Shown here one piece after another: positions 1 through 64,000 of a stretch of 64,000 nt of DNA. The stretch covers positions 187,473 to 251,472 of the forward strand of contig NZ_LS999834.1 of NCBI RefSeq assembly GCF_900537175.1, given 5' to 3'. The translations under genes were made by a program, and so were the position numbers. Below the pieces are notes generated by a model. The model had not been told where the DNA came from and did not search any database. It saw only the letters and a program-made list of their open reading frames with translations. This DNA comes from Lentilitoribacter sp. Alg239-R112 (lineage in GTDB: Bacteria; Pseudomonadota; Alphaproteobacteria; Rhizobiales; Rhizobiaceae). Position 1 is the stretch's first letter. The number at the start of each line of letters is the position of its first letter.

Positions 1-932
1 ACTTTTCCGCAGTTAACGATGGTGAAATTATAAAGCAAACTTTTAAGAAGCAGCGACCATCAGGCATGTATGGATTTGTCTTCAATACTCGTCGCGACAT
101 TTTTAAAGATATTAAAGTGCGCAAAGCACTCTCTTTGATGTTCGATTTTGAATGGATCAACAAAAATCTTTATGGCGGAGTTTACACACGGACGCAAAGT
201 TTCTGGCAAGGGTCAGACTTATCCAGCTACCAAAACCCGGCAAATGACATTGAGAAGGCACTGTTAGCGCCCTTCCCTGATGCCGTCTCTCAAGACATTA
301 TGGATGGTACCTATCAGTTGCCCGTCACGGATGCATCTGGTCGTGATCGTAAATTGCTGCGCCAAGCTTTGGGCCTGTTTCAAGAAGCGGGTTATAAAAT
401 TGATGGTGGCAAGCTTATTGGCACCGATGGCAAACAGCTTACATTCGAAGTGATGCCTCAAAACGAGGATCAGGAAAAGCTAGCTCTGGCCTACCAGCGT
501 TCGCTTAAGGCTCTTGGCATCGAGATGTCGGTAAGAACAGTGGATGATGCGCAATATCAAAAACGTTCGCAAACATATGATTTTGATATGATTATAAAAG
601 CCTTTACATCCTCATTTTCGCCCGGTGGCGAGCAAGTTTGGCGTTGGAGTTCCCGTGCTGTCGAGCCAGAAGGCACATTTAACTTCGCTGGTGTTGCAAG
701 CCCCGCTGTTGACGCAATGATTGATGCGCTTGTGAATGCGCGGACAACAGAAGATTTCCAAGCTGCAGTGCGCGCTTATGATCGTACCCTGCTTTCAGGA
801 CATTATATTATTCCAGCTTACCATCTGGGTGAGACATGGGTTGCTCATCGAGATTACATCAAATTTCCTGAAGGTAAGCAGCCGATTTATGGCTATCAGT
901 TACCTGTTTGGTGGGATGGACGCGCAGAATAA
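1..932 (+). CDS. YejA-like extracellular solute-binding protein, family 5 (C-terminal part)
   Basis: This is the C-terminal part of a periplasmic peptide-type binding protein (SBP family 5) of an ABC importer. The reading frame is open from base 3, so the true start and signal peptide lie upstream of the window. The visible roughly 310 residues include a family-5 core with FNTRRDIFKDIKVRKALS and end in YGYQLPVWWDG, a tail typical of the YejA / microcin-C-type branch. That branch binds oligopeptides or peptide-like compounds and delivers them to YejBEF-like subunits. No permease follows: a DsbA-like gene starts 18 bases downstream, so the permease genes, if linked, are upstream. The substrate cannot be deduced. 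Confidence 0.85.
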   Translation, partial: FSAVNDGEIIKQTFKKQRPSGMYGFVFNTRRDIFKDIKVRKALSLMFDFEWINKNLYGGVYTRTQSFWQGSDLSSYQNPANDIEKALLAPFPDAVSQDIMDGTYQLPVTDASGRDRKLLRQALGLFQEAGYKIDGGKLIGTDGKQLTFEVMPQNEDQEKLALAYQRSLKALGIEMSVRTVDDAQYQKRSQTYDFDMIIKAFTSSFSPGGEQVWRWSSRAVEPEGTFNFAGVASPAVDAMIDALVNARTTEDFQAAVRAYDRTLLSGHYIIPAYHLGETWVAHRDYIKFPEGKQPIYGYQLPVWWDGRAE

Positions 933-949
933 AATTTAAAGGATCATCC

Positions 950-1627
950 ATGACCGACGACAATCAAAAGCAACATGTCACGATCGATATTGTATCTGAC
1001 GTTATGTGTCCTTGGTGTCATATCGGGCGCAAACGCTTGAATGATGCCTTGAGTGAATTAGGTGATGATATTAAAACAACAGTGCATTGGTTACCCTATC
1101 AACTTGATGCAACTTTGCCTAAGGAAGGCAAAAACCGGCAGCAATATTTCATCGACAAATTCGGATCATTAGATGCACATGAGCAAATCTATGCGCCGAT
1201 TAATGAGGCGGGAAAGGCCGAAGAAATACCATTTCGTCTGAATGATATTACAGTATCACCCAATACACTTGATGCGCATAGATTGATTTTCTGGGCTGGG
1301 CGTGATCATGGCTCAGATATGCAGAATAAGCTTGTTAATATTCTCATGCAATTTTATTTCGAGCAGGGCAAGCATATCGGCGATGATGATGTGCTTGTAG
1401 AAGCCGCTGAACATGCAGGTATGCCTGGGGAGAAAACGCGCTACATGCTTGCATCGGACGAAAGCAAAGAAGTCATACAAAATCAAATTGAAACCATCAA
1501 ATCATCCGGCGTTAATGGCGTACCTGTGTTTATCTTAAATAAAAAGTATGCTCTTGAAGGCGCGCAAAGCAAAAGCGTAATAAGGGATACAATTCAAGAA
1601 GTTATAAAGTTAAGTGAAAGTGATTAG
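950..1627 (+). CDS. DsbA-family thiol oxidoreductase, FrnE-like
   Basis: A 225-residue thioredoxin-fold protein of the DsbA / FrnE / 2-hydroxychromene-2-carboxylate isomerase group. The redox motif CPWC is near residue 22, followed by the helical insertion, and a cis-proline loop (VNGVPVFI) lies near residue 190. There is no signal peptide, which fits the cytoplasmic FrnE branch. FrnE-like proteins act as disulfide oxidoreductases linked to oxidative-stress tolerance; the substrate is unknown. The ATG at 950 is preferred over an upstream in-frame start at 908 because an AAAGGA Shine-Dalgarno sequence lies about 7 bases before it and the extra residues overlap the previous gene. The 3' end overlaps the convergent mfd gene by 4 bases. 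Confidence 0.88.
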   Translation: MTDDNQKQHVTIDIVSDVMCPWCHIGRKRLNDALSELGDDIKTTVHWLPYQLDATLPKEGKNRQQYFIDKFGSLDAHEQIYAPINEAGKAEEIPFRLNDITVSPNTLDAHRLIFWAGRDHGSDMQNKLVNILMQFYFEQGKHIGDDDVLVEAAEHAGMPGEKTRYMLASDESKEVIQNQIETIKSSGVNGVPVFILNKKYALEGAQSKSVIRDTIQEVIKLSESD

Positions 1628-4600
1628 TTAGCATCACTTTCAGCTATTTTCGCTAGTTTTGTCATCACCACAGCAGATCCCGCAAGTCGCTTGTCGGCAT
1701 CGGTCAATTTGCGAGCAAAGAAGATACTCTGATCTGCTCTAATCTTAGCTTGGTTGCTTGGGTCAGACAGGTGTGCAACGAGCCCTGAGGGGTTAGGAAA
1801 TTCACCATTTCTAAAGTTTACAACAATACCTTTTGGACCGGCATCCAGCTTCTCAACATTGGCAGTCCGGCAAAGGGTTTTAATATAAACAACTTTCAAT
1901 AAATGTTTGACTTCGACTGGTAATTTGCCAAATCGATCAACCAATTCTGCGCCAAATTCGTCTATTTCAGATAATTCTTCAATATCACCCAGACGGCGAT
2001 AAAGGCTAAGGCGCAGATTGATATCTGGTACATAATTCTCCGGTATCATTACCGGAGCGCCAACCGTAATTTGTGGTGACCATCCACCATCACTGGCAAG
2101 TTCATCACCTTTAAGTTCGGCAATCGCTTCTTCCAGCATGTGTTGATAAAGTTCAAAACCAACTTCTTTGATGTGTCCAGATTGCGCATCACCCAATAGA
2201 TTGCCAGCGCCACGAATATCCAAATCATGACTGGCAAGTTGGAACCCGGCTCCGAGCGTATCAAGTGACTGAAGAACTTTTAGGCGGCGTTCGGCAGTTG
2301 ATGTAAGCGTTTTATTGAGCGGGAGCGTAAAGAGTGCAAACGCGCGAACCTTGGAGCGCCCAACACGTCCACGAAGCTGATAGAGTTGCGCTAAACCAAA
2401 CATATCTGCTCTATGGACAATCAATGTGTTGGCCGCTGGCACATCAAGACCAGATTCAACGATGGTCGTCGAGAGGAGAACATCATACTGACCTTCATAA
2501 AAGGCCGTCATAATATCATCCAATTCACCAGGTGGCATTTGCCCGTGCGCAACAGCGACCTTTAGTTCGGGAATTTCAGCCTCTAAAAATGCATGGACTT
2601 CTTCGATATCTTTTATACGCGGAGCGACATAAAAACTTTGTCCGCCGCGATAATGCTCACGAAGCAATGTCTCACGGATAATCATCGTGTCAAACGGCGA
2701 TATAAATGTGCGGACTGCCAAACGATCAACGGGAGGTGTCGTTATGAGCGACAACTCCCTCACACCCGTCATTGCAAGCTGCATTGTGCGTGGAATCGGA
2801 GTTGCAGAAAGAGTGAGGACATGAACGTCTGATTTCATCTCTTTTAACCGTTCTTTATGCTTAACCCCAAAGCGCTGCTCCTCATCGATGATAAGTAGAC
2901 CCAAATTAGCAAATTTTATGGAGTCGCCAAGCAAGGCATGTGTGCCAATCACAATGTCTGTTTTACCAGATTCCAGTTCTTTTTTGGTGGACGTAAGTTT
3001 TTTGGCGCCAACCAATCGCGACGCGTGACCAACACGAAGTGGAAGTCCGCGCATACGTTCTGAGAAACTTTTAAAATGTTGACGCGCAAGTAATGTGGTT
3101 GGCACGACAACCGCCACCTGAACACCATTCATCGCAGCGATAAAGGCTGCGCGAATGGCAACTTCGGTTTTACCAAAGCCAACATCACCACAAACAAGGC
3201 GATCCATTGGCAAGCCCGCCACCAAATCATCTTTTACAGAATCGATGGCATTCAGTTGATCTTCCGTCTCGTCATAAGGAAAAGAGGCTACAAACTCGTC
3301 GTATAGCCCTTCTGGAGCGGTCAATGATGGCGCATGACGGGTATGCCGCGCCGCTGCTATGGCGATCAGTTGATCTGCCATATCCATCAAACGCTTTTTG
3401 AGCTTTGCTTTACGAGATTGCCAAGCAACACCGCCAAGCTTATCAAGAGTTACGGTGGTGTCATCTGAACCATATCTTGATAATAATTCAATATTTTCAA
3501 CAGGCAGAAAAAGCTTGTCGTCACCTAGATACCGTAACTCCAAACATGCATGTGGCGCCCCACCAGCTTCAATAGTCTGTAGTCCGACGAATTTGGCAAT
3601 ACCATGCTCAGCATGAACAACATAAGTACCTTCTTCTAGTCCCGCGACTTCAGAAATAAAGTCAGCGCCCTTACGCTTGCGTTTTGAGCGACGGACAAGC
3701 CTATCACCAAGAATATCTTGCTCACCAATGATCGCAAAATCTTCATTTTCAAAACCACTTTCAAGTGAAAGAATAGCTGATGCCGCCTGCCCCTTTTTAA
3801 CTGCCGCCAAAGCATCAAACGAACCGATGGGTTTGATGTTTTCAAGGCCATGTTCGTTTAGAACCTGAAGCATGCGATCAAGGGAACCGTCGCTCCAGCC
3901 TGTTACGAGAACTTTTTGTCCAGACGCACGCTTGTTGGAAATATGTTTGACGACCTGATCAAATACATTCGTTCGAGATTCATCCTGCTTTTTCTCCACA
4001 TTACTTGCCCATCTGGGACCTGGCTTGAGGGAAAGCGGTAATATTTGCCGATGATCCGTTTCGGGTTCTTCAAACGGCGTGAAGCGAATATATCTTACCA
4101 GTTCGAGGTTTTTTGTGAATTCTTCATGTGTGAGATAAAGGTCATCCGGCAGGATTGGCTTGTACGGTGCTGATTGTCCTAATGCTGACTTTGATCCCTC
4201 AAGCGTATTTAAACGCGCATCATAGTGATCATCGATTTGATCACGACGCTCCTTTGCCGCTTCAAGCGCTACATGGTCGGCGGTGACTGTAAAACCCGAT
4301 AAATAATCGAAAAGCGTTTCCACCTCCGCATAAAACATTGGAAGCCAATGTTCCATACCAGAAAACCGTCTACCGACGCTGATCGCTTGATAAAGCGCAT
4401 CGTCACGTGTTGCAGCGCCAAATGCTGTTAGATAATTAGTTCTAAAGCGTGCAATATTTGGCGAATCGAGCGCAATTTCACTCATAGCATTGAGTGAAAA
4501 CTGCTTTAGCTGTTTTTTTGTACGCTGCGTTTCAGGATCAAATGATCGGATGCTTTCGAGCGTATCGCCAAAAAAATCAAGTCGGATTGGTACATCAGAA

Positions 4601-5142
4601 CCGGGAATAAATAGATCCACAATCCCACCGCGAATGGCATATTCACCCACTTCGCGCACAGTATCTGTACGATCAAAACCAAGCCCCTCAAGCCGCGGAG
4701 GTAGGTCATCCATATGCAAATGCGCGCCAGCTTTAGCTGAAAATGCGAGGCTTTTAAGCTGGGAGGATGGTGTGAGCCGCTGCATTATTGCATTGACCGT
4801 GGTGAGTAAAATTACCGGCTTAGACTTCTCACTATGAGCAATCAATCGGCCAAGTGTGGATAGCCGTTTTGCAACGATATCAGACCCGGGCGATACCCGG
4901 TCATAGGGTAAACAATCCCAACCGGGAAATGTAAGCACCTCGACATTGGGGGCATAAAATGAGAGAGTTTGCGCAAAATCTGCCATACGTTGACCATCGG
5001 CCATGATATGGGCGACAGACTTTCCATCACGTGCCAATTCTGCAAGCACAAGAGCTTCGGCGCCTGAAGGTACATTGGAGATAATCACAGGACCCAATCG
5101 GCTTGTGATATCAGCCGTGGAAAATCCGGCTATTGCACTCAT
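1624..5142 (-). CDS. mfd: Transcription-repair coupling factor Mfd
   Basis: A 1172-residue SF2 translocase that removes RNA polymerase stalled at DNA lesions and recruits the UvrABC machinery. The N-terminal UvrB-like module spans about residues 1-340. The RNA-polymerase-interacting (CarD-like) domain contains YVVHAEHGIAKFVG near residue 510. The motor has Walker A GDVGFGKTE near 650, the DEEQ box (LLIIDEEQRFG) near 755, SATPIPRT in motif III, and motif VI QLRGRVGRS near 925. The TRCF C-terminal domain follows. Length is normal for the family. It lies 29 bases downstream of sdhE on the same strand, so the two are probably cotranscribed. RecG, a related translocase, is encoded divergently next door, a frequent alphaproteobacterial arrangement. 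Confidence 0.98.
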   Translation of the reverse strand: MSAIAGFSTADITSRLGPVIISNVPSGAEALVLAELARDGKSVAHIMADGQRMADFAQTLSFYAPNVEVLTFPGWDCLPYDRVSPGSDIVAKRLSTLGRLIAHSEKSKPVILLTTVNAIMQRLTPSSQLKSLAFSAKAGAHLHMDDLPPRLEGLGFDRTDTVREVGEYAIRGGIVDLFIPGSDVPIRLDFFGDTLESIRSFDPETQRTKKQLKQFSLNAMSEIALDSPNIARFRTNYLTAFGAATRDDALYQAISVGRRFSGMEHWLPMFYAEVETLFDYLSGFTVTADHVALEAAKERRDQIDDHYDARLNTLEGSKSALGQSAPYKPILPDDLYLTHEEFTKNLELVRYIRFTPFEEPETDHRQILPLSLKPGPRWASNVEKKQDESRTNVFDQVVKHISNKRASGQKVLVTGWSDGSLDRMLQVLNEHGLENIKPIGSFDALAAVKKGQAASAILSLESGFENEDFAIIGEQDILGDRLVRRSKRKRKGADFISEVAGLEEGTYVVHAEHGIAKFVGLQTIEAGGAPHACLELRYLGDDKLFLPVENIELLSRYGSDDTTVTLDKLGGVAWQSRKAKLKKRLMDMADQLIAIAAARHTRHAPSLTAPEGLYDEFVASFPYDETEDQLNAIDSVKDDLVAGLPMDRLVCGDVGFGKTEVAIRAAFIAAMNGVQVAVVVPTTLLARQHFKSFSERMRGLPLRVGHASRLVGAKKLTSTKKELESGKTDIVIGTHALLGDSIKFANLGLLIIDEEQRFGVKHKERLKEMKSDVHVLTLSATPIPRTMQLAMTGVRELSLITTPPVDRLAVRTFISPFDTMIIRETLLREHYRGGQSFYVAPRIKDIEEVHAFLEAEIPELKVAVAHGQMPPGELDDIMTAFYEGQYDVLLSTTIVESGLDVPAANTLIVHRADMFGLAQLYQLRGRVGRSKVRAFALFTLPLNKTLTSTAERRLKVLQSLDTLGAGFQLASHDLDIRGAGNLLGDAQSGHIKEVGFELYQHMLEEAIAELKGDELASDGGWSPQITVGAPVMIPENYVPDINLRLSLYRRLGDIEELSEIDEFGAELVDRFGKLPVEVKHLLKVVYIKTLCRTANVEKLDAGPKGIVVNFRNGEFPNPSGLVAHLSDPSNQAKIRADQSIFFARKLTDADKRLAGSAVVMTKLAKIAESDAN

Positions 5143-5171
5143 GTTAACAGCTCCAAAGCGGGGAAATGATG

Positions 5172-5453
5172 TTAGTAGTTGGGTTTATAGTCAATGACGC
5201 GCCGAAACAACGGTGTATTCAACTCATCTGGCGTCGGTACTTCGCGCATGATCCATTTCGATAAATCGGTATCCTCATGGGACATAATAAACTCGAGTTC
5301 ATCTAAATCAGAATCATCCAAATCATGAAGGAAATTATCCACAAAATGGCCGAATACAAGGTCCATTTCTTTTGTCCCACGATGCCACGCCCTAAATTTA
5401 ATGCGCGCACGCCTGCGATCAAGTTTACTACTGCTTTGAGTTGTTCCGGTCAT
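5172..5453 (-). CDS. sdhE: FAD assembly factor SdhE (succinate dehydrogenase assembly factor 2 family)
   Basis: A 93-residue protein of the SdhE / SDHAF2 / DUF339 family, which promotes covalent flavinylation of the succinate dehydrogenase flavoprotein. The family signature RGTKEMD (RGxxE) is at about residues 25-31, and the acidic helical part and the WIMREVPTP segment match the fold. The start ATG gives a normal-length N-terminus rich in Arg and Lys. The gene stops 30 bases before mfd on the same strand and is divergent from recG. It is placed away from the sdh operon, as is common in this class. Confidence 0.93.
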   Translation of the reverse strand: MTGTTQSSSKLDRRRARIKFRAWHRGTKEMDLVFGHFVDNFLHDLDDSDLDELEFIMSHEDTDLSKWIMREVPTPDELNTPLFRRVIDYKPNY

Positions 5454-5538
5454 AACGGCCTATATACGTGACAAAATTTGTCTTGTCAGGACGTCAAATA
5501 GCACTTTGCCCGATTAATTTTGAATGATACAAAAACCT

Positions 5539-7647
5539 ATGCGTCCAAATGAAATAGATATGTTCTTCAAAAGCGTAACCTCAATCAATGGCATTGGTCC
5601 AAAAGTGGCTGATCTTATTGCGCGTGTAACGGGACGTGAAAGCCGTGATGAGACTAAAATTGTTGATCTGATCTATCATGTACCAAGTAGCCTGATAGAC
5701 CGACAAATTGGTCCAGGGGTCTCACATATGGTCGATGGTGCCGTTTCAACTGTCCGTGTAACTGTGGATAGCCATCAAGCCCCTCCGCGTGGGCGCGGAA
5801 ACATTCCTTACCGCGTTTTTGCGCATGATGAGACTGGTGAGATATCTTTTGTCTTTTTCAAAGCGCATCAATCATGGCTGGAGAAAAGCCTACCCGAAGG
5901 TGAAAAGGTTATCGTATCAGGTAAAGCTAGTTGGTTTAACGGGCAAGCTTCTATGGTTCATCCTGATTTTATGATGGCTGAAGATAAAGCCAAAGATATG
6001 CCTCGATATGAGACTGTCTATCCGCTAACGGCAGGCTTATCTTTAAAGATTCTCAAGAAGGGCATTAACGAAGTGGTCAGCACTTTGCCTGATCTCCCGG
6101 ACTGGATTGATAAAGAACTTGCAAAAAAACACTCATTCCCCAGTTACAAAGATGCGCTCGATCAAATCCATCATCCTCGGGATATGGCAGACATGGAACC
6201 GCAAGCCCCGGCGCGGCGACGTTTAGCATATGATGAATTCCTGGCTGGTCAGTTATCTTTGGCTCTTGTCCGGCAATCTATTAGAAAACTTCCTGGTGAT
6301 CCGTTGCATGTCAAAGGCATTTTAAGACGCAAGATTGTAGATGCCCTTCCGTTTAGTCTTACCAATAGCCAAAATGACGCCATCCAAGATATTTTATTAG
6401 ATATGAATAAGGATGAGCGCATGTTGCGGCTCTTACAAGGCGATGTGGGAGCTGGTAAGACAATAGTTGCACTCGCTGCTATGGCAGACGCTGTCGAGGC
6501 GGGTGGACAAGCTGTACTTATGGCACCAACCGAAATTCTGGCCCGACAACATCATGCATCTCTTTCCAAGATGGCAGCGGCAGCGGGCATCTCAATCGAC
6601 ATATTAGTTGGGAAAAGCAAAGCAGCAGAACGCCGCGAAGTGCTTGAACGTATTGAAGATGGGCGTGCGCAGATTATTGTCGGAACGCATGCTCTGTTCC
6701 AAGATGCTGTAATCTATAAAAAGTTACTCGTGGCCGTAGTTGATGAACAGCATCGTTTTGGTGTTCATCAACGGCTTCGCTTAACTGCCAAAGGTGTTGC
6801 ACCTCATATGTTGGTTATGACAGCAACCCCAATTCCTCGTACGCTGGTTCTATCTGCTTTTGGTGACATGGATGTCTCGAAATTGACCGAAAAACCTGCC
6901 GGACGAAAACCGATTTCAACGGTATCAGTTGATCGAGATCGTCTGCCTCAAATGGTGGATCGCTTACGTGTTGCTACCGCCGACGGTAAAAAAGCCTATT
7001 GGATCTGCCCGCTGGTTGAAGATTCTGAACTAAGCGATTTAACCTCTGCAGAAGCGCGAGCAGAGGAGCTGCAACGTGCCTTGCCCGATGTGCCTGTCGG
7101 TCTTGTTCATGGTCGGATGAAAGGTGATGAAAAAGACGACGCCATGGAAGCGTTTAAACGCGGTGATACGCGTATTTTGGTCGCAACAACTGTCATAGAA
7201 GTCGGTGTTGATGTGCCAGATGCTACAATCATTGTGATCGAACATGCCGAACGTTTTGGCCTTGCACAACTGCACCAACTACGCGGACGTGTGGGACGCG
7301 GAGATGAGGCATCAAGCTGTGTATTATTATTTAAATCACCGCTATCTGAAACTGCACAAGCTCGGCTGAACATATTGCGTGAGACTGAGGATGGGTTTCG
7401 CATAGCAGAAGAAGATTTGCGATTGCGTGGTGAAGGCGAACTTTTAGGAACCCGGCAATCCGGTACGCCTGGCTTTCGCATTGCACAATTGGATGCGCAC
7501 TCTGATTTGCTTGAAATTGCTCGGAATGACGCGCGATACATCATCGAGACCGATGCTTCACTGTCCTCAGAACGTGGTAAAGCCATCAAAATGCTTCTTT
7601 ATCTGATGCGCCGGGATGAGGCCATTCGGTTCATTCGTGCTGGATAA
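5539..7647 (+). CDS. recG: ATP-dependent DNA helicase RecG
   Basis: A monomeric SF2 translocase that remodels stalled replication forks and Holliday junctions. The N-terminal wedge/OB domain begins with a helix-hairpin-like INGIGPKVADL stretch. Helicase motifs are Walker A GDVGAGKTIVA near residue 302, DEQH (VVDEQHRFG) near 400, TATPIPRT, and motif VI QLRGRVGRGDE near 582. The C-terminal LRLRGEGELLGTRQSG segment is typical of RecG. I chose ATG 5539 because family members in this class begin MRP; an in-frame ATG at 5524 would add five residues. Neither start has a strong ribosome-binding site. The gene is divergent from sdhE-mfd across about 85 bases that must hold both promoters. Confidence 0.97.
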   Translation: MRPNEIDMFFKSVTSINGIGPKVADLIARVTGRESRDETKIVDLIYHVPSSLIDRQIGPGVSHMVDGAVSTVRVTVDSHQAPPRGRGNIPYRVFAHDETGEISFVFFKAHQSWLEKSLPEGEKVIVSGKASWFNGQASMVHPDFMMAEDKAKDMPRYETVYPLTAGLSLKILKKGINEVVSTLPDLPDWIDKELAKKHSFPSYKDALDQIHHPRDMADMEPQAPARRRLAYDEFLAGQLSLALVRQSIRKLPGDPLHVKGILRRKIVDALPFSLTNSQNDAIQDILLDMNKDERMLRLLQGDVGAGKTIVALAAMADAVEAGGQAVLMAPTEILARQHHASLSKMAAAAGISIDILVGKSKAAERREVLERIEDGRAQIIVGTHALFQDAVIYKKLLVAVVDEQHRFGVHQRLRLTAKGVAPHMLVMTATPIPRTLVLSAFGDMDVSKLTEKPAGRKPISTVSVDRDRLPQMVDRLRVATADGKKAYWICPLVEDSELSDLTSAEARAEELQRALPDVPVGLVHGRMKGDEKDDAMEAFKRGDTRILVATTVIEVGVDVPDATIIVIEHAERFGLAQLHQLRGRVGRGDEASSCVLLFKSPLSETAQARLNILRETEDGFRIAEEDLRLRGEGELLGTRQSGTPGFRIAQLDAHSDLLEIARNDARYIIETDASLSSERGKAIKMLLYLMRRDEAIRFIRAG

Positions 7648-7708
7648 GAGTGGCTCTTAGTTTTACAAAAAATTTGCTTGAACTTGACTTAATTCGTATT
7701 TTTGTTAA

Positions 7709-7720
7709 TTATTTAAATAA
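7709..7720. promoter_or_regulatory. Perfect AT-rich palindrome, candidate ArsR-type operator
   Basis: TTATTTAAATAA is a perfect 12-base palindrome 18 bases before the ATG of the ArsR-like gene. A TTGACT hexamer at 7684-7689 could be the -35 element of the same promoter, with an AT-rich -10 overlapping the palindrome. ArsR-family repressors usually bind AT-rich palindromes over their own promoters, so autorepression is plausible, but the site is not demonstrated. Confidence 0.45.
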
Positions 7721-7737
7721 CGAAGTAAGGAGACTAA

Positions 7738-8073
7738 ATGCAAAATCTATCCAATACTTTTTCTGCCTTAGGCGATAAAACTCGCTTTGCTGTTGTCGAA
7801 CAATTGCTTAATGAGGGCGAATTAAGCGTCAATGATCTTCAGAAAAATACCACGATATCGCCGCCAGCATTTTCGCGACACCTAAAAGTATTACGCGAGG
7901 CGGGTGTCATTCAGCAGCGAATTGATAAACAGAGGCGAATTTATTCAGTTCGTCCAGCCGCTGTTCAGGCTATTCACCGTTGGGTAATTGACCATCAGGA
8001 ATTTTGGCAAGCAAGTGTTGATCGTCTTGAGGATGCGCTGAATAGTTTCAATCCGGAGAAAGATCTAAAATGA
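7738..8073 (+). CDS. ArsR-family winged-helix transcriptional regulator
   Basis: A 111-residue ArsR/SmtB-type regulator. The winged-helix region includes LSVNDLQKNTTISPPAFSRH (recognition helix near residues 38-50) and a wing with QQRIDKQRRIYSVRP. I see no cysteine pair for arsenic or metal sensing. This fits the subgroup that sits in front of SRPBCC (AHSA1) genes and responds to unknown signals. A good AAGGAG ribosome-binding site precedes the ATG. The stop overlaps the next start (ATGA), so it is translationally coupled to the SRPBCC gene. It is the likely regulator of this three-gene cassette. Confidence 0.9.
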   Translation: MQNLSNTFSALGDKTRFAVVEQLLNEGELSVNDLQKNTTISPPAFSRHLKVLREAGVIQQRIDKQRRIYSVRPAAVQAIHRWVIDHQEFWQASVDRLEDALNSFNPEKDLK

Positions 8074-8501
8074 GTGATGTTGTTATTGAAAGAGAATTCA
8101 AACAAGCGCCTGATATAGTCTTTGCGTTCCTAACTCAGGTTGAAAACCTTTTAAAATGGTGGGGTCCTGAAGGTATTACGGTTCCCTCCCATGATTTAAG
8201 TTTAGGAGAGATTGGTCCATGGTTTTCTGAAATGAAGGGATCCAAGGGCGAAATTTTTAAAGTTAGCGGCGATGTTAAATCGGTTGTTCCGCCTGAATAT
8301 ATTGAATTCACATGGGCATGGCACGATGACAATGACGCAAGAGGTCATGAAAGTCACGTACGTTTTGAAGTTACGCCCTCCCCGAATGGCGGATCAACAT
8401 TCAAAGTTATTCATACAAATCTTGCTGATGATGAAAGCGCCAAAAATCACATGGGCGGTTGGACATCCAGCATAAACCGTCTTGAAAATGCGCTTGGTTA
8501 A
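8070..8501 (+). CDS. SRPBCC (AHSA1-like) domain protein
   Basis: A 143-residue START-like hydrophobic-ligand-binding fold of the activator-of-Hsp90-ATPase-1 (AHSA1) group. The typical N-terminal IEREFKQAPDIVFAFLT strand-helix, the KWWGPEGIT motif, and the C-terminal GGWTSSINRLENAL helix that closes the cavity are all visible. Ligand and function are unknown. It overlaps the ArsR-type gene by four bases and is followed 21 bases later by a YCII-like gene; this trio recurs in proteobacteria, and the ArsR-type protein presumably controls it. Confidence 0.88.
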   Translation: MSDVVIEREFKQAPDIVFAFLTQVENLLKWWGPEGITVPSHDLSLGEIGPWFSEMKGSKGEIFKVSGDVKSVVPPEYIEFTWAWHDDNDARGHESHVRFEVTPSPNGGSTFKVIHTNLADDESAKNHMGGWTSSINRLENALG

Positions 8502-8522
8502 AACACAAAAGGAGAATTGAAA

Positions 8523-8837
8523 ATGCCAAAATATGTATTTGCCTATCACGGTGGAAAAACGCCAGAATCAGAAGAGGAAGGTGCTAAAGTAATGGCTGCG
8601 TGGACAACGTGGTTTGAACAACTTGGCTCTGCAATTGTTGATGGCGGCGCACCCGTTGGTCAGTCAAAAACCGTATCAATATCTTCTGTAACTGATGATG
8701 GTGGAGCAAACCCGATCTCGGGCTACAGCATTATTCAAGCTGATACATTTGATGCGGCTACAGACATGGCCAAAGGGTGTCCGATGGTGATAGATTCTTC
8801 GGGCACCGTTGAAGTTGCTGAAATTCACGTAATGTAA
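8523..8837 (+). CDS. YCII-related domain protein
   Basis: A 104-residue protein of the YCII / DGPF fold (dimeric ferredoxin-like alpha-beta). It has the family-typical opening MPKYVFAYHGG and the WTTWFEQLGSAIVDGGAP segment, and ends in VEVAEIHVM. Biochemical function is unknown for most members. ATG 8523 is preferred over an in-frame TTG at 8517 because AGGAG at 8510-8514 is correctly spaced for the ATG. It is third in the ArsR-SRPBCC-YCII cassette and is followed by a GC-rich hairpin. Confidence 0.88.
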   Translation: MPKYVFAYHGGKTPESEEEGAKVMAAWTTWFEQLGSAIVDGGAPVGQSKTVSISSVTDDGGANPISGYSIIQADTFDAATDMAKGCPMVIDSSGTVEVAEIHVM

Positions 8838-8845
8838 ATAATGTT

Positions 8846-8862
8846 GGCGGGCTATGCCCGCC
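8846..8862. terminator. GC-rich hairpin between convergent genes
   Basis: GGCGGGC and GCCCGCC form a perfect 7-bp stem around a three-base loop (TAT), nine bases after the stop of the YCII-like gene and eight bases beyond the stop of the convergent DUF502 gene. There is no long T tract on either strand, so it is a weak or bidirectional terminator candidate. Confidence 0.6.
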
Positions 8863-8869
8863 GTACGCC

Positions 8870-9547
8870 CTACTCTTCAATAATTTTATCTGCGAGGTTT
8901 TCTTCATGATCCGGCGAAACGAGCCCCGCTGAGATCACGAGTTTTGCAGCTTCCTCCACATTCATATCCAATAAACGCAAATCCTTGCGCGGTACAAACA
9001 GCAAAAATCCAGATGTCGGATTTGGTGTGGTTGGCAAAAAGACTGAAACTGTGTCTTCTTCCTTCAAAATATTCCCCACTTCACCGTGCGTATCTGTTGC
9101 AATAAACACAATTGCCCAAAGCCCTTTACGTGGGTATTCAATAATACCAGCTTTAGAGAACGAGCTTTGTCCCTCTGCGAGGACTGTTTCAAATATCTGT
9201 TTTAAACCCTTATAAATAGAACGAATTAGCGGCATTCGAGCAAGTATAGATTCTCCGAAGTTTAAAACGGAACGACCAATTAAATTGCGCGTGAAAAAAC
9301 CAACAATTGTTATCACTAGCAAGGCAAAGATCAGACCTAATCCGGGAATGCCAAATGGCAGATATGTCTCAGGATTATATACTTTAGGAATATAGGGTTT
9401 TGCCCATCCATCCACCCAGACAACAAAATTCCAAGTTAAATAAGCGGTTATCACAATGGGCGCGCAAACAATCAGGCCTGTTAGGAAATTGTTACGAAGG
9501 CGCGCACCATATGAACGATGTGGCTTTTTTGTATTTTCTTTTACCAT
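8870..9547 (-). CDS. DUF502 family inner-membrane protein
   Basis: A 225-residue protein with two strongly hydrophobic N-terminal segments (about residues 17-37, and 65-88 containing GIPGLGLIFALLVITIVGFF). These are followed by a soluble domain with LARMPLIRSIYKGLKQIFET and PTTPNPTSGFLLFVP, hallmarks of DUF502. Homologues are widespread in proteobacteria and plants (LIKE COV proteins); their bacterial role is not defined. It is convergent with the YCII gene and 140 bases downstream of glmS on the same strand. The interval 9548-9687 shows nothing I recognise. Confidence 0.9.
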   Translation of the reverse strand: MVKENTKKPHRSYGARLRNNFLTGLIVCAPIVITAYLTWNFVVWVDGWAKPYIPKVYNPETYLPFGIPGLGLIFALLVITIVGFFTRNLIGRSVLNFGESILARMPLIRSIYKGLKQIFETVLAEGQSSFSKAGIIEYPRKGLWAIVFIATDTHGEVGNILKEEDTVSVFLPTTPNPTSGFLLFVPRKDLRLLDMNVEEAAKLVISAGLVSPDHEENLADKIIEE

Positions 9548-9687
9548 TATCTACTCTGTGAGTGTAAATCTTCACCTTGGTAATAGGTACCTTTGGTGCC
9601 CTCTACAACACATAAATGGCAGATTTGGTCGAAATGATGTTCTTTGTTCAAAAACATCGCTTCGCAAGTAAAATAAATCGGGCTTTC

Positions 9688-11514
9688 TTACTCTACAGTT
9701 ACTGACTTCGCCAAATTTCTAGGCTGATCAACATCAGTCCCCATAAATACAGCTGTATGATATGCAAGCAACTGAATTGGCAGTGAATAGATCATCGGAG
9801 AAATGGCTTCTGGTACATCTGGTAAAACAATGGTTGACATTGTTTCAACCGACACTTCCTTTGCGCCACGCTCATCGGTAATGAATATGATTTTTCCACC
9901 ACGAGCTGCTACTTCCTGCATGTTTGAAACAGTCTTATCAAACAAATCATCATAAGGTGCGATCGTGATAACCGGCATATCTTCATCAATGAGTGCAATT
10001 GGCCCGTGTTTAAGTTCGCCAGCGGCATAACCTTCTGCGTGGATGTATGAGATCTCTTTCAGTTTAAGTGCTGCTTCCATTGCGAGCGGGAAATTTGTTC
10101 CCCTTCCTAAATAAAGCGCATGATTACACTTGGCAAGTTCGCGAGAGAGATCTTTGATACCATCATCAATGCTTTCAAGCGTGTTATTTGACAGACGTTC
10201 GATGCTTGCCATAGAACGCGCGAGTTCTTTTTCTTGTTCATCAGATATCGTGCCGCGAGCACGTCCAGCTGAAATCGCTAAACTTGCAAGCGTTGCCAGC
10301 TGGCAGGTAAACGCTTTCGTCGAGGCAACGCCAACTTCGATACCAGCCAATGTTGGAAATATGACATCCGATTCGCGCGCAATTGTAGATTCTGGCACAT
10401 TGACGATAGAACCGATTTTTACGTTATTTTCTTTGCAGTAGCGAAGGCATGCTAAAGTATCGGCGGTTTCACCAGATTGAGAAATAAAGAAAGCAGCCAT
10501 ATTTCCCGTAAGAGGTAATTCACGATATCTGAACTCTGACGCGACATCTATCTCAACAGGCAATCGGGCATAACGTTCAAACCAGTATTTACCAATTAAT
10601 CCGGCATAGTAAGCCGTCCCGCATGCAGAAATCGCTAAGCGATCCAAATTTGCAAAATCAATTTCACTTCCGATTGGTTTAAAGCTCTCAGTCGCCATAT
10701 CCAAATAATGATGTATTGTGCGTGACATGACTTCAGGCTGCTCATGAATTTCCTTCAACATAAAGTGGCGATAATTGCCTTTATCGGCAATCATGGCACT
10801 GCCTTGTGACTTTTGTCGTTTGCGTTCAACAATATCACCATTGAGATCATGAACTTCAACGCTTGTATGGGTAATTATGGCCCAATCGCCATCTTCAAGA
10901 TAAGTGATGTCGTCAGTAAATGATGCGAGTGCAATACTATCTGAACCGATAAACATCTCGCCATCGCCATGCCCAACTGCAAGTGGCGGACCACTACGAG
11001 CGCATAGGATCATATCGTCACAATCTTCAAACAACACAGCAAGTGCATATGCGCCCTCAAGACGCTTTAACGCGGCCTGCATTGCCTCTTGTGGTGTCAT
11101 GTTTTTGGCAAGTAGAGATGAAAAGAGATGGGCAACAACTTCGGTATCTGTCTGGCTTGAAAACTGCGCACCTTGTTCGCTCAGTTCATCACGAAGCGTC
11201 GCAAAATTTTCAATTATGCCATTATGAACTACGGCAACACCTTTCGTGAAATGAGGATGCGCATTAGCTACTGTGGGTGCGCCGTGTGTGGCCCATCGCG
11301 TATGACCAATTCCAATATTGCCATCCAGCGGGGAATTGCTCAAACAAGATTCAAGATTCACGAGTTTGCCTTCCGCACGGCGGCGGTCGAGTATCCCATT
11401 CGCAATTGTTGCGACACCTGCGGAATCATATCCGCGATATTCAAGGCGTTTCAGTGCATCGACCAACTTAGGCGCGACAGAACTTTTACCAACGATACCT
11501 ACAATTCCACACAT
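9688..11514 (-). CDS. glmS: Glutamine-fructose-6-phosphate aminotransferase (isomerizing) GlmS
   Basis: A 608-residue GlmS, the first committed enzyme of UDP-GlcNAc synthesis: it makes glucosamine-6-phosphate from fructose-6-phosphate and glutamine. The N-terminal class-II glutaminase starts MCGIVGIVG with nucleophile Cys2 and contains GHTRWATHG near residue 73. Two SIS sugar-binding domains follow (first with SACGTAYYAG and FISQSGETADT, second with YLGRGTNFPLA), and the protein ends in DQPRNLAKSVTVE as usual. It lies 148 bases downstream of glmU on the same strand, so the pathway genes are clustered. The intergenic hairpin may separate their expression. Confidence 0.98.
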   Translation of the reverse strand: MCGIVGIVGKSSVAPKLVDALKRLEYRGYDSAGVATIANGILDRRRAEGKLVNLESCLSNSPLDGNIGIGHTRWATHGAPTVANAHPHFTKGVAVVHNGIIENFATLRDELSEQGAQFSSQTDTEVVAHLFSSLLAKNMTPQEAMQAALKRLEGAYALAVLFEDCDDMILCARSGPPLAVGHGDGEMFIGSDSIALASFTDDITYLEDGDWAIITHTSVEVHDLNGDIVERKRQKSQGSAMIADKGNYRHFMLKEIHEQPEVMSRTIHHYLDMATESFKPIGSEIDFANLDRLAISACGTAYYAGLIGKYWFERYARLPVEIDVASEFRYRELPLTGNMAAFFISQSGETADTLACLRYCKENNVKIGSIVNVPESTIARESDVIFPTLAGIEVGVASTKAFTCQLATLASLAISAGRARGTISDEQEKELARSMASIERLSNNTLESIDDGIKDLSRELAKCNHALYLGRGTNFPLAMEAALKLKEISYIHAEGYAAGELKHGPIALIDEDMPVITIAPYDDLFDKTVSNMQEVAARGGKIIFITDERGAKEVSVETMSTIVLPDVPEAISPMIYSLPIQLLAYHTAVFMGTDVDQPRNLAKSVTVE

Positions 11515-11556
11515 TTTTCACTCTCCGGATATGGACGAAATATTGTCCAAATTTAT

Positions 11557-11585
11557 ACGATGCATCCCTCATTACGGTGCATCGT
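11557..11585 (-). promoter_or_regulatory. Inverted repeat between glmU and glmS
   Basis: ACGATGCA at 11557-11564 and TGCATCGT at 11578-11585 are perfect 8-base arms around a 13-base loop, in the 148-base gap between glmU and glmS. In the transcript it would form a hairpin without a clear U tract. It could be a weak terminator, a processing site or a regulator site. Confidence 0.4.
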
Positions 11586-11662
11586 GCTTTATTCAATTTA
11601 TCGTTCTTTTGTGAATCACAATTCGTTACATGATCGTAGCAAAGCTAAATGCAATCAGCTGA

Positions 11663-13027
11663 TTAACCGCGTTTTTTCTTTTTTTCTTCCTTCAGGAGGC
11701 GGTTTTTCTCATTAATACGAGCCCCAGCCCCTTCAATGTTGATTTGTTCGACCCTTGCGATAGCCAGTGCATCATTTGGTACTTCTTTATTTGTGATCGT
11801 TCCAGTACCAACATAGGCGCCATCACCAATTTTTACGGGTGCGATCAAAGAGGAATTAGAGCCGATGAAGCTATTATTGCCAATTTCAGTCAGATGTTTA
11901 TTGAAGCCATCGTAATTGCAGGTAATGGTCCCTGCCCCGATATTACTATTACTACCGATTATAGCATCACCGATATATGTCAGGTGATTAATTTTTGAAC
12001 CTACACCAACATTTGCTTTTTTGACTTCGCAGAAATTGCCGACTTTTACGCGTTCGGAAAGGTTTGCCCCCGGTCGGAGACGTGCAAACGGGCCTATTGA
12101 GGCATTTTTGCCAATGCGCGCACCTTCAATGTGGCTAAATGCGTGGATTGTCGTTCCTGTTTCAACTTTCACATCAGGACCGATCCAGACATTCGGTTCG
12201 ATCAATACGTCAGGCTCGATTTCGGTGTCGTAAGAGAGATAAACAGTGCTAGGATCGATCATGGACACGCCAGAAATCATAAGCTCCTCACGTTTTCTAA
12301 GCTGCCATTCGGCTTCGATTTCAGCCAGTTCTGATCTTGTATTACACCCCATCAAATCGCATTCAGGAGCAGAAGTGGCTACAGCCGTTCGGTCAGTACG
12401 CTGACATACATCTACAATATCCGTTAGGTAGTATTCACCCTTGGCGTTGTCGTTGCCGATTTCATCAAGTAATTCAAGAGCAATTTTGCCATTAATGCCG
12501 ATCAAACCACCATTGCAAAACGTAATTTCTCGTTCTGTGTCAGTCGCTTCTTTTTCTTCATGAATAGCGATTAGTTTCCCATTTTTGACAATCATTCGAC
12601 CATAACCAAATGGGTCTTCTGCTTCGAAACCTGCGACAACGACATCGGCGCCGTTTGCTAATTCTTTGCGAAGATCATCCAAAACTTCTGATTTTATAAG
12701 TGGTGCATCGCCAACCAACGCCAAAACATCATCGTAACCCTGTTCGATTTGTGATCGAGCCTGCAATACCGCATGTGCAGTTCCCATCCGCTCTTTTTGT
12801 AAATGAGCGCTAACAGGCACTCCATTTTTAGCCACAATTTCAGTCACCTTGTCTGCATCTCGCCCGACAATAATCGAAACATGGTCAACACCAGCTATTC
12901 CCGCCGTGTCAACAATATGTGAGATGATAGGAAGTCCACCAATTTTGTGTAAGACTTTAGATTTTGATGACTTCATGCGACTGCTGTCTCCAGCGGCCAA
13001 AATGATTGCTAAACATGAACGTGACAT
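11663..13027 (-). CDS. glmU: Bifunctional GlmU: glucosamine-1-phosphate acetyltransferase / GlcNAc-1-phosphate uridylyltransferase
   Basis: A 454-residue bifunctional enzyme making UDP-GlcNAc for peptidoglycan and lipopolysaccharide. The N-terminal pyrophosphorylase domain (about 1-230) has the nucleotide-binding signature [11 protein letters not shown] and a downstream Lys in SKVLHKIGG, plus [20 protein letters not shown]. The C-terminal left-handed beta-helix (about 250-440) shows hexapeptide repeats and the acetyltransferase segment [12 protein letters not shown], with [13 protein letters not shown] Lys-rich tail ends the protein. Length is normal. It is encoded just upstream of glmS on the same strand. 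Confidence 0.97.
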
Positions 13028-13152
13028 ATAGCCTTCCCTCGAATCGATTTCAAATTTGATGACTACATAAACTAATCACATAAAGAATTTGTTTTTATCA
13101 TGATATTTTTTAAATTCAATAAATCAACTTTCCAATAAGGTATTAAGGTAAT

Positions 13153-14064
13153 TTGTCCAAAAGTCTCTCCATAGCAAATGCGTGGCCATGGGCAGTGTTT
13201 GCATTAACACCGTTATTTTTTTCAACAAATTTAATTTTTGGGCGCGGGATTATATTCGACGTTGCGCCATTTACTATCGCTTTTTTAAGGTGGGCTGGCT
13301 GCCTAATTGTGCTGCTCCCAATCATTATTCGGGAAAAAGGTACGGTTACACCATTCCTTAAACATCATTTCTCTTTTTGGCTTATGTTGGGTTTTTTAGG
13401 TATGTGGATTTGCGGTGCTATAGTTTATATGGCGTTGCAAACAACGACAGCCATCAATTCAGCATTGGTTTATACCACTTCCCCGTTGTTCGTCATTATA
13501 ATACAATTTTTATGGACAAAGAGACCAATAAAATTGCAGGAAATCATTGGTATTGTCGCGGCAACTATTGGTGTTTGTTACATTGTTTTAAAGGGAGAGT
13601 TAGAACAACTACTTGCACTCAATTTAAACTTTGGCGACTTGCTTATTCTGGGGTGCGCCGTATCATGGGCGCTTTATCTGATTTTACAAAAAACAGATGC
13701 AGGCAAAGATGTACCCAGTTTTGCTATGCTTGGCCTCATGGCCGCCGCCGGAACTATATTGTTGGCACCATTTGCAGCATTTGAGTTGTTTTCTGGTGCA
13801 CGCATGCCCACAACCCAATCAGCTTGGTTAAGTATTGGCGGAATTGTTTTCTTCTCGTCTTTGTTAGCGTTTAGCGGGACGCAGCACACAATTAAACATC
13901 TCGGGCCTGCCATTTCAAGCATGGCACTTTACTTACTGCCAGTCTATGGCGTCCTTTTAGCGGTGATAATGCTTGATGAAAAATATCATACTTATCACTT
14001 TATTGGGAGTGTCTTAGTGTTGGGGGGCGTTATAGTGGCAACTCTTCCCAAGAAATTAAAATGA
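13153..14064 (+). CDS. EamA/DMT-superfamily transporter
   Basis: A 303-residue integral membrane protein with about ten hydrophobic segments arranged as two EamA repeats (first repeat from residue 10, second from about 155). This is the usual form of drug/metabolite-transporter family exporters. The second repeat opens with NFGDLLILGCAVSWALYLIL, a typical DMT signature. The substrate is unknown; the family includes amino acid and metabolite exporters. The start is TTG 13153, with a weak AAGG upstream; there is no nearby ATG that keeps the first membrane helix. It is convergent with the CcdA-like gene, their stop codons one base apart. Confidence 0.88.
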   Translation: MSKSLSIANAWPWAVFALTPLFFSTNLIFGRGIIFDVAPFTIAFLRWAGCLIVLLPIIIREKGTVTPFLKHHFSFWLMLGFLGMWICGAIVYMALQTTTAINSALVYTTSPLFVIIIQFLWTKRPIKLQEIIGIVAATIGVCYIVLKGELEQLLALNLNFGDLLILGCAVSWALYLILQKTDAGKDVPSFAMLGLMAAAGTILLAPFAAFELFSGARMPTTQSAWLSIGGIVFFSSLLAFSGTQHTIKHLGPAISSMALYLLPVYGVLLAVIMLDEKYHTYHFIGSVLVLGGVIVATLPKKLK

Positions 14065-14065
14065 T

Positions 14066-14824
14066 CTAACCGATTGTTCCTAAAATTGGGAAATTTTCTA
14101 GTAGAAAGAAGCCAATTGTTGTGAATGCTCCTGTTAAAAACAACAATCCAGTAATCACAAGAAGCACGCCCATAATCCTCTCCATTAGGCCTAGATGCCG
14201 ACGAAATCTGGTCAAAAATTTCATAAAACTGCCAGAGAATGCTGCTGCAATCCAAAATGGAACTGCTAAACCTAATGAATAGGCCGCAAGCAGCATAGCA
14301 CCAGAATCAACCGTTTTACTTGATGCGGCAACGCCTAAAATCGAACCTAAAACGGGTCCGATGCAAGGCGTCCACCCAAAAGCAAAGGCAAGACCCATAA
14401 AATATGCACCAGAAAGCGTGGCAGGCTTACCACTACCTTGAAACCGATATTCGCGCGCTAGGAGTCCAAGTCGGAATACACCCAAAAAATGCAAACCCAT
14501 TATAATGATAATAACACCACCAATTTGTGCCAATATATCTAAATGCTGACGTAATATGCCACCAACAGTCGATGCGCTTGCGCCCAGTGCGATAAAGACG
14601 GTCGAGAAACCAAGTGTGAAGAGCAAAGAAGTTAGAACAATCGTTTTTCTAAAATTGCCCTGCTTATTTTGACCCTCTTGTCGAAAATCATCTACAGATA
14701 CGCCAGCCATATAGCAAAGATAAGGTGGCACCAGCGGAAGAACACACGGAGATAGAAAAGATAAGGCACCAGCAAATATCGCAGTTAGTACAGATATTTC
14801 TGCAATTTCCATGTCTGTCTCCAA
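14066..14824 (-). CDS. ccdA: CcdA-like cytochrome c biogenesis / thiol-reductant membrane protein
   Basis: A 252-residue, roughly six-helix membrane protein of the CcdA/DsbD-beta family. It passes electrons from cytoplasmic thioredoxin to periplasmic thiol proteins during cytochrome c maturation and disulfide reduction. The conserved cysteine motifs SPCVLPLVPPYL (near residue 26) and GWTPCIGPVLG (near 142) carry the redox pair. No other cytochrome c maturation gene is adjacent. It may alternatively serve periplasmic methionine or disulfide repair. Confidence 0.9.
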   Translation of the reverse strand: METDMEIAEISVLTAIFAGALSFLSPCVLPLVPPYLCYMAGVSVDDFRQEGQNKQGNFRKTIVLTSLLFTLGFSTVFIALGASASTVGGILRQHLDILAQIGGVIIIIMGLHFLGVFRLGLLAREYRFQGSGKPATLSGAYFMGLAFAFGWTPCIGPVLGSILGVAASSKTVDSGAMLLAAYSLGLAVPFWIAAAFSGSFMKFLTRFRRHLGLMERIMGVLLVITGLLFLTGAFTTIGFFLLENFPILGTIG

Positions 14825-14930
14825 GTTTAATTCATCGAATTGTTCTCTACTCCAGATGCTATTAACATGCCAATCACAGTTTTGCGTGTTAACCGTGATA
14901 AAAAAACTTTGAAATGTTGAAAATTAGAGG

Positions 14931-14959
14931 TTGACCGAACCTAAACTCACCCCTATGTT
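14931..14959 (+). promoter_or_regulatory. Promoter of tRNA-Lys
   Basis: TTGACC (14931-14936) and TATGTT (14954-14959) are separated by exactly 17 bases, a good housekeeping sigma-70 match. They lie 37 bases before the mature tRNA 5' end, so a short leader is expected. Confidence 0.65.
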
Positions 14960-14996
14960 CCGGCGAAATTCCGAAGCACTTTTTAGTGTGATTTGG

Positions 14997-15072
14997 GAGC
15001 GCGTAGCTCAGTTGGTAGAGCAACTGACTTTTAATCAGTAGGTCCAGGGTTCGAACCCCTGCGCGCTCACCA
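14997..15072 (+). tRNA. tRNA-Lys (anticodon TTT)
   Basis: A full cloverleaf is visible. The acceptor arms are GAGCGCG (14997-15003) and CGCGCTC (15062-15068). The D arm has GCTCAGTTGGTAGAGC, the anticodon stem is ACTGA/TCAGT around loop CTTTTAA with anticodon TTT, and the T loop is TTCGAAC. The discriminator is A, and CCA (15070-15072) is encoded. It reads AAA/AAG lysine codons. I found no integrase or repeat of its 3' end that would mark an integration site. Confidence 0.97.
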
Positions 15073-15363
15073 TACTCAGGAAATAAAATTCCCGATATCA
15101 AAAATTTAATTAGGGTATTATGGTGTGCCGTAAATATGTACGTACGGTTTGCAAAACGATGTAAATGAAACGCTGTATCAGGGCCTTTATCTGTCGCCAA
15201 TTACGGTTATGCGCGCCATTATCTACTCCAAGCTCACTATAATGTGAAAACAGCGTATGTATTCCAGCATGGACGTAGCTATATGTTTCTACTATCACCT
15301 GATGAGGTAGATTGCCAAAACGTAGCATGAACTCGATATTCATAATAATAACTGGGAAAAAGT
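15073..15363 (+). other. Intergenic region between tRNA-Lys and the YnjB-like gene
   Basis: About 290 bases without a convincing gene. Short open frames on the minus strand here have no family features. The region must hold the end of the tRNA transcript and the promoter of the downstream transporter operon, but I see no clear -35/-10 pair or operator. Confidence 0.6.
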
Positions 15364-16599
15364 ATGACAAAACTATTTAAAACCGCATTTTTGCTAACAA
15401 CAATGTCGATTGCATCTGTTGATGCGTTTGCGGATAGCTCAGATGGTGAAGCCCTGATTGGTAAGTCCTGGGAAGAAATAACATCCATGGCAAAGGGTGG
15501 TGAAGTTAATTGGTTTATGTGGGGCGGCTCCGATACAATAAACCAGTATGTTACAGAATATGTCGGCGGTATTTTAAAGAATGAATATGATATTGAGTTA
15601 AATCGCGTTGGTATTAGTGATACAGCTGAAGCTGTAAATATCGTACTTAGTGAAAAAGAAGCAGGAGTCGTAGATAAAGGCTCTGTCGATATGATCTGGG
15701 TTAATGGTGAAAACTTTCGAACCATGAAACAGGGCGGACTGGCCTATTGCGGGTACACTGATACTTTACCAAATAACAAGCTTGTAAATTGGGATAATCC
15801 GGCGATCGCGATCGATTTTGGCGTGCCTGTCGACGGATGTGAGGTGCCTTGGTCAAAAGTACAATTTTCATTTGCTCACAACGCAGCCACTATAGAAAAC
15901 CCGCCACGTTCAATTGGTGAATTAATCGAATGGGTTAAAGAAAACCCAGGTCAGTTTTCATACCCGGCTCCACCAGATTTTAACGGCGCTGTTTTTGTGC
16001 GTCATGTCTTTTACCATGCCGCAGGTGGCGTAGAGCAACTGTTTGGCGATTTTGATCAAGAAAAATTTGATGAAGTCGCAACCAAAACCTGGAAAATTCT
16101 TCTTGATATGAAGCCATATCTCTGGCGCGAAGGGCAAACATATCCGGCATCAATTGCCGCGCTTGATCAATTATACGCAAACTCGGAAGTTGCGCTAACC
16201 TTCAATTACGAGCCTGCAGATGTGGGTATCAAAATTGAAAATGGGACCTTTCCGCCGACCACACAAGGTTATGGCCTAACAGACGGAACAATCGGCAACA
16301 CCAATTATACCGTAATTCCATTTAACTCACCTAACAAAGCTGCTGCTTTAGTGTTACAAAATGTGCTGTTGTCCGGCGAAGTGCAACTACAAAAAGCAAT
16401 GCCGGATGTGTGGGGAGCAGCGCCCGCCATCGAAATAAGCAGAACGTCAGAAGAAGTTCGAAAGAAGTTCGCAGCTATAGAGAGACACCCAAATGTCGTT
16501 CCAGCTGAAGATCTTGCAAAGTTCGCACTTCCCGAGCTTCAAGTGTCCTGGATTTCAGCGATTGAAAAAGGCTGGATTGAAAATGTAGGTAGCAAATAG
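15364..16599 (+). CDS. YnjB-like ABC transporter substrate-binding protein
   Basis: A 411-residue periplasmic binding protein of the YnjB type. A Sec signal peptide of about 24 residues ends at AFA, followed by SSDGEALIGKSWEEI and the FMWGGSDTINQYV opening strand typical of this group. The substrate of YnjB-type systems is not established. It begins a four-gene operon with two permeases and an ATPase, and is followed by a strong 10-bp hairpin before the first permease gene, suggesting higher expression of the binding protein. Confidence 0.87.
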   Translation: MTKLFKTAFLLTTMSIASVDAFADSSDGEALIGKSWEEITSMAKGGEVNWFMWGGSDTINQYVTEYVGGILKNEYDIELNRVGISDTAEAVNIVLSEKEAGVVDKGSVDMIWVNGENFRTMKQGGLAYCGYTDTLPNNKLVNWDNPAIAIDFGVPVDGCEVPWSKVQFSFAHNAATIENPPRSIGELIEWVKENPGQFSYPAPPDFNGAVFVRHVFYHAAGGVEQLFGDFDQEKFDEVATKTWKILLDMKPYLWREGQTYPASIAALDQLYANSEVALTFNYEPADVGIKIENGTFPPTTQGYGLTDGTIGNTNYTVIPFNSPNKAAALVLQNVLLSGEVQLQKAMPDVWGAAPAIEISRTSEEVRKKFAAIERHPNVVPAEDLAKFALPELQVSWISAIEKGWIENVGSK

Positions 16600-16613
16600 C
16601 CCAAACAATTTCC

Positions 16614-16642
16614 GCTGTGGCGCATTTAGTTAGCGCCACAGC
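16614..16642 (+). terminator. Hairpin after the YnjB-like gene
   Basis: GCTGTGGCGC (16614-16623) and GCGCCACAGC (16633-16642) form a perfect 10-bp stem with a nine-base loop, directly after the binding-protein stop codon and 80 bases before the permease start. There is no U tract, so it probably stabilises or partly terminates the upstream message. Confidence 0.7.
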
Positions 16643-16722
16643 CTGATATAAAGTCTTGTGATAAGTTCATAGATTGAATATTTCATTTCTATTTCGATCA
16701 GTTTTATGGATATTGTGCGAGC

Positions 16723-17580
16723 ATGTCTGACCGCCAGAAAATATTCCTGTTGCTCCTTCCCGCAATGTTCGTAATCGTTGTCCTATTTTTTGGCGGACTG
16801 GTAACAGGTCTGTTGCGAAGTTTTAACTACATGCCAATCATTGGTCTGACAGAGCCGAATGTAAGTGCATATACTTCGATATTTACAGATCGAGAGTTCT
16901 ATTTATCTTTTGCACTGACTTTTCATATTGCCTTTACCTCGACGGTCATTTCTTCGATTTTGGCAGTTGCTGCCGCATTGTTACTACGCCGAAATTTTGT
17001 CGGGCGCGCCGTCGTGAATTTCTTGTTTCAGCTAAATCTAACCGTTCCTCACCTTGTCGGTGCAATAGGTATGCTCTATTTATTTTCACAATCAGGCAGC
17101 TTTGCACGCCTAGCAGCTGATTGGAAACTAATTGCGCGGCCTGCAGATTTCCCGGCACTGGTTTTTGATCCTTATGCGATCGGTATCATCTTGCAGTATG
17201 TATGGAAGGAGATTCCATTTATCGGGGTGATCGTGCTGGCAAACATGCAGTCGATAGGAGAGGATTACGAAAGTGTTGCTCGCTCTTTGGGCGCCAATAG
17301 ATGGCAGACATTTCGTCATGTACTTTTTCCAATGATTTTCCCTGGTCTTTTGTCGGCGTCTGTCATGGTGTTTGCCTTCACATTCGGTGCCTATGAAATT
17401 CCCGCGATTTTGGGAGCAAATTTCCCCGCTGCTTTGCCCGTTCTCGCCTATCGTAAATATACAGATGTAGACCTTGCTGCCAGACCTGAAGCCATGGCGA
17501 TGGCAATTATTATCGCGCTACTTAGCGCCCTTATGATCTGGATATATGTACGCTATACACGCAAACGGATTAGGGGGTAG
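16723..17580 (+). CDS. ABC transporter permease, YnjC-like (first subunit)
   Basis: A 285-residue inner-membrane subunit with six predicted helices, the first at residues 8-28. The EAA loop is ESVARSLGANRWQTFRHVLF near residue 185, the contact site for the ATPase coupling helix. In Escherichia coli YnjC is one long fused permease; here the two halves are separate genes, as in the thiamine- and iron-type importers of this superfamily. It ends two bases before the next permease gene, so the pair is cotranscribed. Confidence 0.85.
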   Translation: MSDRQKIFLLLLPAMFVIVVLFFGGLVTGLLRSFNYMPIIGLTEPNVSAYTSIFTDREFYLSFALTFHIAFTSTVISSILAVAAALLLRRNFVGRAVVNFLFQLNLTVPHLVGAIGMLYLFSQSGSFARLAADWKLIARPADFPALVFDPYAIGIILQYVWKEIPFIGVIVLANMQSIGEDYESVARSLGANRWQTFRHVLFPMIFPGLLSASVMVFAFTFGAYEIPAILGANFPAALPVLAYRKYTDVDLAARPEAMAMAIIIALLSALMIWIYVRYTRKRIRG

Positions 17581-17582
17581 TT

Positions 17583-18407
17583 ATGAATTATCGCAAAAAC
17601 TCCCCGCTACGTAGCTTCAGGGTTTTGTCTGGAATAGTGCTTATTACATGGCTCATATTGCCGCTGGTACCGCTGGCTATTTGGTCTTTTGCAAAAGGTT
17701 GGTACTTCCCTGATATACTGCCACGTAATTGGTCTTTAAATGCATGGGAATATACAGTTTCAGACACTGCAGGTGTATTGGATAGCCTTTGGCTCACAGT
17801 TTGGATTTCCTTCATTGCAACATTGCTTTCAATCTTAATTGGAGTGCCGGCAGGTCGAGCCCTTGGTATGTATAAATTCAAAGGCAAGGAGATCATAGAG
17901 CTCATGATCTTGGCGCCCACAATAGTTCCCGGCATCGCTGTTGTTCTCGGGATTCATTCTGTTTTCATCTCACTCGGATTAAATAATACCATCACTAGTG
18001 TAATTCTCGTTCATCTCATACCAACTCTTCCTTACATGGTGTTGGTTATGTCCGGTATCTTTGCAAATTATGACCAAGCATTTGAAGATCAGGCTCGCAG
18101 TCTTGGCGCCTCTCCTTTAAAAACATTCTGGTATGTGACATTACCTGCGATAATGCCAGGTATCATTGTTGGAGGACTCTTTGCTTTTCTTGTATCCTGG
18201 AGCCAATATATTCTTACGCTTATAATAGGCGGAGGCCGTGTCATTACCCTGCCGCTACTACTGTTTAGCTTTGCTACCTCAGGGCGAAATGATATCGCTG
18301 GTGCCATCGGTATGATTTACATTCTGCCTGGTATTGTCATTCTTTTTCTTACGGCAAAGCACTTGTCCGGCCGTAGCGGTGTAGCTGGAGGCTTTGGCCG
18401 AATTTGA
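17583..18407 (+). CDS. ABC transporter permease, YnjC-like (second subunit)
   Basis: A 274-residue partner permease with six hydrophobic helices and an EAA loop EDQARSLGASPLKTFWYVTL near residue 170. It starts two bases after the first permease stop. Its stop (TGA) overlaps the TTG start of the ATPase gene, indicating translational coupling. Together the two permeases form the transmembrane channel of the YnjBCD-like importer; the transported compound is unknown. Confidence 0.85.
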   Translation: MNYRKNSPLRSFRVLSGIVLITWLILPLVPLAIWSFAKGWYFPDILPRNWSLNAWEYTVSDTAGVLDSLWLTVWISFIATLLSILIGVPAGRALGMYKFKGKEIIELMILAPTIVPGIAVVLGIHSVFISLGLNNTITSVILVHLIPTLPYMVLVMSGIFANYDQAFEDQARSLGASPLKTFWYVTLPAIMPGIIVGGLFAFLVSWSQYILTLIIGGGRVITLPLLLFSFATSGRNDIAGAIGMIYILPGIVILFLTAKHLSGRSGVAGGFGRI

Positions 18408-19447
18408 CCCATGTTTCTATTAAAAATCTAACAAAAACATATTCTGGCACGAATGATCCCGCCTTGAATAATCTTTCATTAGAAATTCAAACTGGCGAAC
18501 TCATCGCATTACTTGGACCTTCAGGTTGTGGCAAAACAACAACGATGAAAATGATTGCCGGATTATTGAAACCGTCCGCTGGCGATATAAAATTTAATGG
18601 ACGCTCAATTCTCAATGATAAGCCGGAACATCGCGGTGTCGTCATGGTATTCCAAAACTATCTCTTGTTTCCTTACATGAATGTTGAAGAGAATATTGGC
18701 TTTGGTCTCAAGATGCGAAAAGTTGGTCCAATTGAAATCAAACGGCGCGTTGCGGAGATGCTTAAACTCGTAAGATTACCTAATCTTGCTGACCGCAAAC
18801 CCAGTGAACTTTCAGGTGGACAACAACAACGTGTCGCGCTTGCAAGGGCTCTTATCGTTCAGCCCGATGTTCTTTTGTTAGATGAGCCTCTATCGAACCT
18901 TGATGCTCACTTACGGATTGAGATGCGCGATCTCATACGATCACTACAAAAAGAGATGGGCATCACCACAATATTTGTGACCCACGACCAAGAAGAAGCC
19001 GTGGTACTTGCAGACCGTGTTGCGCTCATTTTAAATGGCGAGATGAGGCAATACGACACGCCAGAAGCATTTTACAAACGACCAATTGATGAAGCAACTG
19101 CACGATTTTTCGGAGGTCGCAATTTCATAAAAGGCAATGCACTAGAGCAAAAATTTGTTGGAGCATTTGGCACATTGGTCATACCAGACGGCGCTAACCA
19201 AGGTGATGTACACCTAACCATTCGACCGGAAAACATATACCTTAATAAGCCGGATAATACACCAAACTGTCTTCAGGCAATTGTCATCGATAAAGTGTAT
19301 TTAGGTACGCAAACACGTCTTAAAATCCGCATTGGTGATGAGCATCTTGAAGCTTTGGCCAATCCGACGGAAGTAGAAAATATCGAGATAGGCAATAAAG
19401 TTACAGCAACTTTGCCGGCCGACGCGCTATGGATGCTAACCCCATAA
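18404..19447 (+). CDS. ABC transporter ATP-binding protein, YnjD / PotA type
   Basis: A 347-residue ATPase energising the YnjBCD-like importer. Walker A GPSGCGKTTT is near residue 40, Q-loop VFQNY near 85, signature LSGGQQQRVALARA near 140, Walker B LLLDEPLSNLD near 160 and H-loop VTHDQEEAV near 193. A C-terminal TOBE domain (about 240-347) contains VHLTIRPENIYL. The start is TTG overlapping the upstream stop; the nearest ATG would remove the conserved first strand. It closes the operon, followed by a convergent LacI-type gene 60 bases away. Confidence 0.9.
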   Translation: MTHVSIKNLTKTYSGTNDPALNNLSLEIQTGELIALLGPSGCGKTTTMKMIAGLLKPSAGDIKFNGRSILNDKPEHRGVVMVFQNYLLFPYMNVEENIGFGLKMRKVGPIEIKRRVAEMLKLVRLPNLADRKPSELSGGQQQRVALARALIVQPDVLLLDEPLSNLDAHLRIEMRDLIRSLQKEMGITTIFVTHDQEEAVVLADRVALILNGEMRQYDTPEAFYKRPIDEATARFFGGRNFIKGNALEQKFVGAFGTLVIPDGANQGDVHLTIRPENIYLNKPDNTPNCLQAIVIDKVYLGTQTRLKIRIGDEHLEALANPTEVENIEIGNKVTATLPADALWMLTP

Positions 19448-19507
19448 AATGATATTTTGGATGTTTACATGTGCATCCTCCGACAAACAGCATAAGACAA
19501 TTCTACA

Positions 19508-20539
19508 TTATTTTTGTGGAGCGGGGCCCGTGGATTTTCCAAGGGTGAGTTCAACTTCCAGTAGCTCATTGGGTGGTTGCATATCTGGATTTACAACAAT
19601 CTGCAAAAGCATTTCGGCTAAACGGCGTCCCGCATCTCTCACAGACGATTTTGTCGCTGTAAAAATCGGAATATCATCGCTGTTCTGAAAATAGGACAAG
19701 CGGTCATCATGTGTTACAATAGAAACATCGCGACCAACAGTCTTCCCTGCCTCCTGTATCGCACGCCTAGCCCCAAGAGCAACAATAATTGAAGCTGTTA
19801 AAATCGCTGTAGGCGGATTATCCAGCTCTAATAATTCTAAAGTTTTGTGATATCCATAACTCTCGGTCATTTCATTTGAAAACATTAATTCTCTATCAAT
19901 ATTTAAACCGCGGGATTGCAAGGAACTTTCATACCCTTGCCTGCGTCTATAAGCAAAATCCATATGTTCGCTACCGTTTAAGAGAGCAATGCGCCTATGT
20001 CCTAAATCAAAAAGAAAGTCCGTCGCTCTAATAAATGCGGAACGATTGTTTACGTCCAACCAAGCGTAGGGAATCTCGCATTGGCTAGCCCTGCCATGCA
20101 CAATAAACGGCAATCCAAGTTCTGTTAAAAAAGAAATCCGACCGTCGTTGACCGTTGGGCTCTGAATAACTACCGCATCAACGGTACTTTGTGCTTTGAG
20201 ATCTCTATAAACTTGATATTCATCCTCCTCTGGAGGCACGACAGATATCAACATTTTATATCCATTTGCAGAATAAACCTCACCAACACCGGCCACAAAA
20301 TCTCCAAAAACTGGGTTCACCATTTCATTCTGATTGGATGTTGAAATAACATGACCTATTGTTAATGTTTGCCCAGTTGCGAGGCCTTTTGCTGCCTTGT
20401 TAGGCGCATAGTTATTTTGTTTCGCTATCCTCTGAACGCGTTCTCTCGTGCGTTCAGAGACTTCCGGAAAACCATTTAAGGCCCGGCTTACGGTAGTTTG
20501 ACTAAGATTCAAAAGTTCTGAGAGTTCTCTTAAATTCAT
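19508..20539 (-). CDS. aglR: LacI-family repressor of the alpha-glucoside operon (AglR-like)
   Basis: A 343-residue LacI/GalR regulator. The N-terminal helix-turn-helix NLRELSELLNLSQTTVSRAL and hinge helix APNKAAKGLATGQ are followed by a periplasmic-binding-protein-like ligand domain. It is transcribed divergently from aglEFGAK, and a LacI-type palindrome lies 14-27 bases before its own start while another lies at the aglE promoter. It is thus the probable repressor of both itself and the alpha-glucoside genes, with an alpha-glucoside or derivative as inducer. The symbol is by position and similarity to the Sinorhizobium system. Confidence 0.85.
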   Translation of the reverse strand: MNLRELSELLNLSQTTVSRALNGFPEVSERTRERVQRIAKQNNYAPNKAAKGLATGQTLTIGHVISTSNQNEMVNPVFGDFVAGVGEVYSANGYKMLISVVPPEEDEYQVYRDLKAQSTVDAVVIQSPTVNDGRISFLTELGLPFIVHGRASQCEIPYAWLDVNNRSAFIRATDFLFDLGHRRIALLNGSEHMDFAYRRRQGYESSLQSRGLNIDRELMFSNEMTESYGYHKTLELLELDNPPTAILTASIIVALGARRAIQEAGKTVGRDVSIVTHDDRLSYFQNSDDIPIFTATKSSVRDAGRRLAEMLLQIVVNPDMQPPNELLEVELTLGKSTGPAPQK

Positions 20540-20552
20540 TATGCAAATGTAC

Positions 20553-20566
20553 TCGAAGCGCTTCGA
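20553..20566. promoter_or_regulatory. LacI-type operator near the aglR start
   Basis: TCGAAGCGCTTCGA is a perfect 14-base palindrome with the CG centre typical of LacI-family sites. It sits 13 bases upstream of the aglR start codon, suited to autorepression. Confidence 0.8.
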
Positions 20567-20674
20567 AAATCAATAAGAAAATCGACAAAGTAGCAAAATA
20601 TTTGGCGACATTGATCTTGTTGTTGATAATGGAAGGGAAGTAAATGTATGAAAAATATATTGAAATTATCTCAC

Positions 20675-20705
20675 TTGACAGAATCTATAATTATACTGTT
20701 ATAAT
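20675..20705 (+). promoter_or_regulatory. Sigma-70 promoter of aglE
   Basis: TTGACA (20675-20680) and TATAAT (20700-20705) are both perfect consensus hexamers. The spacer is 19 bases, longer than optimal, and is compensated by a TGT extension before the -10. Transcription should begin near 20712, immediately before the second LacI-type operator. Confidence 0.75.
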
Positions 20706-20713
20706 GAGCCAGC

Positions 20714-20725
20714 CAAAGCGCTTTG
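20714..20725. promoter_or_regulatory. LacI-type operator at the aglE promoter
   Basis: CAAAGCGCTTTG is a perfect 12-base palindrome sharing the AAGCGCTT core with the operator at 20553-20566; the centres are 160 bases apart. It lies just downstream of the -10 element, where a bound repressor would block initiation. Confidence 0.8.
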
Positions 20726-20782
20726 AAAATATTTAATATATGCTGTTACAATGATTAATGGCGTGTAAAGGGAGGAAATCTG

Positions 20783-22060
20783 ATGAATGGAACTATGAAA
20801 CATTTTTTACTAGCTAGTGCCGCCACTATGCTCTTGGGAACCGCGGTTCAAGCTGAACAGTTGACTGTATTTGGCCCTTGGCTTGGACCAGACCAAAAAA
20901 ACATCGAAACTGTGCTGAGTGATTTTGCAGAAAAATCTGGTCATGATGTACGTTATGTTGGTTCCGATAGCTTCGAACAACAAATCATGATCGATGCGGA
21001 AGCCGGATCATCGCCAAATGTTGCAGTATTTCCGCAACCTGGTTTAGCCGCAGACATGGCAAAACGTGGCTTCCTAACTCCATTAAAAGATGGAACTGGT
21101 GATTGGGTTAAGGAAAACTATGCAGCTGGTTCATCGTGGGTTGATTTGGGTACTTACAAGGATCAAAACGGTGCAGATAATCTCTATGGATTTTTCTATA
21201 AAGTCGATGTGAAGTCACTGGTTTGGTACAATCCGGAAAACTTTGAGGATGCAGAATACGAAGTGCCGACAACGATGGAAGAACTGAAAGCTCTCACAGA
21301 TCAGATTGTCGCTGATGGTGGCACGCCTTGGTGTATTGGTCTGGGTTCAGGTGGAGCAACTGGTTGGCCTGCAACTGATTGGGTCGAAGATATGATGCTT
21401 CGTACACAATCGCCTGAAATGTATGATAAGTGGGTTTCAAACGAATTGAAATTTGATGATCCAGCTGTCATTGCCGCCATCGACGAATTTGGTGCGTTCG
21501 CACGTAATGATAAATATGTTGTTGGTGGTGCTGGCGCTGTTGCATCTACTGATTTCCGCGATAGTCCAAAAGGTATGTTCTCATCTCCTCCACAATGTTA
21601 CATGCATCGTCAAGCATCGTTTATTCCAGCGTTTTTCCCCGAAGGTACAGAAGTCGGTGAAGATGCTGATTTCTTCTACTTTCCATCTTACGCGGGTAAA
21701 GATCTCGGTAATCCGGTCCTCGGTGCAGGCACATTGTGGGCTATCACAAACGAAAATGACGCTGCTCATGATCTGATCGAGTATCTTCAAACTCCTGCTG
21801 CGCATGAAATTTTTATGGCTCTTGGAGGGTTCTTGACGCCTCATAAAGGTGTTGATGCATCAAAATTCTCTAGCAAGTCTACAGCGAAGATGAACGAAAT
21901 TCTTCTTGGAGCAACAACATTCCGTTTTGATGGATCTGATCTAATGCCTGGCGGTGTTGGCGCAGGTACTTTCTGGACCGGTATGGTTGACTATACTGGC
22001 GGCAAAGATGCGTCTGAAGTCGCAGCTGGTATCCAAAAAAGCTGGGATGCGTTGAAGTAA
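20783..22060 (+). CDS. aglE: Alpha-glucoside ABC transporter substrate-binding protein AglE
   Basis: A 425-residue periplasmic binding protein (CUT1 family) with a Sec signal ending near residue 24 (VQA-E). The segments QLTVFGPWLGPDQKNIETVL and GLGSGGATGWPATDWVEDMM are typical of AglE. It captures sucrose, trehalose, maltose and other alpha-glucosides for AglFGK. A GGAGG ribosome-binding site precedes the ATG. It is followed by a hairpin with a T tract before the permease genes, so it is probably made in excess. It is under the LacI-type operator described upstream. Confidence 0.92.
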   Translation: MNGTMKHFLLASAATMLLGTAVQAEQLTVFGPWLGPDQKNIETVLSDFAEKSGHDVRYVGSDSFEQQIMIDAEAGSSPNVAVFPQPGLAADMAKRGFLTPLKDGTGDWVKENYAAGSSWVDLGTYKDQNGADNLYGFFYKVDVKSLVWYNPENFEDAEYEVPTTMEELKALTDQIVADGGTPWCIGLGSGGATGWPATDWVEDMMLRTQSPEMYDKWVSNELKFDDPAVIAAIDEFGAFARNDKYVVGGAGAVASTDFRDSPKGMFSSPPQCYMHRQASFIPAFFPEGTEVGEDADFFYFPSYAGKDLGNPVLGAGTLWAITNENDAAHDLIEYLQTPAAHEIFMALGGFLTPHKGVDASKFSSKSTAKMNEILLGATTFRFDGSDLMPGGVGAGTFWTGMVDYTGGKDASEVAAGIQKSWDALK

Positions 22061-22075
22061 GGCGAGCAATTAAAG

Positions 22076-22107
22076 ACAGCCCTCAATGTGGGGGCTGTTT
22101 CGCTTTT
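22076..22107 (+). terminator. Intrinsic terminator-like hairpin between aglE and aglF
   Basis: ACAGCCC (22076-22082) and GGGCTGT (22092-22098) form a 7-bp stem, followed by TTTCGCTTTTT. Because the operon continues with aglF, this is best read as a partial terminator or 3'-end stabiliser that raises aglE over the membrane genes. Confidence 0.75.
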
Positions 22108-22158
22108 TACCGACTGTGGAGGCAGACGGCTAAACTTTAGATAGGGATGGAGTGTCTG

Positions 22159-23373
22159 ATGGAAGCTGCATATAAAGGGTTACTTACGATATTTTTGGGC
22201 GTTGGTGGATGTCTTCTCTACTTTTACCTATCCAATCAAATTCTCGATAAGATTATATATCCTGCTACAGGAAAACATGCTGGCCGCAATATCAACCGCG
22301 CCAATATGATTAGGCCTTGGCTTTTTGTGCTGCCTGCCATGTTAGCATTGGGCATTTACTTAGCTTATCCAGTCGTTGCTACCTTCTGGTATTCCCTCAC
22401 AGATCGTAGCCAAGATGGTGCTTTTGTTGGTTTGGCAAACTACCAACAAATGACCAGCGAACCTAAGTTTTGGGAAGCTATGCGTAACAATATGTTGTGG
22501 CTGATTATCGTGCCAGCCGCGTCAACAGCCTTTGGTTTGTTGGCTGCACAATTAACGGATCGTATTAAATGGGGATCTATAGCCAAATCCCTTATTTTTA
22601 TGCCGATGGCAATTTCGTTTGTCGGTGCGGCTGTTATCTTCAAGCTTATCTATGATACCCGACCCGTTGATCAGGCGCAGATCGGTGTATTAAATGCAGT
22701 ATGGCTACAATTTAATGGTGGTGTTGGTTCATGGTTAATCCTGCGGCTATTGCCAGCACTTCTTATGCTGTGCGGAACAGCAATCACGGCCTATCTAGCT
22801 TATGGCTTATATAATTCAATTCGTGAAAAAGGTGGTTTGCTTTTACGAGGCCTCGCTATTGTTGTCCTTGCATATATTACATATTCATTTCTGTCTCTTG
22901 CTTGGGGCGCCCTCACCTCACCTCATCCGTATGGCGAACCACAAACATGGTTGACAATTCCCGGTTGGAACTCATTCCTACTTATGGTGGTTTTGATCTG
23001 GATTCAAACTGGCTTTGCAATGGTTATTCTGTCGGCAGCTCTGCGCGGTATACCGGAAGAAACTGTCGAAGCATCCATTGTGGATGGTGCAAACCCGTTC
23101 CAAGTATTTTTCAAAATTAAAATGCCGCAAATTTCAGGAACAATCGTCGTGGTTTGGACGACCATTACATTAGTTGTGCTGAAAGTTTTCGACATCGTTT
23201 TTGCCATGACCAATGGCCAGTGGGAAACACAAGTTTTGGCCAACTATATGTTCGATAAACTATTCCGCGCAAATGATTGGGGCGTTGGCTCCGCATCTGC
23301 AATGACCATCATGTTATTGGTTAGCCCAATCCTGATTTGGAATGTTTATAACGCTCGCAAGGAGATGAAGTGA
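22159..23373 (+). CDS. aglF: Alpha-glucoside ABC transporter permease AglF
   Basis: A 404-residue permease of the alpha-glucoside importer. It has an extra N-terminal helix (about 5-25), a spacer, then the six-helix MalF-like core beginning near LFVLPAMLALGIYLAYP. The EAA loop is EASIVDGANPFQVFFKIKMP near residue 320. The ATG at 22159 is preferred because GGAG is six bases upstream; an in-frame ATG at 22147 is possible. The stop overlaps the aglG start (TGATG). The partner subunits are aglG and the ATPase aglK. Confidence 0.9.
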   Translation: MEAAYKGLLTIFLGVGGCLLYFYLSNQILDKIIYPATGKHAGRNINRANMIRPWLFVLPAMLALGIYLAYPVVATFWYSLTDRSQDGAFVGLANYQQMTSEPKFWEAMRNNMLWLIIVPAASTAFGLLAAQLTDRIKWGSIAKSLIFMPMAISFVGAAVIFKLIYDTRPVDQAQIGVLNAVWLQFNGGVGSWLILRLLPALLMLCGTAITAYLAYGLYNSIREKGGLLLRGLAIVVLAYITYSFLSLAWGALTSPHPYGEPQTWLTIPGWNSFLLMVVLIWIQTGFAMVILSAALRGIPEETVEASIVDGANPFQVFFKIKMPQISGTIVVVWTTITLVVLKVFDIVFAMTNGQWETQVLANYMFDKLFRANDWGVGSASAMTIMLLVSPILIWNVYNARKEMK

Positions 23374-24527
23374 TGGATAATATAGCTGGAAGCAAATCTA
23401 GCCTAAATTGGATTGTTCAAATTTCAGTCGTTGCGCTCGTACTATTGTGGCTGTTTCCCACATTTGGCCTGCTTGTGTCCTCCTTCCGCACAGCAGATCA
23501 AATCTCAGGTTCTGGCTGGTGGCAATCGATGTTTCCCACTCAGCAGAACCTGACATTGCGCGCAGCTGATCCTGATGATGAAGGCGCACAGGTTTTAGAA
23601 AACGGATTATACATCGTAGAAGGCAATCTTTTTGGTTCTGCAAGTGATGCTAATATTAGCGTTTGGGGAACCTCATCACGCGCAATTGGCGCCAATATAC
23701 CTGGTGTTACAGCTGAGTTAAAAGATGGCGAGACCATGACCGTTCAGGCGGATGGCACCTATCGCTGGACCAGCCCAACTGAGCTGACAGGTCGCGGACA
23801 GCGTGTTTTTGTTACGGCAACAACGCCACCAGAATTTACATTTGGCAATTACCAGAATGTACTCTTCAGTGGCGATAGTACCGATAGTATGGCAAAAGCG
23901 TTTTTCAACACATTAACAGTGACAATACCGGCCACAATTATCCCTATAATTATCGCTGCATTTGCAGCATATGCGCTCGCCTGGATGGATTTCCCAGGTC
24001 GTGCAATCCTTATTGCCGTTGTCGTAGGTTTGTTAGTTGTGCCATTGCAACTGGCTTTAATTCCGCTGTTGCGTCTGCATTTGGGTATTGGTATCGGAAA
24101 AGGATATCTGGGTGTTTGGCTTGCTCATACCGGTTTTGGGTTGCCCTTGGCGATTTACTTATTGAGAAATTATATGGTTGGGTTGCCAAAGGATATTATT
24201 GAGAATGCCCGTGTGGATGGTGCGACTGATTTTCAGATTTTTATGAAGATTATCTTGCCATTATCATTCCCTGCCCTGGCTTCTTTTGCCATATTCCAGT
24301 TCTTGTGGACTTGGAATGATTTGCTCGTTGCAAAGGTATTCTTAATCGATGCTACTGGCGAAACCACCGTCATGACCAATCAGATTGTAGAGCTTCTGGG
24401 TACACGTGGTGGCAACTGGGAAATTCTTGCGACCGCCGCCTTTGTTTCAATAGCTGTTCCGCTCTTGGTGTTCTTTGCAATGCAAAAATACCTTGTGCGT
24501 GGTCTTTTAGCTGGTTCAGTAAAATAG
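23373..24527 (+). CDS. aglG: Alpha-glucoside ABC transporter permease AglG
   Basis: A 384-residue MalG-like permease. The first helix is near residues 14-34. A long periplasmic insertion (about residues 45-155, including AELKDGETMTVQADGTYRW) separates it from the other helices, which is characteristic of AglG. The EAA loop is ENARVDGATDFQIFMKIILP near residue 278, and the C-terminus is KYLVRGLLAGSVK, as in MalG proteins. It begins at ATG 23373 overlapping the aglF stop; a GTG one codon earlier is less likely. It ends 11 bases before the alpha-glucosidase gene. Confidence 0.92.
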   Translation: MDNIAGSKSSLNWIVQISVVALVLLWLFPTFGLLVSSFRTADQISGSGWWQSMFPTQQNLTLRAADPDDEGAQVLENGLYIVEGNLFGSASDANISVWGTSSRAIGANIPGVTAELKDGETMTVQADGTYRWTSPTELTGRGQRVFVTATTPPEFTFGNYQNVLFSGDSTDSMAKAFFNTLTVTIPATIIPIIIAAFAAYALAWMDFPGRAILIAVVVGLLVVPLQLALIPLLRLHLGIGIGKGYLGVWLAHTGFGLPLAIYLLRNYMVGLPKDIIENARVDGATDFQIFMKIILPLSFPALASFAIFQFLWTWNDLLVAKVFLIDATGETTVMTNQIVELLGTRGGNWEILATAAFVSIAVPLLVFFAMQKYLVRGLLAGSVK

Positions 24528-24538
24528 GATTAAAAATT

Positions 24539-26191
24539 ATGAATTTAGCCGTAGCTCCAATGTTGGATAACGCAACTAATAAAGATTGGTGGCGTGGTGC
24601 TGTCATCTATCAAATTTATCCACGTAGCTATCAGGATAGTAATGGAGATGGGGTTGGTGATTTGGCAGGTGTTGTGCAGCGCATGCCATACATCGCGTCA
24701 TTGGGGGTTGATGCGATTTGGATATCTCCATTCTTTACATCGCCAATGAAAGATTTTGGTTATGATGTAAGTGATTATTGCGACGTAGATCCAATGTTCG
24801 GTTCATTGTCAGATTTCGATGCGATCGTCAACGCAGCCCACAATCATGGCATTCGCGTGATGATTGATCTTGTGTTGAGCCATACCAGTGAGCAACATGC
24901 CTGGTTTGCAGAAAGCCGCAAAAATAAAACTAATTCAAAACAGGATTGGTATGTATGGGCTGATCCAAAACCGGATGGTACACCTCCCACAAATTGGCTT
25001 TCAATATTTGGTGGTCCAGCTTGGCAATGGGATGGACGGCGCGAACAATATTACATGCATAACTTCTTGGCATCTCAACCAGACCTCAATTTTCATAATG
25101 TTGAGGTTCAGGATGCGTTGCTTGATGTGGCAAATTTTTGGCTTAATCGTGGTGTTGATGGGTTTCGTCTGGATACGATTAACTTCTATTTCCACGACGC
25201 TGAGCTGAGAGATAATCCTGCGTTACCAATTGAAGAACGCAACGCAACTATCGCTCCATCTGTAAATCCATACAATCATCAAAACCACCTATACGATAAA
25301 AACAGACCTGAAAATTTGAACTTTTTGCGGCGTTTACGTTCAATCATGGAACCATTTGGTGCTGCTGCGGTTGGCGAAGTTGGTGATGCACAATTTGGGT
25401 TAGAGATATTAGGACAGTATACCGCTGGTAATGACTTAATGCAGATGTGTTACGCCTTCGAGTTTCTCGCACAAGATCAACCATCAGCGGATTTGGTCGT
25501 GAAAGTTTTGAAGAAGGTCGATGATGTTGCCGCTGATGGTTGGGCTTGCTGGGCATTCTCCAATCATGATGTACAGCGTCATGCATCACGTTGGAACCTC
25601 TCGACAGACGCTCAAAAAACATTTGCTACCCTAATTATGTGCATGCGTGGCTCGGTTTGCCTATACCAAGGTGAAGAGCTTGGTCTTCCCGAGGCAGATG
25701 TAGATTTTGGTGATATCCAAGATCCGTATGGTATAGAATTTTGGCCGGAATTTAAAGGTCGTGATGGTTGTCGTACACCAATGGTGTGGCAGACAAGTAA
25801 CCAAAATGGTGGCTTTTCGGAAGGAAAACCTTGGCTTCCTGTTGCTCACGAACATCTAAATATGTCGGTAGATGCACAGGAAAATGATCCAAATGCAATT
25901 TTGCATCATTATCGAAAAGCAATTCAGTTTCGACAAACCAAACCTGTTCTTGCTTTGGGTGAACACGATAATCTGAACACCGATGGATGTATCGTTTCAT
26001 TTACTCGGCATCTGGATGGTCAATCCATCCAATGCGCATTTAATCTTAGTGATACACCATCTGAATTCATACTGCCTGCTGGTGAATGGACACCTATGGG
26101 TGAAGAATTAGGTTGTGTACAAACTGCAGTTGGCAACAAAATTCATCTGGGACCCTGGCAGGTTTATATCGGGCAAAAACGTGAGCATTAG
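24539..26191 (+). CDS. aglA: Alpha-glucosidase AglA (GH13)
   Basis: A 550-residue cytoplasmic glycoside hydrolase of family 13, with no signal peptide. It hydrolyses imported alpha-glucosides to glucose plus the aglycone sugar. The conserved regions are present: YQIYPRSYQDSNGDGVGDL near residue 23, DLVLSHTSEQHAWF, the nucleophile Asp in GFRLDTINF near residue 212, the acid/base Glu in AVGEVGD near 280 and FSNHDVQRH near 341. It lies between the permease and ATPase genes, as in Sinorhizobium aglEFGAK. This ties hydrolysis directly to uptake. Confidence 0.94.
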   Translation: MNLAVAPMLDNATNKDWWRGAVIYQIYPRSYQDSNGDGVGDLAGVVQRMPYIASLGVDAIWISPFFTSPMKDFGYDVSDYCDVDPMFGSLSDFDAIVNAAHNHGIRVMIDLVLSHTSEQHAWFAESRKNKTNSKQDWYVWADPKPDGTPPTNWLSIFGGPAWQWDGRREQYYMHNFLASQPDLNFHNVEVQDALLDVANFWLNRGVDGFRLDTINFYFHDAELRDNPALPIEERNATIAPSVNPYNHQNHLYDKNRPENLNFLRRLRSIMEPFGAAAVGEVGDAQFGLEILGQYTAGNDLMQMCYAFEFLAQDQPSADLVVKVLKKVDDVAADGWACWAFSNHDVQRHASRWNLSTDAQKTFATLIMCMRGSVCLYQGEELGLPEADVDFGDIQDPYGIEFWPEFKGRDGCRTPMVWQTSNQNGGFSEGKPWLPVAHEHLNMSVDAQENDPNAILHHYRKAIQFRQTKPVLALGEHDNLNTDGCIVSFTRHLDGQSIQCAFNLSDTPSEFILPAGEWTPMGEELGCVQTAVGNKIHLGPWQVYIGQKREH

Positions 26192-26210
26192 GATCTGAAA
26201 GGATTACACC

Positions 26211-27302
26211 ATGACGGACGTAAAATTAACAAGTGTAGGAAAAACCTACGGAGGGGCAGTCAATGTCCTGAACGATATAAATCTCGATATCAAACAAGGC
26301 GAACTGATTGTTTTTGTTGGACCGTCTGGTTGTGGTAAATCCACGTTACTTAGAATGATTGCTGGATTAGAAAAAATTACAGCAGGAACACTCGAAATCG
26401 GTGGTGATGTTGTCAATGATATTCCACCTGCGCAGCGGGGTATCGCCATGGTGTTTCAGTCCTATGCGTTATATCCACATATGACTGTACGCGAAAACAT
26501 GTCTTTCGCCTTGAAATTAGCTAAAAAGCCCCAAGTAGAAATCGATGAAGCGATTACGCGAACAGCAAAGATATTGCAGCTGGAGGAGTATCTCGACCGT
26601 TTGCCCAAAGCCCTGTCTGGCGGACAAAGGCAACGTGTGGCAATAGGTCGATCCATCGTACGGGACCCAAAAGTCTATCTGTTTGATGAACCACTCTCCA
26701 ACTTAGATGCAGCGCTGCGCGTTGCGACGCGCATTGAGATTGCACAGCTTAAAGAATCTATGCCTGAAAGCACAATGATTTATGTCACGCACGATCAGGT
26801 TGAAGCGATGACTTTAGCCACTAGAATTGTCGTGTTGGCAAACAAGGGCATTGCTCAAGTCGGCACACCGTTAGAGCTCTACGAACGGCCAGAAAATGAA
26901 TTTGTGGCACAGTTCATTGGCTCTCCAGCTATGAATTTGCTGTCCGGCGAGATAGTTAAAACAGGTAATCAAACGACCATTAAATTAGACGGCGGCGGCA
27001 CGGCAATTTCCGCTATAACAACAAAAGCGGAAGACAAAGGTCTAAAAGTCAATATCGGCATTAGGCCAGAAGATATGATCGAGACGACAGACGAACATAT
27101 CTACGAAGGTAAAGTAAAAATTACTGAAGCTTTAGGTGAAGTAACTTTATTATATTTCGAAAATAACGGTGATGATAACTCTGTGATCGGTAAACTTCCA
27201 GGAATTCATGGGGACCTCCGTGGCAAAACTGTACGCGTATCAGCCGCACCTGAAAAAGTGCAAGTTTTCCATAATGGTCAGTCACTTTATTATCGGAAAT
27301 AG
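26211..27302 (+). CDS. aglK: Alpha-glucoside ABC transporter ATP-binding protein AglK
   Basis: A 363-residue MalK/UgpC-type ATPase. Walker A GPSGCGKSTLL is near residue 38, Q-loop VFQSYALYPHM, signature LSGGQRQRVAIGRSIVR near 134, Walker B LFDEPLSNLDA near 157 and H-loop VTHDQVEAMTLA near 191. A C-terminal TOBE/OB regulatory domain (240-363) contains GIRPEDM. It is the last gene of the alpha-glucoside operon, 19 bases after aglA, with a small inverted repeat at its stop codon. Confidence 0.93.
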   Translation: MTDVKLTSVGKTYGGAVNVLNDINLDIKQGELIVFVGPSGCGKSTLLRMIAGLEKITAGTLEIGGDVVNDIPPAQRGIAMVFQSYALYPHMTVRENMSFALKLAKKPQVEIDEAITRTAKILQLEEYLDRLPKALSGGQRQRVAIGRSIVRDPKVYLFDEPLSNLDAALRVATRIEIAQLKESMPESTMIYVTHDQVEAMTLATRIVVLANKGIAQVGTPLELYERPENEFVAQFIGSPAMNLLSGEIVKTGNQTTIKLDGGGTAISAITTKAEDKGLKVNIGIRPEDMIETTDEHIYEGKVKITEALGEVTLLYFENNGDDNSVIGKLPGIHGDLRGKTVRVSAAPEKVQVFHNGQSLYYRK

Positions 27303-27319
27303 TACTAGGTTTTAGTACT
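27301..27319. terminator. Bidirectional inverted repeat between convergent operons
   Basis: AGTACTA (27301-27307) and TAGTACT (27313-27319) are perfect arms around GGTTT, overlapping the stop codons of aglK and of the convergent isomerase gene. The low-GC stem and short T runs suggest a weak terminator. Confidence 0.45.
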
Positions 27320-28137
27320 TATTGCGCCAAGCCTTGCTCTTCTAGTCGATTGACGCACTGTGGCAGCTGATCATATCGATCCTTCGGTTCCAATATTAAT
27401 CGAGGGTCAGCATCAATTTTGGATAGTTCATTGAAAACGGGTGCCCATGGAATTATCCCCTCACCTGGATGCCAATGCCGATCCGCGTAACCATCGACAT
27501 CCTGTAGATGGACATGCCCTAACAATTCTCCAGCTGAGATAATGAAGTCAACAACAGCAGGGGCATTGTTGTTTGCATGTGATAGTTGCGCATGCCCTGT
27601 ATCGATTGATAATTTGAACAAATCACTCTTAAAAGATTGAACTAGATCGCTACGTAACATAGGATTCGTATCATCAATGTTCTCAAGAACCATCATACAG
27701 CCGATTTCATCACAACGTTTCAAGCAGGGCGTAAGTATATCTTGAGCAGCTTCGAACATCTGACGTTTGATGTCTGGCATGTTAAGTTCATTGAGGCTAA
27801 GCCATGCGCTGAATGGTGAGTGAACGACCATATGCGTTGCACCTAACTTCTCACATGCATCCAACCCTTGTAAGAGGCGTTTTGTTGTAACGGCGCCAAT
27901 TTCTGGATCAACCGCAGTGATATCCAGATTTATGAACGGACCGTGTATGCCAACTCGCCCACTATGGTTTTCTAGCCGCTTTTTGTAGCCATTAATAACG
28001 TCATCGCTCATCGCATCAAGTTGCCGAGCCACAATGAAATCCTGTATCTCGATATCTCGGTTCTTTTCCAGTATCCAGTCACTAATTTGGTCGAAGTTTA
28101 TCAAATTTGTTGCTACACCTAAAACAGGAAGCGTCAT
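27319..28137 (-). CDS. Sugar phosphate isomerase/epimerase-like TIM-barrel protein
   Basis: A 272-residue xylose-isomerase-like TIM barrel (AP endonuclease family 2). Metal-binding motifs are visible: VLENIDDTNP with the Glu near residue 139, LSIDTGHAQLSH near 180, and GHVHLQDVDG followed by HWHPGEG near 220-230. Proteins of this fold epimerise or isomerise free sugars or inositol derivatives; the substrate here is not known. It is the last gene of the CUT1 transporter operon, 19 bases after the second permease. It probably handles the imported polyol or sugar early in its catabolism. Confidence 0.85.
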   Translation of the reverse strand: MTLPVLGVATNLINFDQISDWILEKNRDIEIQDFIVARQLDAMSDDVINGYKKRLENHSGRVGIHGPFINLDITAVDPEIGAVTTKRLLQGLDACEKLGATHMVVHSPFSAWLSLNELNMPDIKRQMFEAAQDILTPCLKRCDEIGCMMVLENIDDTNPMLRSDLVQSFKSDLFKLSIDTGHAQLSHANNNAPAVVDFIISAGELLGHVHLQDVDGYADRHWHPGEGIIPWAPVFNELSKIDADPRLILEPKDRYDQLPQCVNRLEEQGLAQ

Positions 28138-28156
28138 AATATTTCTCTTTCTATAT

Positions 28157-28996
28157 CTATTTTATGCCAGCACGCATAAAGCTTTGCACAAACTGTCGCT
28201 GAAACAGTATAAATCCGATCAATAAAGGACCAGACGTAATAAGAGTTGCAGCATTAATGATAGACCATTCTGTGCCAGAGTCAGTTGTTGCAAAGATCGA
28301 AAGACCAACGGTTAATGGTCTTGTTTCAACCGAATTGGTGATAATTAATGGCCAAACAAAGTTGTTCCAATGCGCGCTGACAGATACCAGGCCAAAAGCA
28401 AGATAAGTTGGTTTGGCAAGCGGAACATAAACCCTACGAAGAATGGTAAATATTGAAGCTCCCTCGATGCGAGCGGCCTCATCCAATTCTGTTGGGATCG
28501 TCATAAATGTTTGCCTGAGCAGGAAGATGCAAAACCCAGATGCCATATAAGGCAAACCAATAGCCAGTATAGTATCTACCAGGCCTAGCATTTTCATGGT
28601 TTGGTAGTTTTCGACTATCAAAATATCAGGCATGACCATAAGCTGAAGCAAGACCAATCCGAATAATATATTTTTGCCTGGAAAACTCATCCGTGCAAAC
28701 GCAAATGCGGCCAAGGTGCCCAATACCAACTGAGCTAAAAGAATACTCGTTACCAACAAGATCGTGTTTATATAATACGTCCCAAACGGTGCTTGAGCCC
28801 ACGCCTTTTCAAAGTTCTCTAATGTTAAAGGTGCAAATAACTCAAATCTGGTTTCAAATGCAGCAGGATGAAATGCTGTCCAAACAGCATAAAGCAGGGG
28901 TAATGCCCACATGATTGCAAGTGACCAAGCTCCAAAACTAAACAACAGGCGATCAAAATCAAATCGACGAGCCGACTGGTTTAAAGAATAACTCAT
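28157..28996 (-). CDS. CUT1-family ABC permease, UgpE/MalG-like
   Basis: A 279-residue MalG-type permease with six helices, the first near residues 20-40. The EAA loop is EAARIEGASIFTILRRVYVP near residue 182, and it ends in QRQFVQSFMRAGIK, as in UgpE and related subunits. It overlaps the upstream permease stop by four bases (ATGA), so it is translationally coupled. It forms the channel with the gene at 28993-29871. Confidence 0.9.
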   Translation of the reverse strand: MSYSLNQSARRFDFDRLLFSFGAWSLAIMWALPLLYAVWTAFHPAAFETRFELFAPLTLENFEKAWAQAPFGTYYINTILLVTSILLAQLVLGTLAAFAFARMSFPGKNILFGLVLLQLMVMPDILIVENYQTMKMLGLVDTILAIGLPYMASGFCIFLLRQTFMTIPTELDEAARIEGASIFTILRRVYVPLAKPTYLAFGLVSVSAHWNNFVWPLIITNSVETRPLTVGLSIFATTDSGTEWSIINAATLITSGPLLIGFILFQRQFVQSFMRAGIK

Positions 28997-29871
28997 TTAT
29001 AATGCACCTTGCGATCAAAAAGGAAGAATTGCCCGATAGCCATGAGAGACAGAATAGCCAGAAGCACCACAGTTAGTGTGGATGCGTAGGCGGTATCCCA
29101 GAAGGCAAATGCAACATCGTAGATGTAATACAACAGAAGGTTGGAAGCGTTATTTGGGCCACCTTGCGTCATAACGAAGATGTGATCGACCAACCGAAAT
29201 GCATTAATGACAGCATTTACAGATACAAACAGAGTTGTAGGCATAATCAACGGCAGCGTTACACGTTTAAAAAATGTCCATCTGCCTGCTCCTTCGAGTG
29301 CCGCCGCTTCTCTTAACGGCTGGGGAATAGCTTGTAGTGCAGCCAGATAGAAAATCATGAAAAACCCGGCCTCTTTCCATACAGCTACTGCTATCATCGT
29401 ATAAAGAACAGTGTCTGGTTGCCCTATCCAATTCTGTGCTTGAAATCCGAAAAGAGCTCTAATCTGATCTATTAAGCCAATCGTGGGAAGGTAGAAGAAT
29501 ATCCAAATATTGGCGACGGCAATAAGAGGAAGCACAGTTGGCGTAAAATAAGCCATACGCAACAAACCAACACCTCTACGCGGGGTGTGCACAAACAACG
29601 CCATTGCAATCGCAAGGCCTATAGATGCTGGTATAGTAATCGCAGCGTAGATCGAGTTATTCCAAAGCACTCTCAAAAAAACTTCATCACCAATCAGACG
29701 CTGATAGTTTTCAAAGCCAACAAATTCAGATGAGCGCCTGCCCCGTCCCGTGGAGAAAAAACTATCGATAAACGTTTCTATTGCTGGAATATGAGTAAAA
29801 CCAAGCAAAAGAATCATAGCAGGCAGCAAAAGTAGCCAAGCGTATACCCATTGGTTGTTGTATTTACTCAT
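28993..29871 (-). CDS. CUT1-family ABC permease, UgpA/MalF-like
   Basis: A 292-residue MalF/UgpA-type permease starting MSKYNNQ, with six helices (first near YAWLLLLPAMILLLG). The EAA loop is EAAALEGAGRWTFFKRVTLP near residue 200. An alternative in-frame start at 29910 would lie inside the hairpin that follows the binding-protein gene and adds only a low-complexity extension, so I take 29871. It works with the downstream permease and the ATPase at 31254. Confidence 0.88.
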   Translation of the reverse strand: MSKYNNQWVYAWLLLLPAMILLLGFTHIPAIETFIDSFFSTGRGRRSSEFVGFENYQRLIGDEVFLRVLWNNSIYAAITIPASIGLAIAMALFVHTPRRGVGLLRMAYFTPTVLPLIAVANIWIFFYLPTIGLIDQIRALFGFQAQNWIGQPDTVLYTMIAVAVWKEAGFFMIFYLAALQAIPQPLREAAALEGAGRWTFFKRVTLPLIMPTTLFVSVNAVINAFRLVDHIFVMTQGGPNNASNLLLYYIYDVAFAFWDTAYASTLTVVLLAILSLMAIGQFFLFDRKVHYK

Positions 29872-29899
29872 TCTAGAAGGACCTGGCTGGAAAATGATG

Positions 29900-29922
29900 C
29901 AGGCGGCCAAACGAGCCGCCTG
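29900..29922 (-). terminator. Hairpin between binding-protein and permease genes
   Basis: CAGGCGGC (29900-29907) and GCCGCCTG (29915-29922) form a perfect, GC-rich 8-bp stem with a seven-base loop, 25 bases after the binding-protein stop codon. There is no U tract on the transcript, so it most likely acts as a message stabiliser or partial terminator. Confidence 0.7.
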
Positions 29923-29946
29923 TACTGAATAAAAGACAAACTGCGA

Positions 29947-31242
29947 TTAATTTGTCGTGCGATATTTCTTCAAAACATCGTCTGCTTTTGCTTGAGCTTC
30001 AGCCATTGCAACTGCGGCTGTTTTCTCGCCAGAAATTGCAGATGCAAGCGCATCGTTAAAGATCTTCGATACAAGTTTATTCTCGTATGTTGATAATTCA
30101 GCAACAGCAAATTCAAGCTGATCACGTGCAACAAGCGATGCAGGAACATCTTTAACATAGGCTTTCATTGCATCTGTTTCCCATGCTGCTGCGCTTGGCG
30201 CAACGTAGCCTGTTGCAATAGACCAAGTTGCTGCTTGTTCCGGCGCTGTGATCCATTTTACAAATTCAACAGCTGCCTTTTTCTGCTCCTCAGAAGCATC
30301 TTTAAACAAATAGAAGTTTCCGCCGCCTGTTGGTGCACCACGGCGCTGTTTTTCAGGCAACATTGCAACACCAAATTCGAAAGGTGCATTAGTGCGAATG
30401 TTTGTAAGGTTACCTGTTGTTGTCCAGATGATTGCCGCTTCTTTTTCAAAAAAAGCTTTTGGTGTGGCACCCCAATTGATTGAACCAGATTGCATGATTT
30501 TATGCTCAGATGACAAATCAACGAGATATTCCAGTGCCTCTATAACTTCTGGTGTATCGAATGCCGTTTTGTTACCTTCAGCATTAGCCAGGATAGCTCC
30601 ATTAGGCGTGGAAAGGCCTTGGAATAACCAATATGGGAAACCAGCTGTCGGTATGCGAAGACCCCATTTCGTCGTGTTCCCACTTGCGTCTGTTTTTGTA
30701 AGTTTTTTGCCCATTTCCACTAGCTCATCCCAGTTTGCAGGTGCAACTTCTGGATCAAGTCCCGCTTCTTTAAAGGCTTCTTTGTTCCAATACATAACCG
30801 GAGTTGAACGTTGAAAAGGAATACCCCAAGTCTTACCGCCAGTCTGACTATTCTCCATAAACGACGGATAGAATCCACCAATCCAAGTTTTATGCTCTTC
30901 ATTAGAAACATAAGCATCAAATGGCTCGATTAGATCTTCATCGATCAATGTAAACATCTCAGTTGAAAGCAATACAGAAAGTTGCGGAGCGTTGCCCCCA
31001 CGTGCAGCTGTAATAGCTTTCGCAGATGCATCATTATATGACCCCGCATAGATTGCCTCGATGTTAACATCAGGGTTCATTTCGATATATTTTCTTGTCA
31101 AATCTTCGATTGTATCTGCTGCGGCACCGCCGACGGCTACTGGAAAATAAAATTCTAGATCAACAGCTATTGCCGGTGTTGCCAATAGCGACGCAGCAAG
31201 AACTGTGCTGCTAATAAGTTTTTTCATCATAGACGGCATCAT
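29947..31242 (-). CDS. CUT1-family ABC substrate-binding protein, UgpB-like
   Basis: A 431-residue periplasmic binding protein with a signal peptide ending near AIA (residue 26). The UgpB-like opening is LEFYFPVAVGGAAADTIEDL, and PTGGGNFYLFKDA and KKAAVEFVKWIT fit the UgpB/MalE group. The ligand is not known: glycerol-3-phosphate esters, a sugar or a polyol are possible, and the linked isomerase gene favours a sugar or polyol. AAAGGA precedes the ATG. It lies 11 bases after the ATPase gene, which is first in this operon. Confidence 0.88.
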   Translation of the reverse strand: MMPSMMKKLISSTVLAASLLATPAIAVDLEFYFPVAVGGAAADTIEDLTRKYIEMNPDVNIEAIYAGSYNDASAKAITAARGGNAPQLSVLLSTEMFTLIDEDLIEPFDAYVSNEEHKTWIGGFYPSFMENSQTGGKTWGIPFQRSTPVMYWNKEAFKEAGLDPEVAPANWDELVEMGKKLTKTDASGNTTKWGLRIPTAGFPYWLFQGLSTPNGAILANAEGNKTAFDTPEVIEALEYLVDLSSEHKIMQSGSINWGATPKAFFEKEAAIIWTTTGNLTNIRTNAPFEFGVAMLPEKQRRGAPTGGGNFYLFKDASEEQKKAAVEFVKWITAPEQAATWSIATGYVAPSAAAWETDAMKAYVKDVPASLVARDQLEFAVAELSTYENKLVSKIFNDALASAISGEKTAAVAMAEAQAKADDVLKKYRTTN

Positions 31243-31253
31243 AATAATTTCCT

Positions 31254-32336
31254 TTAGATATTTGATGGTAGATTATTGGATTGAGTTAGGATTGATGGTA
31301 GTTCGATGCGTTGACCAGTTTGCTCGTTAAAGAAATGCGAGGCGTCTTTCTGCCATGAAATTTTAAGCTTGTTCTCTATGTTAATCGCCAAACGCGCAGG
31401 TAAGCGAACATCAATTGTCGCAGCTCCCATCTGACAGCTCAGCAGTTGATCAGCGCCTTGGTACTCAATGTCTAGAATCTCAACTTCAAACCCAGAATCG
31501 CTCGAAATTTCGAAATCTTCTGGGCGGACACCACAAATAATATCATCTGGTAGCGGCACCTCACCGTTCGGAAAAGTGCACGAATTCATGTCCAATGCAG
31601 GAATCAAATTCATAGGTGGGGAACCGATAAAGCGGGCCGCAAACACGCTGGCAGGTTGACTATAAATCTCTTTAGGCGAACCAACTTGTTCAATTCGGCC
31701 TTTGTTGATTAAAACAATCTGATCTGCCATCGTGATAGCTTCAACCTGATCGTGGGTAACATAAACCATGGTTAGTTTAAGTTGCTGCTGCAAACGTCTG
31801 ATCTCTGTTCGCATTTCATGGCGTAGCTTCGCATCTAAATTTGAGAGCGGTTCATCCATAAGGCAGACCGGCCGCTCACTAATAACAGCCCGTGCAAGTG
31901 CTACACGTTGTTGTTGACCACCAGATAATTGTGATGGTTTACGCTCCTGCAATTCAGTTAATCCCATGAGTTGAGACACCTTCTGCAGTCGTTCTGCCTG
32001 TTCAGCGTTTGATGTCTTACGAACTTGCAGACCAAACAGGATATTATCCGCAACGCTCATATGCGGAAAAAGAGCGTAAGATTGAAACACCATTGAGATA
32101 TCGCGCATTGATGATGGCAAGATATCTATCTGCTTTTCACCAATATAGATTTTACCACGATCTGGGGCCTCAAATCCGGCAATCATTCGAAGAAGAGTTG
32201 ACTTGCCGCATCCTGACGGGCCTAGCAGTACAGTAAGTTTACCCTTGGGAATATTGAGAGATATATCATCGACAGCAAGCTGGTCATCAAATGACTTCAC
32301 AAGATCATGTAAAATCAAGCCATCTTTGTTCATCAT
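31254..32336 (-). CDS. CUT1-family ABC ATP-binding protein, UgpC/MalK-like
   Basis: A 360-residue ATPase with Walker A GPSGCGKSTLL near residue 37, Q-loop VFQSYALFPHM, signature LSGGQQQRVALARAV near 135, Walker B LMDEPLSNLDA and H-loop VTHDQVEAI near 192. A C-terminal TOBE domain (CGVRPEDFEI) follows. I take the double ATG at 32336/32333 as the start rather than an upstream TTG at 32357. It is the first gene of the five-gene operon ATPase-binding protein-two permeases-isomerase; no dedicated regulator is adjacent. Confidence 0.9.
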   Translation of the reverse strand: MMNKDGLILHDLVKSFDDQLAVDDISLNIPKGKLTVLLGPSGCGKSTLLRMIAGFEAPDRGKIYIGEKQIDILPSSMRDISMVFQSYALFPHMSVADNILFGLQVRKTSNAEQAERLQKVSQLMGLTELQERKPSQLSGGQQQRVALARAVISERPVCLMDEPLSNLDAKLRHEMRTEIRRLQQQLKLTMVYVTHDQVEAITMADQIVLINKGRIEQVGSPKEIYSQPASVFAARFIGSPPMNLIPALDMNSCTFPNGEVPLPDDIICGVRPEDFEISSDSGFEVEILDIEYQGADQLLSCQMGAATIDVRLPARLAINIENKLKISWQKDASHFFNEQTGQRIELPSILTQSNNLPSNI

Positions 32337-32477
32337 CCAAAACACCAAGATTATCAAACACTAGGTCTGCATTGCAATTACTTGGAGGTTTATAGATATG
32401 CTTGCATGCCATTAGCATGACAATAGTATTTCAGTTTTGTGAATGTTTGAATGAACGCGTAATTTTGCAGAAAATAA

Positions 32478-32525
32478 AACACCTGAATGCATAAAACGTA
32501 TAGTCACGCTTAGCATTCAGGTGTT
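32478..32525 (-). terminator. Terminator of the TRAP-usp operon
   Basis: On the minus strand, 13-base perfect arms AACACCTGAATGC and GCATTCAGGTGTT (plus-strand coordinates 32478-32490 and 32513-32525) flank a 22-base loop, starting 29 bases after the usp stop. They are followed by TTATTTTC. This is a good intrinsic terminator with an unusually long loop. Confidence 0.75.
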
Positions 32526-32553
32526 GGAATAAATAATAGTTATGCGGGTTTAC

Positions 32554-32985
32554 TTATCTCACCACATAGACCGAACATGTTGAATGGCGAACAATGCGAG
32601 CGGCATTGGGACCCAATAGATAATCAGCAAAATCCGGCTTATGCGCACCAACAACAATAAGCGAGGAGCCGGCAGCTTTAGCTGTTTTAAGCACCTCTTC
32701 ATAAGTTTTACCAAATGCAATGACATGGCGCACTTTAGAATTTTTATCTTCACCTAACACGCCAGTTACTTGATCGTTTAGCTGTTTTTTAGCCTCTTCC
32801 ATCATCTGATCGTGATGTTCTTCACTAAAAAAGCCACCAACAAGACTGGTGCCGTAGTCGGGCACCACAGTAATAACATCTAGCTGCGCATCCTCCATGA
32901 CAGCAAGTTGAGCTGCCTTTTTGAGAACATTTACATCTTCACCAGGGTGGCTGATATCTATGGCGCAAAGTACGGAATTGGTCAT
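32554..32985 (-). CDS. Universal stress protein (UspA family), TRAP-linked
   Basis: A 143-residue single-domain Usp fold (VLCAIDISHPGEDVN at the start, LIVVGAHKPDFADYLLGPNA and CSVYVVR at the end). The usual ATP-binding pattern GxxGx9G(S/T) is not intact: the second Gly is Lys and the last position is a Pro-Asn pair. Nucleotide binding is therefore uncertain. It overlaps the TRAP permease gene by four bases. In Halomonas the analogous TeaD regulates the TeaABC TRAP transporter, so a role in controlling uptake is a reasonable inference. Confidence 0.88.
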   Translation of the reverse strand: MTNSVLCAIDISHPGEDVNVLKKAAQLAVMEDAQLDVITVVPDYGTSLVGGFFSEEHHDQMMEEAKKQLNDQVTGVLGEDKNSKVRHVIAFGKTYEEVLKTAKAAGSSLIVVGAHKPDFADYLLGPNAARIVRHSTCSVYVVR

Positions 32986-35615
32986 GCTGTTTCTCCCACT
33001 TCATCGTTAAATTTATGAGGGTTTGATTTCTGACGTCTACTTTGTATCCAAGCTATCAAGAACAATAGAATAAGGGCGGGAATGAAAACCAACTCCTTCG
33101 GAGATTGAGCTGATGGAGCCTGTATACTCTTAATTACGACGGACTCATCAAGATAGAAGTCAAAGCTGCCAAGGCTCTCTGCAAATGGCGAACTAAACGA
33201 AGGTTCATCCATTTTCACAACATCGCCTTCCTCGATCAGAACTAGCCCCGTTTGCTCAAGGCGTTCTGCACCGCTTCCTTCTCCTTCAACAGTCAGAACA
33301 AGCGTTGTATCCTTGTTCTTACCCGTGTCAAAATCAGGTCCGGAGACGACCATTCTAAGTTCTTGCCCCGGCGTTGCAGTATCAAGAGCACTACTGAGCT
33401 GTTTGGGCTCAATATTGGCAAATGGAGGTTGCAATCGATCCATCACAAAATCCGGACGGAACAAGATAAATGCAATTAGAATAAGAGCTACGCTCTCATA
33501 CATACGGCTTTTGGTAACAAACCATCCCATCGTGCCGGCAGTAAAGACCAGAATCGCTATCGAGGCTATGATAAAGACAAGTATCCCTTGCGTTAAGCTC
33601 ACATCAATCAACAATAAATCAGTATTGAAGATAAAGACGAACGGCAATGCAACAGTTCTAAGCGAATAGAAGAATGCGGCAAAACCGGTTTTAATTGCAT
33701 CACCGCCAGATACCGCAGCGGCGGCAAAACTGGCTAGCCCTACAGGCGGAGTAACATCGGCCATAATTCCGAAGTAGAAGACAAACAGATGAACAGCAAT
33801 TAACGGAACAATCAATCCAGACTGTGCTCCCAATTCAACCACAACACCTGCCATCAATGATGAAACAACAATGTAGTTTGCCGTTGTCGGTAGACCCATA
33901 CCAAGCACGAGGCTTAACAAGCCAACCAAGACCAGCATCAGAATAAGATTACCACCTGACAGGAACTCAACAAGGTCAGCCATAACTTGCCCAACACCTG
34001 TTAATGTAACAGTTCCGACAATAACACCGGCCGTAGCAGTCGCAAGACCAATGCCGATCATGTTGCGAGCGCCGTCAATCAATCCTTCAATTAGATCAAC
34101 TACACCCTGCTTGAACGCATTTGCGGTTTTATTCTCGCCCCGAAAAATCGACTTTAACGGCTTCTGAGTAAGCAGAATTACAAACAAAAGAGTTGTCGCC
34201 CAGAAAGCTGATAGGCCTGGAGACTTTTGTTCGATCATAAGAAAGTAAACAAGAACAATGATCGGCAACAAATAGTAGAGCCCAGCTTTGTATATTTCAG
34301 CAACAACAGGCAACTCAACTTCTTTAGCATTGGGATCATCTGGCACCAGATCAGGCACTTTAGCAGCGAGCCATAGCAGTGCTACATAAGCGGCAAATAC
34401 CAAGATAGATAAAATACCACCAGAACCTGCCGGGAACAGAGATGTAATCCATTTAACAGGATATTGCACACCATAACAAAGCCCCGCAAAGCCAGCAAAG
34501 AACAGTGCCATACCGCCGATTGTACGGCCCATGGAAACAACACGATTACCCAATGTAGGCATGTTTGATTTAACAGCTTCCAAGTGAACAATATACACCA
34601 ACGCGATGTAGGAAATTGTTGCTGGTAAGAATGCATGGGTGATTACTTCCACATAGGAAATACCCACGTATTCAACCATCAAGAAGGCGGCAGCACCCAT
34701 CACCGGTGGCATAATTTGACCATTAACAGAGCTGGCTACTTCAACTGCGCCAGCTTTTTCAGATGAGAAGCCAACACGCTTCATTAGAGGAATTGTAAAT
34801 GTGCCAGTTGTAACAACGTTTGCGATAGATGAACCGGAAATCAGGCCAGTTGCGGCAGAACCGACAACGGCAGCTTTAGCCGGGCCACCTTTAAGGTGCC
34901 CTAAAGCGCCGAACGCCATCTTAATGAAATAATTACCTGCACCCGCTTTATCTAGCAGAGCACCAAACAGCACGAACAAGAATACAAACTTCGTAGAAAC
35001 ACCAAGAGCGATACCAAATACACCCTCTGATGTGATCCACATATGGCTCATCGCCTTCTTCAACGATGCGCCTTTCCAGCGAATGACATCGGGTACGATC
35101 TCTGATGATCCGAAGAATACATAGGCCAGGAATATTGTTGCGATGATAGCCATTGCGGGACCAAGCGCGCGACGTGCAGCTTCAAACAATAAAAGCATCC
35201 CAGCGAGCGCAAACCACTTATCGATATCATCCGCAAGACCACCTGCATTGACGATTTTTTGATAAAAAATAAATCCATAAAGCGCAATGAAGGTAGCTAG
35301 TATCGCCATGATCCAATCCTGGATAGGAATGAAATGACGCGGACTGGACTTTAATGCAGGGTAAGCCATGAAAGCTAGAAAAATAGCAAATCCTAGATGT
35401 AACTGGCGCGAATTGTTTATAATATCGCCCGGCAAAACATAGTTAGCCAACGGTGATGCCAAAATGACCTGAAAGACCGACCAGATTACGGCAACGACTG
35501 CCAAAAATGTCCCAACAGCGCCATGTGGAGACCTTGCTCCGGCATCAGATGCTGCGACGAGTTCCTGAAGCTCTTCCTCACTAAGTGCGCGATTTTCAGT
35601 TCCACTATTTACCAT
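32982..35615 (-). CDS. TRAP transporter permease, fused small and large subunits (TAXI type)
   Basis: An 877-residue integral membrane protein combining the DctQ-like four-helix region (about residues 40-180) with the DctM-like large subunit (about 180-670). It carries a C-terminal DUF3394-like extension with two helices. Signature stretches include GLISGSSIANVVTTGTFTIP, GQIMPPVMGAAAFLM and GMGLPTTANYIVV. It uses an ion gradient, not ATP. I start at ATG 35615, with GAGGGGA about nine bases upstream; the ATG at 35639 is in frame but poorer. It is downstream of the TAXI binding-protein gene across a terminator-like hairpin. The substrate is unknown, probably an organic acid or amino acid. Confidence 0.92.
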   Translation of the reverse strand: MVNSGTENRALSEEELQELVAASDAGARSPHGAVGTFLAVVAVIWSVFQVILASPLANYVLPGDIINNSRQLHLGFAIFLAFMAYPALKSSPRHFIPIQDWIMAILATFIALYGFIFYQKIVNAGGLADDIDKWFALAGMLLLFEAARRALGPAMAIIATIFLAYVFFGSSEIVPDVIRWKGASLKKAMSHMWITSEGVFGIALGVSTKFVFLFVLFGALLDKAGAGNYFIKMAFGALGHLKGGPAKAAVVGSAATGLISGSSIANVVTTGTFTIPLMKRVGFSSEKAGAVEVASSVNGQIMPPVMGAAAFLMVEYVGISYVEVITHAFLPATISYIALVYIVHLEAVKSNMPTLGNRVVSMGRTIGGMALFFAGFAGLCYGVQYPVKWITSLFPAGSGGILSILVFAAYVALLWLAAKVPDLVPDDPNAKEVELPVVAEIYKAGLYYLLPIIVLVYFLMIEQKSPGLSAFWATTLLFVILLTQKPLKSIFRGENKTANAFKQGVVDLIEGLIDGARNMIGIGLATATAGVIVGTVTLTGVGQVMADLVEFLSGGNLILMLVLVGLLSLVLGMGLPTTANYIVVSSLMAGVVVELGAQSGLIVPLIAVHLFVFYFGIMADVTPPVGLASFAAAAVSGGDAIKTGFAAFFYSLRTVALPFVFIFNTDLLLIDVSLTQGILVFIIASIAILVFTAGTMGWFVTKSRMYESVALILIAFILFRPDFVMDRLQPPFANIEPKQLSSALDTATPGQELRMVVSGPDFDTGKNKDTTLVLTVEGEGSGAERLEQTGLVLIEEGDVVKMDEPSFSSPFAESLGSFDFYLDESVVIKSIQAPSAQSPKELVFIPALILLFLIAWIQSRRQKSNPHKFNDEVGETA

Positions 35616-35665
35616 TGTGCTGTCCCCTCGACTACCCATGGATAATTATATAACCAAATAAAAAA

Positions 35666-35684
35666 GGAGGGCACGCTGCCCTCC
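35666..35684 (-). terminator. Intrinsic terminator between TAXI binding-protein and permease genes
   Basis: On the minus strand GGAGGGCA, loop GCG and TGCCCTCC form an 8-bp GC-rich stem, followed by TTTTTTATTTGG. It has the full form of a Rho-independent terminator, yet the permease gene lies only 50 bases further on in the same direction. It should attenuate permease expression relative to the binding protein. Confidence 0.85.
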
Positions 35685-35697
35685 CCGATATTTTGAC

Positions 35698-36666
35698 CTA
35701 TTCGATCAGGCCTGCTTCTTTGTAATATTTGGCAGCACCAGGATGAAGAGGTGCAGACAAACCAGCAGTTGCCATGTCTTTAGGCTCAAGATTAGCAAAA
35801 GCTGGGTGTAGCTTTCTGAAATCTTCAATGTTTTCCATCACTGATTTTACAACAGTGTAAACAGCTTCTTCTGAAACAGCAGTTGAAGATACGAATGTCG
35901 CACCAACACCAAATGTCATAGTGTCAGCATCATTGCCACGGTACATTTTACCGGGAATTGTTGCTGAACGGTAGAAAGGATTATCGCCGATTAGACCTTC
36001 GACTTCACTTCCGTCAACTGTCACAAGAACACTGTCACAAGCTGTTGTTGCTTCTTGGATAGAACCAGATGGGTGACCAACAGTATAAACCATTGCATCA
36101 ATTTGGTTATCACAAAGCGCTGCAGATTGTTCTGCTGCTTTTAACTCTGTTGCCAAAGCAAAATCAGCTGTTGTCCAGCCTTTTGCGTCAAGAAGAACTT
36201 CCATTGTACCGCGTTGTCCAGAACCTGGATTTCCGATATTTACGCGTTTACCTTTAAGGTCATCAAAGGTTTTGATGCCAGCATCTGCGCGTGCAACAAC
36301 TGTAAACGGCTCAGGGTGTACTGAGAATACAGCGCGTAGCTCTTCAAATTTACCTGCATCAGCAAATTTAGACGTACCGTTATAAGCGTGATACTGCCAA
36401 TCAGATTGCGCAACACCAAACTCCAACTCACCTTCGCGAATTGTGTTGATGTTATAAACAGAACCACCAGTTGATTCTACTGAACAACGGATACCGTGAT
36501 CTTTACGACCTTTATTAACCAGACGGCAAATTGCGCCACCAGTTGGGTAATAAACACCTGTAACACCGCCTGTACCAATAGTGATGAATTCTTCAGCAAC
36601 CACTGTTGTGCCCATCATGGAGCCCAGAGCAAGTGCAGCTGTTAGCATTTTTAATTTATTGACCAT
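35698..36666 (-). CDS. TRAP transporter TAXI-family solute receptor
   Basis: A 322-residue periplasmic receptor with a Sec signal peptide ending near VVA-E (residue 25). The TAXI core opens with [18 protein letters not shown] and continues with [14 protein letters not shown] and [19 protein letters not shown] receptors pair with fused permeases and bind substrates such as glutamate or other carboxylates, but few are characterised. Start 36666 is chosen because GGGAGA is correctly spaced and a signal peptide follows. The gene is divergent from a sensor kinase that may control it. Confidence 0.92.
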
Positions 36667-37013
36667 TATTGTCTCCCGATAAATTACATTCTCATTTCGC
36701 AGGTTAAAGCGAGGGTTCTCTAATTTAGTCAGCAAATGACAAAACTAGATTTCACTATTATGAATGAAATTTCAACCTCCCTGCTTCCCAAGAAGATCAC
36801 ATTGGAACAAAATGGTGTCTATACGCGTCATTACCTATGCCGAGTTTAGAATGCTCAAAATAGTTTACAGACAACTAAAAGATAATTATTCCTAACAGTT
36901 ATGAAATTGCAAAAATCAGAAGTGAATAAATTTAAGTATTTGTTTTCTTGCATAAAATAGGAACTTAAATTGGAATATACTTATGATTGGAAGCACCCAA
37001 AGGACATAAATTA
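36667..37013. other. Divergent promoter region between TAXI receptor and sensor kinase genes
   Basis: About 350 AT-rich bases with no credible gene. They must contain the promoters of the TRAP operon and of the kinase operon. I see no convincing -35/-10 pair, sigma-54 element or copy of the palindrome found at 39989-40000. Confidence 0.6.
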
Positions 37014-39326
37014 ATGAAATTTTCACTTGGTGCGATACTTGCAATTTGGCTGTCAGGTTTGCAATTCGTAGCCGTTCTTTCGGTTGTTTCCTTCAACTAT
37101 ATCTCATCAGAGCGTGTATTGCTTGACCACGCAACAGCGTTGATTAGTGAAGTAGGTCAAAGCTCAAAGGAGTATTCTAGAGGTTTTTTAGAGCCTGCAG
37201 TTCGAGCCACAAATCTTGCCAAACGGCTCATAGAAAATAACCTGGTATCAAACTCAGACCCCATAGAACTAGAAAAATTACTCTTTCAACAAATGCAAGT
37301 TGTGCCGCAATTTTCGGGTATGTATTACGGAGATGAACAGGGAAATTTTGTCTATGTGATGCGAAGTGAAATACATGCGGAATTTCGCACAAAGATCGTA
37401 CACCGTGATGAAGACACGATCTCAACTGAACTGATCTGGAGAGATAAAAATTATAAGATCGTAAAATACGAGATTGACAAAACTGATAGGTTTGACCCGC
37501 GAGGCAGGCCTTGGTATCGAGGCGTTAAGAGTGAGCGAAGCTTTATTTGGACCGCGCCTTACATATTCTTTTCATCCCAACGCCCAGGAATTACCGCCGC
37601 CACGCCCGTAATCTCTTCTAATGATCAGTTAAAGGGAGCTATTGGCGTTGATATTGAAATTGACGAAATATCTGGATTTCTATCCAATCTTGAGATTGGG
37701 CAAACCGGCGTAGCGATGGCGCTTTCAAGCGATAGAAACGTGATTGCACATCCGAAATCTGATCTAATCAAAGTGAATGGTAGTTCTGGTGCTCTTGAAT
37801 TCGTCAATATCGATGAGATCGAAGATCTAGTTGCTAGGAAGGCCTTTGGTAATCTACCGAATTTGAACGATGTCGGTTCCAAGCAAGAAATCGAGTCTGA
37901 ATTTATATATAATGACGGCAAATTTGCGTCTATCCTAATACCTGGCCATATTCATGACTTGCCTTGGTCAATCGCGATTTACGCCCCGCTAAGTGATTTT
38001 ATTGGCGGTATTGAGGAAAATAGAACACGCAATATCTGGATTGCTATTTTCATAGCTTTAACGACCGGGCTAATTGGCCTGAAAATTGCCAACAAAATCA
38101 ATCAGCCAATTCGTGATTTCGCTGCTAGGGCAGGATTGTTGGCGAGTGGAAAACTAACCAGATCTGAAATCAAGCTCGAAACCTATCCTGAATTAGAAGA
38201 GGCAAGTGAAACTCTTGCCAATGAGATAGCTCAAAGAAAAACATTTGAACGTGTATACGGGCACACTTTTGCGCTCGCCTCTCGGGGTATGGCACAAATT
38301 TCTCCAAAAGACGGAAGATTTATTCGCGTAAATTCCCAGTTGGCTGAAATTTTGGGCTTCAGTACGGAAGAAATGGTTGAAATGTCCATCTCAGACATAT
38401 TGCATGCAGAAGATGCTGATACTTACACTTCCTTCCAAAACATAATGAATAATGGCTATGAGTATAACCAGGAGAAACGATATGTCCGAAAAAATGGTGA
38501 TGTAATCTGGTTACAAGTCAACGCAATTCTAATTCGGGATCAACTGGGTAAACCAATGTATGCGGTTGCTACAATGGATGATAAAACGGAACAGAAAACA
38601 GCAGAATCCAAAATTAGTGATCTAAGTAGAGATCTATCCCATTTTGCGAGGGTAAATATGATGGGACAGATGGCAGAAGGTTTAGCTCATGAACTGAACC
38701 AACCTTTAACGTCAATAACTCAGAATGTAGACGCTGCACTTCTGACCGTGAAAGAGCAGACGAAACCTGACCCGGAACTGGTAGACATCTTGCAGGACAT
38801 GGACCGGCAAGCACACCATGGCGCTGAAATAATACGTGCCCTTCGCGGTCTAGTTCGTAAAGACGAAGGTCAGCAAGCAAGTTTCAGTATTACAGAGCTC
38901 TTGGAGCAAACATTGCAATTGCTGAATCCCGAGGCGCGGGAACACGGAGTTGCTATTTCATTTGTTGCTACAAAAAATCCAAATGTCTTCGGTAATAGAG
39001 TTCAAATTGCACAAGTCATCATGAATTTAACACGCAATGCTATTGAAGCTGTCGACGTGGTAGACCTGGATGTAAGAGAGATAAGCATTGAAACAGCACG
39101 TGCGGGCAATTTTATCGAAGTACATGTCATCGATACAGGACCTGGTATCGACCCAGGAGTTGATTTATTTGCCCAGTTTGAGAGTAGCAAGAAAGATGGC
39201 ATGGGATTAGGGCTATCTCTTAGCCGCACGCTCATCGAAGCAAACAACGGCACAATATGGTATGAACCCAAAGAAAATGGGCGATCTAAGTTTTGCTTCA
39301 CAATTCCGATTGCAAGTTTAAACTAG
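37014..39326 (+). CDS. Membrane sensor histidine kinase with Cache and PAS domains
   Basis: A 770-residue sensor kinase. Membrane helix 1 spans about residues 8-28. A periplasmic dCache domain follows, with the typical FDPRGRPWYRGV near 160, and then helix 2 (NIWIAIFIALTTGLIGLKIA) near 340 and HAMP. A PAS domain (about 420-540) contains YVRKNGDVIWLQVNAI. The HisKA domain has phospho-acceptor His in GLAHELNQPLTS near 559. The HATPase has N box NLTRNAIEAVD, G1 DTGPGID and G2 GMGLGLSLSR. I start at ATG 37014 (AAAGGA upstream) rather than TTG 36987. A FixJ-like regulator follows 32 bases downstream. The likely signal is a small carboxylate or amine bound by Cache, possibly the TRAP substrate. Confidence 0.92.
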   Translation: MKFSLGAILAIWLSGLQFVAVLSVVSFNYISSERVLLDHATALISEVGQSSKEYSRGFLEPAVRATNLAKRLIENNLVSNSDPIELEKLLFQQMQVVPQFSGMYYGDEQGNFVYVMRSEIHAEFRTKIVHRDEDTISTELIWRDKNYKIVKYEIDKTDRFDPRGRPWYRGVKSERSFIWTAPYIFFSSQRPGITAATPVISSNDQLKGAIGVDIEIDEISGFLSNLEIGQTGVAMALSSDRNVIAHPKSDLIKVNGSSGALEFVNIDEIEDLVARKAFGNLPNLNDVGSKQEIESEFIYNDGKFASILIPGHIHDLPWSIAIYAPLSDFIGGIEENRTRNIWIAIFIALTTGLIGLKIANKINQPIRDFAARAGLLASGKLTRSEIKLETYPELEEASETLANEIAQRKTFERVYGHTFALASRGMAQISPKDGRFIRVNSQLAEILGFSTEEMVEMSISDILHAEDADTYTSFQNIMNNGYEYNQEKRYVRKNGDVIWLQVNAILIRDQLGKPMYAVATMDDKTEQKTAESKISDLSRDLSHFARVNMMGQMAEGLAHELNQPLTSITQNVDAALLTVKEQTKPDPELVDILQDMDRQAHHGAEIIRALRGLVRKDEGQQASFSITELLEQTLQLLNPEAREHGVAISFVATKNPNVFGNRVQIAQVIMNLTRNAIEAVDVVDLDVREISIETARAGNFIEVHVIDTGPGIDPGVDLFAQFESSKKDGMGLGLSLSRTLIEANNGTIWYEPKENGRSKFCFTIPIASLN

Positions 39327-39358
39327 TGCATTGGACAAACTTCATTGAGATATATTCT

Positions 39359-39979
39359 ATGAATGATCTAACTGTTTTTATAATCGACGACGACGACGAT
39401 ATTCGAGCATCTCTCACGAGATCACTGACTAAACGCGGCTATAATGTCGAAAGCTTCTCATCGGCAAATGAGTTTCTAAGTTCTCATAATGAAAATAATC
39501 TCGGGTGCATACTTTTGGACTATGGCATGCCAGAGTTAAACGGATTGGAACTACAGCAGTGTTTGATTGAACGTGAAATATCGATTCCAATTATATTTAT
39601 GACTGGACATGGCGGAATACCTGAATCGGTTCAAGCTATGAAAGCTGGCGCGATTGATTTTCTTGAAAAACCTTTTAAGCAGAAGATACTGTTGGAGGCG
39701 ATCAACACAGCATTTGAGAATACAAGAATATCCATGCAGCATGACGACGATAGCAAGGTGCTTCGGTCAAAACTTGAAAATCTCACAACTCGTGAAAGAG
39801 AAATTGCCCAATTTATTGTTCAAAATCCAGCCGACACCTCCAGCAAAAACATCGGACGACAATTAAACGTCAGCCCGCGTACAATTGACCATCACCGCGC
39901 GCGTATTCTGGAAAAAATGGATGTAACATCGGTCGCCGAGTTAATCGAAAAGGCTATCACAACAAAACTATTTTCTTGA
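39359..39979 (+). CDS. FixJ-family response regulator
   Basis: A 206-residue two-domain regulator. The receiver has the acidic cluster DDDDD at residues 9-13, phospho-acceptor Asp near 54 in LLDYGMPELNG, Thr in MTGHGGI and the Lys in EKPFK. A LuxR-type helix-turn-helix follows (LTTREREIAQFIV and SPRTIDHHRARIL). It pairs with the kinase encoded just upstream. I start at ATG 39359, because the longer frame overlaps the kinase gene and adds non-family sequence. A perfect palindrome lies just after its stop codon and could be a target. Confidence 0.92.
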   Translation: MNDLTVFIIDDDDDIRASLTRSLTKRGYNVESFSSANEFLSSHNENNLGCILLDYGMPELNGLELQQCLIEREISIPIIFMTGHGGIPESVQAMKAGAIDFLEKPFKQKILLEAINTAFENTRISMQHDDDSKVLRSKLENLTTREREIAQFIVQNPADTSSKNIGRQLNVSPRTIDHHRARILEKMDVTSVAELIEKAITTKLFS

Positions 39980-39988
39980 TTAGCGAGC

Positions 39989-40000
39989 GTTTCGCGAAAC
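39989..40000. promoter_or_regulatory. Perfect palindrome between the response regulator and aminotransferase genes
   Basis: GTTTCGCGAAAC is a perfect 12-base palindrome ten bases after the regulator stop and 56 bases before the aminotransferase start. It may be an operator for the FixJ-like protein or another regulator; as RNA it would form only a small hairpin. Confidence 0.45.
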
Positions 40001-40055
40001 CCAAGACGAAAACTTATTGTAATCATTTAAATTATGAACTGACGAGGGACATTCT

Positions 40056-41375
40056 GTGTCACATATTTTCCCAAGACATACCAAAGCAAATTTACCAACT
40101 GTAGAATCAGGACAAGGCGTTTATCTATACGATACCGATGGCAAGCAATATTTTGATGGTTCAGGCGGGGCAGCCGTCTCATGTTTAGGTCATGGAGATA
40201 AAGATGTAACAGCAGCAATCAAAGAGCAATTAGATGAGATTGCGTTTGCACATACTAGTTTTCTAACGTCACAGCCAGCCGAGCAACTAGCAGACAAGCT
40301 GGTAGAATTGGCTCCTGATGGCATTGATCGGGTTTACTTGGTGTCTGGTGGCTCGGAGGCCGTAGAATCTGCGCTTAAACTTGCCAGACAATATTTCTGG
40401 GAACAGGGCCAAACATCAAAGAAATATTTTATAGCGCGAAAACAAAGTTATCATGGGAACACCCTAGCTGCGCTCGCAACAGGTGGCAATGAATGGCGGC
40501 GTGCGCCATTCTCCCCTCTTATGATCGAAACAAGCCATATCTCTCCATGTTATGAATATCGAGGCCGGCTTACGAATGAAACCACGGAACAGTATGGATT
40601 ACGAATTGCCAATGAACTGGAAACCGAAATCCAACGTCTTGGTGCTGAAAATGTTATTGGATTTGTCGCAGAACCAGTCGTGGGGGCTACCGCAGGAGCC
40701 GTGCCAGCCGTCAAAGGTTATTTCAAGCGAATTCGAGAGATCTGCGATGCACACGGGATACTATTGATTCTAGACGAAGTTATGTGCGGCATGGGACGAA
40801 CAGGAACCATGTTTGCCTGTGAGCAAGATGGGGTGTCGCCAGATATTATAACTATAGCAAAGGGGCTGGGAGCCGGTTATCAGCCAATTGGCGCCATGCT
40901 TTGCACGAAAAAGATTTACCAGGTGATTGAAGGTGGTTCTGGTTTCTTTCAACATGGACATACCTATATCGGGCATCCCGTTGCAGCGGCTGCCTCCCTC
41001 GCCGTCGTCAACAAACTGACAAGCCACGGTTTGGTCGAGCGTTCCCTCGATATGGGGCAGAAATTGCAAACTGTTCTGCAGGATGCTTTTGGGGAACACC
41101 CTCATATTGGTGATATTCGAGGGCGCGGTTTATTTCGTGGTCTGGAAATCGTCAAAGATCGGGAAACGAAGCAACCATTTACACCAAAAGATACAATCAA
41201 CAAAAAATTGAAAAAAGCGGCATTTGAAGCCGGTTTAATTTGCTATCCTATGGGCGGAACAATAGATGGCGTAAATGGGGATCATATCCTGCTTGCACCA
41301 CCATTCATTCTGGATGAAACCCATATTGATGAAATCGTGACCAAACTTAAAACAGCGTTCCAGCAGGTTTTTTAA
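40056..41375 (+). CDS. Class III (omega-type) PLP-dependent aminotransferase
   Basis: A 439-residue fold-type I aminotransferase. Cofactor residues are visible: SGGSEAVESALKLARQYF near residue 95, SYHGNTLAA near 131, the Asp of LILDEVMCGMGRTG near 238 and the Schiff-base Lys in IITIAKGLGAGY near 270. Class III enzymes act on omega-amino, beta-amino or diamine groups. The start is GTG 40056, with GAGGGA upstream. The stop overlaps the ATG of the BKACE gene (TAATG), so both enzymes are made together. It may convert a beta-amino acid, or an omega-amino acid, to the keto acid that BKACE cleaves. This is an inference. Confidence 0.9.
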   Translation: MSHIFPRHTKANLPTVESGQGVYLYDTDGKQYFDGSGGAAVSCLGHGDKDVTAAIKEQLDEIAFAHTSFLTSQPAEQLADKLVELAPDGIDRVYLVSGGSEAVESALKLARQYFWEQGQTSKKYFIARKQSYHGNTLAALATGGNEWRRAPFSPLMIETSHISPCYEYRGRLTNETTEQYGLRIANELETEIQRLGAENVIGFVAEPVVGATAGAVPAVKGYFKRIREICDAHGILLILDEVMCGMGRTGTMFACEQDGVSPDIITIAKGLGAGYQPIGAMLCTKKIYQVIEGGSGFFQHGHTYIGHPVAAAASLAVVNKLTSHGLVERSLDMGQKLQTVLQDAFGEHPHIGDIRGRGLFRGLEIVKDRETKQPFTPKDTINKKLKKAAFEAGLICYPMGGTIDGVNGDHILLAPPFILDETHIDEIVTKLKTAFQQVF

Positions 41376-42139
41376 TGAAGATGATCAAACCATTACCAAA
41401 AATCATGGTCGCACCCAACGGAGCGCGGCGCGGGAAACAAGATCACCCTGCTCTGCCAATAACAATAGCAGAGACTGTGGCAACAGCTAAGGCTTGCGTT
41501 GAACAAGGTGCGGATGGGTTGCATATGCACATCCGTGATGAACAAGGAAAACATACGCTGGATGCAGGCACATATCGAGAAGCACTTAACGAACTACAAA
41601 ATGCATTGCCAGAACTTTATGTCCAGATAACAACAGAGGCTGTTAGTCAATATTCAGCGGCACAGCAACGCAAATTGGTTAAGCAACTTATGCCAAGCGC
41701 TGTTTCAATCTCTATAGCTGAAATGTTGTCTGACAACGAAGATAAAGAGGCAAGTCAATTCTACAACTGGTGCCGAGATTCAAACATCTCGGTTCAACAT
41801 ATCATATATGATAATGATGATCTAAAAAGGATAGAAGCATTGTCCTTACTAGATAAAAACCACTCGCTACAGCTGTTATTTGTACTTGGCCGTTATACCA
41901 AAAACCAGCAGAGCATGCCGAAGGATCTCGACCCGTTTTATGAGTGGATGCAGTATAAACAAAATATCGACTGGGCGACCTGCGCCTTTGGACCAGGAGA
42001 AACCGATTGCTTGGTTGAAGCGTACAAGCGGGGCGGGAAAGTGCGCATTGGTTTCGAAAATTCGCTGTGGAATAGAGATGGATCAATAGCCAAAAATAAC
42101 GCCGAAAGGGTCGCGGAACTGGTAAAATTCATCACCTAA
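41375..42139 (+). CDS. Beta-keto acid cleavage enzyme (BKACE, DUF849)
   Basis: A 254-residue TIM-barrel enzyme of the BKACE family. These enzymes condense a beta-keto acid with acetyl-CoA and release acetoacetate plus a new acyl-CoA, using zinc. The opening IMVAPNGARRGKQDHPALPI, the metal-binding His pair in LHMHIRDEQG near residue 51 and the Glu in QITTEAV are characteristic. GFENSLWNRDG near 224 is the usual C-terminal signature. It is slightly shorter than the common 270-310 residues. It is coupled to an aminotransferase gene and close to a TRAP transporter, so it probably belongs to a catabolic route for an imported amino compound. Confidence 0.9.
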   Translation: MKMIKPLPKIMVAPNGARRGKQDHPALPITIAETVATAKACVEQGADGLHMHIRDEQGKHTLDAGTYREALNELQNALPELYVQITTEAVSQYSAAQQRKLVKQLMPSAVSISIAEMLSDNEDKEASQFYNWCRDSNISVQHIIYDNDDLKRIEALSLLDKNHSLQLLFVLGRYTKNQQSMPKDLDPFYEWMQYKQNIDWATCAFGPGETDCLVEAYKRGGKVRIGFENSLWNRDGSIAKNNAERVAELVKFIT

Positions 42140-42481
42140 TTTATTTGAAAAATTGAGTTCTACAAGATCGTTATTTTTAATGTAATGACAGCATGATTCT
42201 TATTAGAAATCAGTTCATTAATTTGTAAATTTAGACGAAATTTTTGAACATCTGCGTGTCTTCAACAATTGAAATGCGAGGTTGTTCACATAAAAAATGT
42301 GAACTCCATTCTCTTTACGTCGAGTTTAAAATATTGAATATACATAAATAAATACAGTAAGTTATGTATGTATTCATCATCATCCATAGCGATCTACTAA
42401 AAAATTAGTTGACATAAGTGTAACATCCGGTGTTTGAATATAGGGGTCAGTTTGGGCTGACTCACAATACTGGAGGAAATA
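42140..42481 (+). other. Upstream region of the glycerol-type transporter operon
   Basis: About 340 AT-rich bases with no gene. They hold a 21-base inverted repeat at 42284-42304, a TTGACA hexamer at 42409-42414 that could be a -35 element but lacks a well-spaced -10 match, and a small hairpin at 42446-42461 (GTCAG/CTGAC) in the expected leader. GGAGG directly precedes the glpV start. Confidence 0.55.
42284..42304. promoter_or_regulatory. Inverted repeat upstream of glpV, candidate operator
   Basis: GTTCACAT and ATGTGAAC are perfect 8-base arms separated by five A residues, 177 bases before glpV. The half-sites are oriented opposite to a CRP site. The regulator is unknown, and no regulator gene is adjacent. 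Confidence 0.5.
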
Positions 42482-44218
42482 ATGCATAAAATATTGCTAT
42501 GTACGGTAGCATCAATTGGTCTGCTGAGTGGAATGAACTCAGCATTTGCCGATTCAGCTGCCGCAAAAAAATGGATTGACCAGGAGTTTCAACCTTCTGC
42601 TCTATCCAAAGATCAGCAGATGTCTGAGATGGACTGGTTCATCAAAGCTGCTGAGCCTTTTAAAGGTATGGAAATCAATGTTCTATCCGAGGGCATTCCT
42701 ACTCACTCATATGAATCTGAAGTTTTAACAAAAGCATTTGAAGAAATCACGGGCATCAAAGTCAATCACCAAATCCTTGGTGAAGGTGAAGTTGTTCAAG
42801 CTGTTCAAACGCAGATGCAAACAAACCGTAACCTTTATGATGGCTACGTAAATGACTCCGATTTGATCGGTACACACTCTCGTTTGCAACTTGCTTATAA
42901 TCTGACAGATCAAATGGCTGGCGAATGGGCTGCAACAACATCCCCTACCCTAGACCTTGAAGATTTCATGGGTACACAGTTTACAACTGGTCCAGATGGA
43001 AAACTTTATCAGTTGCCAGATCAGCAATTTGCAAACCTTTATTGGTTCCGCAAAGATTGGTTTGATCGTGAAGACCTAAAAGCTGCGTTTAAAGAAAAAT
43101 ACGGTTATGATCTTGGCGTGCCAGTAAACTGGTCAGCCTATGAAGATATCGCCGAGTTCTTCTCAAAAGATGTTAAAAATGTTGACGGCGTCGATATCTA
43201 TGGTCACATGGATTACGGTAAGCGCGCACCAGATCTTGGTTGGCGCATGACTGATGCTTGGCTATCAATGGCTGGCGCTGGTTCAAAAGGTGAGCCAAAC
43301 GGTGTTCCAATTGATGAATGGGGAATTCGCATGGAACAGGGTTCTTGTAATCCTGCTGGTGCTTCCGTTTCCCGTGGTGGCGCTGCAAACGGCCCTGCTG
43401 CCGTTTATGCGATCCGCAAATGGGACGAATGGCTACGTAATTACGCACCTCCAGGTGCCGCTAGCTTTGACTTTTATCAGTCACTTCCAGCACTTAGCCA
43501 AGGTAATGTTGCTCAGCAAATCTTCTGGTACACAGCCTTTACAGCAGATATGGTAAAACCAAAGTCAGAAGGCAATAATACTGTCGATGATGAAGGTAAT
43601 CCATTATGGCGCATGGCTCCGTCACCGCACGGCCCTTATTGGGAAGAAGGTCAAAAAGTTGGTTATCAGGATGTGGGTTCTTGGACATTCTTGAATTCAA
43701 CACCATCTGACCGCGCGCAAGCTGCTTGGCTTTACGCTCAGTTTGTAACGTCTAAAACTGTAGATGTGAAAAAATCACATGTTGGTTTGACATTCATCCG
43801 TGATTCATCAGTCAATCATGAGAGCTTCACAGAGCGTGCTTCTAAACTTGGTGGTCTTGTTGAGTTTTATCGCTCTCCTGATCGTGTTGCATGGTCACCT
43901 ACAGGTGTGAACGTGCCTGACTATCCAAAACTGGCACAAATCTGGTGGCAGCAAATTGGTGACGTGAACTCAGGTGCCTTTACACCACAGCAAGCGATGG
44001 ATCGTTTGGCTGAGGAAATGGACATCACTATGTCACGTATGCAACGTGCAGATGAAGGCGCCAATGTTTATGGCGGTTGTGGACCTCGTTTGAACGAGCC
44101 TAAGGATGCATCCGAATGGCTTGGAAAAGGCGGCGCGAAAGCTAAGCTTGATAACGAGAAGCCACAGGGCGAAACAGTCAACTACGAAGACCTAGTTGCC
44201 CGCTGGAACTCGAACTAA
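42482..44218 (+). CDS. glpV: Glycerol-type ABC transporter substrate-binding protein GlpV
   Basis: A 578-residue large CUT1 binding protein with a Sec signal peptide (cleavage near AFA-D, residue 24). The long form, with LPDQQFANLYWFRKDWF and the C-terminal GGCGPRLNEP, matches the GlpV component of the glycerol importer described in Rhizobium leguminosarum. It is the first gene of glpVSTPQU here, whereas the Rhizobium operon places glpV last. No glpD, glpK or glpR gene is adjacent, so the exact substrate (glycerol or another polyol) remains open. Two consecutive hairpins separate it from glpS. Confidence 0.88.
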   Translation: MHKILLCTVASIGLLSGMNSAFADSAAAKKWIDQEFQPSALSKDQQMSEMDWFIKAAEPFKGMEINVLSEGIPTHSYESEVLTKAFEEITGIKVNHQILGEGEVVQAVQTQMQTNRNLYDGYVNDSDLIGTHSRLQLAYNLTDQMAGEWAATTSPTLDLEDFMGTQFTTGPDGKLYQLPDQQFANLYWFRKDWFDREDLKAAFKEKYGYDLGVPVNWSAYEDIAEFFSKDVKNVDGVDIYGHMDYGKRAPDLGWRMTDAWLSMAGAGSKGEPNGVPIDEWGIRMEQGSCNPAGASVSRGGAANGPAAVYAIRKWDEWLRNYAPPGAASFDFYQSLPALSQGNVAQQIFWYTAFTADMVKPKSEGNNTVDDEGNPLWRMAPSPHGPYWEEGQKVGYQDVGSWTFLNSTPSDRAQAAWLYAQFVTSKTVDVKKSHVGLTFIRDSSVNHESFTERASKLGGLVEFYRSPDRVAWSPTGVNVPDYPKLAQIWWQQIGDVNSGAFTPQQAMDRLAEEMDITMSRMQRADEGANVYGGCGPRLNEPKDASEWLGKGGAKAKLDNEKPQGETVNYEDLVARWNSN

Positions 44219-44242
44219 GTTCCTCCCGAAAGTCGGCCAAAA

Positions 44243-44262
44243 GTTAGAATGAAAGTTCTAAC
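44243..44262 (+). repeat. First of two hairpins between glpV and glpS
   Basis: GTTAGAA (44243-44249) and TTCTAAC (44256-44262) form a 7-bp, low-GC stem with a six-base loop, shortly after the glpV stop codon and directly before the stronger hairpin. Confidence 0.5.
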
Positions 44263-44263
44263 G

Positions 44264-44293
44264 TCTGTTGGGGTGCCAGAGTGCCCCAACAGA
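44264..44293 (+). terminator. Second, strong hairpin between glpV and glpS
   Basis: TCTGTTGGGG (44264-44273) and CCCCAACAGA (44284-44293) form a perfect 10-bp stem around a ten-base loop, 46 bases before glpS. There is no U tract. Its probable role is to protect the glpV message 3' end or partly terminate transcription. Confidence 0.7.
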
Positions 44294-44338
44294 TCTCGCT
44301 CAATAAAATTCACATAAATTACAACGATTTGGTGCTCC

Positions 44339-45400
44339 ATGGCGCTCGTATTGCAAAATATAACTAAAGTTGTCCAAGGTAAGACACACATCAAACAGAT
44401 GGATCTTAACTTGGAAGCTGGTCACTTTAATGTGCTGCTAGGCGAAACTGGTGCAGGTAAAACATCACTTATAAAGTTGATGGCAGGCCTGGACCCGGTA
44501 AGCTCCGGCAACATTATTATGGATGGCGCCGATGTCACCCAATTATCCACACAACAACGTCGGATCAGCCTTGTTCATCAGTTTTTTGTCAATTATCCGC
44601 ATATGACGGTTTTTGATAATATAGCCTCGCCATTGCGAGTTGCCAAAGTTGCAGAGTCAGAAATTCAAGGTCGCGTTGAAGAAGCGGCAGACATTTTGAA
44701 GCTTCGTCCGATGTTACATCGCAGACCACATGAGCTTTCCGGCGGGCAGCAGCAGCGAACAGCGCTAGCACGCGCCATTGCCAAGGATAGTCAGGCTGTG
44801 TTTTTAGATGAACCTCTTGCAAACCTTGACTATAAATTGCGGGAGGAATTGCGCGAACTTCTTCCTGAACTTTTTGCGGGTCGCGGTGCAGTTGTTGTTT
44901 ATGCGACATCTGAACCCGAGGAAGCATTGCTGCTCGGCGGTAAAACCGTTTTGATGCAGGATGGATACGTTCGCCAGTTCGGGGATACTGCCGATATTTA
45001 TCGAAATCCCAATAATTTGATTGCAGCGAGAGTCTTCTCAGACCCGCCCATCAACCATGCGTCCGTAACCAAAAAAGGCAATAAAATCGAGATGGGAAAT
45101 ATCACGTGGGATACATCCAAAGCAGCCGCTAGCTTGCAAGACGGACAATATCTCGTGGCGGTTCGACCACACCATGTCCTGCCTGTCAAAACTGAAAAAG
45201 CCAATATTGCTGTCACAGGAAAAATTGGTGTAACTGAACTCAGTGGTTCGGAAAGCAGTGCGCATTTTACATTCGACGATCAAGCATGGGTTTCTCTTTC
45301 CCATGGCGTTCACCCCTATCAAGTGGGCGAAGATCACACATTTTACATGGATCCTTTGGAGTGCCTTTACTTTGCACCCGATGGCAGCCGGGCTGCGTGA
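44339..45400 (+). CDS. glpS: Glycerol-type ABC transporter ATP-binding protein GlpS
   Basis: A 353-residue ATPase, one of two different ATPases of this importer. Walker A is GETGAGKTSL near residue 38, signature LSGGQQQRTALARAI is intact near 135 and Walker B VFLDEPLANLD is normal. The H-loop, however, reads YATSEPEEAL near 188 instead of VTHDQxEA, so the switch histidine is missing, and the Q-loop reads LVHQFF. A C-terminal TOBE domain follows (VAVRPHHVLP). It ends 10 bases before glpT. Pairing with GlpT would give one canonical and one degenerate ATP site. Confidence 0.9.
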   Translation: MALVLQNITKVVQGKTHIKQMDLNLEAGHFNVLLGETGAGKTSLIKLMAGLDPVSSGNIIMDGADVTQLSTQQRRISLVHQFFVNYPHMTVFDNIASPLRVAKVAESEIQGRVEEAADILKLRPMLHRRPHELSGGQQQRTALARAIAKDSQAVFLDEPLANLDYKLREELRELLPELFAGRGAVVVYATSEPEEALLLGGKTVLMQDGYVRQFGDTADIYRNPNNLIAARVFSDPPINHASVTKKGNKIEMGNITWDTSKAAASLQDGQYLVAVRPHHVLPVKTEKANIAVTGKIGVTELSGSESSAHFTFDDQAWVSLSHGVHPYQVGEDHTFYMDPLECLYFAPDGSRAA

Positions 45401-45410
45401 GGATTAGATT

Positions 45411-46487
45411 ATGGCAAAAATTACTCTTTCAAAACTTCGACATAGCTATATGCAAAATCCGCAAGAACCGGATGATTATGCACTGAAGCAAATTGACCTC
45501 GAGTGGGAAGACGGCGGAGCCTATGCTCTTCTAGGTCCTTCTGGTTGTGGTAAGTCAACCTTGCTTAATATCATCTCCGGCTTGGTAAAACCGACCGAAG
45601 GCGCTGTGCTTTTCGGTGATAAAGATGTCACCGAACTGCCACCAGATCAACGCAATATTGCGCAGGTTTTTCAGTTCCCTGTCATTTACGACACGATGAC
45701 AGTCTATGATAACCTCGCATTTCCTTTGCGAAACCGCGGCGTGGATGCAGCAACGATTGATAAGCGCGTTCACGATATCGCGGATATGTTGGAAGTTAGC
45801 GATATGCTGGACCGTAAGGCATCAGGCCTTAGTCCCGATAATAAGCAGAAACTTTCAATGGGTCGTGGTTTGGTTCGTGACGATGTTAACGTTGTGATGT
45901 TTGATGAGCCACTAACCGTTATCGATCCGCATTTGAAATGGAAATTGCGTAGTAAACTCAAAGAGCTTCACCAAAAAGTTCATCACACAATGATTTATGT
46001 GACGCATGACCAAACTGAAGCGCTGACTTTTGCCGATCAGGTTGTTGTCATGGACCTTGGTGAAGTTGTGCAAATTGGCACACCGGTAGAATTGTTCGAG
46101 CGCCCTGCACATACATTTGTCGGGCACTTTATCGGCTCCCCTGGGATGAACGTCTTACCTTGTGGTATGCGTGATGGAATGGCGTTTTTAAATGGTCAAA
46201 AAGTTGACCTCGAAGGCGCTGTTAAACCTGGCATGCAGGGTAAAGCAGAGATTGGCATTCGCCCTGAATTTGTTTCCCTTGGAACCCACGGCATCGACGC
46301 AAAAGTGCGCAAAATCTCCGACGTAGGAAGACACAGTGTTGTTGATGCAATGATTGGAGACGCAAGCGTTATGGCTATCGTGGACGGACCTTTGCCTAAT
46401 ATTGGTGATGATGTGAAGATAAATTTCCAAACACATCAAACCCGCCTTTATATTGATGGATGGTTAGCAACGGAAGCAAAGGGGTAA
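45411..46487 (+). CDS. glpT: Glycerol-type ABC transporter ATP-binding protein GlpT
   Basis: A 358-residue partner ATPase. Walker A GPSGCGKSTLL is near residue 46, Q-loop VFQFPVIYDTM, Walker B VVMFDEPLTVID, and H-loop VTHDQTEALTFA is intact near 196. The ABC signature is replaced by LSPDNKQKLSMGRGLV near 140, and the D-loop by TVIDPHLK. A TOBE domain (GIRPEFVSLG) ends the protein. It is not the glycerol-3-phosphate/phosphate antiporter of enterobacteria that shares the name GlpT. Its defects complement those of GlpS. Confidence 0.9.
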   Translation: MAKITLSKLRHSYMQNPQEPDDYALKQIDLEWEDGGAYALLGPSGCGKSTLLNIISGLVKPTEGAVLFGDKDVTELPPDQRNIAQVFQFPVIYDTMTVYDNLAFPLRNRGVDAATIDKRVHDIADMLEVSDMLDRKASGLSPDNKQKLSMGRGLVRDDVNVVMFDEPLTVIDPHLKWKLRSKLKELHQKVHHTMIYVTHDQTEALTFADQVVVMDLGEVVQIGTPVELFERPAHTFVGHFIGSPGMNVLPCGMRDGMAFLNGQKVDLEGAVKPGMQGKAEIGIRPEFVSLGTHGIDAKVRKISDVGRHSVVDAMIGDASVMAIVDGPLPNIGDDVKINFQTHQTRLYIDGWLATEAKG

Positions 46488-46491
46488 TCTG

Positions 46492-47370
46492 ATGAAAACT
46501 GAAAATCAGAAAGCGTGGTTCTTCGTTTTGCCAGTGTTACTACTCGTAGCATTCAATGCGATCATACCGATGATGACAGTTGTTAACTACTCAGTACAAG
46601 AAACATTTGGTGATAATCTTTTCTTCTGGGAGGGGTTAACCTGGTTTGAACAAATTTTGCGGTCCGAACGATTTTATAATGCACTTGGCAGGCAATTTCT
46701 GTTCACAGGTCTAATCCTGATAATTGAGGTGCCACTTGGAATTGCGATTGCACTTTCCATGCCAAAAAAAGGAATGTGGGTACCTGTCTGCCTTGTATTA
46801 ATGTCTTTGCCAATGCTCATTCCGTGGAATGTGGTGGGCGCGATGTGGAACATTTTCGCGCTGCCTGACATTGGTCTATTGGGTTATACGTTAAATCATG
46901 TCTTGGGCATCAATTATGATATGACACAAGACCCTATTGCAGCGTGGGTTACCATTATCGCCATGGATGTGTGGCATTGGACTTCTCTAGTGGTGCTGCT
47001 GTCCTATGCTGGTCTGGTTTCAATCCCTGAAGCATATTATCAAGCTGCAAAAATTGATGGTGCTACAAACTGGTCAGTATTTCGTTTCATTCAAATACCT
47101 AAGATGAAAAACGTTCTTACAATTGCGATTCTCCTGCGATTTATGGACAGTTTTAATATCTACACGGAACCATTTGTTTTAACAGGCGGCGGACCAGGTA
47201 ACTCAACTACCCTGCTTTCCATTGATCTCGTTAAAATCGCTCTTGGCCAATTTGATCTTGGACCGGCGGCTGCAATGAGCCTTGTTTATTTCGCAATTAC
47301 TCTGTTGGTCTCATGGCTTTTCTACACACTCATGAACCGCGAAGACCTTAATGTCGAGGGAGAACGCTAA
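46492..47370 (+). CDS. glpP: Glycerol-type ABC transporter permease GlpP
   Basis: A 292-residue MalF-like permease with six helices, the first at about residues 8-28. The EAA loop is QAAKIDGATNWSVFRFIQIP near residue 184, and TEPFVLTGGGPGNSTTLLSI follows, a common CUT1 signature. It starts four bases after glpT, and its stop overlaps the glpQ start (TAATG). It forms the channel with GlpQ. The name follows the Rhizobium system. Confidence 0.9.
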   Translation: MKTENQKAWFFVLPVLLLVAFNAIIPMMTVVNYSVQETFGDNLFFWEGLTWFEQILRSERFYNALGRQFLFTGLILIIEVPLGIAIALSMPKKGMWVPVCLVLMSLPMLIPWNVVGAMWNIFALPDIGLLGYTLNHVLGINYDMTQDPIAAWVTIIAMDVWHWTSLVVLLSYAGLVSIPEAYYQAAKIDGATNWSVFRFIQIPKMKNVLTIAILLRFMDSFNIYTEPFVLTGGGPGNSTTLLSIDLVKIALGQFDLGPAAAMSLVYFAITLLVSWLFYTLMNREDLNVEGER

Positions 47371-48167
47371 TGTACAAAAGATCACTCGTCCCCATTATCT
47401 ACATATTATTCTTGCTTTTGCCTATCTATTGGCTTGTTGCAATGAGTTTTAAAACGACCAATGAGATATTGTCTGGGTTTTCGCTTTTCCCACAAACATT
47501 TACCATAGATGCCTATGTGACAATCTTTACGGATCCTTCTTGGTATTGGGGCTATATTAATTCAATTACGTATGTAACGCTCAATATGGTAATTTCGGTG
47601 TTGGTTGCGCTTCCTGCAGCTTATGCATTTTCCCGTTACCGGTTCCTCGGTGATAAGCACCTTTTCTTCTGGCTGCTAACGAACCGCATGGCACCAGCGG
47701 CTGTTTTTGCCCTTCCCTTCTTCCAACTTTATTCAGCGGTTGAACTTTTTGATACCCATCTAGCCGTTGCGCTTGCGCATTGTTTGTTTAACGTTCCTCT
47801 AGCTGTCTGGATTTTGGAAGGTTTTATGAGCGGAGTCCCAAAGGAACTTGATGAAACAGCATATGTTGATGGCTACTCATTCCCTCATTTTTTCGTCAAA
47901 ATATTCTTGCCAACGATTAAAGCTGGCGTTGGTGTGACAGCATTCTTCTGCTTCATGTTCTCATGGGTGGAGCTATTACTTGCCAAAACGCTCACAGCAG
48001 TTGCAGCCAAGCCTATTGCCGCAACTATGACAAAAACAGCATCCAGCGCGGGCTATGAGCTTGGTCTTCTCGCCGCTGCCGGAACTTTAACAATTATACC
48101 TGGTGCAATCGTAATTTACTTTGTGAGAAATTACATTGCTAAAGGCTTCGCAATGGGGAGAGTATAA
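47370..48167 (+). CDS. glpQ: Glycerol-type ABC transporter permease GlpQ
   Basis: A 265-residue MalG-like permease with six helices, the first at about residues 8-26. The EAA-like loop is ETAYVDGYSFPHFFVKIFLP near residue 168, and the C-terminus VRNYIAKGFAMGRV is typical of MalG-type subunits. It overlaps glpP and is followed two bases later by glpU. It should not be confused with glycerophosphodiester phosphodiesterase GlpQ. Confidence 0.9.
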   Translation: MYKRSLVPIIYILFLLLPIYWLVAMSFKTTNEILSGFSLFPQTFTIDAYVTIFTDPSWYWGYINSITYVTLNMVISVLVALPAAYAFSRYRFLGDKHLFFWLLTNRMAPAAVFALPFFQLYSAVELFDTHLAVALAHCLFNVPLAVWILEGFMSGVPKELDETAYVDGYSFPHFFVKIFLPTIKAGVGVTAFFCFMFSWVELLLAKTLTAVAAKPIAATMTKTASSAGYELGLLAAAGTLTIIPGAIVIYFVRNYIAKGFAMGRV

Positions 48168-48169
48168 CA

Positions 48170-48445
48170 ATGAGTTGGATGGCTTGGACTTGGCCCACAG
48201 TGCTTATTTTTGTCGCGATTTTTTCATCGATAGCATTACTAACGCTTATTGAAATAAAATATCCAGGTGGTGCAGAGCGCCTAGGCGTTTTGAAACTGGT
48301 TACGACCCGCGGTGATCGTTTGTTTTTAGGTATATTGGGTTCTGTATATATCTTCCTTGCGTGGCTGGGCTTTTTTGGACAACCATTATGGGTACCTCTC
48401 GGTTTAGCAATTCTTTGGTTTATATTTTGCTTCCGTAAAATCTGA
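48170..48445 (+). CDS. glpU: Small membrane protein GlpU (DUF2160)
   Basis: A 91-residue protein with about three hydrophobic helices (residues 5-27, 48-65 and 70-90) and a conserved loop EIKYPGGAERLGVLKLVTTR. It matches the small DUF2160 membrane protein that accompanies glycerol-type ABC transporters, named GlpU in Rhizobium leguminosarum. Its role is unknown; it may be an accessory subunit of the permease. It is the last gene of this operon. Confidence 0.88.
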   Translation: MSWMAWTWPTVLIFVAIFSSIALLTLIEIKYPGGAERLGVLKLVTTRGDRLFLGILGSVYIFLAWLGFFGQPLWVPLGLAILWFIFCFRKI

Positions 48446-48464
48446 TAAGTGCTGATCTATTAAT

Positions 48465-48474
48465 TTACTAGTAA
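48465..48474. promoter_or_regulatory. Palindrome upstream of the BlaI-like gene, candidate operator
   Basis: TTACTAGTAA is a perfect 10-base palindrome 55 bases before the BlaI-like start codon. BlaI/MecI proteins bind short dyads of this general kind over their own promoters, so it is a candidate autoregulatory site. Confidence 0.45.
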
Positions 48475-48529
48475 GTGACAATTTATTGAGCTAATAAGAC
48501 TTGAGTTAAATCGGAATTGGTGGCGTGAA

Positions 48530-48925
48530 ATGAGAAAACGCAAAACGCATGAACTGCTGACAGAAGTTGAGTTAGAATTCATGACGTTATTATGGGAATT
48601 GGGGGACAGCAGTGTTCGGGATGTTCTTTCAAAATTGGAAGAAGGTCGTGATCTCGCTTACACATCTGCCGCGACCATCTTGAGAATATTAGAGAAAAAA
48701 GGCTTCGTTTCCAGTCTTAAAGACGGTAAGTCGTTGATTTATCGCGCAATTCTTACAAAAAATCAATATCAATCTCGCCTTTTAAAGGATGTTTCTGCCA
48801 AACTTTTCGATAATACACCCGCTGCGTTGGTCGCAACACTTGTCAACGACGATCATTTAACGCAAGATGCTTTGGAGGAGCTAAGGGAACTTCTTGGGAG
48901 GAAGCTCGGAGATGATTCAAGCTGA
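48530..48925 (+). CDS. BlaI/MecI/CopY-family transcriptional repressor
   Basis: A 131-residue winged-helix protein of the penicillinase-repressor family. The N-terminal DNA-binding domain has LTEVELEFMTLLWELGDSSV and the recognition helix region AYTSAATILRILEKKGFV near residue 45. A C-terminal helical dimerisation region follows. It overlaps the M56 peptidase gene by 14 bases. The pair resembles BlaI/BlaR1, where signal-activated peptidase activity relieves repression. No beta-lactamase or penicillin-binding-protein gene is in the window, so the regulated target is unknown. Confidence 0.9.
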   Translation: MRKRKTHELLTEVELEFMTLLWELGDSSVRDVLSKLEEGRDLAYTSAATILRILEKKGFVSSLKDGKSLIYRAILTKNQYQSRLLKDVSAKLFDNTPAALVATLVNDDHLTQDALEELRELLGRKLGDDSS

Positions 48926-50051
48926 AACTATAGTAACCAGTTATATTGACATTAATTTGCTTATGGTTGGTTCAGCGCTGATATGGTTTGCCGGACGTCA
49001 GATTATAAAGAATTCTGACGCCGCCCGTGCATTTGCGGCACAGCTTCATCTTGTAAAAATACTCTTGCTGGTAACCTTTTTCTTCCCCGCTTTTCTTACT
49101 TTCTTTAGCTACTATTTTGCATCCGCATCTCCCATACCCGTTACTTTATCAGAATTAGTGCTCGCCCAATTCTTACAGGGTAATATTGAAGTAAATCCAA
49201 GCTTCTTGGAAAGCGTTCTTACCTTTCGCCAGAATGTAATGACGCAGCTTTCCGACCCAAACCACGTGTTCATCACTTTGGTATTATATGGGGGGCTAGC
49301 GACAGCTTTGTTTATGATTGTTCGTGCACTTCTGACAATGCACAAATTGTCCCGAATTTTGTCAGAAGCCCATGAATGGCGGACATCGGGCCACTTAAAA
49401 CTCATGTTAGCTGATAGAATTCGTATTCCGTTTTCCACTCGGATGTGGCGGTACCATTACGTCGTATTGCCATCTACAATGTTGGGCAATCAAATAGATA
49501 TGAAGGTATCTGTTGCACATGAATTGCAGCATTTACGCCAACGCGATGTTGATTGGGAATTTATTTTTGCACTTCTCACGCCAGTTTTCTTTTGGAACCC
49601 AGCATTTCATTACTTCAAACGAGAAATTGAGGAATTACGTGAACTATCTTGCGATCAGAATGTGTTAAAACGTGGGCTTCTATCTGCTCGTGAATATTGC
49701 GAATGCCTCATACGCGTTTGTGGTGGACGTTTTAAACGTAATAACCTGTTTAAATTGCGGGTTCCCGAGGTCGCACTCATTCAAACTAGATCCGGATTGT
49801 TTACCACAAGACCCAAAAAACTATTGGAAAATCGCTTGATGTCTGCTGTTACTGGCGGAAACGGTGTAATTTCTCGCGCTCGTCTAATTGTGGTCGCTGC
49901 AATGATGATTTCATTAGCGGGCACCCTCTCCTTTGCGGTGCAAAAACCAGCTGATTGGAGCCATGATCGATTAATGCTCTCAACAATCATCAATCTGGAA
50001 CGTTTGGAAAAACGCAATCAAGTTGGTCTTGGTTCGTACACGGCTTACTAA
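48912..50051 (+). CDS. M56-family membrane metallopeptidase (BlaR1-like, no sensor domain)
   Basis: A 379-residue membrane protein with several N-terminal helices (about residues 15-30, 45-70 and 115-145) and the zinc motif HELQH in VAHELQHLRQRDVDWEF near residue 204. The conserved RELSCDQNVL lies near 248. One further hydrophobic stretch near residue 330 is followed by a short tail. Classical BlaR1 proteins are about 580-600 residues with a C-terminal beta-lactam-binding domain; that domain is absent. ATG 48912 is preferred over TTG 48894. It probably cleaves the partner BlaI-like repressor or a membrane substrate in response to an unknown signal. Confidence 0.88.
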   Translation: MIQAETIVTSYIDINLLMVGSALIWFAGRQIIKNSDAARAFAAQLHLVKILLLVTFFFPAFLTFFSYYFASASPIPVTLSELVLAQFLQGNIEVNPSFLESVLTFRQNVMTQLSDPNHVFITLVLYGGLATALFMIVRALLTMHKLSRILSEAHEWRTSGHLKLMLADRIRIPFSTRMWRYHYVVLPSTMLGNQIDMKVSVAHELQHLRQRDVDWEFIFALLTPVFFWNPAFHYFKREIEELRELSCDQNVLKRGLLSAREYCECLIRVCGGRFKRNNLFKLRVPEVALIQTRSGLFTTRPKKLLENRLMSAVTGGNGVISRARLIVVAAMMISLAGTLSFAVQKPADWSHDRLMLSTIINLERLEKRNQVGLGSYTAY

Positions 50052-50093
50052 TTATACCAATCCGATAACAATTCCAGTATAGCACAACTTCCA

Positions 50094-51131
50094 TTATTGG
50101 CTGTTTGAATGTTTCAAAGCATTTATTAAACAATGTTGCGTGATCTGGCCAATTAGATTGGTGCTGCCACTTTCTTGAACGGCAACAACGGTTTTACTCT
50201 TATCAAGCCGCTCCATAATCTCAATAATAGGCATATCTGCAGAAACGATATCTGTTGGCGTTGGATTTGATAAAGGCTCCATAACATCAAGTGCCGTTAA
50301 CACATTAAGCGGATTCATATGTTGAACAAAATCAGCAACATATTCATTGATTGGATTGGAAAAAATTTCGCGCGGTTCACCCATTTGAACAACACGACCA
50401 CCTTCCATAATTACGATCTTGTCGCCAAGTTTAAATGCTTCATCAAGGTCGTGACTAACAAAAATAATAGTACGTTTTAATCGTGCCTGAAGTTCCAAGA
50501 GCTCATCCTGCAATCTTGTCCGTATCAAGGGATCGAGAGCAGAAAACGGTTCATCCATCAATAAAATCGGCGCCTCGGTCGCAAAAGCTCTCGCCAAGCC
50601 AACACGTTGTTGCATTCCACCAGATAATTCGCTCACTTGCCGATCAGCCCAATCGGAAAGCCCAACTAGCTCAAGTTGCTTTGCTACGCGTTCCCGTTTT
50701 TCACGATCTTTAACGCCAGAAACTTCTAATCCAAAGCCTACATTCTCGGCTACGCTTCGCCAGGGCAGCAAACCAAATTGCTGGAAAACCATAGCAACGC
50801 GTGAACGTCTGATCTGTTTGAGTTGCTGTGAAGAGGCAGTCGCAACATCAACCATACCCTGTCCAGTATTGACGTTAACTGAGCCTCTAATAACAGTGTT
50901 TAGGCCGTTTACAGAACGAAGCAATGTAGATTTTCCAGAACCTGAGAGCCCCATCAACACCAGTATCTCACCTTCATTGACATCAAATGTACAATTATGG
51001 ACACCTAATATCTGACCTGTAGAATTTTGAATGTCTTCGCGGGTTTTATCTTGGTCCATCAACGGTAATGCAGATTTCTGATCGTCGCCAAAAACAATAT
51101 TTACATCATTAAATGAAACTGCAACGCTCAT
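50094..51131 (-). CDS. choV: Choline/betaine ABC transporter ATP-binding protein ChoV
   Basis: A 345-residue ProV/OpuA-type ATPase. The extended N-terminal region is followed by LGVHNCTFDVNEGEILVLMG, Walker A GLSGSGKSTLL near residue 60, signature LSGGMQQRVGLARAFA near 165, Walker B LLMDEPFSALDP and H-loop VSHDLDEAFKLG near 220. A short CBS-like segment ends the protein. The N-terminus resembles ChoV of Sinorhizobium meliloti. It overlaps choW by four bases and is the last gene of the set. Confidence 0.9.
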   Translation of the reverse strand: MSVAVSFNDVNIVFGDDQKSALPLMDQDKTREDIQNSTGQILGVHNCTFDVNEGEILVLMGLSGSGKSTLLRSVNGLNTVIRGSVNVNTGQGMVDVATASSQQLKQIRRSRVAMVFQQFGLLPWRSVAENVGFGLEVSGVKDREKRERVAKQLELVGLSDWADRQVSELSGGMQQRVGLARAFATEAPILLMDEPFSALDPLIRTRLQDELLELQARLKRTIIFVSHDLDEAFKLGDKIVIMEGGRVVQMGEPREIFSNPINEYVADFVQHMNPLNVLTALDVMEPLSNPTPTDIVSADMPIIEIMERLDKSKTVVAVQESGSTNLIGQITQHCLINALKHSNSQ

Positions 51132-51967
51132 TTGTCACCTCCACGAAGACGCAGCATGCGATCGAGCATGATTGCAACCACCACAATGACAAATCCACTT
51201 TCAAATCCGAGTGCCGTATTTACCTGATTAAGCGCTCTTACAACTGGAACGCCAAGTCCATCGGCACCGACCAAGGCAGCAATCACCACCATAGATAACG
51301 ACAACATAATTGTTTGGTTCAAGCCAGCCATAATCTGAGGAAAAGCGTAAGGCAGTTCAATTTTTATCAGGGTTTGCATTGATGTTGCGCCAAAAGCTTC
51401 AGCAGCTTCCGTTAGCGTTTTTGGTGTTGAAGAAACACCCAAATGGGTGAGACGGATGGGCGCTGGCAAGACGAAAATAACCGTCGCAATAAGGCCGGGA
51501 ACCATACCAATGCCGAAGAATACAATAGCAGGAATGAGGTAAACAAACGTTGGTAGCGTCTGCATTAAGTCTAAAACCGGGCGCATATAGGTGTAAAGCC
51601 GAGGGCGATGGGCTGCTGCGATACCGACTGGTACACCAATTATCATACATACAACACAGGCGGACAGGACAAGCGTCAGGCTCTCTGTCATCTCCTCCCA
51701 ATAGTCTTGATTGATAATAAAGAGAAAACCCAAAAAAATGAAAAGACAAGTCTTCCAAGATCGTTGAAGCAGCCAAGTGACACCAATAAAGAATGCGACA
51801 ATGATAAGTGGATGTGGTGTTTGCAACACCCAAAGAATACCGTCTATCAGCGCTTCCAACCAATCTGCAAGCCCATCAAAAAACCATTCGCCGTTATCTT
51901 GCAGCCATTCAATGAATGATTTCGCGGCTTTACCAACCGGTATTTTTGTATCCGTCAGCCAATCCAT
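51128..51967 (-). CDS. choW: Choline/betaine ABC transporter permease ChoW
   Basis: A 279-residue ProW-type permease beginning MDWLTDTKIPVG, as ChoW does. There are five to six helices and an EAA-like loop EAAEAFGATSMQTLIKIELP near residue 185. An in-frame ATG at 51985 would add six residues. The gene lies between choX and choV; a 9-bp stem-loop separates it from choX. It forms the membrane channel for choline or related quaternary amines. Confidence 0.9.
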   Translation of the reverse strand: MDWLTDTKIPVGKAAKSFIEWLQDNGEWFFDGLADWLEALIDGILWVLQTPHPLIIVAFFIGVTWLLQRSWKTCLFIFLGFLFIINQDYWEEMTESLTLVLSACVVCMIIGVPVGIAAAHRPRLYTYMRPVLDLMQTLPTFVYLIPAIVFFGIGMVPGLIATVIFVLPAPIRLTHLGVSSTPKTLTEAAEAFGATSMQTLIKIELPYAFPQIMAGLNQTIMLSLSMVVIAALVGADGLGVPVVRALNQVNTALGFESGFVIVVVAIMLDRMLRLRGGDK

Positions 51968-51989
51968 ATCAAATCTCGCCCCCAAACAA

Positions 51990-52020
51990 CCTCAGCCAAT
52001 CGATAATTGAATGGCTGAGG
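51990..52020 (-). terminator. Hairpin between choX and choW
   Basis: CCTCAGCCA (51990-51998) and TGGCTGAGG (52012-52020) form a perfect 9-bp stem around a 13-base loop, 20 bases after the choX stop codon. The transcript continues with a short GTTGTTTG stretch, not a real U tract, so partial termination or 3'-end protection is likely. Confidence 0.7.
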
Positions 52021-52039
52021 TAATATCGATTAAAATGGA

Positions 52040-52972
52040 TTATAGACCAAGAGCCGCTTTAACAGCAGCCATTCCATCGCCGCCATCTTGTGTGGTAACT
52101 CCAGATAGCCACGTGTCGAGGACAGAAGGATTTGCTTTAAGCCATGAAACAGCGGCATCATTTGCATCCTCGCCATCGTTCAAGATTGCGCCCATGATCT
52201 CGTTCTCCATAGCAAGTGAAAATTCAAGATTGGTGAGAAGCTTTCCAACGTTTGGGCATTTGGCAGAATAACCAGCACTCGTGTTTGTATAAATTGTTGC
52301 GCCACCAAGATTAGGGCCGAAGAAATCATCCCCACCAGTTAGATAGCTCATGTCAAAGTTAGCATTCATCGGATGAGGTTCCCATCCCAAGAAAATAATC
52401 GGCTCATCTTTTTTATCCGCACGCGCAACCTGAGACAACATGCCTGGTTCGGAACTTTCTGCAAGTTCAAATCCATCAAGACCAAATGATGCATCATCGA
52501 TAATAGTTTGGATCAAACGGTTGCCGTCATTACCAGCTTCAATACCGTATATTTTGCCGTCAAGAGCATCTTTATGTTTTGCAATGTCAGCAATACTCTT
52601 AATTCCAAGTGCTGCACCTGCCGCGTTCGTCGCAAGCGTGTATTTAGCACCTTCAAGATTTGCACGTACGGTATCTACAGTTCCTGCTTCGCGGTACTTT
52701 GCAATATCACCTTCCATTGATGGCATCCAATTGCCAAGAAATACATCAATATCGCCTTTTTCCATTGATGCATAAGTCACTGGCACAGATAATAATTTTA
52801 CGTCAGTTTTATAACCCAGCGCTTCCAGAACAGTTGTCGTGGTAGCAGTTGTCGCAGTAATGTCTGTCCAACCCACATCAGAAAAAACAACTTCTTCACA
52901 ATTAGCAAATGAAATTGCCGTGGACGCAGCTAAAGCAGCAACACTTAGCCCAAAATGTTTAAATATCTTCAT
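52040..52972 (-). CDS. choX: Choline-binding periplasmic protein ChoX
   Basis: A 310-residue ProX-type binding protein with a Sec signal (cleavage near SFA-N, residue 21). The aromatic-box segments known from ChoX of Sinorhizobium meliloti are present: VGWTDIT, LGNWMPSMEGD, LEGAKYTL and FLGWEPHPMN, supplying Trp and Tyr residues that cage the trimethylammonium head. EAGNDGNRLIQ and YLTGGDDFFGPN are also shared. This supports choline as ligand, with betaine possible. I start at ATG 52972, preceded by GGGAGA. It is in line with the demethylation enzymes upstream. Confidence 0.93.
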   Translation of the reverse strand: MKIFKHFGLSVAALAASTAISFANCEEVVFSDVGWTDITATTATTTTVLEALGYKTDVKLLSVPVTYASMEKGDIDVFLGNWMPSMEGDIAKYREAGTVDTVRANLEGAKYTLATNAAGAALGIKSIADIAKHKDALDGKIYGIEAGNDGNRLIQTIIDDASFGLDGFELAESSEPGMLSQVARADKKDEPIIFLGWEPHPMNANFDMSYLTGGDDFFGPNLGGATIYTNTSAGYSAKCPNVGKLLTNLEFSLAMENEIMGAILNDGEDANDAAVSWLKANPSVLDTWLSGVTTQDGGDGMAAVKAALGL

Positions 52973-53096
52973 GTATTTATTTCTCCCATTATACAAAGAA
53001 CTCGTTGTAAGTATCTTTTCCTATCGAGGTAAAAATTGCAAATGCAAACTATTGAACTGCAAGAGTTTAGTCATTTTCTACTGGGATAGGATCGCT

Positions 53097-55610
53097 TTAA
53101 GCACGTAAAGCTTCGTTATCAGGATCAAATGGGCTCTCTTCGATGACGGTAGCACTATGGAGTTTACCTAGGATCTTTATTTCAAGCTTTGTCCCAATTG
53201 CAGAAAATTCCGGTTTAACCATCGCAAGTGCTATAGATTTACCAATCCTATAACCAAATGCGCCATGCGTAGCGCGGCCAACTAAAATACCGTCCTGATA
53301 GATAGCTTCATTGCCTCGCGCATCAGCATCTGTCACATCATGCACCTCTAACGTGACGAAATTCCAATTCAATCCTTTCTCTTGAGCTGCAATAAGTGCA
53401 TCTCGTCCAAGAAACTCACCCTTCTTGAGTTTAACAAAACGGTCTAATCCGGATTCAAAAGCATTATATTCAATAGAAAGTTCGCGCGGTATCAAACGGT
53501 AACTTTTTTCAACGGCCATTGCAGTCATTGCGCGAATACCAAATGGTTTAATTCCAAATTCCTCACCAGCCTCCATAAGTACATCAAAGATAACATTTTG
53601 TTGTTCGATGGGATGATGGAGTTCCCAACCCAGTTCGCCGACAAAATTGACCCGCAAAGCATTCGCGGTAGCTGCCCCCACGGAAATCTGCTTTCCTGTC
53701 AGCCATTTGAAGTTTTCATTAGATAGGCTCGTGCGTGTAAGTTTGCCAAGAACATCACGTGATCTTGGTCCAGCAAGCACCAATACACCATACTTCTCAG
53801 TGATCGGCTTGAGTACAACAGAACCATTATCAGGCAACAATTTGTATAAAACATCATGGTCATGGTTTTCATAAGCGCCTGCCGACACCAGATAAAAGCG
53901 ATCTGGCGCGAATTCAAACACTGTAAATTCAGATTTTACGCCGCCATATTTCGTTAAAAGATGACATAGCGCGACGCGACCACGCGTTTTTGGAACACTA
54001 TTGGCAAATATAAAGTTCAACCAATCACGTGCGCCTTTGCCCGATACTTCAATTTTGGCAAATGCGGACATATCCAACAAACCGACATTTTCATGTACGT
54101 TTTTGACCTCATTACCCACATGTTCGAAGTAATTGGAGCGGCGGAACGACCATTTTTCAACAATACGCCCATCTTCTGTTGGCAACGCATGATTATGATC
54201 CGTTAGCACATCGGCACCTAGATCTAAATCCGATTTTGAAATTTCGTAACCTTCCGGCGCAAACCAGTTGGCACGTTCCCAACCATAAACGGAACCAAAT
54301 ACCGCACCCATGCCCTTGAGGCGGTCATAGATCGGTGTCATTTTTAGTGGACGGGCGGCAAAACGCTCCTCGTCTGGATAGTGGGTTGTAAATACGTTCG
54401 CATAAGCTTCTTCGTTCTTCGCTCGCAAATAGCCTTCCGTTGCATAGGGACCAAACCGACGCGGGTCTACACCCATCATATCAATTGTGGGCTCCCCATC
54501 AACAATCCATTCCGCCAATTGCCAGCCCGCACCACCAGCAGCAGTAATTCCAAAAGAATGACCTTCATTTAGCCAGAAATTTTTCAAACCCGGCGCGGGT
54601 CCAATAATCGGCGAGCCATCAGGTGTATAAGCAATGGCACCGTTGTAAACCTTCTTAATACCGACTTCGCCGAAAGCTGGCACACGTTCAATCGCAGTTT
54701 CAATATGCGGCATAAGCCGATCTAAATCTTCCTGAAAAAGCTCATACTCGCTGTCATCACTTGGCCCATCAACATAACAACAAGGTGCACCTTTCTCGTA
54801 TGGCCCAAGCAACAACCCACCATTTTCTTCACGCATATACCAAGAACTATCAGATTCACGCAAAACACCCATTTCGGGTAACCCACTTTCTTTGCGCGCG
54901 ACGATATCTGGGTGGGGCTCGGTGACGATATATTGATGTTCAACCGGGATGACCGGCACATCCAACCCTACCATTTTACCAGTTTTTCTAGCAAAGTTAC
55001 CCGTGCAGGAAACCACATGTTCGCAGGTGATATCACCTTTATCTGTTTTAACTATCCATGTCCCGTCATCAAACTGTTCGATAGCTTCCACGGTCGTATA
55101 ACGCTCAATGCGTGCGCCCATATCTCGAGCACCCTTTGCCAAAGCCTGAGTGAGATCAGCGGGTTGAATATAACCGTCATCGGGATGCTGAATAGCACCA
55201 AGCAGCCCTTCCGTATTGCAAAGTGGCCAAATTTCTTTCACCTGCTCAGGCGTTAGAATATTGAGCGGAATACCGAGTGTTTCAGCAACACCAGCATAAT
55301 ACATATACTCGTCCCAGCGATCTTTTGTCTTAGCTAAACGAATATTACTGACATCTGAAAAACCAACGCTTACACCGGTTTCTTTCTCCAGTTCCTTGTA
55401 AAATTTGACGGAGTATTTATGGATTTGACCAACGGAGTAGCTCATATTAAACAAAGGTAAGAGGCCCGCTGCATGCCATGTTGAACCGGACGTAAGCTCC
55501 TTGCGCTCTATCAAGCAACAATCGGTCCAGCCCTTTCGCGCCAAATGATAAAGTGTTGAAACTCCAACAACTCCACCGCCTACCACGACTACACGCGCTT
55601 TATTTTCCAT
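53097..55610 (-). CDS. Dimethylglycine dehydrogenase-like flavoprotein with GcvT folate domain
   Basis: An 837-residue enzyme with an N-terminal DAO-type FAD domain (dinucleotide motif VVVVGGGVVGVSTLYHL, residues 7-23). His46 in STWHAAG matches the covalent flavin attachment site of dimethylglycine dehydrogenases. The C-terminal half (about 430-837) is a GcvT-like tetrahydrofolate domain. The expected reaction is oxidative N-demethylation of dimethylglycine or sarcosine, with the methyl carbon captured as methylene-tetrahydrofolate. The start at 55610 has GGGAGG eight bases upstream; the ATG at 55646 lacks support. It sits between soxG and choX on the same strand. Confidence 0.9.
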   Translation of the reverse strand: MENKARVVVVGGGVVGVSTLYHLARKGWTDCCLIERKELTSGSTWHAAGLLPLFNMSYSVGQIHKYSVKFYKELEKETGVSVGFSDVSNIRLAKTKDRWDEYMYYAGVAETLGIPLNILTPEQVKEIWPLCNTEGLLGAIQHPDDGYIQPADLTQALAKGARDMGARIERYTTVEAIEQFDDGTWIVKTDKGDITCEHVVSCTGNFARKTGKMVGLDVPVIPVEHQYIVTEPHPDIVARKESGLPEMGVLRESDSSWYMREENGGLLLGPYEKGAPCCYVDGPSDDSEYELFQEDLDRLMPHIETAIERVPAFGEVGIKKVYNGAIAYTPDGSPIIGPAPGLKNFWLNEGHSFGITAAGGAGWQLAEWIVDGEPTIDMMGVDPRRFGPYATEGYLRAKNEEAYANVFTTHYPDEERFAARPLKMTPIYDRLKGMGAVFGSVYGWERANWFAPEGYEISKSDLDLGADVLTDHNHALPTEDGRIVEKWSFRRSNYFEHVGNEVKNVHENVGLLDMSAFAKIEVSGKGARDWLNFIFANSVPKTRGRVALCHLLTKYGGVKSEFTVFEFAPDRFYLVSAGAYENHDHDVLYKLLPDNGSVVLKPITEKYGVLVLAGPRSRDVLGKLTRTSLSNENFKWLTGKQISVGAATANALRVNFVGELGWELHHPIEQQNVIFDVLMEAGEEFGIKPFGIRAMTAMAVEKSYRLIPRELSIEYNAFESGLDRFVKLKKGEFLGRDALIAAQEKGLNWNFVTLEVHDVTDADARGNEAIYQDGILVGRATHGAFGYRIGKSIALAMVKPEFSAIGTKLEIKILGKLHSATVIEESPFDPDNEALRA

Positions 55611-55657
55611 TATCTTTGCCTCCCATTTTGTAGGGTTCTTTCCCATTCTACCAAGAG

Positions 55658-56206
55658 TTACATTTTCACAGCAAGCTCTCTATTTCCCACAATTAGCATC
55701 CCCCAAACATGAGGAAAAAAGGATCGCCAGACATCAAGTTTGAAACTGTCATCTCTGTCACGATGAAGGACAATTTGGGCTGTATCAAACAACGTTCTTT
55801 CGCTTCGACCAACCTTAAATTTACGAAAATCCAGAGGATTTCCAATGGCAAGAAGGTCCGTAACTTCACTACCTTCAAGCAAAATAGATATTTCTCGGTC
55901 ACTTATATCTGTCAGACTATGCGGTGTTGTTTTATAAAGTTTTGTAAATGCGGATGCTATGCTATCTCTATCTTCCGCCGACGTTTTGATAACCCATTCA
56001 TCCGGGCCAAGCATCGCTGCATATCCAGTTTCTACATCTGTGCGTGCGCCAATTTGATCAGGTAGTTTGAACCCAAGAGCTTTAGACGCCTTGGCAATCA
56101 AACTTACATCAATTCGCAAACTAAAACGTACTTCTTCCGGTAGCTGGAGAAGCTTTATGGGACCGCTATGGTCGGATAACATTTCTATCGCATTGGTATT
56201 TGCCAT
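55658..56206 (-). CDS. soxG: Sarcosine oxidase gamma subunit SoxG
   Basis: A 182-residue subunit of heterotetrameric sarcosine oxidase with a GcvT-like fold. Features include IKLLQLPEEVRFSLRIDVSL and GPDEWVIKTSAEDR, and the C-terminal FKLDVWRSFFPHVWGM, which is the usual SoxG ending. The sequence is the least conserved of the four subunits, as in the family. It lies 11 bases after soxA, completing soxBDAG. Confidence 0.9.
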   Translation of the reverse strand: MANTNAIEMLSDHSGPIKLLQLPEEVRFSLRIDVSLIAKASKALGFKLPDQIGARTDVETGYAAMLGPDEWVIKTSAEDRDSIASAFTKLYKTTPHSLTDISDREISILLEGSEVTDLLAIGNPLDFRKFKVGRSERTLFDTAQIVLHRDRDDSFKLDVWRSFFPHVWGMLIVGNRELAVKM

Positions 56207-56217
56207 CGATCCAGTTC

Positions 56218-59211
56218 CTAAAGTTTCAATCGTTCGCCGTCAGGATCATAAAATACAGGATCGCAAATCTGCGCTGCATATGTCTTATCAGGCATTGGAA
56301 TATAGATAGTGGACCCTTTGAGATTGTGTCCACCTTCAACAAGAGCCAGTGCGATTGAGCGGCCGAGTGCCTCACTCCAGTAGGAGGATGTAACATGGCC
56401 AATCATTTTCATTGGTATAGGCTGATCGGGGTCAGCGACTATCTGAGCCCCCTCCTCCAAAACAACATTGGGGTCATCGCTCAACAGACCGATAAGTTGT
56501 TTCCGGCCTTCAGCTACCAGATCAGGGCGTTTAAGCGACCGCATACCAACAAAATCTTCTTTCTTTTTCCCGATCGCCCAGCTCATGCCAGCGTCATGAG
56601 GTGTCACGGTGCCATCCGTATCCTGTCCAACGATAATATAACCCTTTTCAGCACGAAGGACATGCATCGCCTCTGTTCCATAGGGGCAAATGTCATATTG
56701 CTGTCCCGCTTCTATTAACTTTTCCCAAACTATACGCCCATAACGGCTTGGCACATTAATCTCAAAGCCAAGTCCACCAGTAAAACTGAGACGAAATAGG
56801 CGACATGGCAAATCAAAAATTGAGCATTCTGCAACTGACATATGAGGGAATTTTTCATCAGAAAGATCAAGGCTCGTAACAATCGGTTCCAAAATTTTGC
56901 GGGCATTTGGCCCATTAAGTGCAATCACAGACCAATGTTCAGACGTCGAAGTCAGCCATACCTGAAGATCTGGCCATTCTGTCTGCAAATAGTCCTCCAT
57001 CATATTCAGAACACGGGCGGCTCCGCCTGTTGTGGTAGTCACATGGAACACATCTTCACTTAATCGACCAATCACACCATCATCAATAATGAAACCATCT
57101 TCACCTAGCATCAGACCATAACGGCAGCGACCAGTTGCAAGCTTTGTCCACGGGTTTGTATAAATTCTATTCATGAACTCCGCTGCATCCGGACCAACAA
57201 CTTCTATTTTGCCCAGGGTAGATGCATCAAAAATACCCAACGATTGCCGCGTTTTTTTACATTCACGTTTTACTGCCTCGTGCATATTTTCATTATTTTT
57301 CGGAAAATACCGTGCACGCCGCCATAGCGCCACGGGTTCAAACACGGCTCCATTCTCCTCAGCCCAGCCATCGATCGGAGTCTTTCTGGTTACATCAAAT
57401 AATTCACCACGATGATAACCTGCAAATGCACCGAAAGTTGTCGGAGTATAAGGCGGACGAAATGTTGTTAAGCCAACCTCAGGTGCTGGTTTTCCAACTG
57501 CATCAGACGCAATCATCAATCCATTCAAATTCGACATTTTACCTTGGTCGGTTGCCATGCCATTAGTTGTGTAACGCTTTACATGTTCAATGGAATGCAT
57601 ACCTTCGCGGACCGCAAGGCGAATGTCTTTTGCAGTCACATCATTTTGGAAATCAATAAATGCTTTTGCACGCAAGGAATCTAAATCTGTTGGAAGTTCT
57701 TTGCATATTTTCCCCGTGCCATCATCATCAATTTCAACGATGTATTTTGCTTTCTTTGCCTTAAAACCAGCAGCCTTCGCAGCATTAACACCAGCAATAT
57801 CGCCATCATGCAGAACCTTGGATACACCCCAAAGACCGCGTCCCGCACCCGCAATAAAGCAATCCTCTGATTTCTCACCTGGCAGAAATACTTCGTTTTC
57901 GGCATCCCAGTCTAACGAACCCTTAGTGTGTGAAAACAGGTGTAAACTTGGTGTCCACCCACCAGACATTAACAAACAGTCACAAGATACTATTTTGGCT
58001 GCACCAACCGTATTTTCGTTCACAGAATTTACACGAACGGAGGAAATACGAAGACGTCCAGAAGTACCCGTTACAGTATGGCCAATATATGTGGTGATAC
58101 CGAGCGATTTAGCCCTTTGAACCAACTCAATCTTAACGTCATCTCGAATGTCGACAATAGCAGCAACCCTAGCGCCAGCACTGTGAAGATCAAAGGCGAC
58201 GAACCATGCACTATCATGAGAGGTAACAATCGCCGGCTGATTACCAACTTTGACACTATAGCGATTAAGGTATGTCTGCGCAGCCCCTGCCAACATAACA
58301 CCCGGACGATCATTTCCATCGAACACTAGTGGTTTTTCCAGGGCGCCCTGGGCAAGAACCACTTGGCCAGCTCGCGCGTGCCACATACGTTCTCGAGGTG
58401 CTCCTTCGGGCAATTCCGCAAGATGATCCGTGACCTTCTCACAAAGCCCTAACATATTTTGGTGGTAATATCCGATTGCAGTGGTTCTGCACATCACGCG
58501 AACGCCGAGTTCGTCTAACTCTGCGGTCTTACTAGCTAACCAACCCTTAGTCGTTTCGTTATCAATTTTAACATCAGATAGAGATAGTAAAGAACCACCA
58601 ATTTGATTATTTTCGTCAACCAGAACAACGTCAGCACCACTTATGGCCGCTCTTCGTGCGGCGGCTATTCCCGCTGCACCGGCGCCAACAATCAGAACAT
58701 CGCAATGCAAATATCGAGACGCATAATTATCGGGATCAGGCAGACTTGGCGATTTTCCTAACCCCGCAGAAGCGCGAATAATTGGCTCATAAACGCTGTC
58801 CCAAAAACTTTTTGGCCACATGAAGGTTTTATAATAAAATCCGGCTGAAAAAATGGCTCCCATACGATCGTTGATGGAACCAATATCGAAATTAAGGCTT
58901 GGCCAGTTGTTCTGGCTTACAACCTCCAATCCTTCATAAATCTCCTGAATAGTCGCTCGAGTATTTGGTTCTGACCGCCCTGTTCCTCGACACGTGCCAA
59001 CAAGCGCATTTGGTTCATCCGATCCAGCACTCACAAAGCCGCGTGGTCGATGATACTTAAATGATCGACCGACAAGATGGACGCCGTTTGCGATAAGTGC
59101 AGAAGCAACCGTATCGCCTTCGAAACCCTGATAACGCTTTCCATCAAAGGTAAAATTAATGGGTCGTTCGCGGTTTATAAAGCCACCTTCTGTGTTCCGA
59201 AATGCATTCAT
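56218..59211 (-). CDS. soxA: Sarcosine oxidase alpha subunit SoxA
   Basis: A 997-residue alpha subunit. The N-terminal ferredoxin-like part has INFTFDGKRYQGFEGDTVAS. A dinucleotide-binding domain follows (VLIVGAGAAGIAAARRAA near residue 175) for NAD, and the C-terminal GcvT-like domain (about 600-990) binds tetrahydrofolate and receives the sarcosine methyl as methylene-tetrahydrofolate. RYTTNGMATDQGKMSNLNG near 500 is a family hallmark. The start overlaps the soxD stop by four bases. Full length is close to the roughly 965-1000 residues of other SoxA proteins. Confidence 0.96.
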   Translation of the reverse strand: MNAFRNTEGGFINRERPINFTFDGKRYQGFEGDTVASALIANGVHLVGRSFKYHRPRGFVSAGSDEPNALVGTCRGTGRSEPNTRATIQEIYEGLEVVSQNNWPSLNFDIGSINDRMGAIFSAGFYYKTFMWPKSFWDSVYEPIIRASAGLGKSPSLPDPDNYASRYLHCDVLIVGAGAAGIAAARRAAISGADVVLVDENNQIGGSLLSLSDVKIDNETTKGWLASKTAELDELGVRVMCRTTAIGYYHQNMLGLCEKVTDHLAELPEGAPRERMWHARAGQVVLAQGALEKPLVFDGNDRPGVMLAGAAQTYLNRYSVKVGNQPAIVTSHDSAWFVAFDLHSAGARVAAIVDIRDDVKIELVQRAKSLGITTYIGHTVTGTSGRLRISSVRVNSVNENTVGAAKIVSCDCLLMSGGWTPSLHLFSHTKGSLDWDAENEVFLPGEKSEDCFIAGAGRGLWGVSKVLHDGDIAGVNAAKAAGFKAKKAKYIVEIDDDGTGKICKELPTDLDSLRAKAFIDFQNDVTAKDIRLAVREGMHSIEHVKRYTTNGMATDQGKMSNLNGLMIASDAVGKPAPEVGLTTFRPPYTPTTFGAFAGYHRGELFDVTRKTPIDGWAEENGAVFEPVALWRRARYFPKNNENMHEAVKRECKKTRQSLGIFDASTLGKIEVVGPDAAEFMNRIYTNPWTKLATGRCRYGLMLGEDGFIIDDGVIGRLSEDVFHVTTTTGGAARVLNMMEDYLQTEWPDLQVWLTSTSEHWSVIALNGPNARKILEPIVTSLDLSDEKFPHMSVAECSIFDLPCRLFRLSFTGGLGFEINVPSRYGRIVWEKLIEAGQQYDICPYGTEAMHVLRAEKGYIIVGQDTDGTVTPHDAGMSWAIGKKKEDFVGMRSLKRPDLVAEGRKQLIGLLSDDPNVVLEEGAQIVADPDQPIPMKMIGHVTSSYWSEALGRSIALALVEGGHNLKGSTIYIPMPDKTYAAQICDPVFYDPDGERLKL

Positions 59212-59510
59212 TTTGCAGTTCCTGAAAGTTTAGAAATATCTGGTCGCTTCTCTCCAGCTTTATAAGTAAGTAAAAATTTATCACTCACAGTATCTCGAAC
59301 CGCGTTAAAAAAACGAGCACAACCATGAATGTGCCGCCAGCGCTCAAAATGAGCACCCTTCGCATTGGTGCGAATAAAAAGGTAATCCTTCCATTCTTCA
59401 TCAGTTTGAGACGATGGATCAGACGGCCGCGCAATATGCGCCTCTCCAGCATAGGAAAACTCTAACTCGGGCCGTTCTTCGTCACAATAAGGACAGCGGA
59501 TCAATAGCAT
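59208..59510 (-). CDS. soxD: Sarcosine oxidase delta subunit SoxD
   Basis: A 100-residue zinc-binding subunit. The Cys pair in MLLIRCPYCDEE (residues 6 and 9) and the His and Cys in WRHIHGCARFF near residue 62-66 form the expected zinc site. I start at ATG 59510, matching the family; the longer frame to 59555 would overlap soxB. It overlaps soxA by four bases and follows soxB by ten bases. Confidence 0.94.
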   Translation of the reverse strand: MLLIRCPYCDEERPELEFSYAGEAHIARPSDPSSQTDEEWKDYLFIRTNAKGAHFERWRHIHGCARFFNAVRDTVSDKFLLTYKAGEKRPDISKLSGTAK

Positions 59511-59520
59511 AGTAGTTCTC

Positions 59521-60774
59521 CTAATGTGCGACAGCAGCAGCGGCTGCTTCATCAATTAGACGACCTGTGGTGAAGCGTTCCAGCGTAAACGGAGCATTGA
59601 TTGGATGCGGTTCATCCTTGGCAGTCGTCCATGCCAATGTGTGAGCAGCACCTGGAGTGGCCTTAAAGCCACCAGTGCCCCATCCACAATTCACGTAAAG
59701 GCCTTTCACAGGTGTTTTACCAAGGATTGCAGACCGATCCGGCGTTACATCGACAATGCCACCCCATTTGCGCAGCATGCGCATTCGCGTGAAAATTGGA
59801 AACATTTCAGTAATTGCAGCAACATTATGCTCGATAAGCGATAAGCCACCCCTCTGGGAATAGCTGGTATATTGATCAGTACCAGATCCAATAACCAATT
59901 CGCCCTTATCTGACTGACTAATATAAGCATGCACCGCATTAGACATGACAACACATGGAAATACAGGTTTGATTGGCTCACTAACAAGTGCTTGCAGTGG
60001 AAAACTCTCCAGCGGCATTTTCACACCGGCAGTTTGCAAAATTGTTGATGTGTGACCAGATGCAGAAACAGCAATTTTCCTAGCTTTAATAAAGCCCTTA
60101 GCTGTCTCAACACCTTCAACGGCACCTCCATTATCACGCGTGATCGATTTAACCGCGCAATTTTGAATAATATCCACACCCATTGCCGCCGCAGCTCGCG
60201 CATAACCCCAGGCAACTGCATCGTGTCGAGCTGTTCCCGCCCGCCTTTGCAATGCACCACCTAACACCGGATAGCGCGCATTTTTTGCAATACTTAGCGG
60301 AGGACAGAATGCCTTTGATTCTTCCGGCGTAAGCCATTGATTGTCGACACCATTTAGTCTGTTAGCATGAATGTGACGTTGGAAACTTTGTACATCATGA
60401 ACATTATGCGCAAGCATCAAAACACCGCGTTTTGAATACATGATGTTGTAGTTCAACTCCTGTGCAAGACCGTCCCAGAGATCAAGTGCGTGATCATAAA
60501 TACCGGCGCTTTCGTCATACAAATAATTTGAACGTATGATGGTGGTATTTCGACCGGTATTGCCTCCCCCAAGCCAGCCTTTATCGATAACTGCAACATT
60601 AGTTATGCCATGTTCTTTAGCAAGATAATATGCAGCGCCCAAACCATGCCCTCCAGCACCAACGATTATTACATCGTACTCTGATTTGGGTTGCGCATCA
60701 GGCCACTGTTTTTCCCAGTTCTTGTTGCCAGTAAACGCATTTTTAAGGAGCGAGAAAGCAGAAAAATGTGTCAC
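59521..60774 (-). CDS. soxB: Sarcosine oxidase beta subunit SoxB
   Basis: A 417-residue DAO-fold subunit that oxidises sarcosine. FAD-binding motif [18 protein letters not shown] is at residues 35-52, and [15 protein letters not shown] lies near 72. His184 in ARHDAVAWG corresponds to the covalent FMN site of the heterotetrameric enzyme. The C-terminal [11 protein letters not shown] closes the flavin pocket. With SoxA, D and G it makes glycine, hydrogen peroxide and methylene-tetrahydrofolate or formaldehyde. It is the first sox gene, 93 bases after the MttB-family gene. Confidence 0.97.
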
Positions 60775-60797
60775 AACAACGTATCCCTTATGATCAT

Positions 60798-60820
60798 AAA
60801 GGAATTCGCTGCATTCCTTT
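60798..60820 (-). repeat. Low-GC hairpin between the MttB-family gene and soxB
   Basis: AAAGGAAT (60798-60805) and ATTCCTTT (60813-60820) are perfect 8-base arms around a seven-base loop in the 93-base gap. The low GC content makes it a weak structural element. It may mark a processing point or nothing. Confidence 0.35.
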
Positions 60821-60867
60821 CAATACAACGGAAGTATAGGCATGGAAAGAAATGGAGGTTGTGAAAA

Positions 60868-62442
60868 TCATGTAAAAGCATCTGGCATAGAATCCTTCTT
60901 GCTTGTAACAAACTCTAATAATAACCTGTCAATTTCAGGATCAATCGGTGGCGCTTCATAGTTTTCAAGCCACGATCGACAAAGCTTATTTGCTCTTGCC
61001 TCAATAGGTTGCTCACCTTCCAGTTGCCATTGCTCATAAGAATTATTATCAGCAACGGATGAACGAAAGAATGCTGTTTTGAAATTAGCTTGCGTGTGAT
61101 CACAACCAAGATAATGACTGCCTGGCCCTACCTCAAAAATTGCATCCATTGCCTGCTCGCTTTCCGTCAGGCTAATCCCTTCTGCAAAGCGCTGAAGCAT
61201 ACCTAGTTGATCCACGTCAATCATGAATTTTTCGTATGAGGAAACAAGCCCGCCTTCTAACCAACCTGCAGCATGAAGCACAAAATTTGTACCAGCCATA
61301 AGAGTCATATTTAATGTATTCGAAGTTTCGTGTGCTGCTTGTGCATCGGGCAACTTTGAACCGCACAAACTTCCACCCGTTCTAAATGGAAGTTTCAACC
61401 GTCGAGCAAGTTGAGCGGCACCATATGATATTAATGATGGTTCAGGTGTGCCGAAAGTCGGTGCGCCTGATTGCATCGAGATCGAGGCAGCAAACGTTCC
61501 AAACACCACCGGGGAGCCAGGGCGAACTAACTGGGTAACAGCTGCACCAGCCAAAACTTCCGCTAAAACCTGCGCTAATGTGCCGGCCACTGTAACGGGG
61601 CTCATCGCACCAGCTAAAATAAAGGGTGAGATGATGCATGCTTGGTTAGCTGCGGCATATGTTTTAAGCGCACCTAACATAACGCCATCAAAAACCATCG
61701 GCGAATTTGCATTGATCAAGTTGATAACAACGCAATTATTATCAACAAATTCCTCACCAAACAGGATTTTACACATCTCTATCGTGTCTTGTGCACGCTC
61801 AGGTGCAGTCACTGAACCCATAAATGGTTTATCCGAATAACGCATGTGCGCGTAGATCATGTCGAGGTGTCGCTTATTCACGGGTATATCGACGGGTTCA
61901 CAAACGGTTCCACCTGAATGATGAATTGCTGGTGCCATATAGGCAAGTTTTACGAAATTATGAAAATCGTCAATGGTTGCGTACCGTCGCTCGCCTTCTA
62001 AATCCCGGACAAAGGGCGGCCCGTACACGGGAGCAAAAACAGTTGAATTACCGCCAATCTCAACAGAGCGTTTCGGATTTCTTGCATGCTGGATAAATGA
62101 CGCGGGTGCAGTTTTTAAAAGCTCCTGACATAAACCATTTGGGATATAGACACGCTCTCCATCTACGCGGGCTCCGGCATCTCGCCACAATTGCAAAATT
62201 TCTTCATCGCCACGAAATTCTATCCCAATTTCTGCCAAGATTTTATCAGCATTTTTTTCGATAATCTGAAGGCCCGATTCATCAAGCACCTCAAATGGCG
62301 GGAGGATTCGCTTTATATATGAATTTTGCGTTCCAGAACCTTCGTTGCTTCTTGCAGCACGTCGAGCCGAGGCTCCACCACGCGCTACTCTTCTTGATCT
62401 GCTATGGTGCTCAACACCAAGCGCCTCTTTATCGTCCCTCAT
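60868..62442 (-). CDS. MttB-family corrinoid-dependent amine methyltransferase (no in-frame amber codon)
   Basis: A 524-residue TIM-barrel protein of the MttB/MtgB superfamily, which transfers a methyl group from a quaternary or tertiary amine to a Co(I) corrinoid protein. The frame is uninterrupted, with no internal UAG, so it is not a pyrrolysine enzyme. It belongs with the non-Pyl branch that includes MtgB (glycine betaine), MtpB (proline betaine) and MtcB (carnitine). Segments such as GGTVCEPVDIPVNKRHLDM and GPGSHYLGCDHTQANF are typical. ATG 62442 follows GAGGAG; the longer frame to 62556 lacks such support. Context suggests glycine betaine as substrate, but this is inferred. Confidence 0.9.
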   Translation of the reverse strand: MRDDKEALGVEHHSRSRRVARGGASARRAARSNEGSGTQNSYIKRILPPFEVLDESGLQIIEKNADKILAEIGIEFRGDEEILQLWRDAGARVDGERVYIPNGLCQELLKTAPASFIQHARNPKRSVEIGGNSTVFAPVYGPPFVRDLEGERRYATIDDFHNFVKLAYMAPAIHHSGGTVCEPVDIPVNKRHLDMIYAHMRYSDKPFMGSVTAPERAQDTIEMCKILFGEEFVDNNCVVINLINANSPMVFDGVMLGALKTYAAANQACIISPFILAGAMSPVTVAGTLAQVLAEVLAGAAVTQLVRPGSPVVFGTFAASISMQSGAPTFGTPEPSLISYGAAQLARRLKLPFRTGGSLCGSKLPDAQAAHETSNTLNMTLMAGTNFVLHAAGWLEGGLVSSYEKFMIDVDQLGMLQRFAEGISLTESEQAMDAIFEVGPGSHYLGCDHTQANFKTAFFRSSVADNNSYEQWQLEGEQPIEARANKLCRSWLENYEAPPIDPEIDRLLLEFVTSKKDSMPDAFT

Positions 62443-62445
62443 GCT

Positions 62446-62479
62446 TGTCTCCTCACACGTTATTGTCTCCCACGTTATT
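62446..62479 (-). repeat. Short tandem repeat in the leader of the MttB-family gene
   Basis: Two copies of an element reading AATAACGTGnGAGnAGACA in the transcript (one with a 3-base difference) lie head to tail just before the start codon. Each carries a purine-rich Shine-Dalgarno-like core, and the proximal copy serves the ATG at 62442. Confidence 0.5.
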
Positions 62480-62678
62480 CTTCTTGCATCAAAAATCAAA
62501 TAAAAAATAACACTTGAAATAATAGGATTTTTCAATGGACTAATAGTAATTTTCAATGGTTTTAAAATTCGCTTGCACTCATAAAAAACTGTGTTACGGC
62601 TAATGAATATGACAAATAAATAACAGCATATTTGACCTTCAAATGCTGCATGTTTTCTTGTGAAATAAAGGCGCTACG

Positions 62679-63377
62679 ATGTCTGAAGAAGAAGAAATCA
62701 TACTCTCTGAATTGCCAGACGATGAGCTGGTTCTCCAGATGCATGACGACCTTTATGATGGGTTAAAAGAAGAGATACTCGAAGGAACGCAATTGCTTCT
62801 TGATCGCGGCTGGGAACCTTATGATGTTTTGACCAAATCCCTCGTTGCAGGCATGGCAATTGTCGGTGAAGATTTTCGTGATGGTATTTTATTTGTGCCA
62901 GAAGTATTGCTAGCCGCAAATGCAATGAAAGCAGGAATGGGCATTTTACGACCACTTCTCATTGAAACTGGCGCACCGAAACTTGGCAAGATGGTTATTG
63001 GGACCGTTAAAGGTGACATTCATGATATTGGCAAAAACCTTGTTGGCATGATGATGGAAGGTGCAGGCTTTGAGATTGTTGATCTTGGCATCAATAATCC
63101 TGTCGAGGACTATATCGAAGCATTGGAAAAAGAAGATGCGCAAATTCTTGGTATGTCCGCGCTTTTAACCACAACCATGCCTTACATGAAAGTCGTTGTG
63201 GACACCATGATCGAAAAAGGCATGCGTGACGATTATATAATTCTTGTTGGCGGCGCCCCACTTAACGAAGAATTTGGAAAAGCCGTTGGTGCTGATGCAT
63301 ACTGCAGGGATGCAGCCATTGCAGTGGAAATCGCTAAAGATTTCATGGCACGTAAACATAATTCAATGAACGCGTAA
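62679..63377 (+). CDS. Corrinoid (cobalamin-binding) protein, MtgC/MttC-like
   Basis: A 232-residue methyltransferase corrinoid protein. An N-terminal four-helix cap (about residues 10-95) is followed by a Rossmann-like cobalamin domain. The base-off/His-on motif DxHxxG is present at Asp113, His115 and Gly118 (GDIHDIGKNLVG). The downstream SALLTTTM and LVGGAPL segments complete the binding site. It would accept the methyl group from the MttB-family enzyme and pass it to tetrahydrofolate. It is divergent from the MttB-family gene across 236 bases with no cobalamin riboswitch visible. The metF-like gene follows 29 bases later. Confidence 0.93.
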   Translation: MSEEEEIILSELPDDELVLQMHDDLYDGLKEEILEGTQLLLDRGWEPYDVLTKSLVAGMAIVGEDFRDGILFVPEVLLAANAMKAGMGILRPLLIETGAPKLGKMVIGTVKGDIHDIGKNLVGMMMEGAGFEIVDLGINNPVEDYIEALEKEDAQILGMSALLTTTMPYMKVVVDTMIEKGMRDDYIILVGGAPLNEEFGKAVGADAYCRDAAIAVEIAKDFMARKHNSMNA

Positions 63378-63406
63378 TCTATTCTCGTAACCAAATGGGA
63401 GAGTTC

Positions 63407-64000
63407 ATGTCATTATCTAAAATACCTGCATCGATAGAGCTATCACCAAAACAAATTTTCGATTGTGAAAATCTTGAAGAATTGATGCCTGCATTTACCC
63501 ATGTATATATTCCCGATTTGGGTGTTGAAACAGCAGATTCAATGGTTGATGCGTCGAAGAGGCTAACCGAAGCTGGATACCAGCCGGTTCCGCATTTTGC
63601 TGCGCGACGGATCACAACCAAGGCTGTCCTAGAGTTGCGTATTAAAAGATTGACTGAAGAAGCTGATATAAAAGATGTTTTGATAATTGGAGGTGGCTTA
63701 CCTGTTCCCAACGGAGATTTTGTGTCTTCATTGGCACTGCTAGAAACTGGCTTGTTTGATAAATATGGAATTAGGAATATTGGCGTTGCGGGTCATCCAG
63801 AAGGATCACCGGATTTTAGCGATGACACCGCCTTAGAAATATTGCAACTCAAACAAAATTTAGCGAACCGCTCCGATGCTAATTTTCGCATAGTAACCCA
63901 ATTTGGCTTCGATGCAGTGCGCTTCATAAACTGGGCCAAACACATCAAAGCAACGGGTATAGATTTACCAGTACATATGGGAGTTGCCGGTCCAGCAAAA
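63407..64000 (+). CDS. Methylenetetrahydrofolate reductase-like protein (N-terminal part)
   Basis: The first 198 codons of a MetF-family TIM-barrel flavoprotein; the frame is open to the window end, so it is truncated by the boundary. Recognisable elements are the early PDLGVETADSM, the VPHFAARR segment, DVLIIGGGLPVP, and NIGVAGHPEGSPD near residue 120. In this context it may oxidise methyl-tetrahydrofolate to methylene-tetrahydrofolate, opposite to the biosynthetic direction. GGGAGAG precedes ATG 63407. It follows the corrinoid gene by 29 bases on the same strand, so they are probably cotranscribed. Confidence 0.85.
   Translation, partial: MSLSKIPASIELSPKQIFDCENLEELMPAFTHVYIPDLGVETADSMVDASKRLTEAGYQPVPHFAARRITTKAVLELRIKRLTEEADIKDVLIIGGGLPVPNGDFVSSLALLETGLFDKYGIRNIGVAGHPEGSPDFSDDTALEILQLKQNLANRSDANFRIVTQFGFDAVRFINWAKHIKATGIDLPVHMGVAGPAK

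Follow-up and report, generated by a model that had tools for sequence, protein, structure and literature searches.

A predicted choline and glycine betaine catabolic locus of the MtgBCDE type with a second copy of mtgC in Lentilitoribacter sp. Alg239-R112

A 64,000-nucleotide stretch of DNA from Lentilitoribacter sp. Alg239-R112 (hereafter the window), whose host is probably a marine relative of rhizobia, ends in what is very probably a choline and glycine betaine catabolic locus of the MtgBCDE type. Aerobic MtgBCDE, a system of glycine betaine demethylation that shares parts with a split methionine synthase, has been demonstrated genetically in Ruegeria pomeroyi (Mausz et al., PNAS, September 2025, PMC12478193); the original prediction of a corrinoid betaine route in an aerobe was thus right in its central idea but preceded in print. 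What differs here is the layout: the corrinoid carrier gene mtgC is duplicated, and one copy lies away from the methionine-making genes.

Gene content and proposed pathway

Family scans, with scores far above chance for the cluster genes, bore out the gene order that had been predicted, namely an MttB-family gene, soxBDAG, a dimethylglycine dehydrogenase (DMGDH)-like gene and choXWV on one strand and a corrinoid protein and a MetF-like gene on the other. The latter series is as predicted up to position 64000 but does not stop there, as metF2 runs to 64291 and is followed by betB and betA. The features are listed below in window coordinates, which equal coordinates of L003, a stretch reaching 15 kb beyond the window, plus 59000.

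50094..51131, minus strand: choV, choline ABC transporter ATPase (TIGR03415 equivalog, 514 bits, cut-off 484)
51128..51985, minus strand: choW, choline ABC transporter permease (TIGR03416 equivalog, 453 bits, cut-off 363)
52040..52996, minus strand: choX, choline-binding protein (TIGR03414, 448 bits, cut-off 379)
53097..55610, minus strand: DMGDH-like flavoprotein with a folate-binding GcvT domain (PF01266+PF16350+PF01571+PF08669)
55658..56206, minus strand: soxG, sarcosine oxidase gamma (TIGR01375, 112 bits, below cut-off 144; PF04268, 31 bits, above cut-off 21)
56218..59211, minus strand: soxA, sarcosine oxidase alpha (TIGR01372, 1518 bits, cut-off 1164)
59208..59510, minus strand: soxD, sarcosine oxidase delta (TIGR01374, 128 bits, cut-off 116.5; ORF from 59555)
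59521..60774, minus strand: soxB, sarcosine oxidase beta (TIGR01373, 693 bits, cut-off 529)
60868..62442, minus strand: mtgB, MttB superfamily, predicted glycine betaine:corrinoid methyltransferase (PF06253, 765 bits, cut-off 25; ORF from 62556)
62557..62678: divergent intergenic region between the mtgB ORF and mtgC, read directly from the sequence
62679..63377, plus strand: mtgC, second copy, corrinoid (B12) carrier protein (PF02607+PF02310)
63395..64291, plus strand, past the window end at 64000: metF2, divergent methylene-tetrahydrofolate reductase (PF02219, 36.5 bits, cut-off 24)
64400-65890, plus strand, past the window end: betB
65856-67562, plus strand, past the window end: betA

Likely starts preceded by a Shine-Dalgarno-like sequence lie at 62442 for mttB (524 aa), 59510 for soxD and 55610 for the DMGDH-like gene, and the intergenic region presumably holds the promoters of both mtgB and mtgC. 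The best PDB match of ChoX is 2REG (E 1.9e-138), whose molecule names include a putative choline ABC transporter; that of the DMGDH-like protein (ORF 53097-55646, 849 aa, DAO+FAO_M+GcvT in the family scan) is DMGDH 5L46 (E 6e-186), and several of its near relatives carry the source name dimethylglycine dehydrogenase. The genes of a heterotetrameric sarcosine oxidase, soxB, D, A and G, are adjacent; B, D and A exceed their NCBIfam cut-offs, and G exceeds its Pfam cut-off only. MetF2 is closest in the PDB to 7XG9 (E 6e-53, versus 7e-5 for 1B5T), and the other methylene-tetrahydrofolate reductase of the genome reaches 292 bits with PF02219. Besides betB and betA, the scanned genes beyond the window include a DUF6502 gene, a DUF5666 gene and a guanine deaminase, and Rfam scans of positions 48000-64000 and of L003 gave no match.

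Gene content, order, orthology and pocket residues were read directly, and from these we infer the reactions, their directions, the substrate and the regulation. Choline would be brought in by ChoXWV and converted to glycine betaine by BetA and BetB, after which MtgB, the MttB-family protein of the window, would transfer one methyl group to Co(I)-MtgC; MtgD, encoded on another contig (C1), would pass this methyl to tetrahydrofolate, and MetF2 would oxidize the resulting methyl-tetrahydrofolate to methylene-tetrahydrofolate. The DMGDH-like enzyme would then convert dimethylglycine to sarcosine and SoxBDAG would convert sarcosine to glycine, both carrying a folate-binding GcvT domain; FTHFS for the oxidation of one-carbon units is found in the same genome. 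A RamA-like activase on contig C1, along with a DUF1638 protein, may recharge Co(II). As had been predicted, the sequences support a corrinoid first step and then two flavoprotein steps, in a host with oxygen-type enzymes, and the pocket residues of MtgB would fit glycine betaine. The Co(I) cycle, whose combination with an H2O2-generating sarcosine oxidase the original prediction singled out for study, is not odd in itself in an aerobe, because the B12-dependent methionine synthases of aerobes also go through Co(I) and the genome has a gene of the reactivation type.

The methyltransferase of the window and its substrate

The closest PDB match of the window MttB is 4YYC, the Sinorhizobium meliloti (S. 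meliloti) enzyme, followed by 2QNE and 9YCE, which are MtgB of the anaerobe Desulfitobacterium hafniense; a literature search for the publication behind 9YCE yielded none recognised by title. Identity to D. hafniense MtgB is about 44%, and all four residues proposed as glycine betaine contacts of that enzyme (Y94, N199, R309 and H345), which come from docking rather than from a ligand-bound structure (PMC6855144), are kept. Against this likeness, pocket position F353 of MtgB is G in the window MttB, a residue shared by 142 of the 156 MttB proteins in the alignment, which includes a few duplicates of the genome's own genes. In a tree of MttB proteins from which repeated copies of those genes, arising from overlapping loci, were excluded, the window protein clusters with genomes marked as the same genus and with 4YYC. 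The pyrrolysine-type MttB model TIGR02369 scores 283.7 bits against a cut-off of 525, with no stop within the match. By its PF06253 score, tree placement and pocket residues, the window MttB is classed as a predicted non-pyrrolysine member of the MtgB clade.

Other members of the MttB superfamily use proline betaine, carnitine, gamma-butyrobetaine or phosphocholine (PMC12478193; PMC12155760), and the pocket likeness depends on the docking study; the enzyme could act chiefly on a quaternary amine other than glycine betaine, or on some other methyl donor (proline betaine, carnitine or DMSP), with the choline genes as neighbours by history. This is unlikely, as the four proposed residues are retained, the neighbouring genes specify choline, dimethylglycine and sarcosine, the compounds flanking glycine betaine, and the S. 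meliloti locus is itself interpreted as MtgBCDE in PMC12478193.

Contig C1 and the split methionine synthase

One stretch of contig C1, L004, holds mtgE, a second mttB, mtgC, a DUF1638 gene, mtgD and ramA, among them:

L004:7469-8506: BHMT/MtgE-type gene (PRK07534, betaine--homocysteine S-methyltransferase, 539.5 bits, cut-off 338)
L004:10411-11112: mtgC, the other copy
L004:13870-14826: mtgD, pterin-binding, methyl-tetrahydrofolate:corrinoid methyltransferase (PRK07535, 403 bits, cut-off 259)
L004:14896-16941: RamA/RACo-like activase (RACo domains PF14574/PF17651/PF17650; NCBIfam RamA, 106 bits, below cut-off 500)

The methyl-corrinoid:tetrahydrofolate methyltransferase and the RamA-like activator that had been sought past position 64000 are thus both in the genome, but tblastn searches gave no hit to either in the 15 kb beyond (L003); the location of MtgD, the activase and MtgE on contig C1, apart from the window mtgB, was counted against the MtgBCDE-type reading. 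Rfam places a cobalamin riboswitch on the same contig. In this genome, which is 99% complete, the canonical MetH model TIGR02082 has four matches, all split pieces, and none above the cut-off of 1010.85 (controls: a match in 11 of 14, above the cut-off in 7); PF00848 (Rieske), to which we take GbcA, the alpha subunit of the glycine betaine monooxygenase GbcAB, to belong, has no match (controls: 4 of 14). A predicted split methionine synthase of three separate modules (the C1 MtgC, MtgD and MtgE) takes the place of MetH, and the betaine route would have MtgD and MtgC in common with it, or copied from it.

Similar arrangements are described in the literature. Phaeobacter inhibens has a split methionine synthase of PF02574, PF00809 and PF02607+PF02310 modules with DUF4445 RamA-like and DUF1638 helpers (Price et al. 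2018, PMC5764234), compared with which the present genome has an extra corrinoid protein and two MttB genes. R. pomeroyi DSS-3 likewise has a PF06253 MtgB, a corrinoid MtgC, a pterin-binding MtgD, MetF2 (the most induced protein in that study), RamA and DUF1638, with parts common to the split methionine synthase; the system is described for bacteria without metH, its mtgC and mtgD mutants do not grow on glycine betaine, methionine notwithstanding, and roseobacter MtgC is phylogenetically distinct from that of D. hafniense (PMC12478193). The C1 locus also has the same kinds of neighbours as the S. meliloti mtg locus, where MtgBCDE, two reactivation genes and a cobalamin operon stand together (PMC12478193), whereas here the mtgB orthologue lies in the cho/sox/bet cluster; S. 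meliloti, unlike this host, has MetH as well (PMC5764234).

The BHMT-family gene (MtgE/Bmt) could itself carry out the main first demethylation, from betaine to homocysteine, leaving the corrinoid genes to other methyl donors or to methionine synthesis only. Apart from the PRK07534 score, this is suggested by a P. inhibens homologue, which in cofactor-free assays in vitro produced methionine from both betaine and DMSP (PMC12366255); because such a gene is present and that homologue used betaine directly, the claim that corrinoid chemistry operates instead of BHMT was too strong. Nevertheless, this assignment appears quite improbable: the nearest solved relatives of the C1 protein are MetH-type (1Q7M, E 4.5e-37), with BHMT 1LT7 far weaker (E 2.6e-11), the S. 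meliloti MtgE homologue is reported to be without betaine-binding residues and dispensable for betaine growth given methionine (PMC12478193), and mtgB, not mtgE, stands with the catabolic genes.

The second MttB on contig C1 is only 40% identical to that of the window. It belongs to a fast-diverged subfamily, with a stem of 0.95 in the tree, whose other six members are database proteins sharing 65-72% identity with it; all else found was at most 42% identical, and in 296 other genomes of the family no gene exceeded that value among up to four scored candidates per genome. Its pocket is altered, with Y94 replaced by S or L and H345 by N or C in all seven members. Its AlphaFold model has an MttB-type fold (mean pLDDT 81; tail 525-556 below 50) and best matches 4YYC and MtgB 9YCE. 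A decaying pseudogene is not favoured, because the seven members all agree in 219 of 503 aligned columns, R309 included (339 in seven MtgB-type sequences), and the conserved C-terminal tail is nearly identical. The protein occupies the slot of the mttB orthologue in relatives, but a role as the functional glycine betaine enzyme, with the window copy as a spare, is highly improbable given the altered pocket and the lack of close counterparts in those 296 genomes. Few members of the superfamily have known substrates, and this subfamily may be one with a new substrate.

Two corrinoid carriers and their possible roles

The corrinoid protein of the window, whose translation contains the stretch DIHDIGKN, is an almost identical duplicate of a subunit of the split methionine synthase, a point that the original prediction had missed. 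The two mtgC copies are 95% identical in amino acids and 92% in nucleotides, and the similarity is confined to the ORF, running from the ATG start codon to a point 18 bases short of the C1 ORF end. Between them dS is 0.34 and dN 0.035, versus a dS of 1.4-1.6 against two genomes of the same genus. Co-duplication of mttB and mtgC in one event was rejected as a simple story, because the 95% identity of the mtgC pair stands against 40% for the mttB pair and the long stem of the C1 MttB subfamily; either gene conversion between the copies or a late duplication of mtgC may account for the similarity.

Among relatives, the mttB orthologue is divergent to mtgC in all 65 full-length loci, mostly with mtgE, mtgD and ramA, and sox genes are found within 10 kb of it in none of the 65. 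Here, mttB, the second mtgC and metF2 adjoin the cho, sox, dmgdh and bet genes, and the fast-diverged MttB occupies the ancestral slot on contig C1. Compared with R. pomeroyi DSS-3, MtgC is present twice, and one of the two genes adjoins mtgB, metF2 and the catabolic genes; no report of a duplicated mtgC was found in the text of PMC12478193 that was consulted, including by term search, and a literature search recognised no Rhizobiaceae description by title. Tentatively, the duplication may have divided two functions that are tied together in R. pomeroyi: the window MtgC would work with its neighbours MtgB and MetF2 in the breakdown of glycine betaine, and the C1 MtgC would act in methionine synthesis. 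The MttB subfamily in the C1 slot might supply that split methionine synthase with methyl groups from another donor.

Both choline and glycine betaine are plentiful osmolytes in the sea, and the genetic demonstration of an aerobic B12 route for glycine betaine dates only from 2025. Where one MtgC is shared, betaine use is not removable without methionine auxotrophy; the two copies in this organism let the two roles be tested apart.

Gene content at and beyond the window end

A corrinoid-dependent first demethylation of glycine betaine "instead of BHMT", followed by two flavoprotein steps, was the original prediction for the end of the window. The whole window corresponds to bases 187473–251472 of contig C2 in a genome of 3.9 Mb (4 contigs, 99.17% complete). 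Family scans recovered the genes as described, and a stretch reaching past the window (L003; window coordinate = L003 + 59000) places the end of metF2 outside it, at 64291.

Window end, minus strand: mttB, soxB, soxD, soxA, soxG, DMGDH-like gene, choX, choW, choV, in this order (family scans)
Window end, plus strand: corrinoid protein gene and divergent metF, metF2 (family scans)
64400-65890: betB, after metF2 (TIGR01804, 723 bits; cut-off 669)
65856-67562: betA (TIGR01810, 840 bits; cut-off 732)

With the cho, bet and mttB/DMGDH-like/sox genes combined, choline uptake, its conversion to glycine betaine and three demethylations would thus be encoded side by side. An FTHFS gene is found 54 kb further along C2. 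Directly 3' of betA and on the same strand is a DUF6502 gene (L003:8684-9532, window coordinate 67684-68532); just ahead of the cho genes, at 48530-50051, stand a penicillinase-repressor-type gene (PF03965) and then a BlaR1 M56-type peptidase gene (PF05569).

Among PDB entries, the DMGDH-like protein is matched best by dimethylglycine dehydrogenase (5L46, E 6e-186) and next by dimethylglycine oxidase (1PJ5, 9e-101), and a protein named Lentilitoribacter sp. shares 90% identity with it, in line with an organism that is probably a member of the Rhizobiaceae close to Lentilitoribacter, a genus with one strain termed marine in a paper title. MetF2 is matched by MetF 7XG9 at 6e-53, which we take to come from a catabolic one-carbon pathway, and by 1B5T at 7e-5; the match of ChoX is 2REG. 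For database records P0001 (MttB, 90%) and P0190 (DMGDH, 92%), the longest contig has the same length, 10022 bases, which hints that the cluster may exist in relatives too. More distant DMGDH-like genes (35–41% identity to the window gene) occur near other MttB paralogues (29–44%) at loci L142, L145, L035, L052, L058, L063, L074 and L156 of other genomes, which suggests further MttB/flavoprotein demethylation pairs; at locus L148 only the DMGDH-like gene is seen, and MttB is matched in part where the contig stops.

The C1 locus and methionine synthesis

PF06253 occurs twice in the genome, the second time on contig C1, in a stretch (L004) that adjoins cobalamin biosynthesis-like genes, named from translation only.

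L004, one stretch: BHMT-family protein (PRK07534, MtgE type), second MttB, second corrinoid protein, DUF1638, mtgD, RACo/RamA-type activase
L004:8544-10214, minus strand: the second MttB (C1 MttB), of a fast-diverged subfamily with altered pocket
L004:5208-5590, minus strand: cobalamin riboswitch RF00174 (53.6 bits), adjoining the cobalamin biosynthesis-like genes

Two parts that the original prediction had sought past the window end are thus present in the same genome, but on contig C1: the mtgD product, a methyl-THF:corrinoid methyltransferase (403 bits for PRK07535; cut-off 259), and the RamA-like activator. Searching the genome with a metH model revealed no complete MetH, no piece exceeding the cut-off, and yielded four separate pieces (two corrinoid proteins, one pterin-binding and one homocysteine-binding protein); consequently, methionine is most likely made via a split enzyme. 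A 381-residue open frame at G000:C1:379653-380681 with a weak Meth_synt_2 match (28.9 bits) is perhaps a core-MetE-like protein. No PF00848 protein was found by profile search of this genome.

According to published accounts, the split methionine synthase was described by Price et al. 2018 (PMC5764234), and mtgC and mtgD of R. pomeroyi are both required for methionine synthesis and for glycine betaine use (Mausz et al. 2025, PMC12478193); the mechanism is hence already known, and the present locus is a further member. The latter source also reports that MetF2 is induced in R. pomeroyi, that the mtg parts of S. meliloti are all in one place, and that later demethylation genes are often near mtgBCD in marine Alpha-, Gamma- and Deltaproteobacteria, so that co-location as such is not new. 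The predicted pathway was right in outline, but incomplete and already in print. Its "instead of BHMT" is too firm in view of a dissenting result: in vitro, P. inhibens Bmt uses betaine itself to form methionine (FEBS J 2025, PMC12366255).

Two MttB proteins

The best PDB match of the window MttB is 4YYC from S. meliloti (E 7e-266); the two D. hafniense MtgB entries follow, 2QNE at 6e-124 and 9YCE at 4e-122. It retains all of Y94, N199, R309 and H345, the betaine contacts of MtgB proposed from docking (PMC6855144); C1 MttB retains N199 and R309, with S94 and C345 instead of Y94 and H345. A maximum-likelihood tree built from 57 sequences groups the window MttB with same-genus genomes, 4YYC lying further out, and joins C1 MttB and six database proteins in one clade (100/100, stem 0.95), which is placed with moderate support (79.9/93) beside a larger clade holding MtgB and some further paralogues. 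Of 7994 scored candidates, 68 passed as C1 MttB relatives: its own record, six at 65–72% identity, and the rest at ≤41%. Among the matches listed for 297 family genomes, its own included and with at most 4 candidates scored per genome, no other relative exceeded 42% identity. Across the seven subfamily members, position 94 is S in six and L in one (Y in MtgB), position 345 is N in six and C in one (H in MtgB), R309 is kept in 7/7 and N199 in 4/7, and all seven share a near-identical C-terminal tail beyond the end of the MtgB alignments.

Locus layout in relatives

A scan of named genomes with 10-kb flanks returned at least 80 loci; layout was counted over the 65 of at least 21 kb among the 80 listed, leaving out 15 shorter ones. 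In all 65, mtgC is divergent to mttB (within 1.5 kb in 56; farthest 5.6 kb), and nearby are mtgD (57), ramA (51), mtgE (50), metF2 (17) and DUF1638 (at least 50% identity in 56, lower in 9), from which the usual order mtgE/mttB/mtgC/DUF1638/(metF2)/mtgD/ramA follows. Within these flanks, none of the 65 listed loci has sox genes, a DMGDH-like gene at ≥50% identity (five have one below 50%) or two mtgC copies; choV and choW matches, in 23 and 19, are all below 50% identity. The 15 short loci listed include mtgC in 10 and sox in none, and no mttB appears in the 6.7 to 20 kb stretches around the sox operons of three same-genus genomes. A second mtgC copy is uncommon, not unique, given that 8 of the 217 mtgC-bearing family genomes (297 in total) have two or more matches listed, this one included.

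In the present genome, the mtgB orthologue, an mtgC copy and metF2 are in the catabolic cluster, and C1 retains the remainder plus the odd MttB. Two features read from the sequence had no account in the literature searched, mostly by title: a second MtgC placed with MtgB, and, at the locus of the split methionine synthase, a diverged subfamily of MttB.
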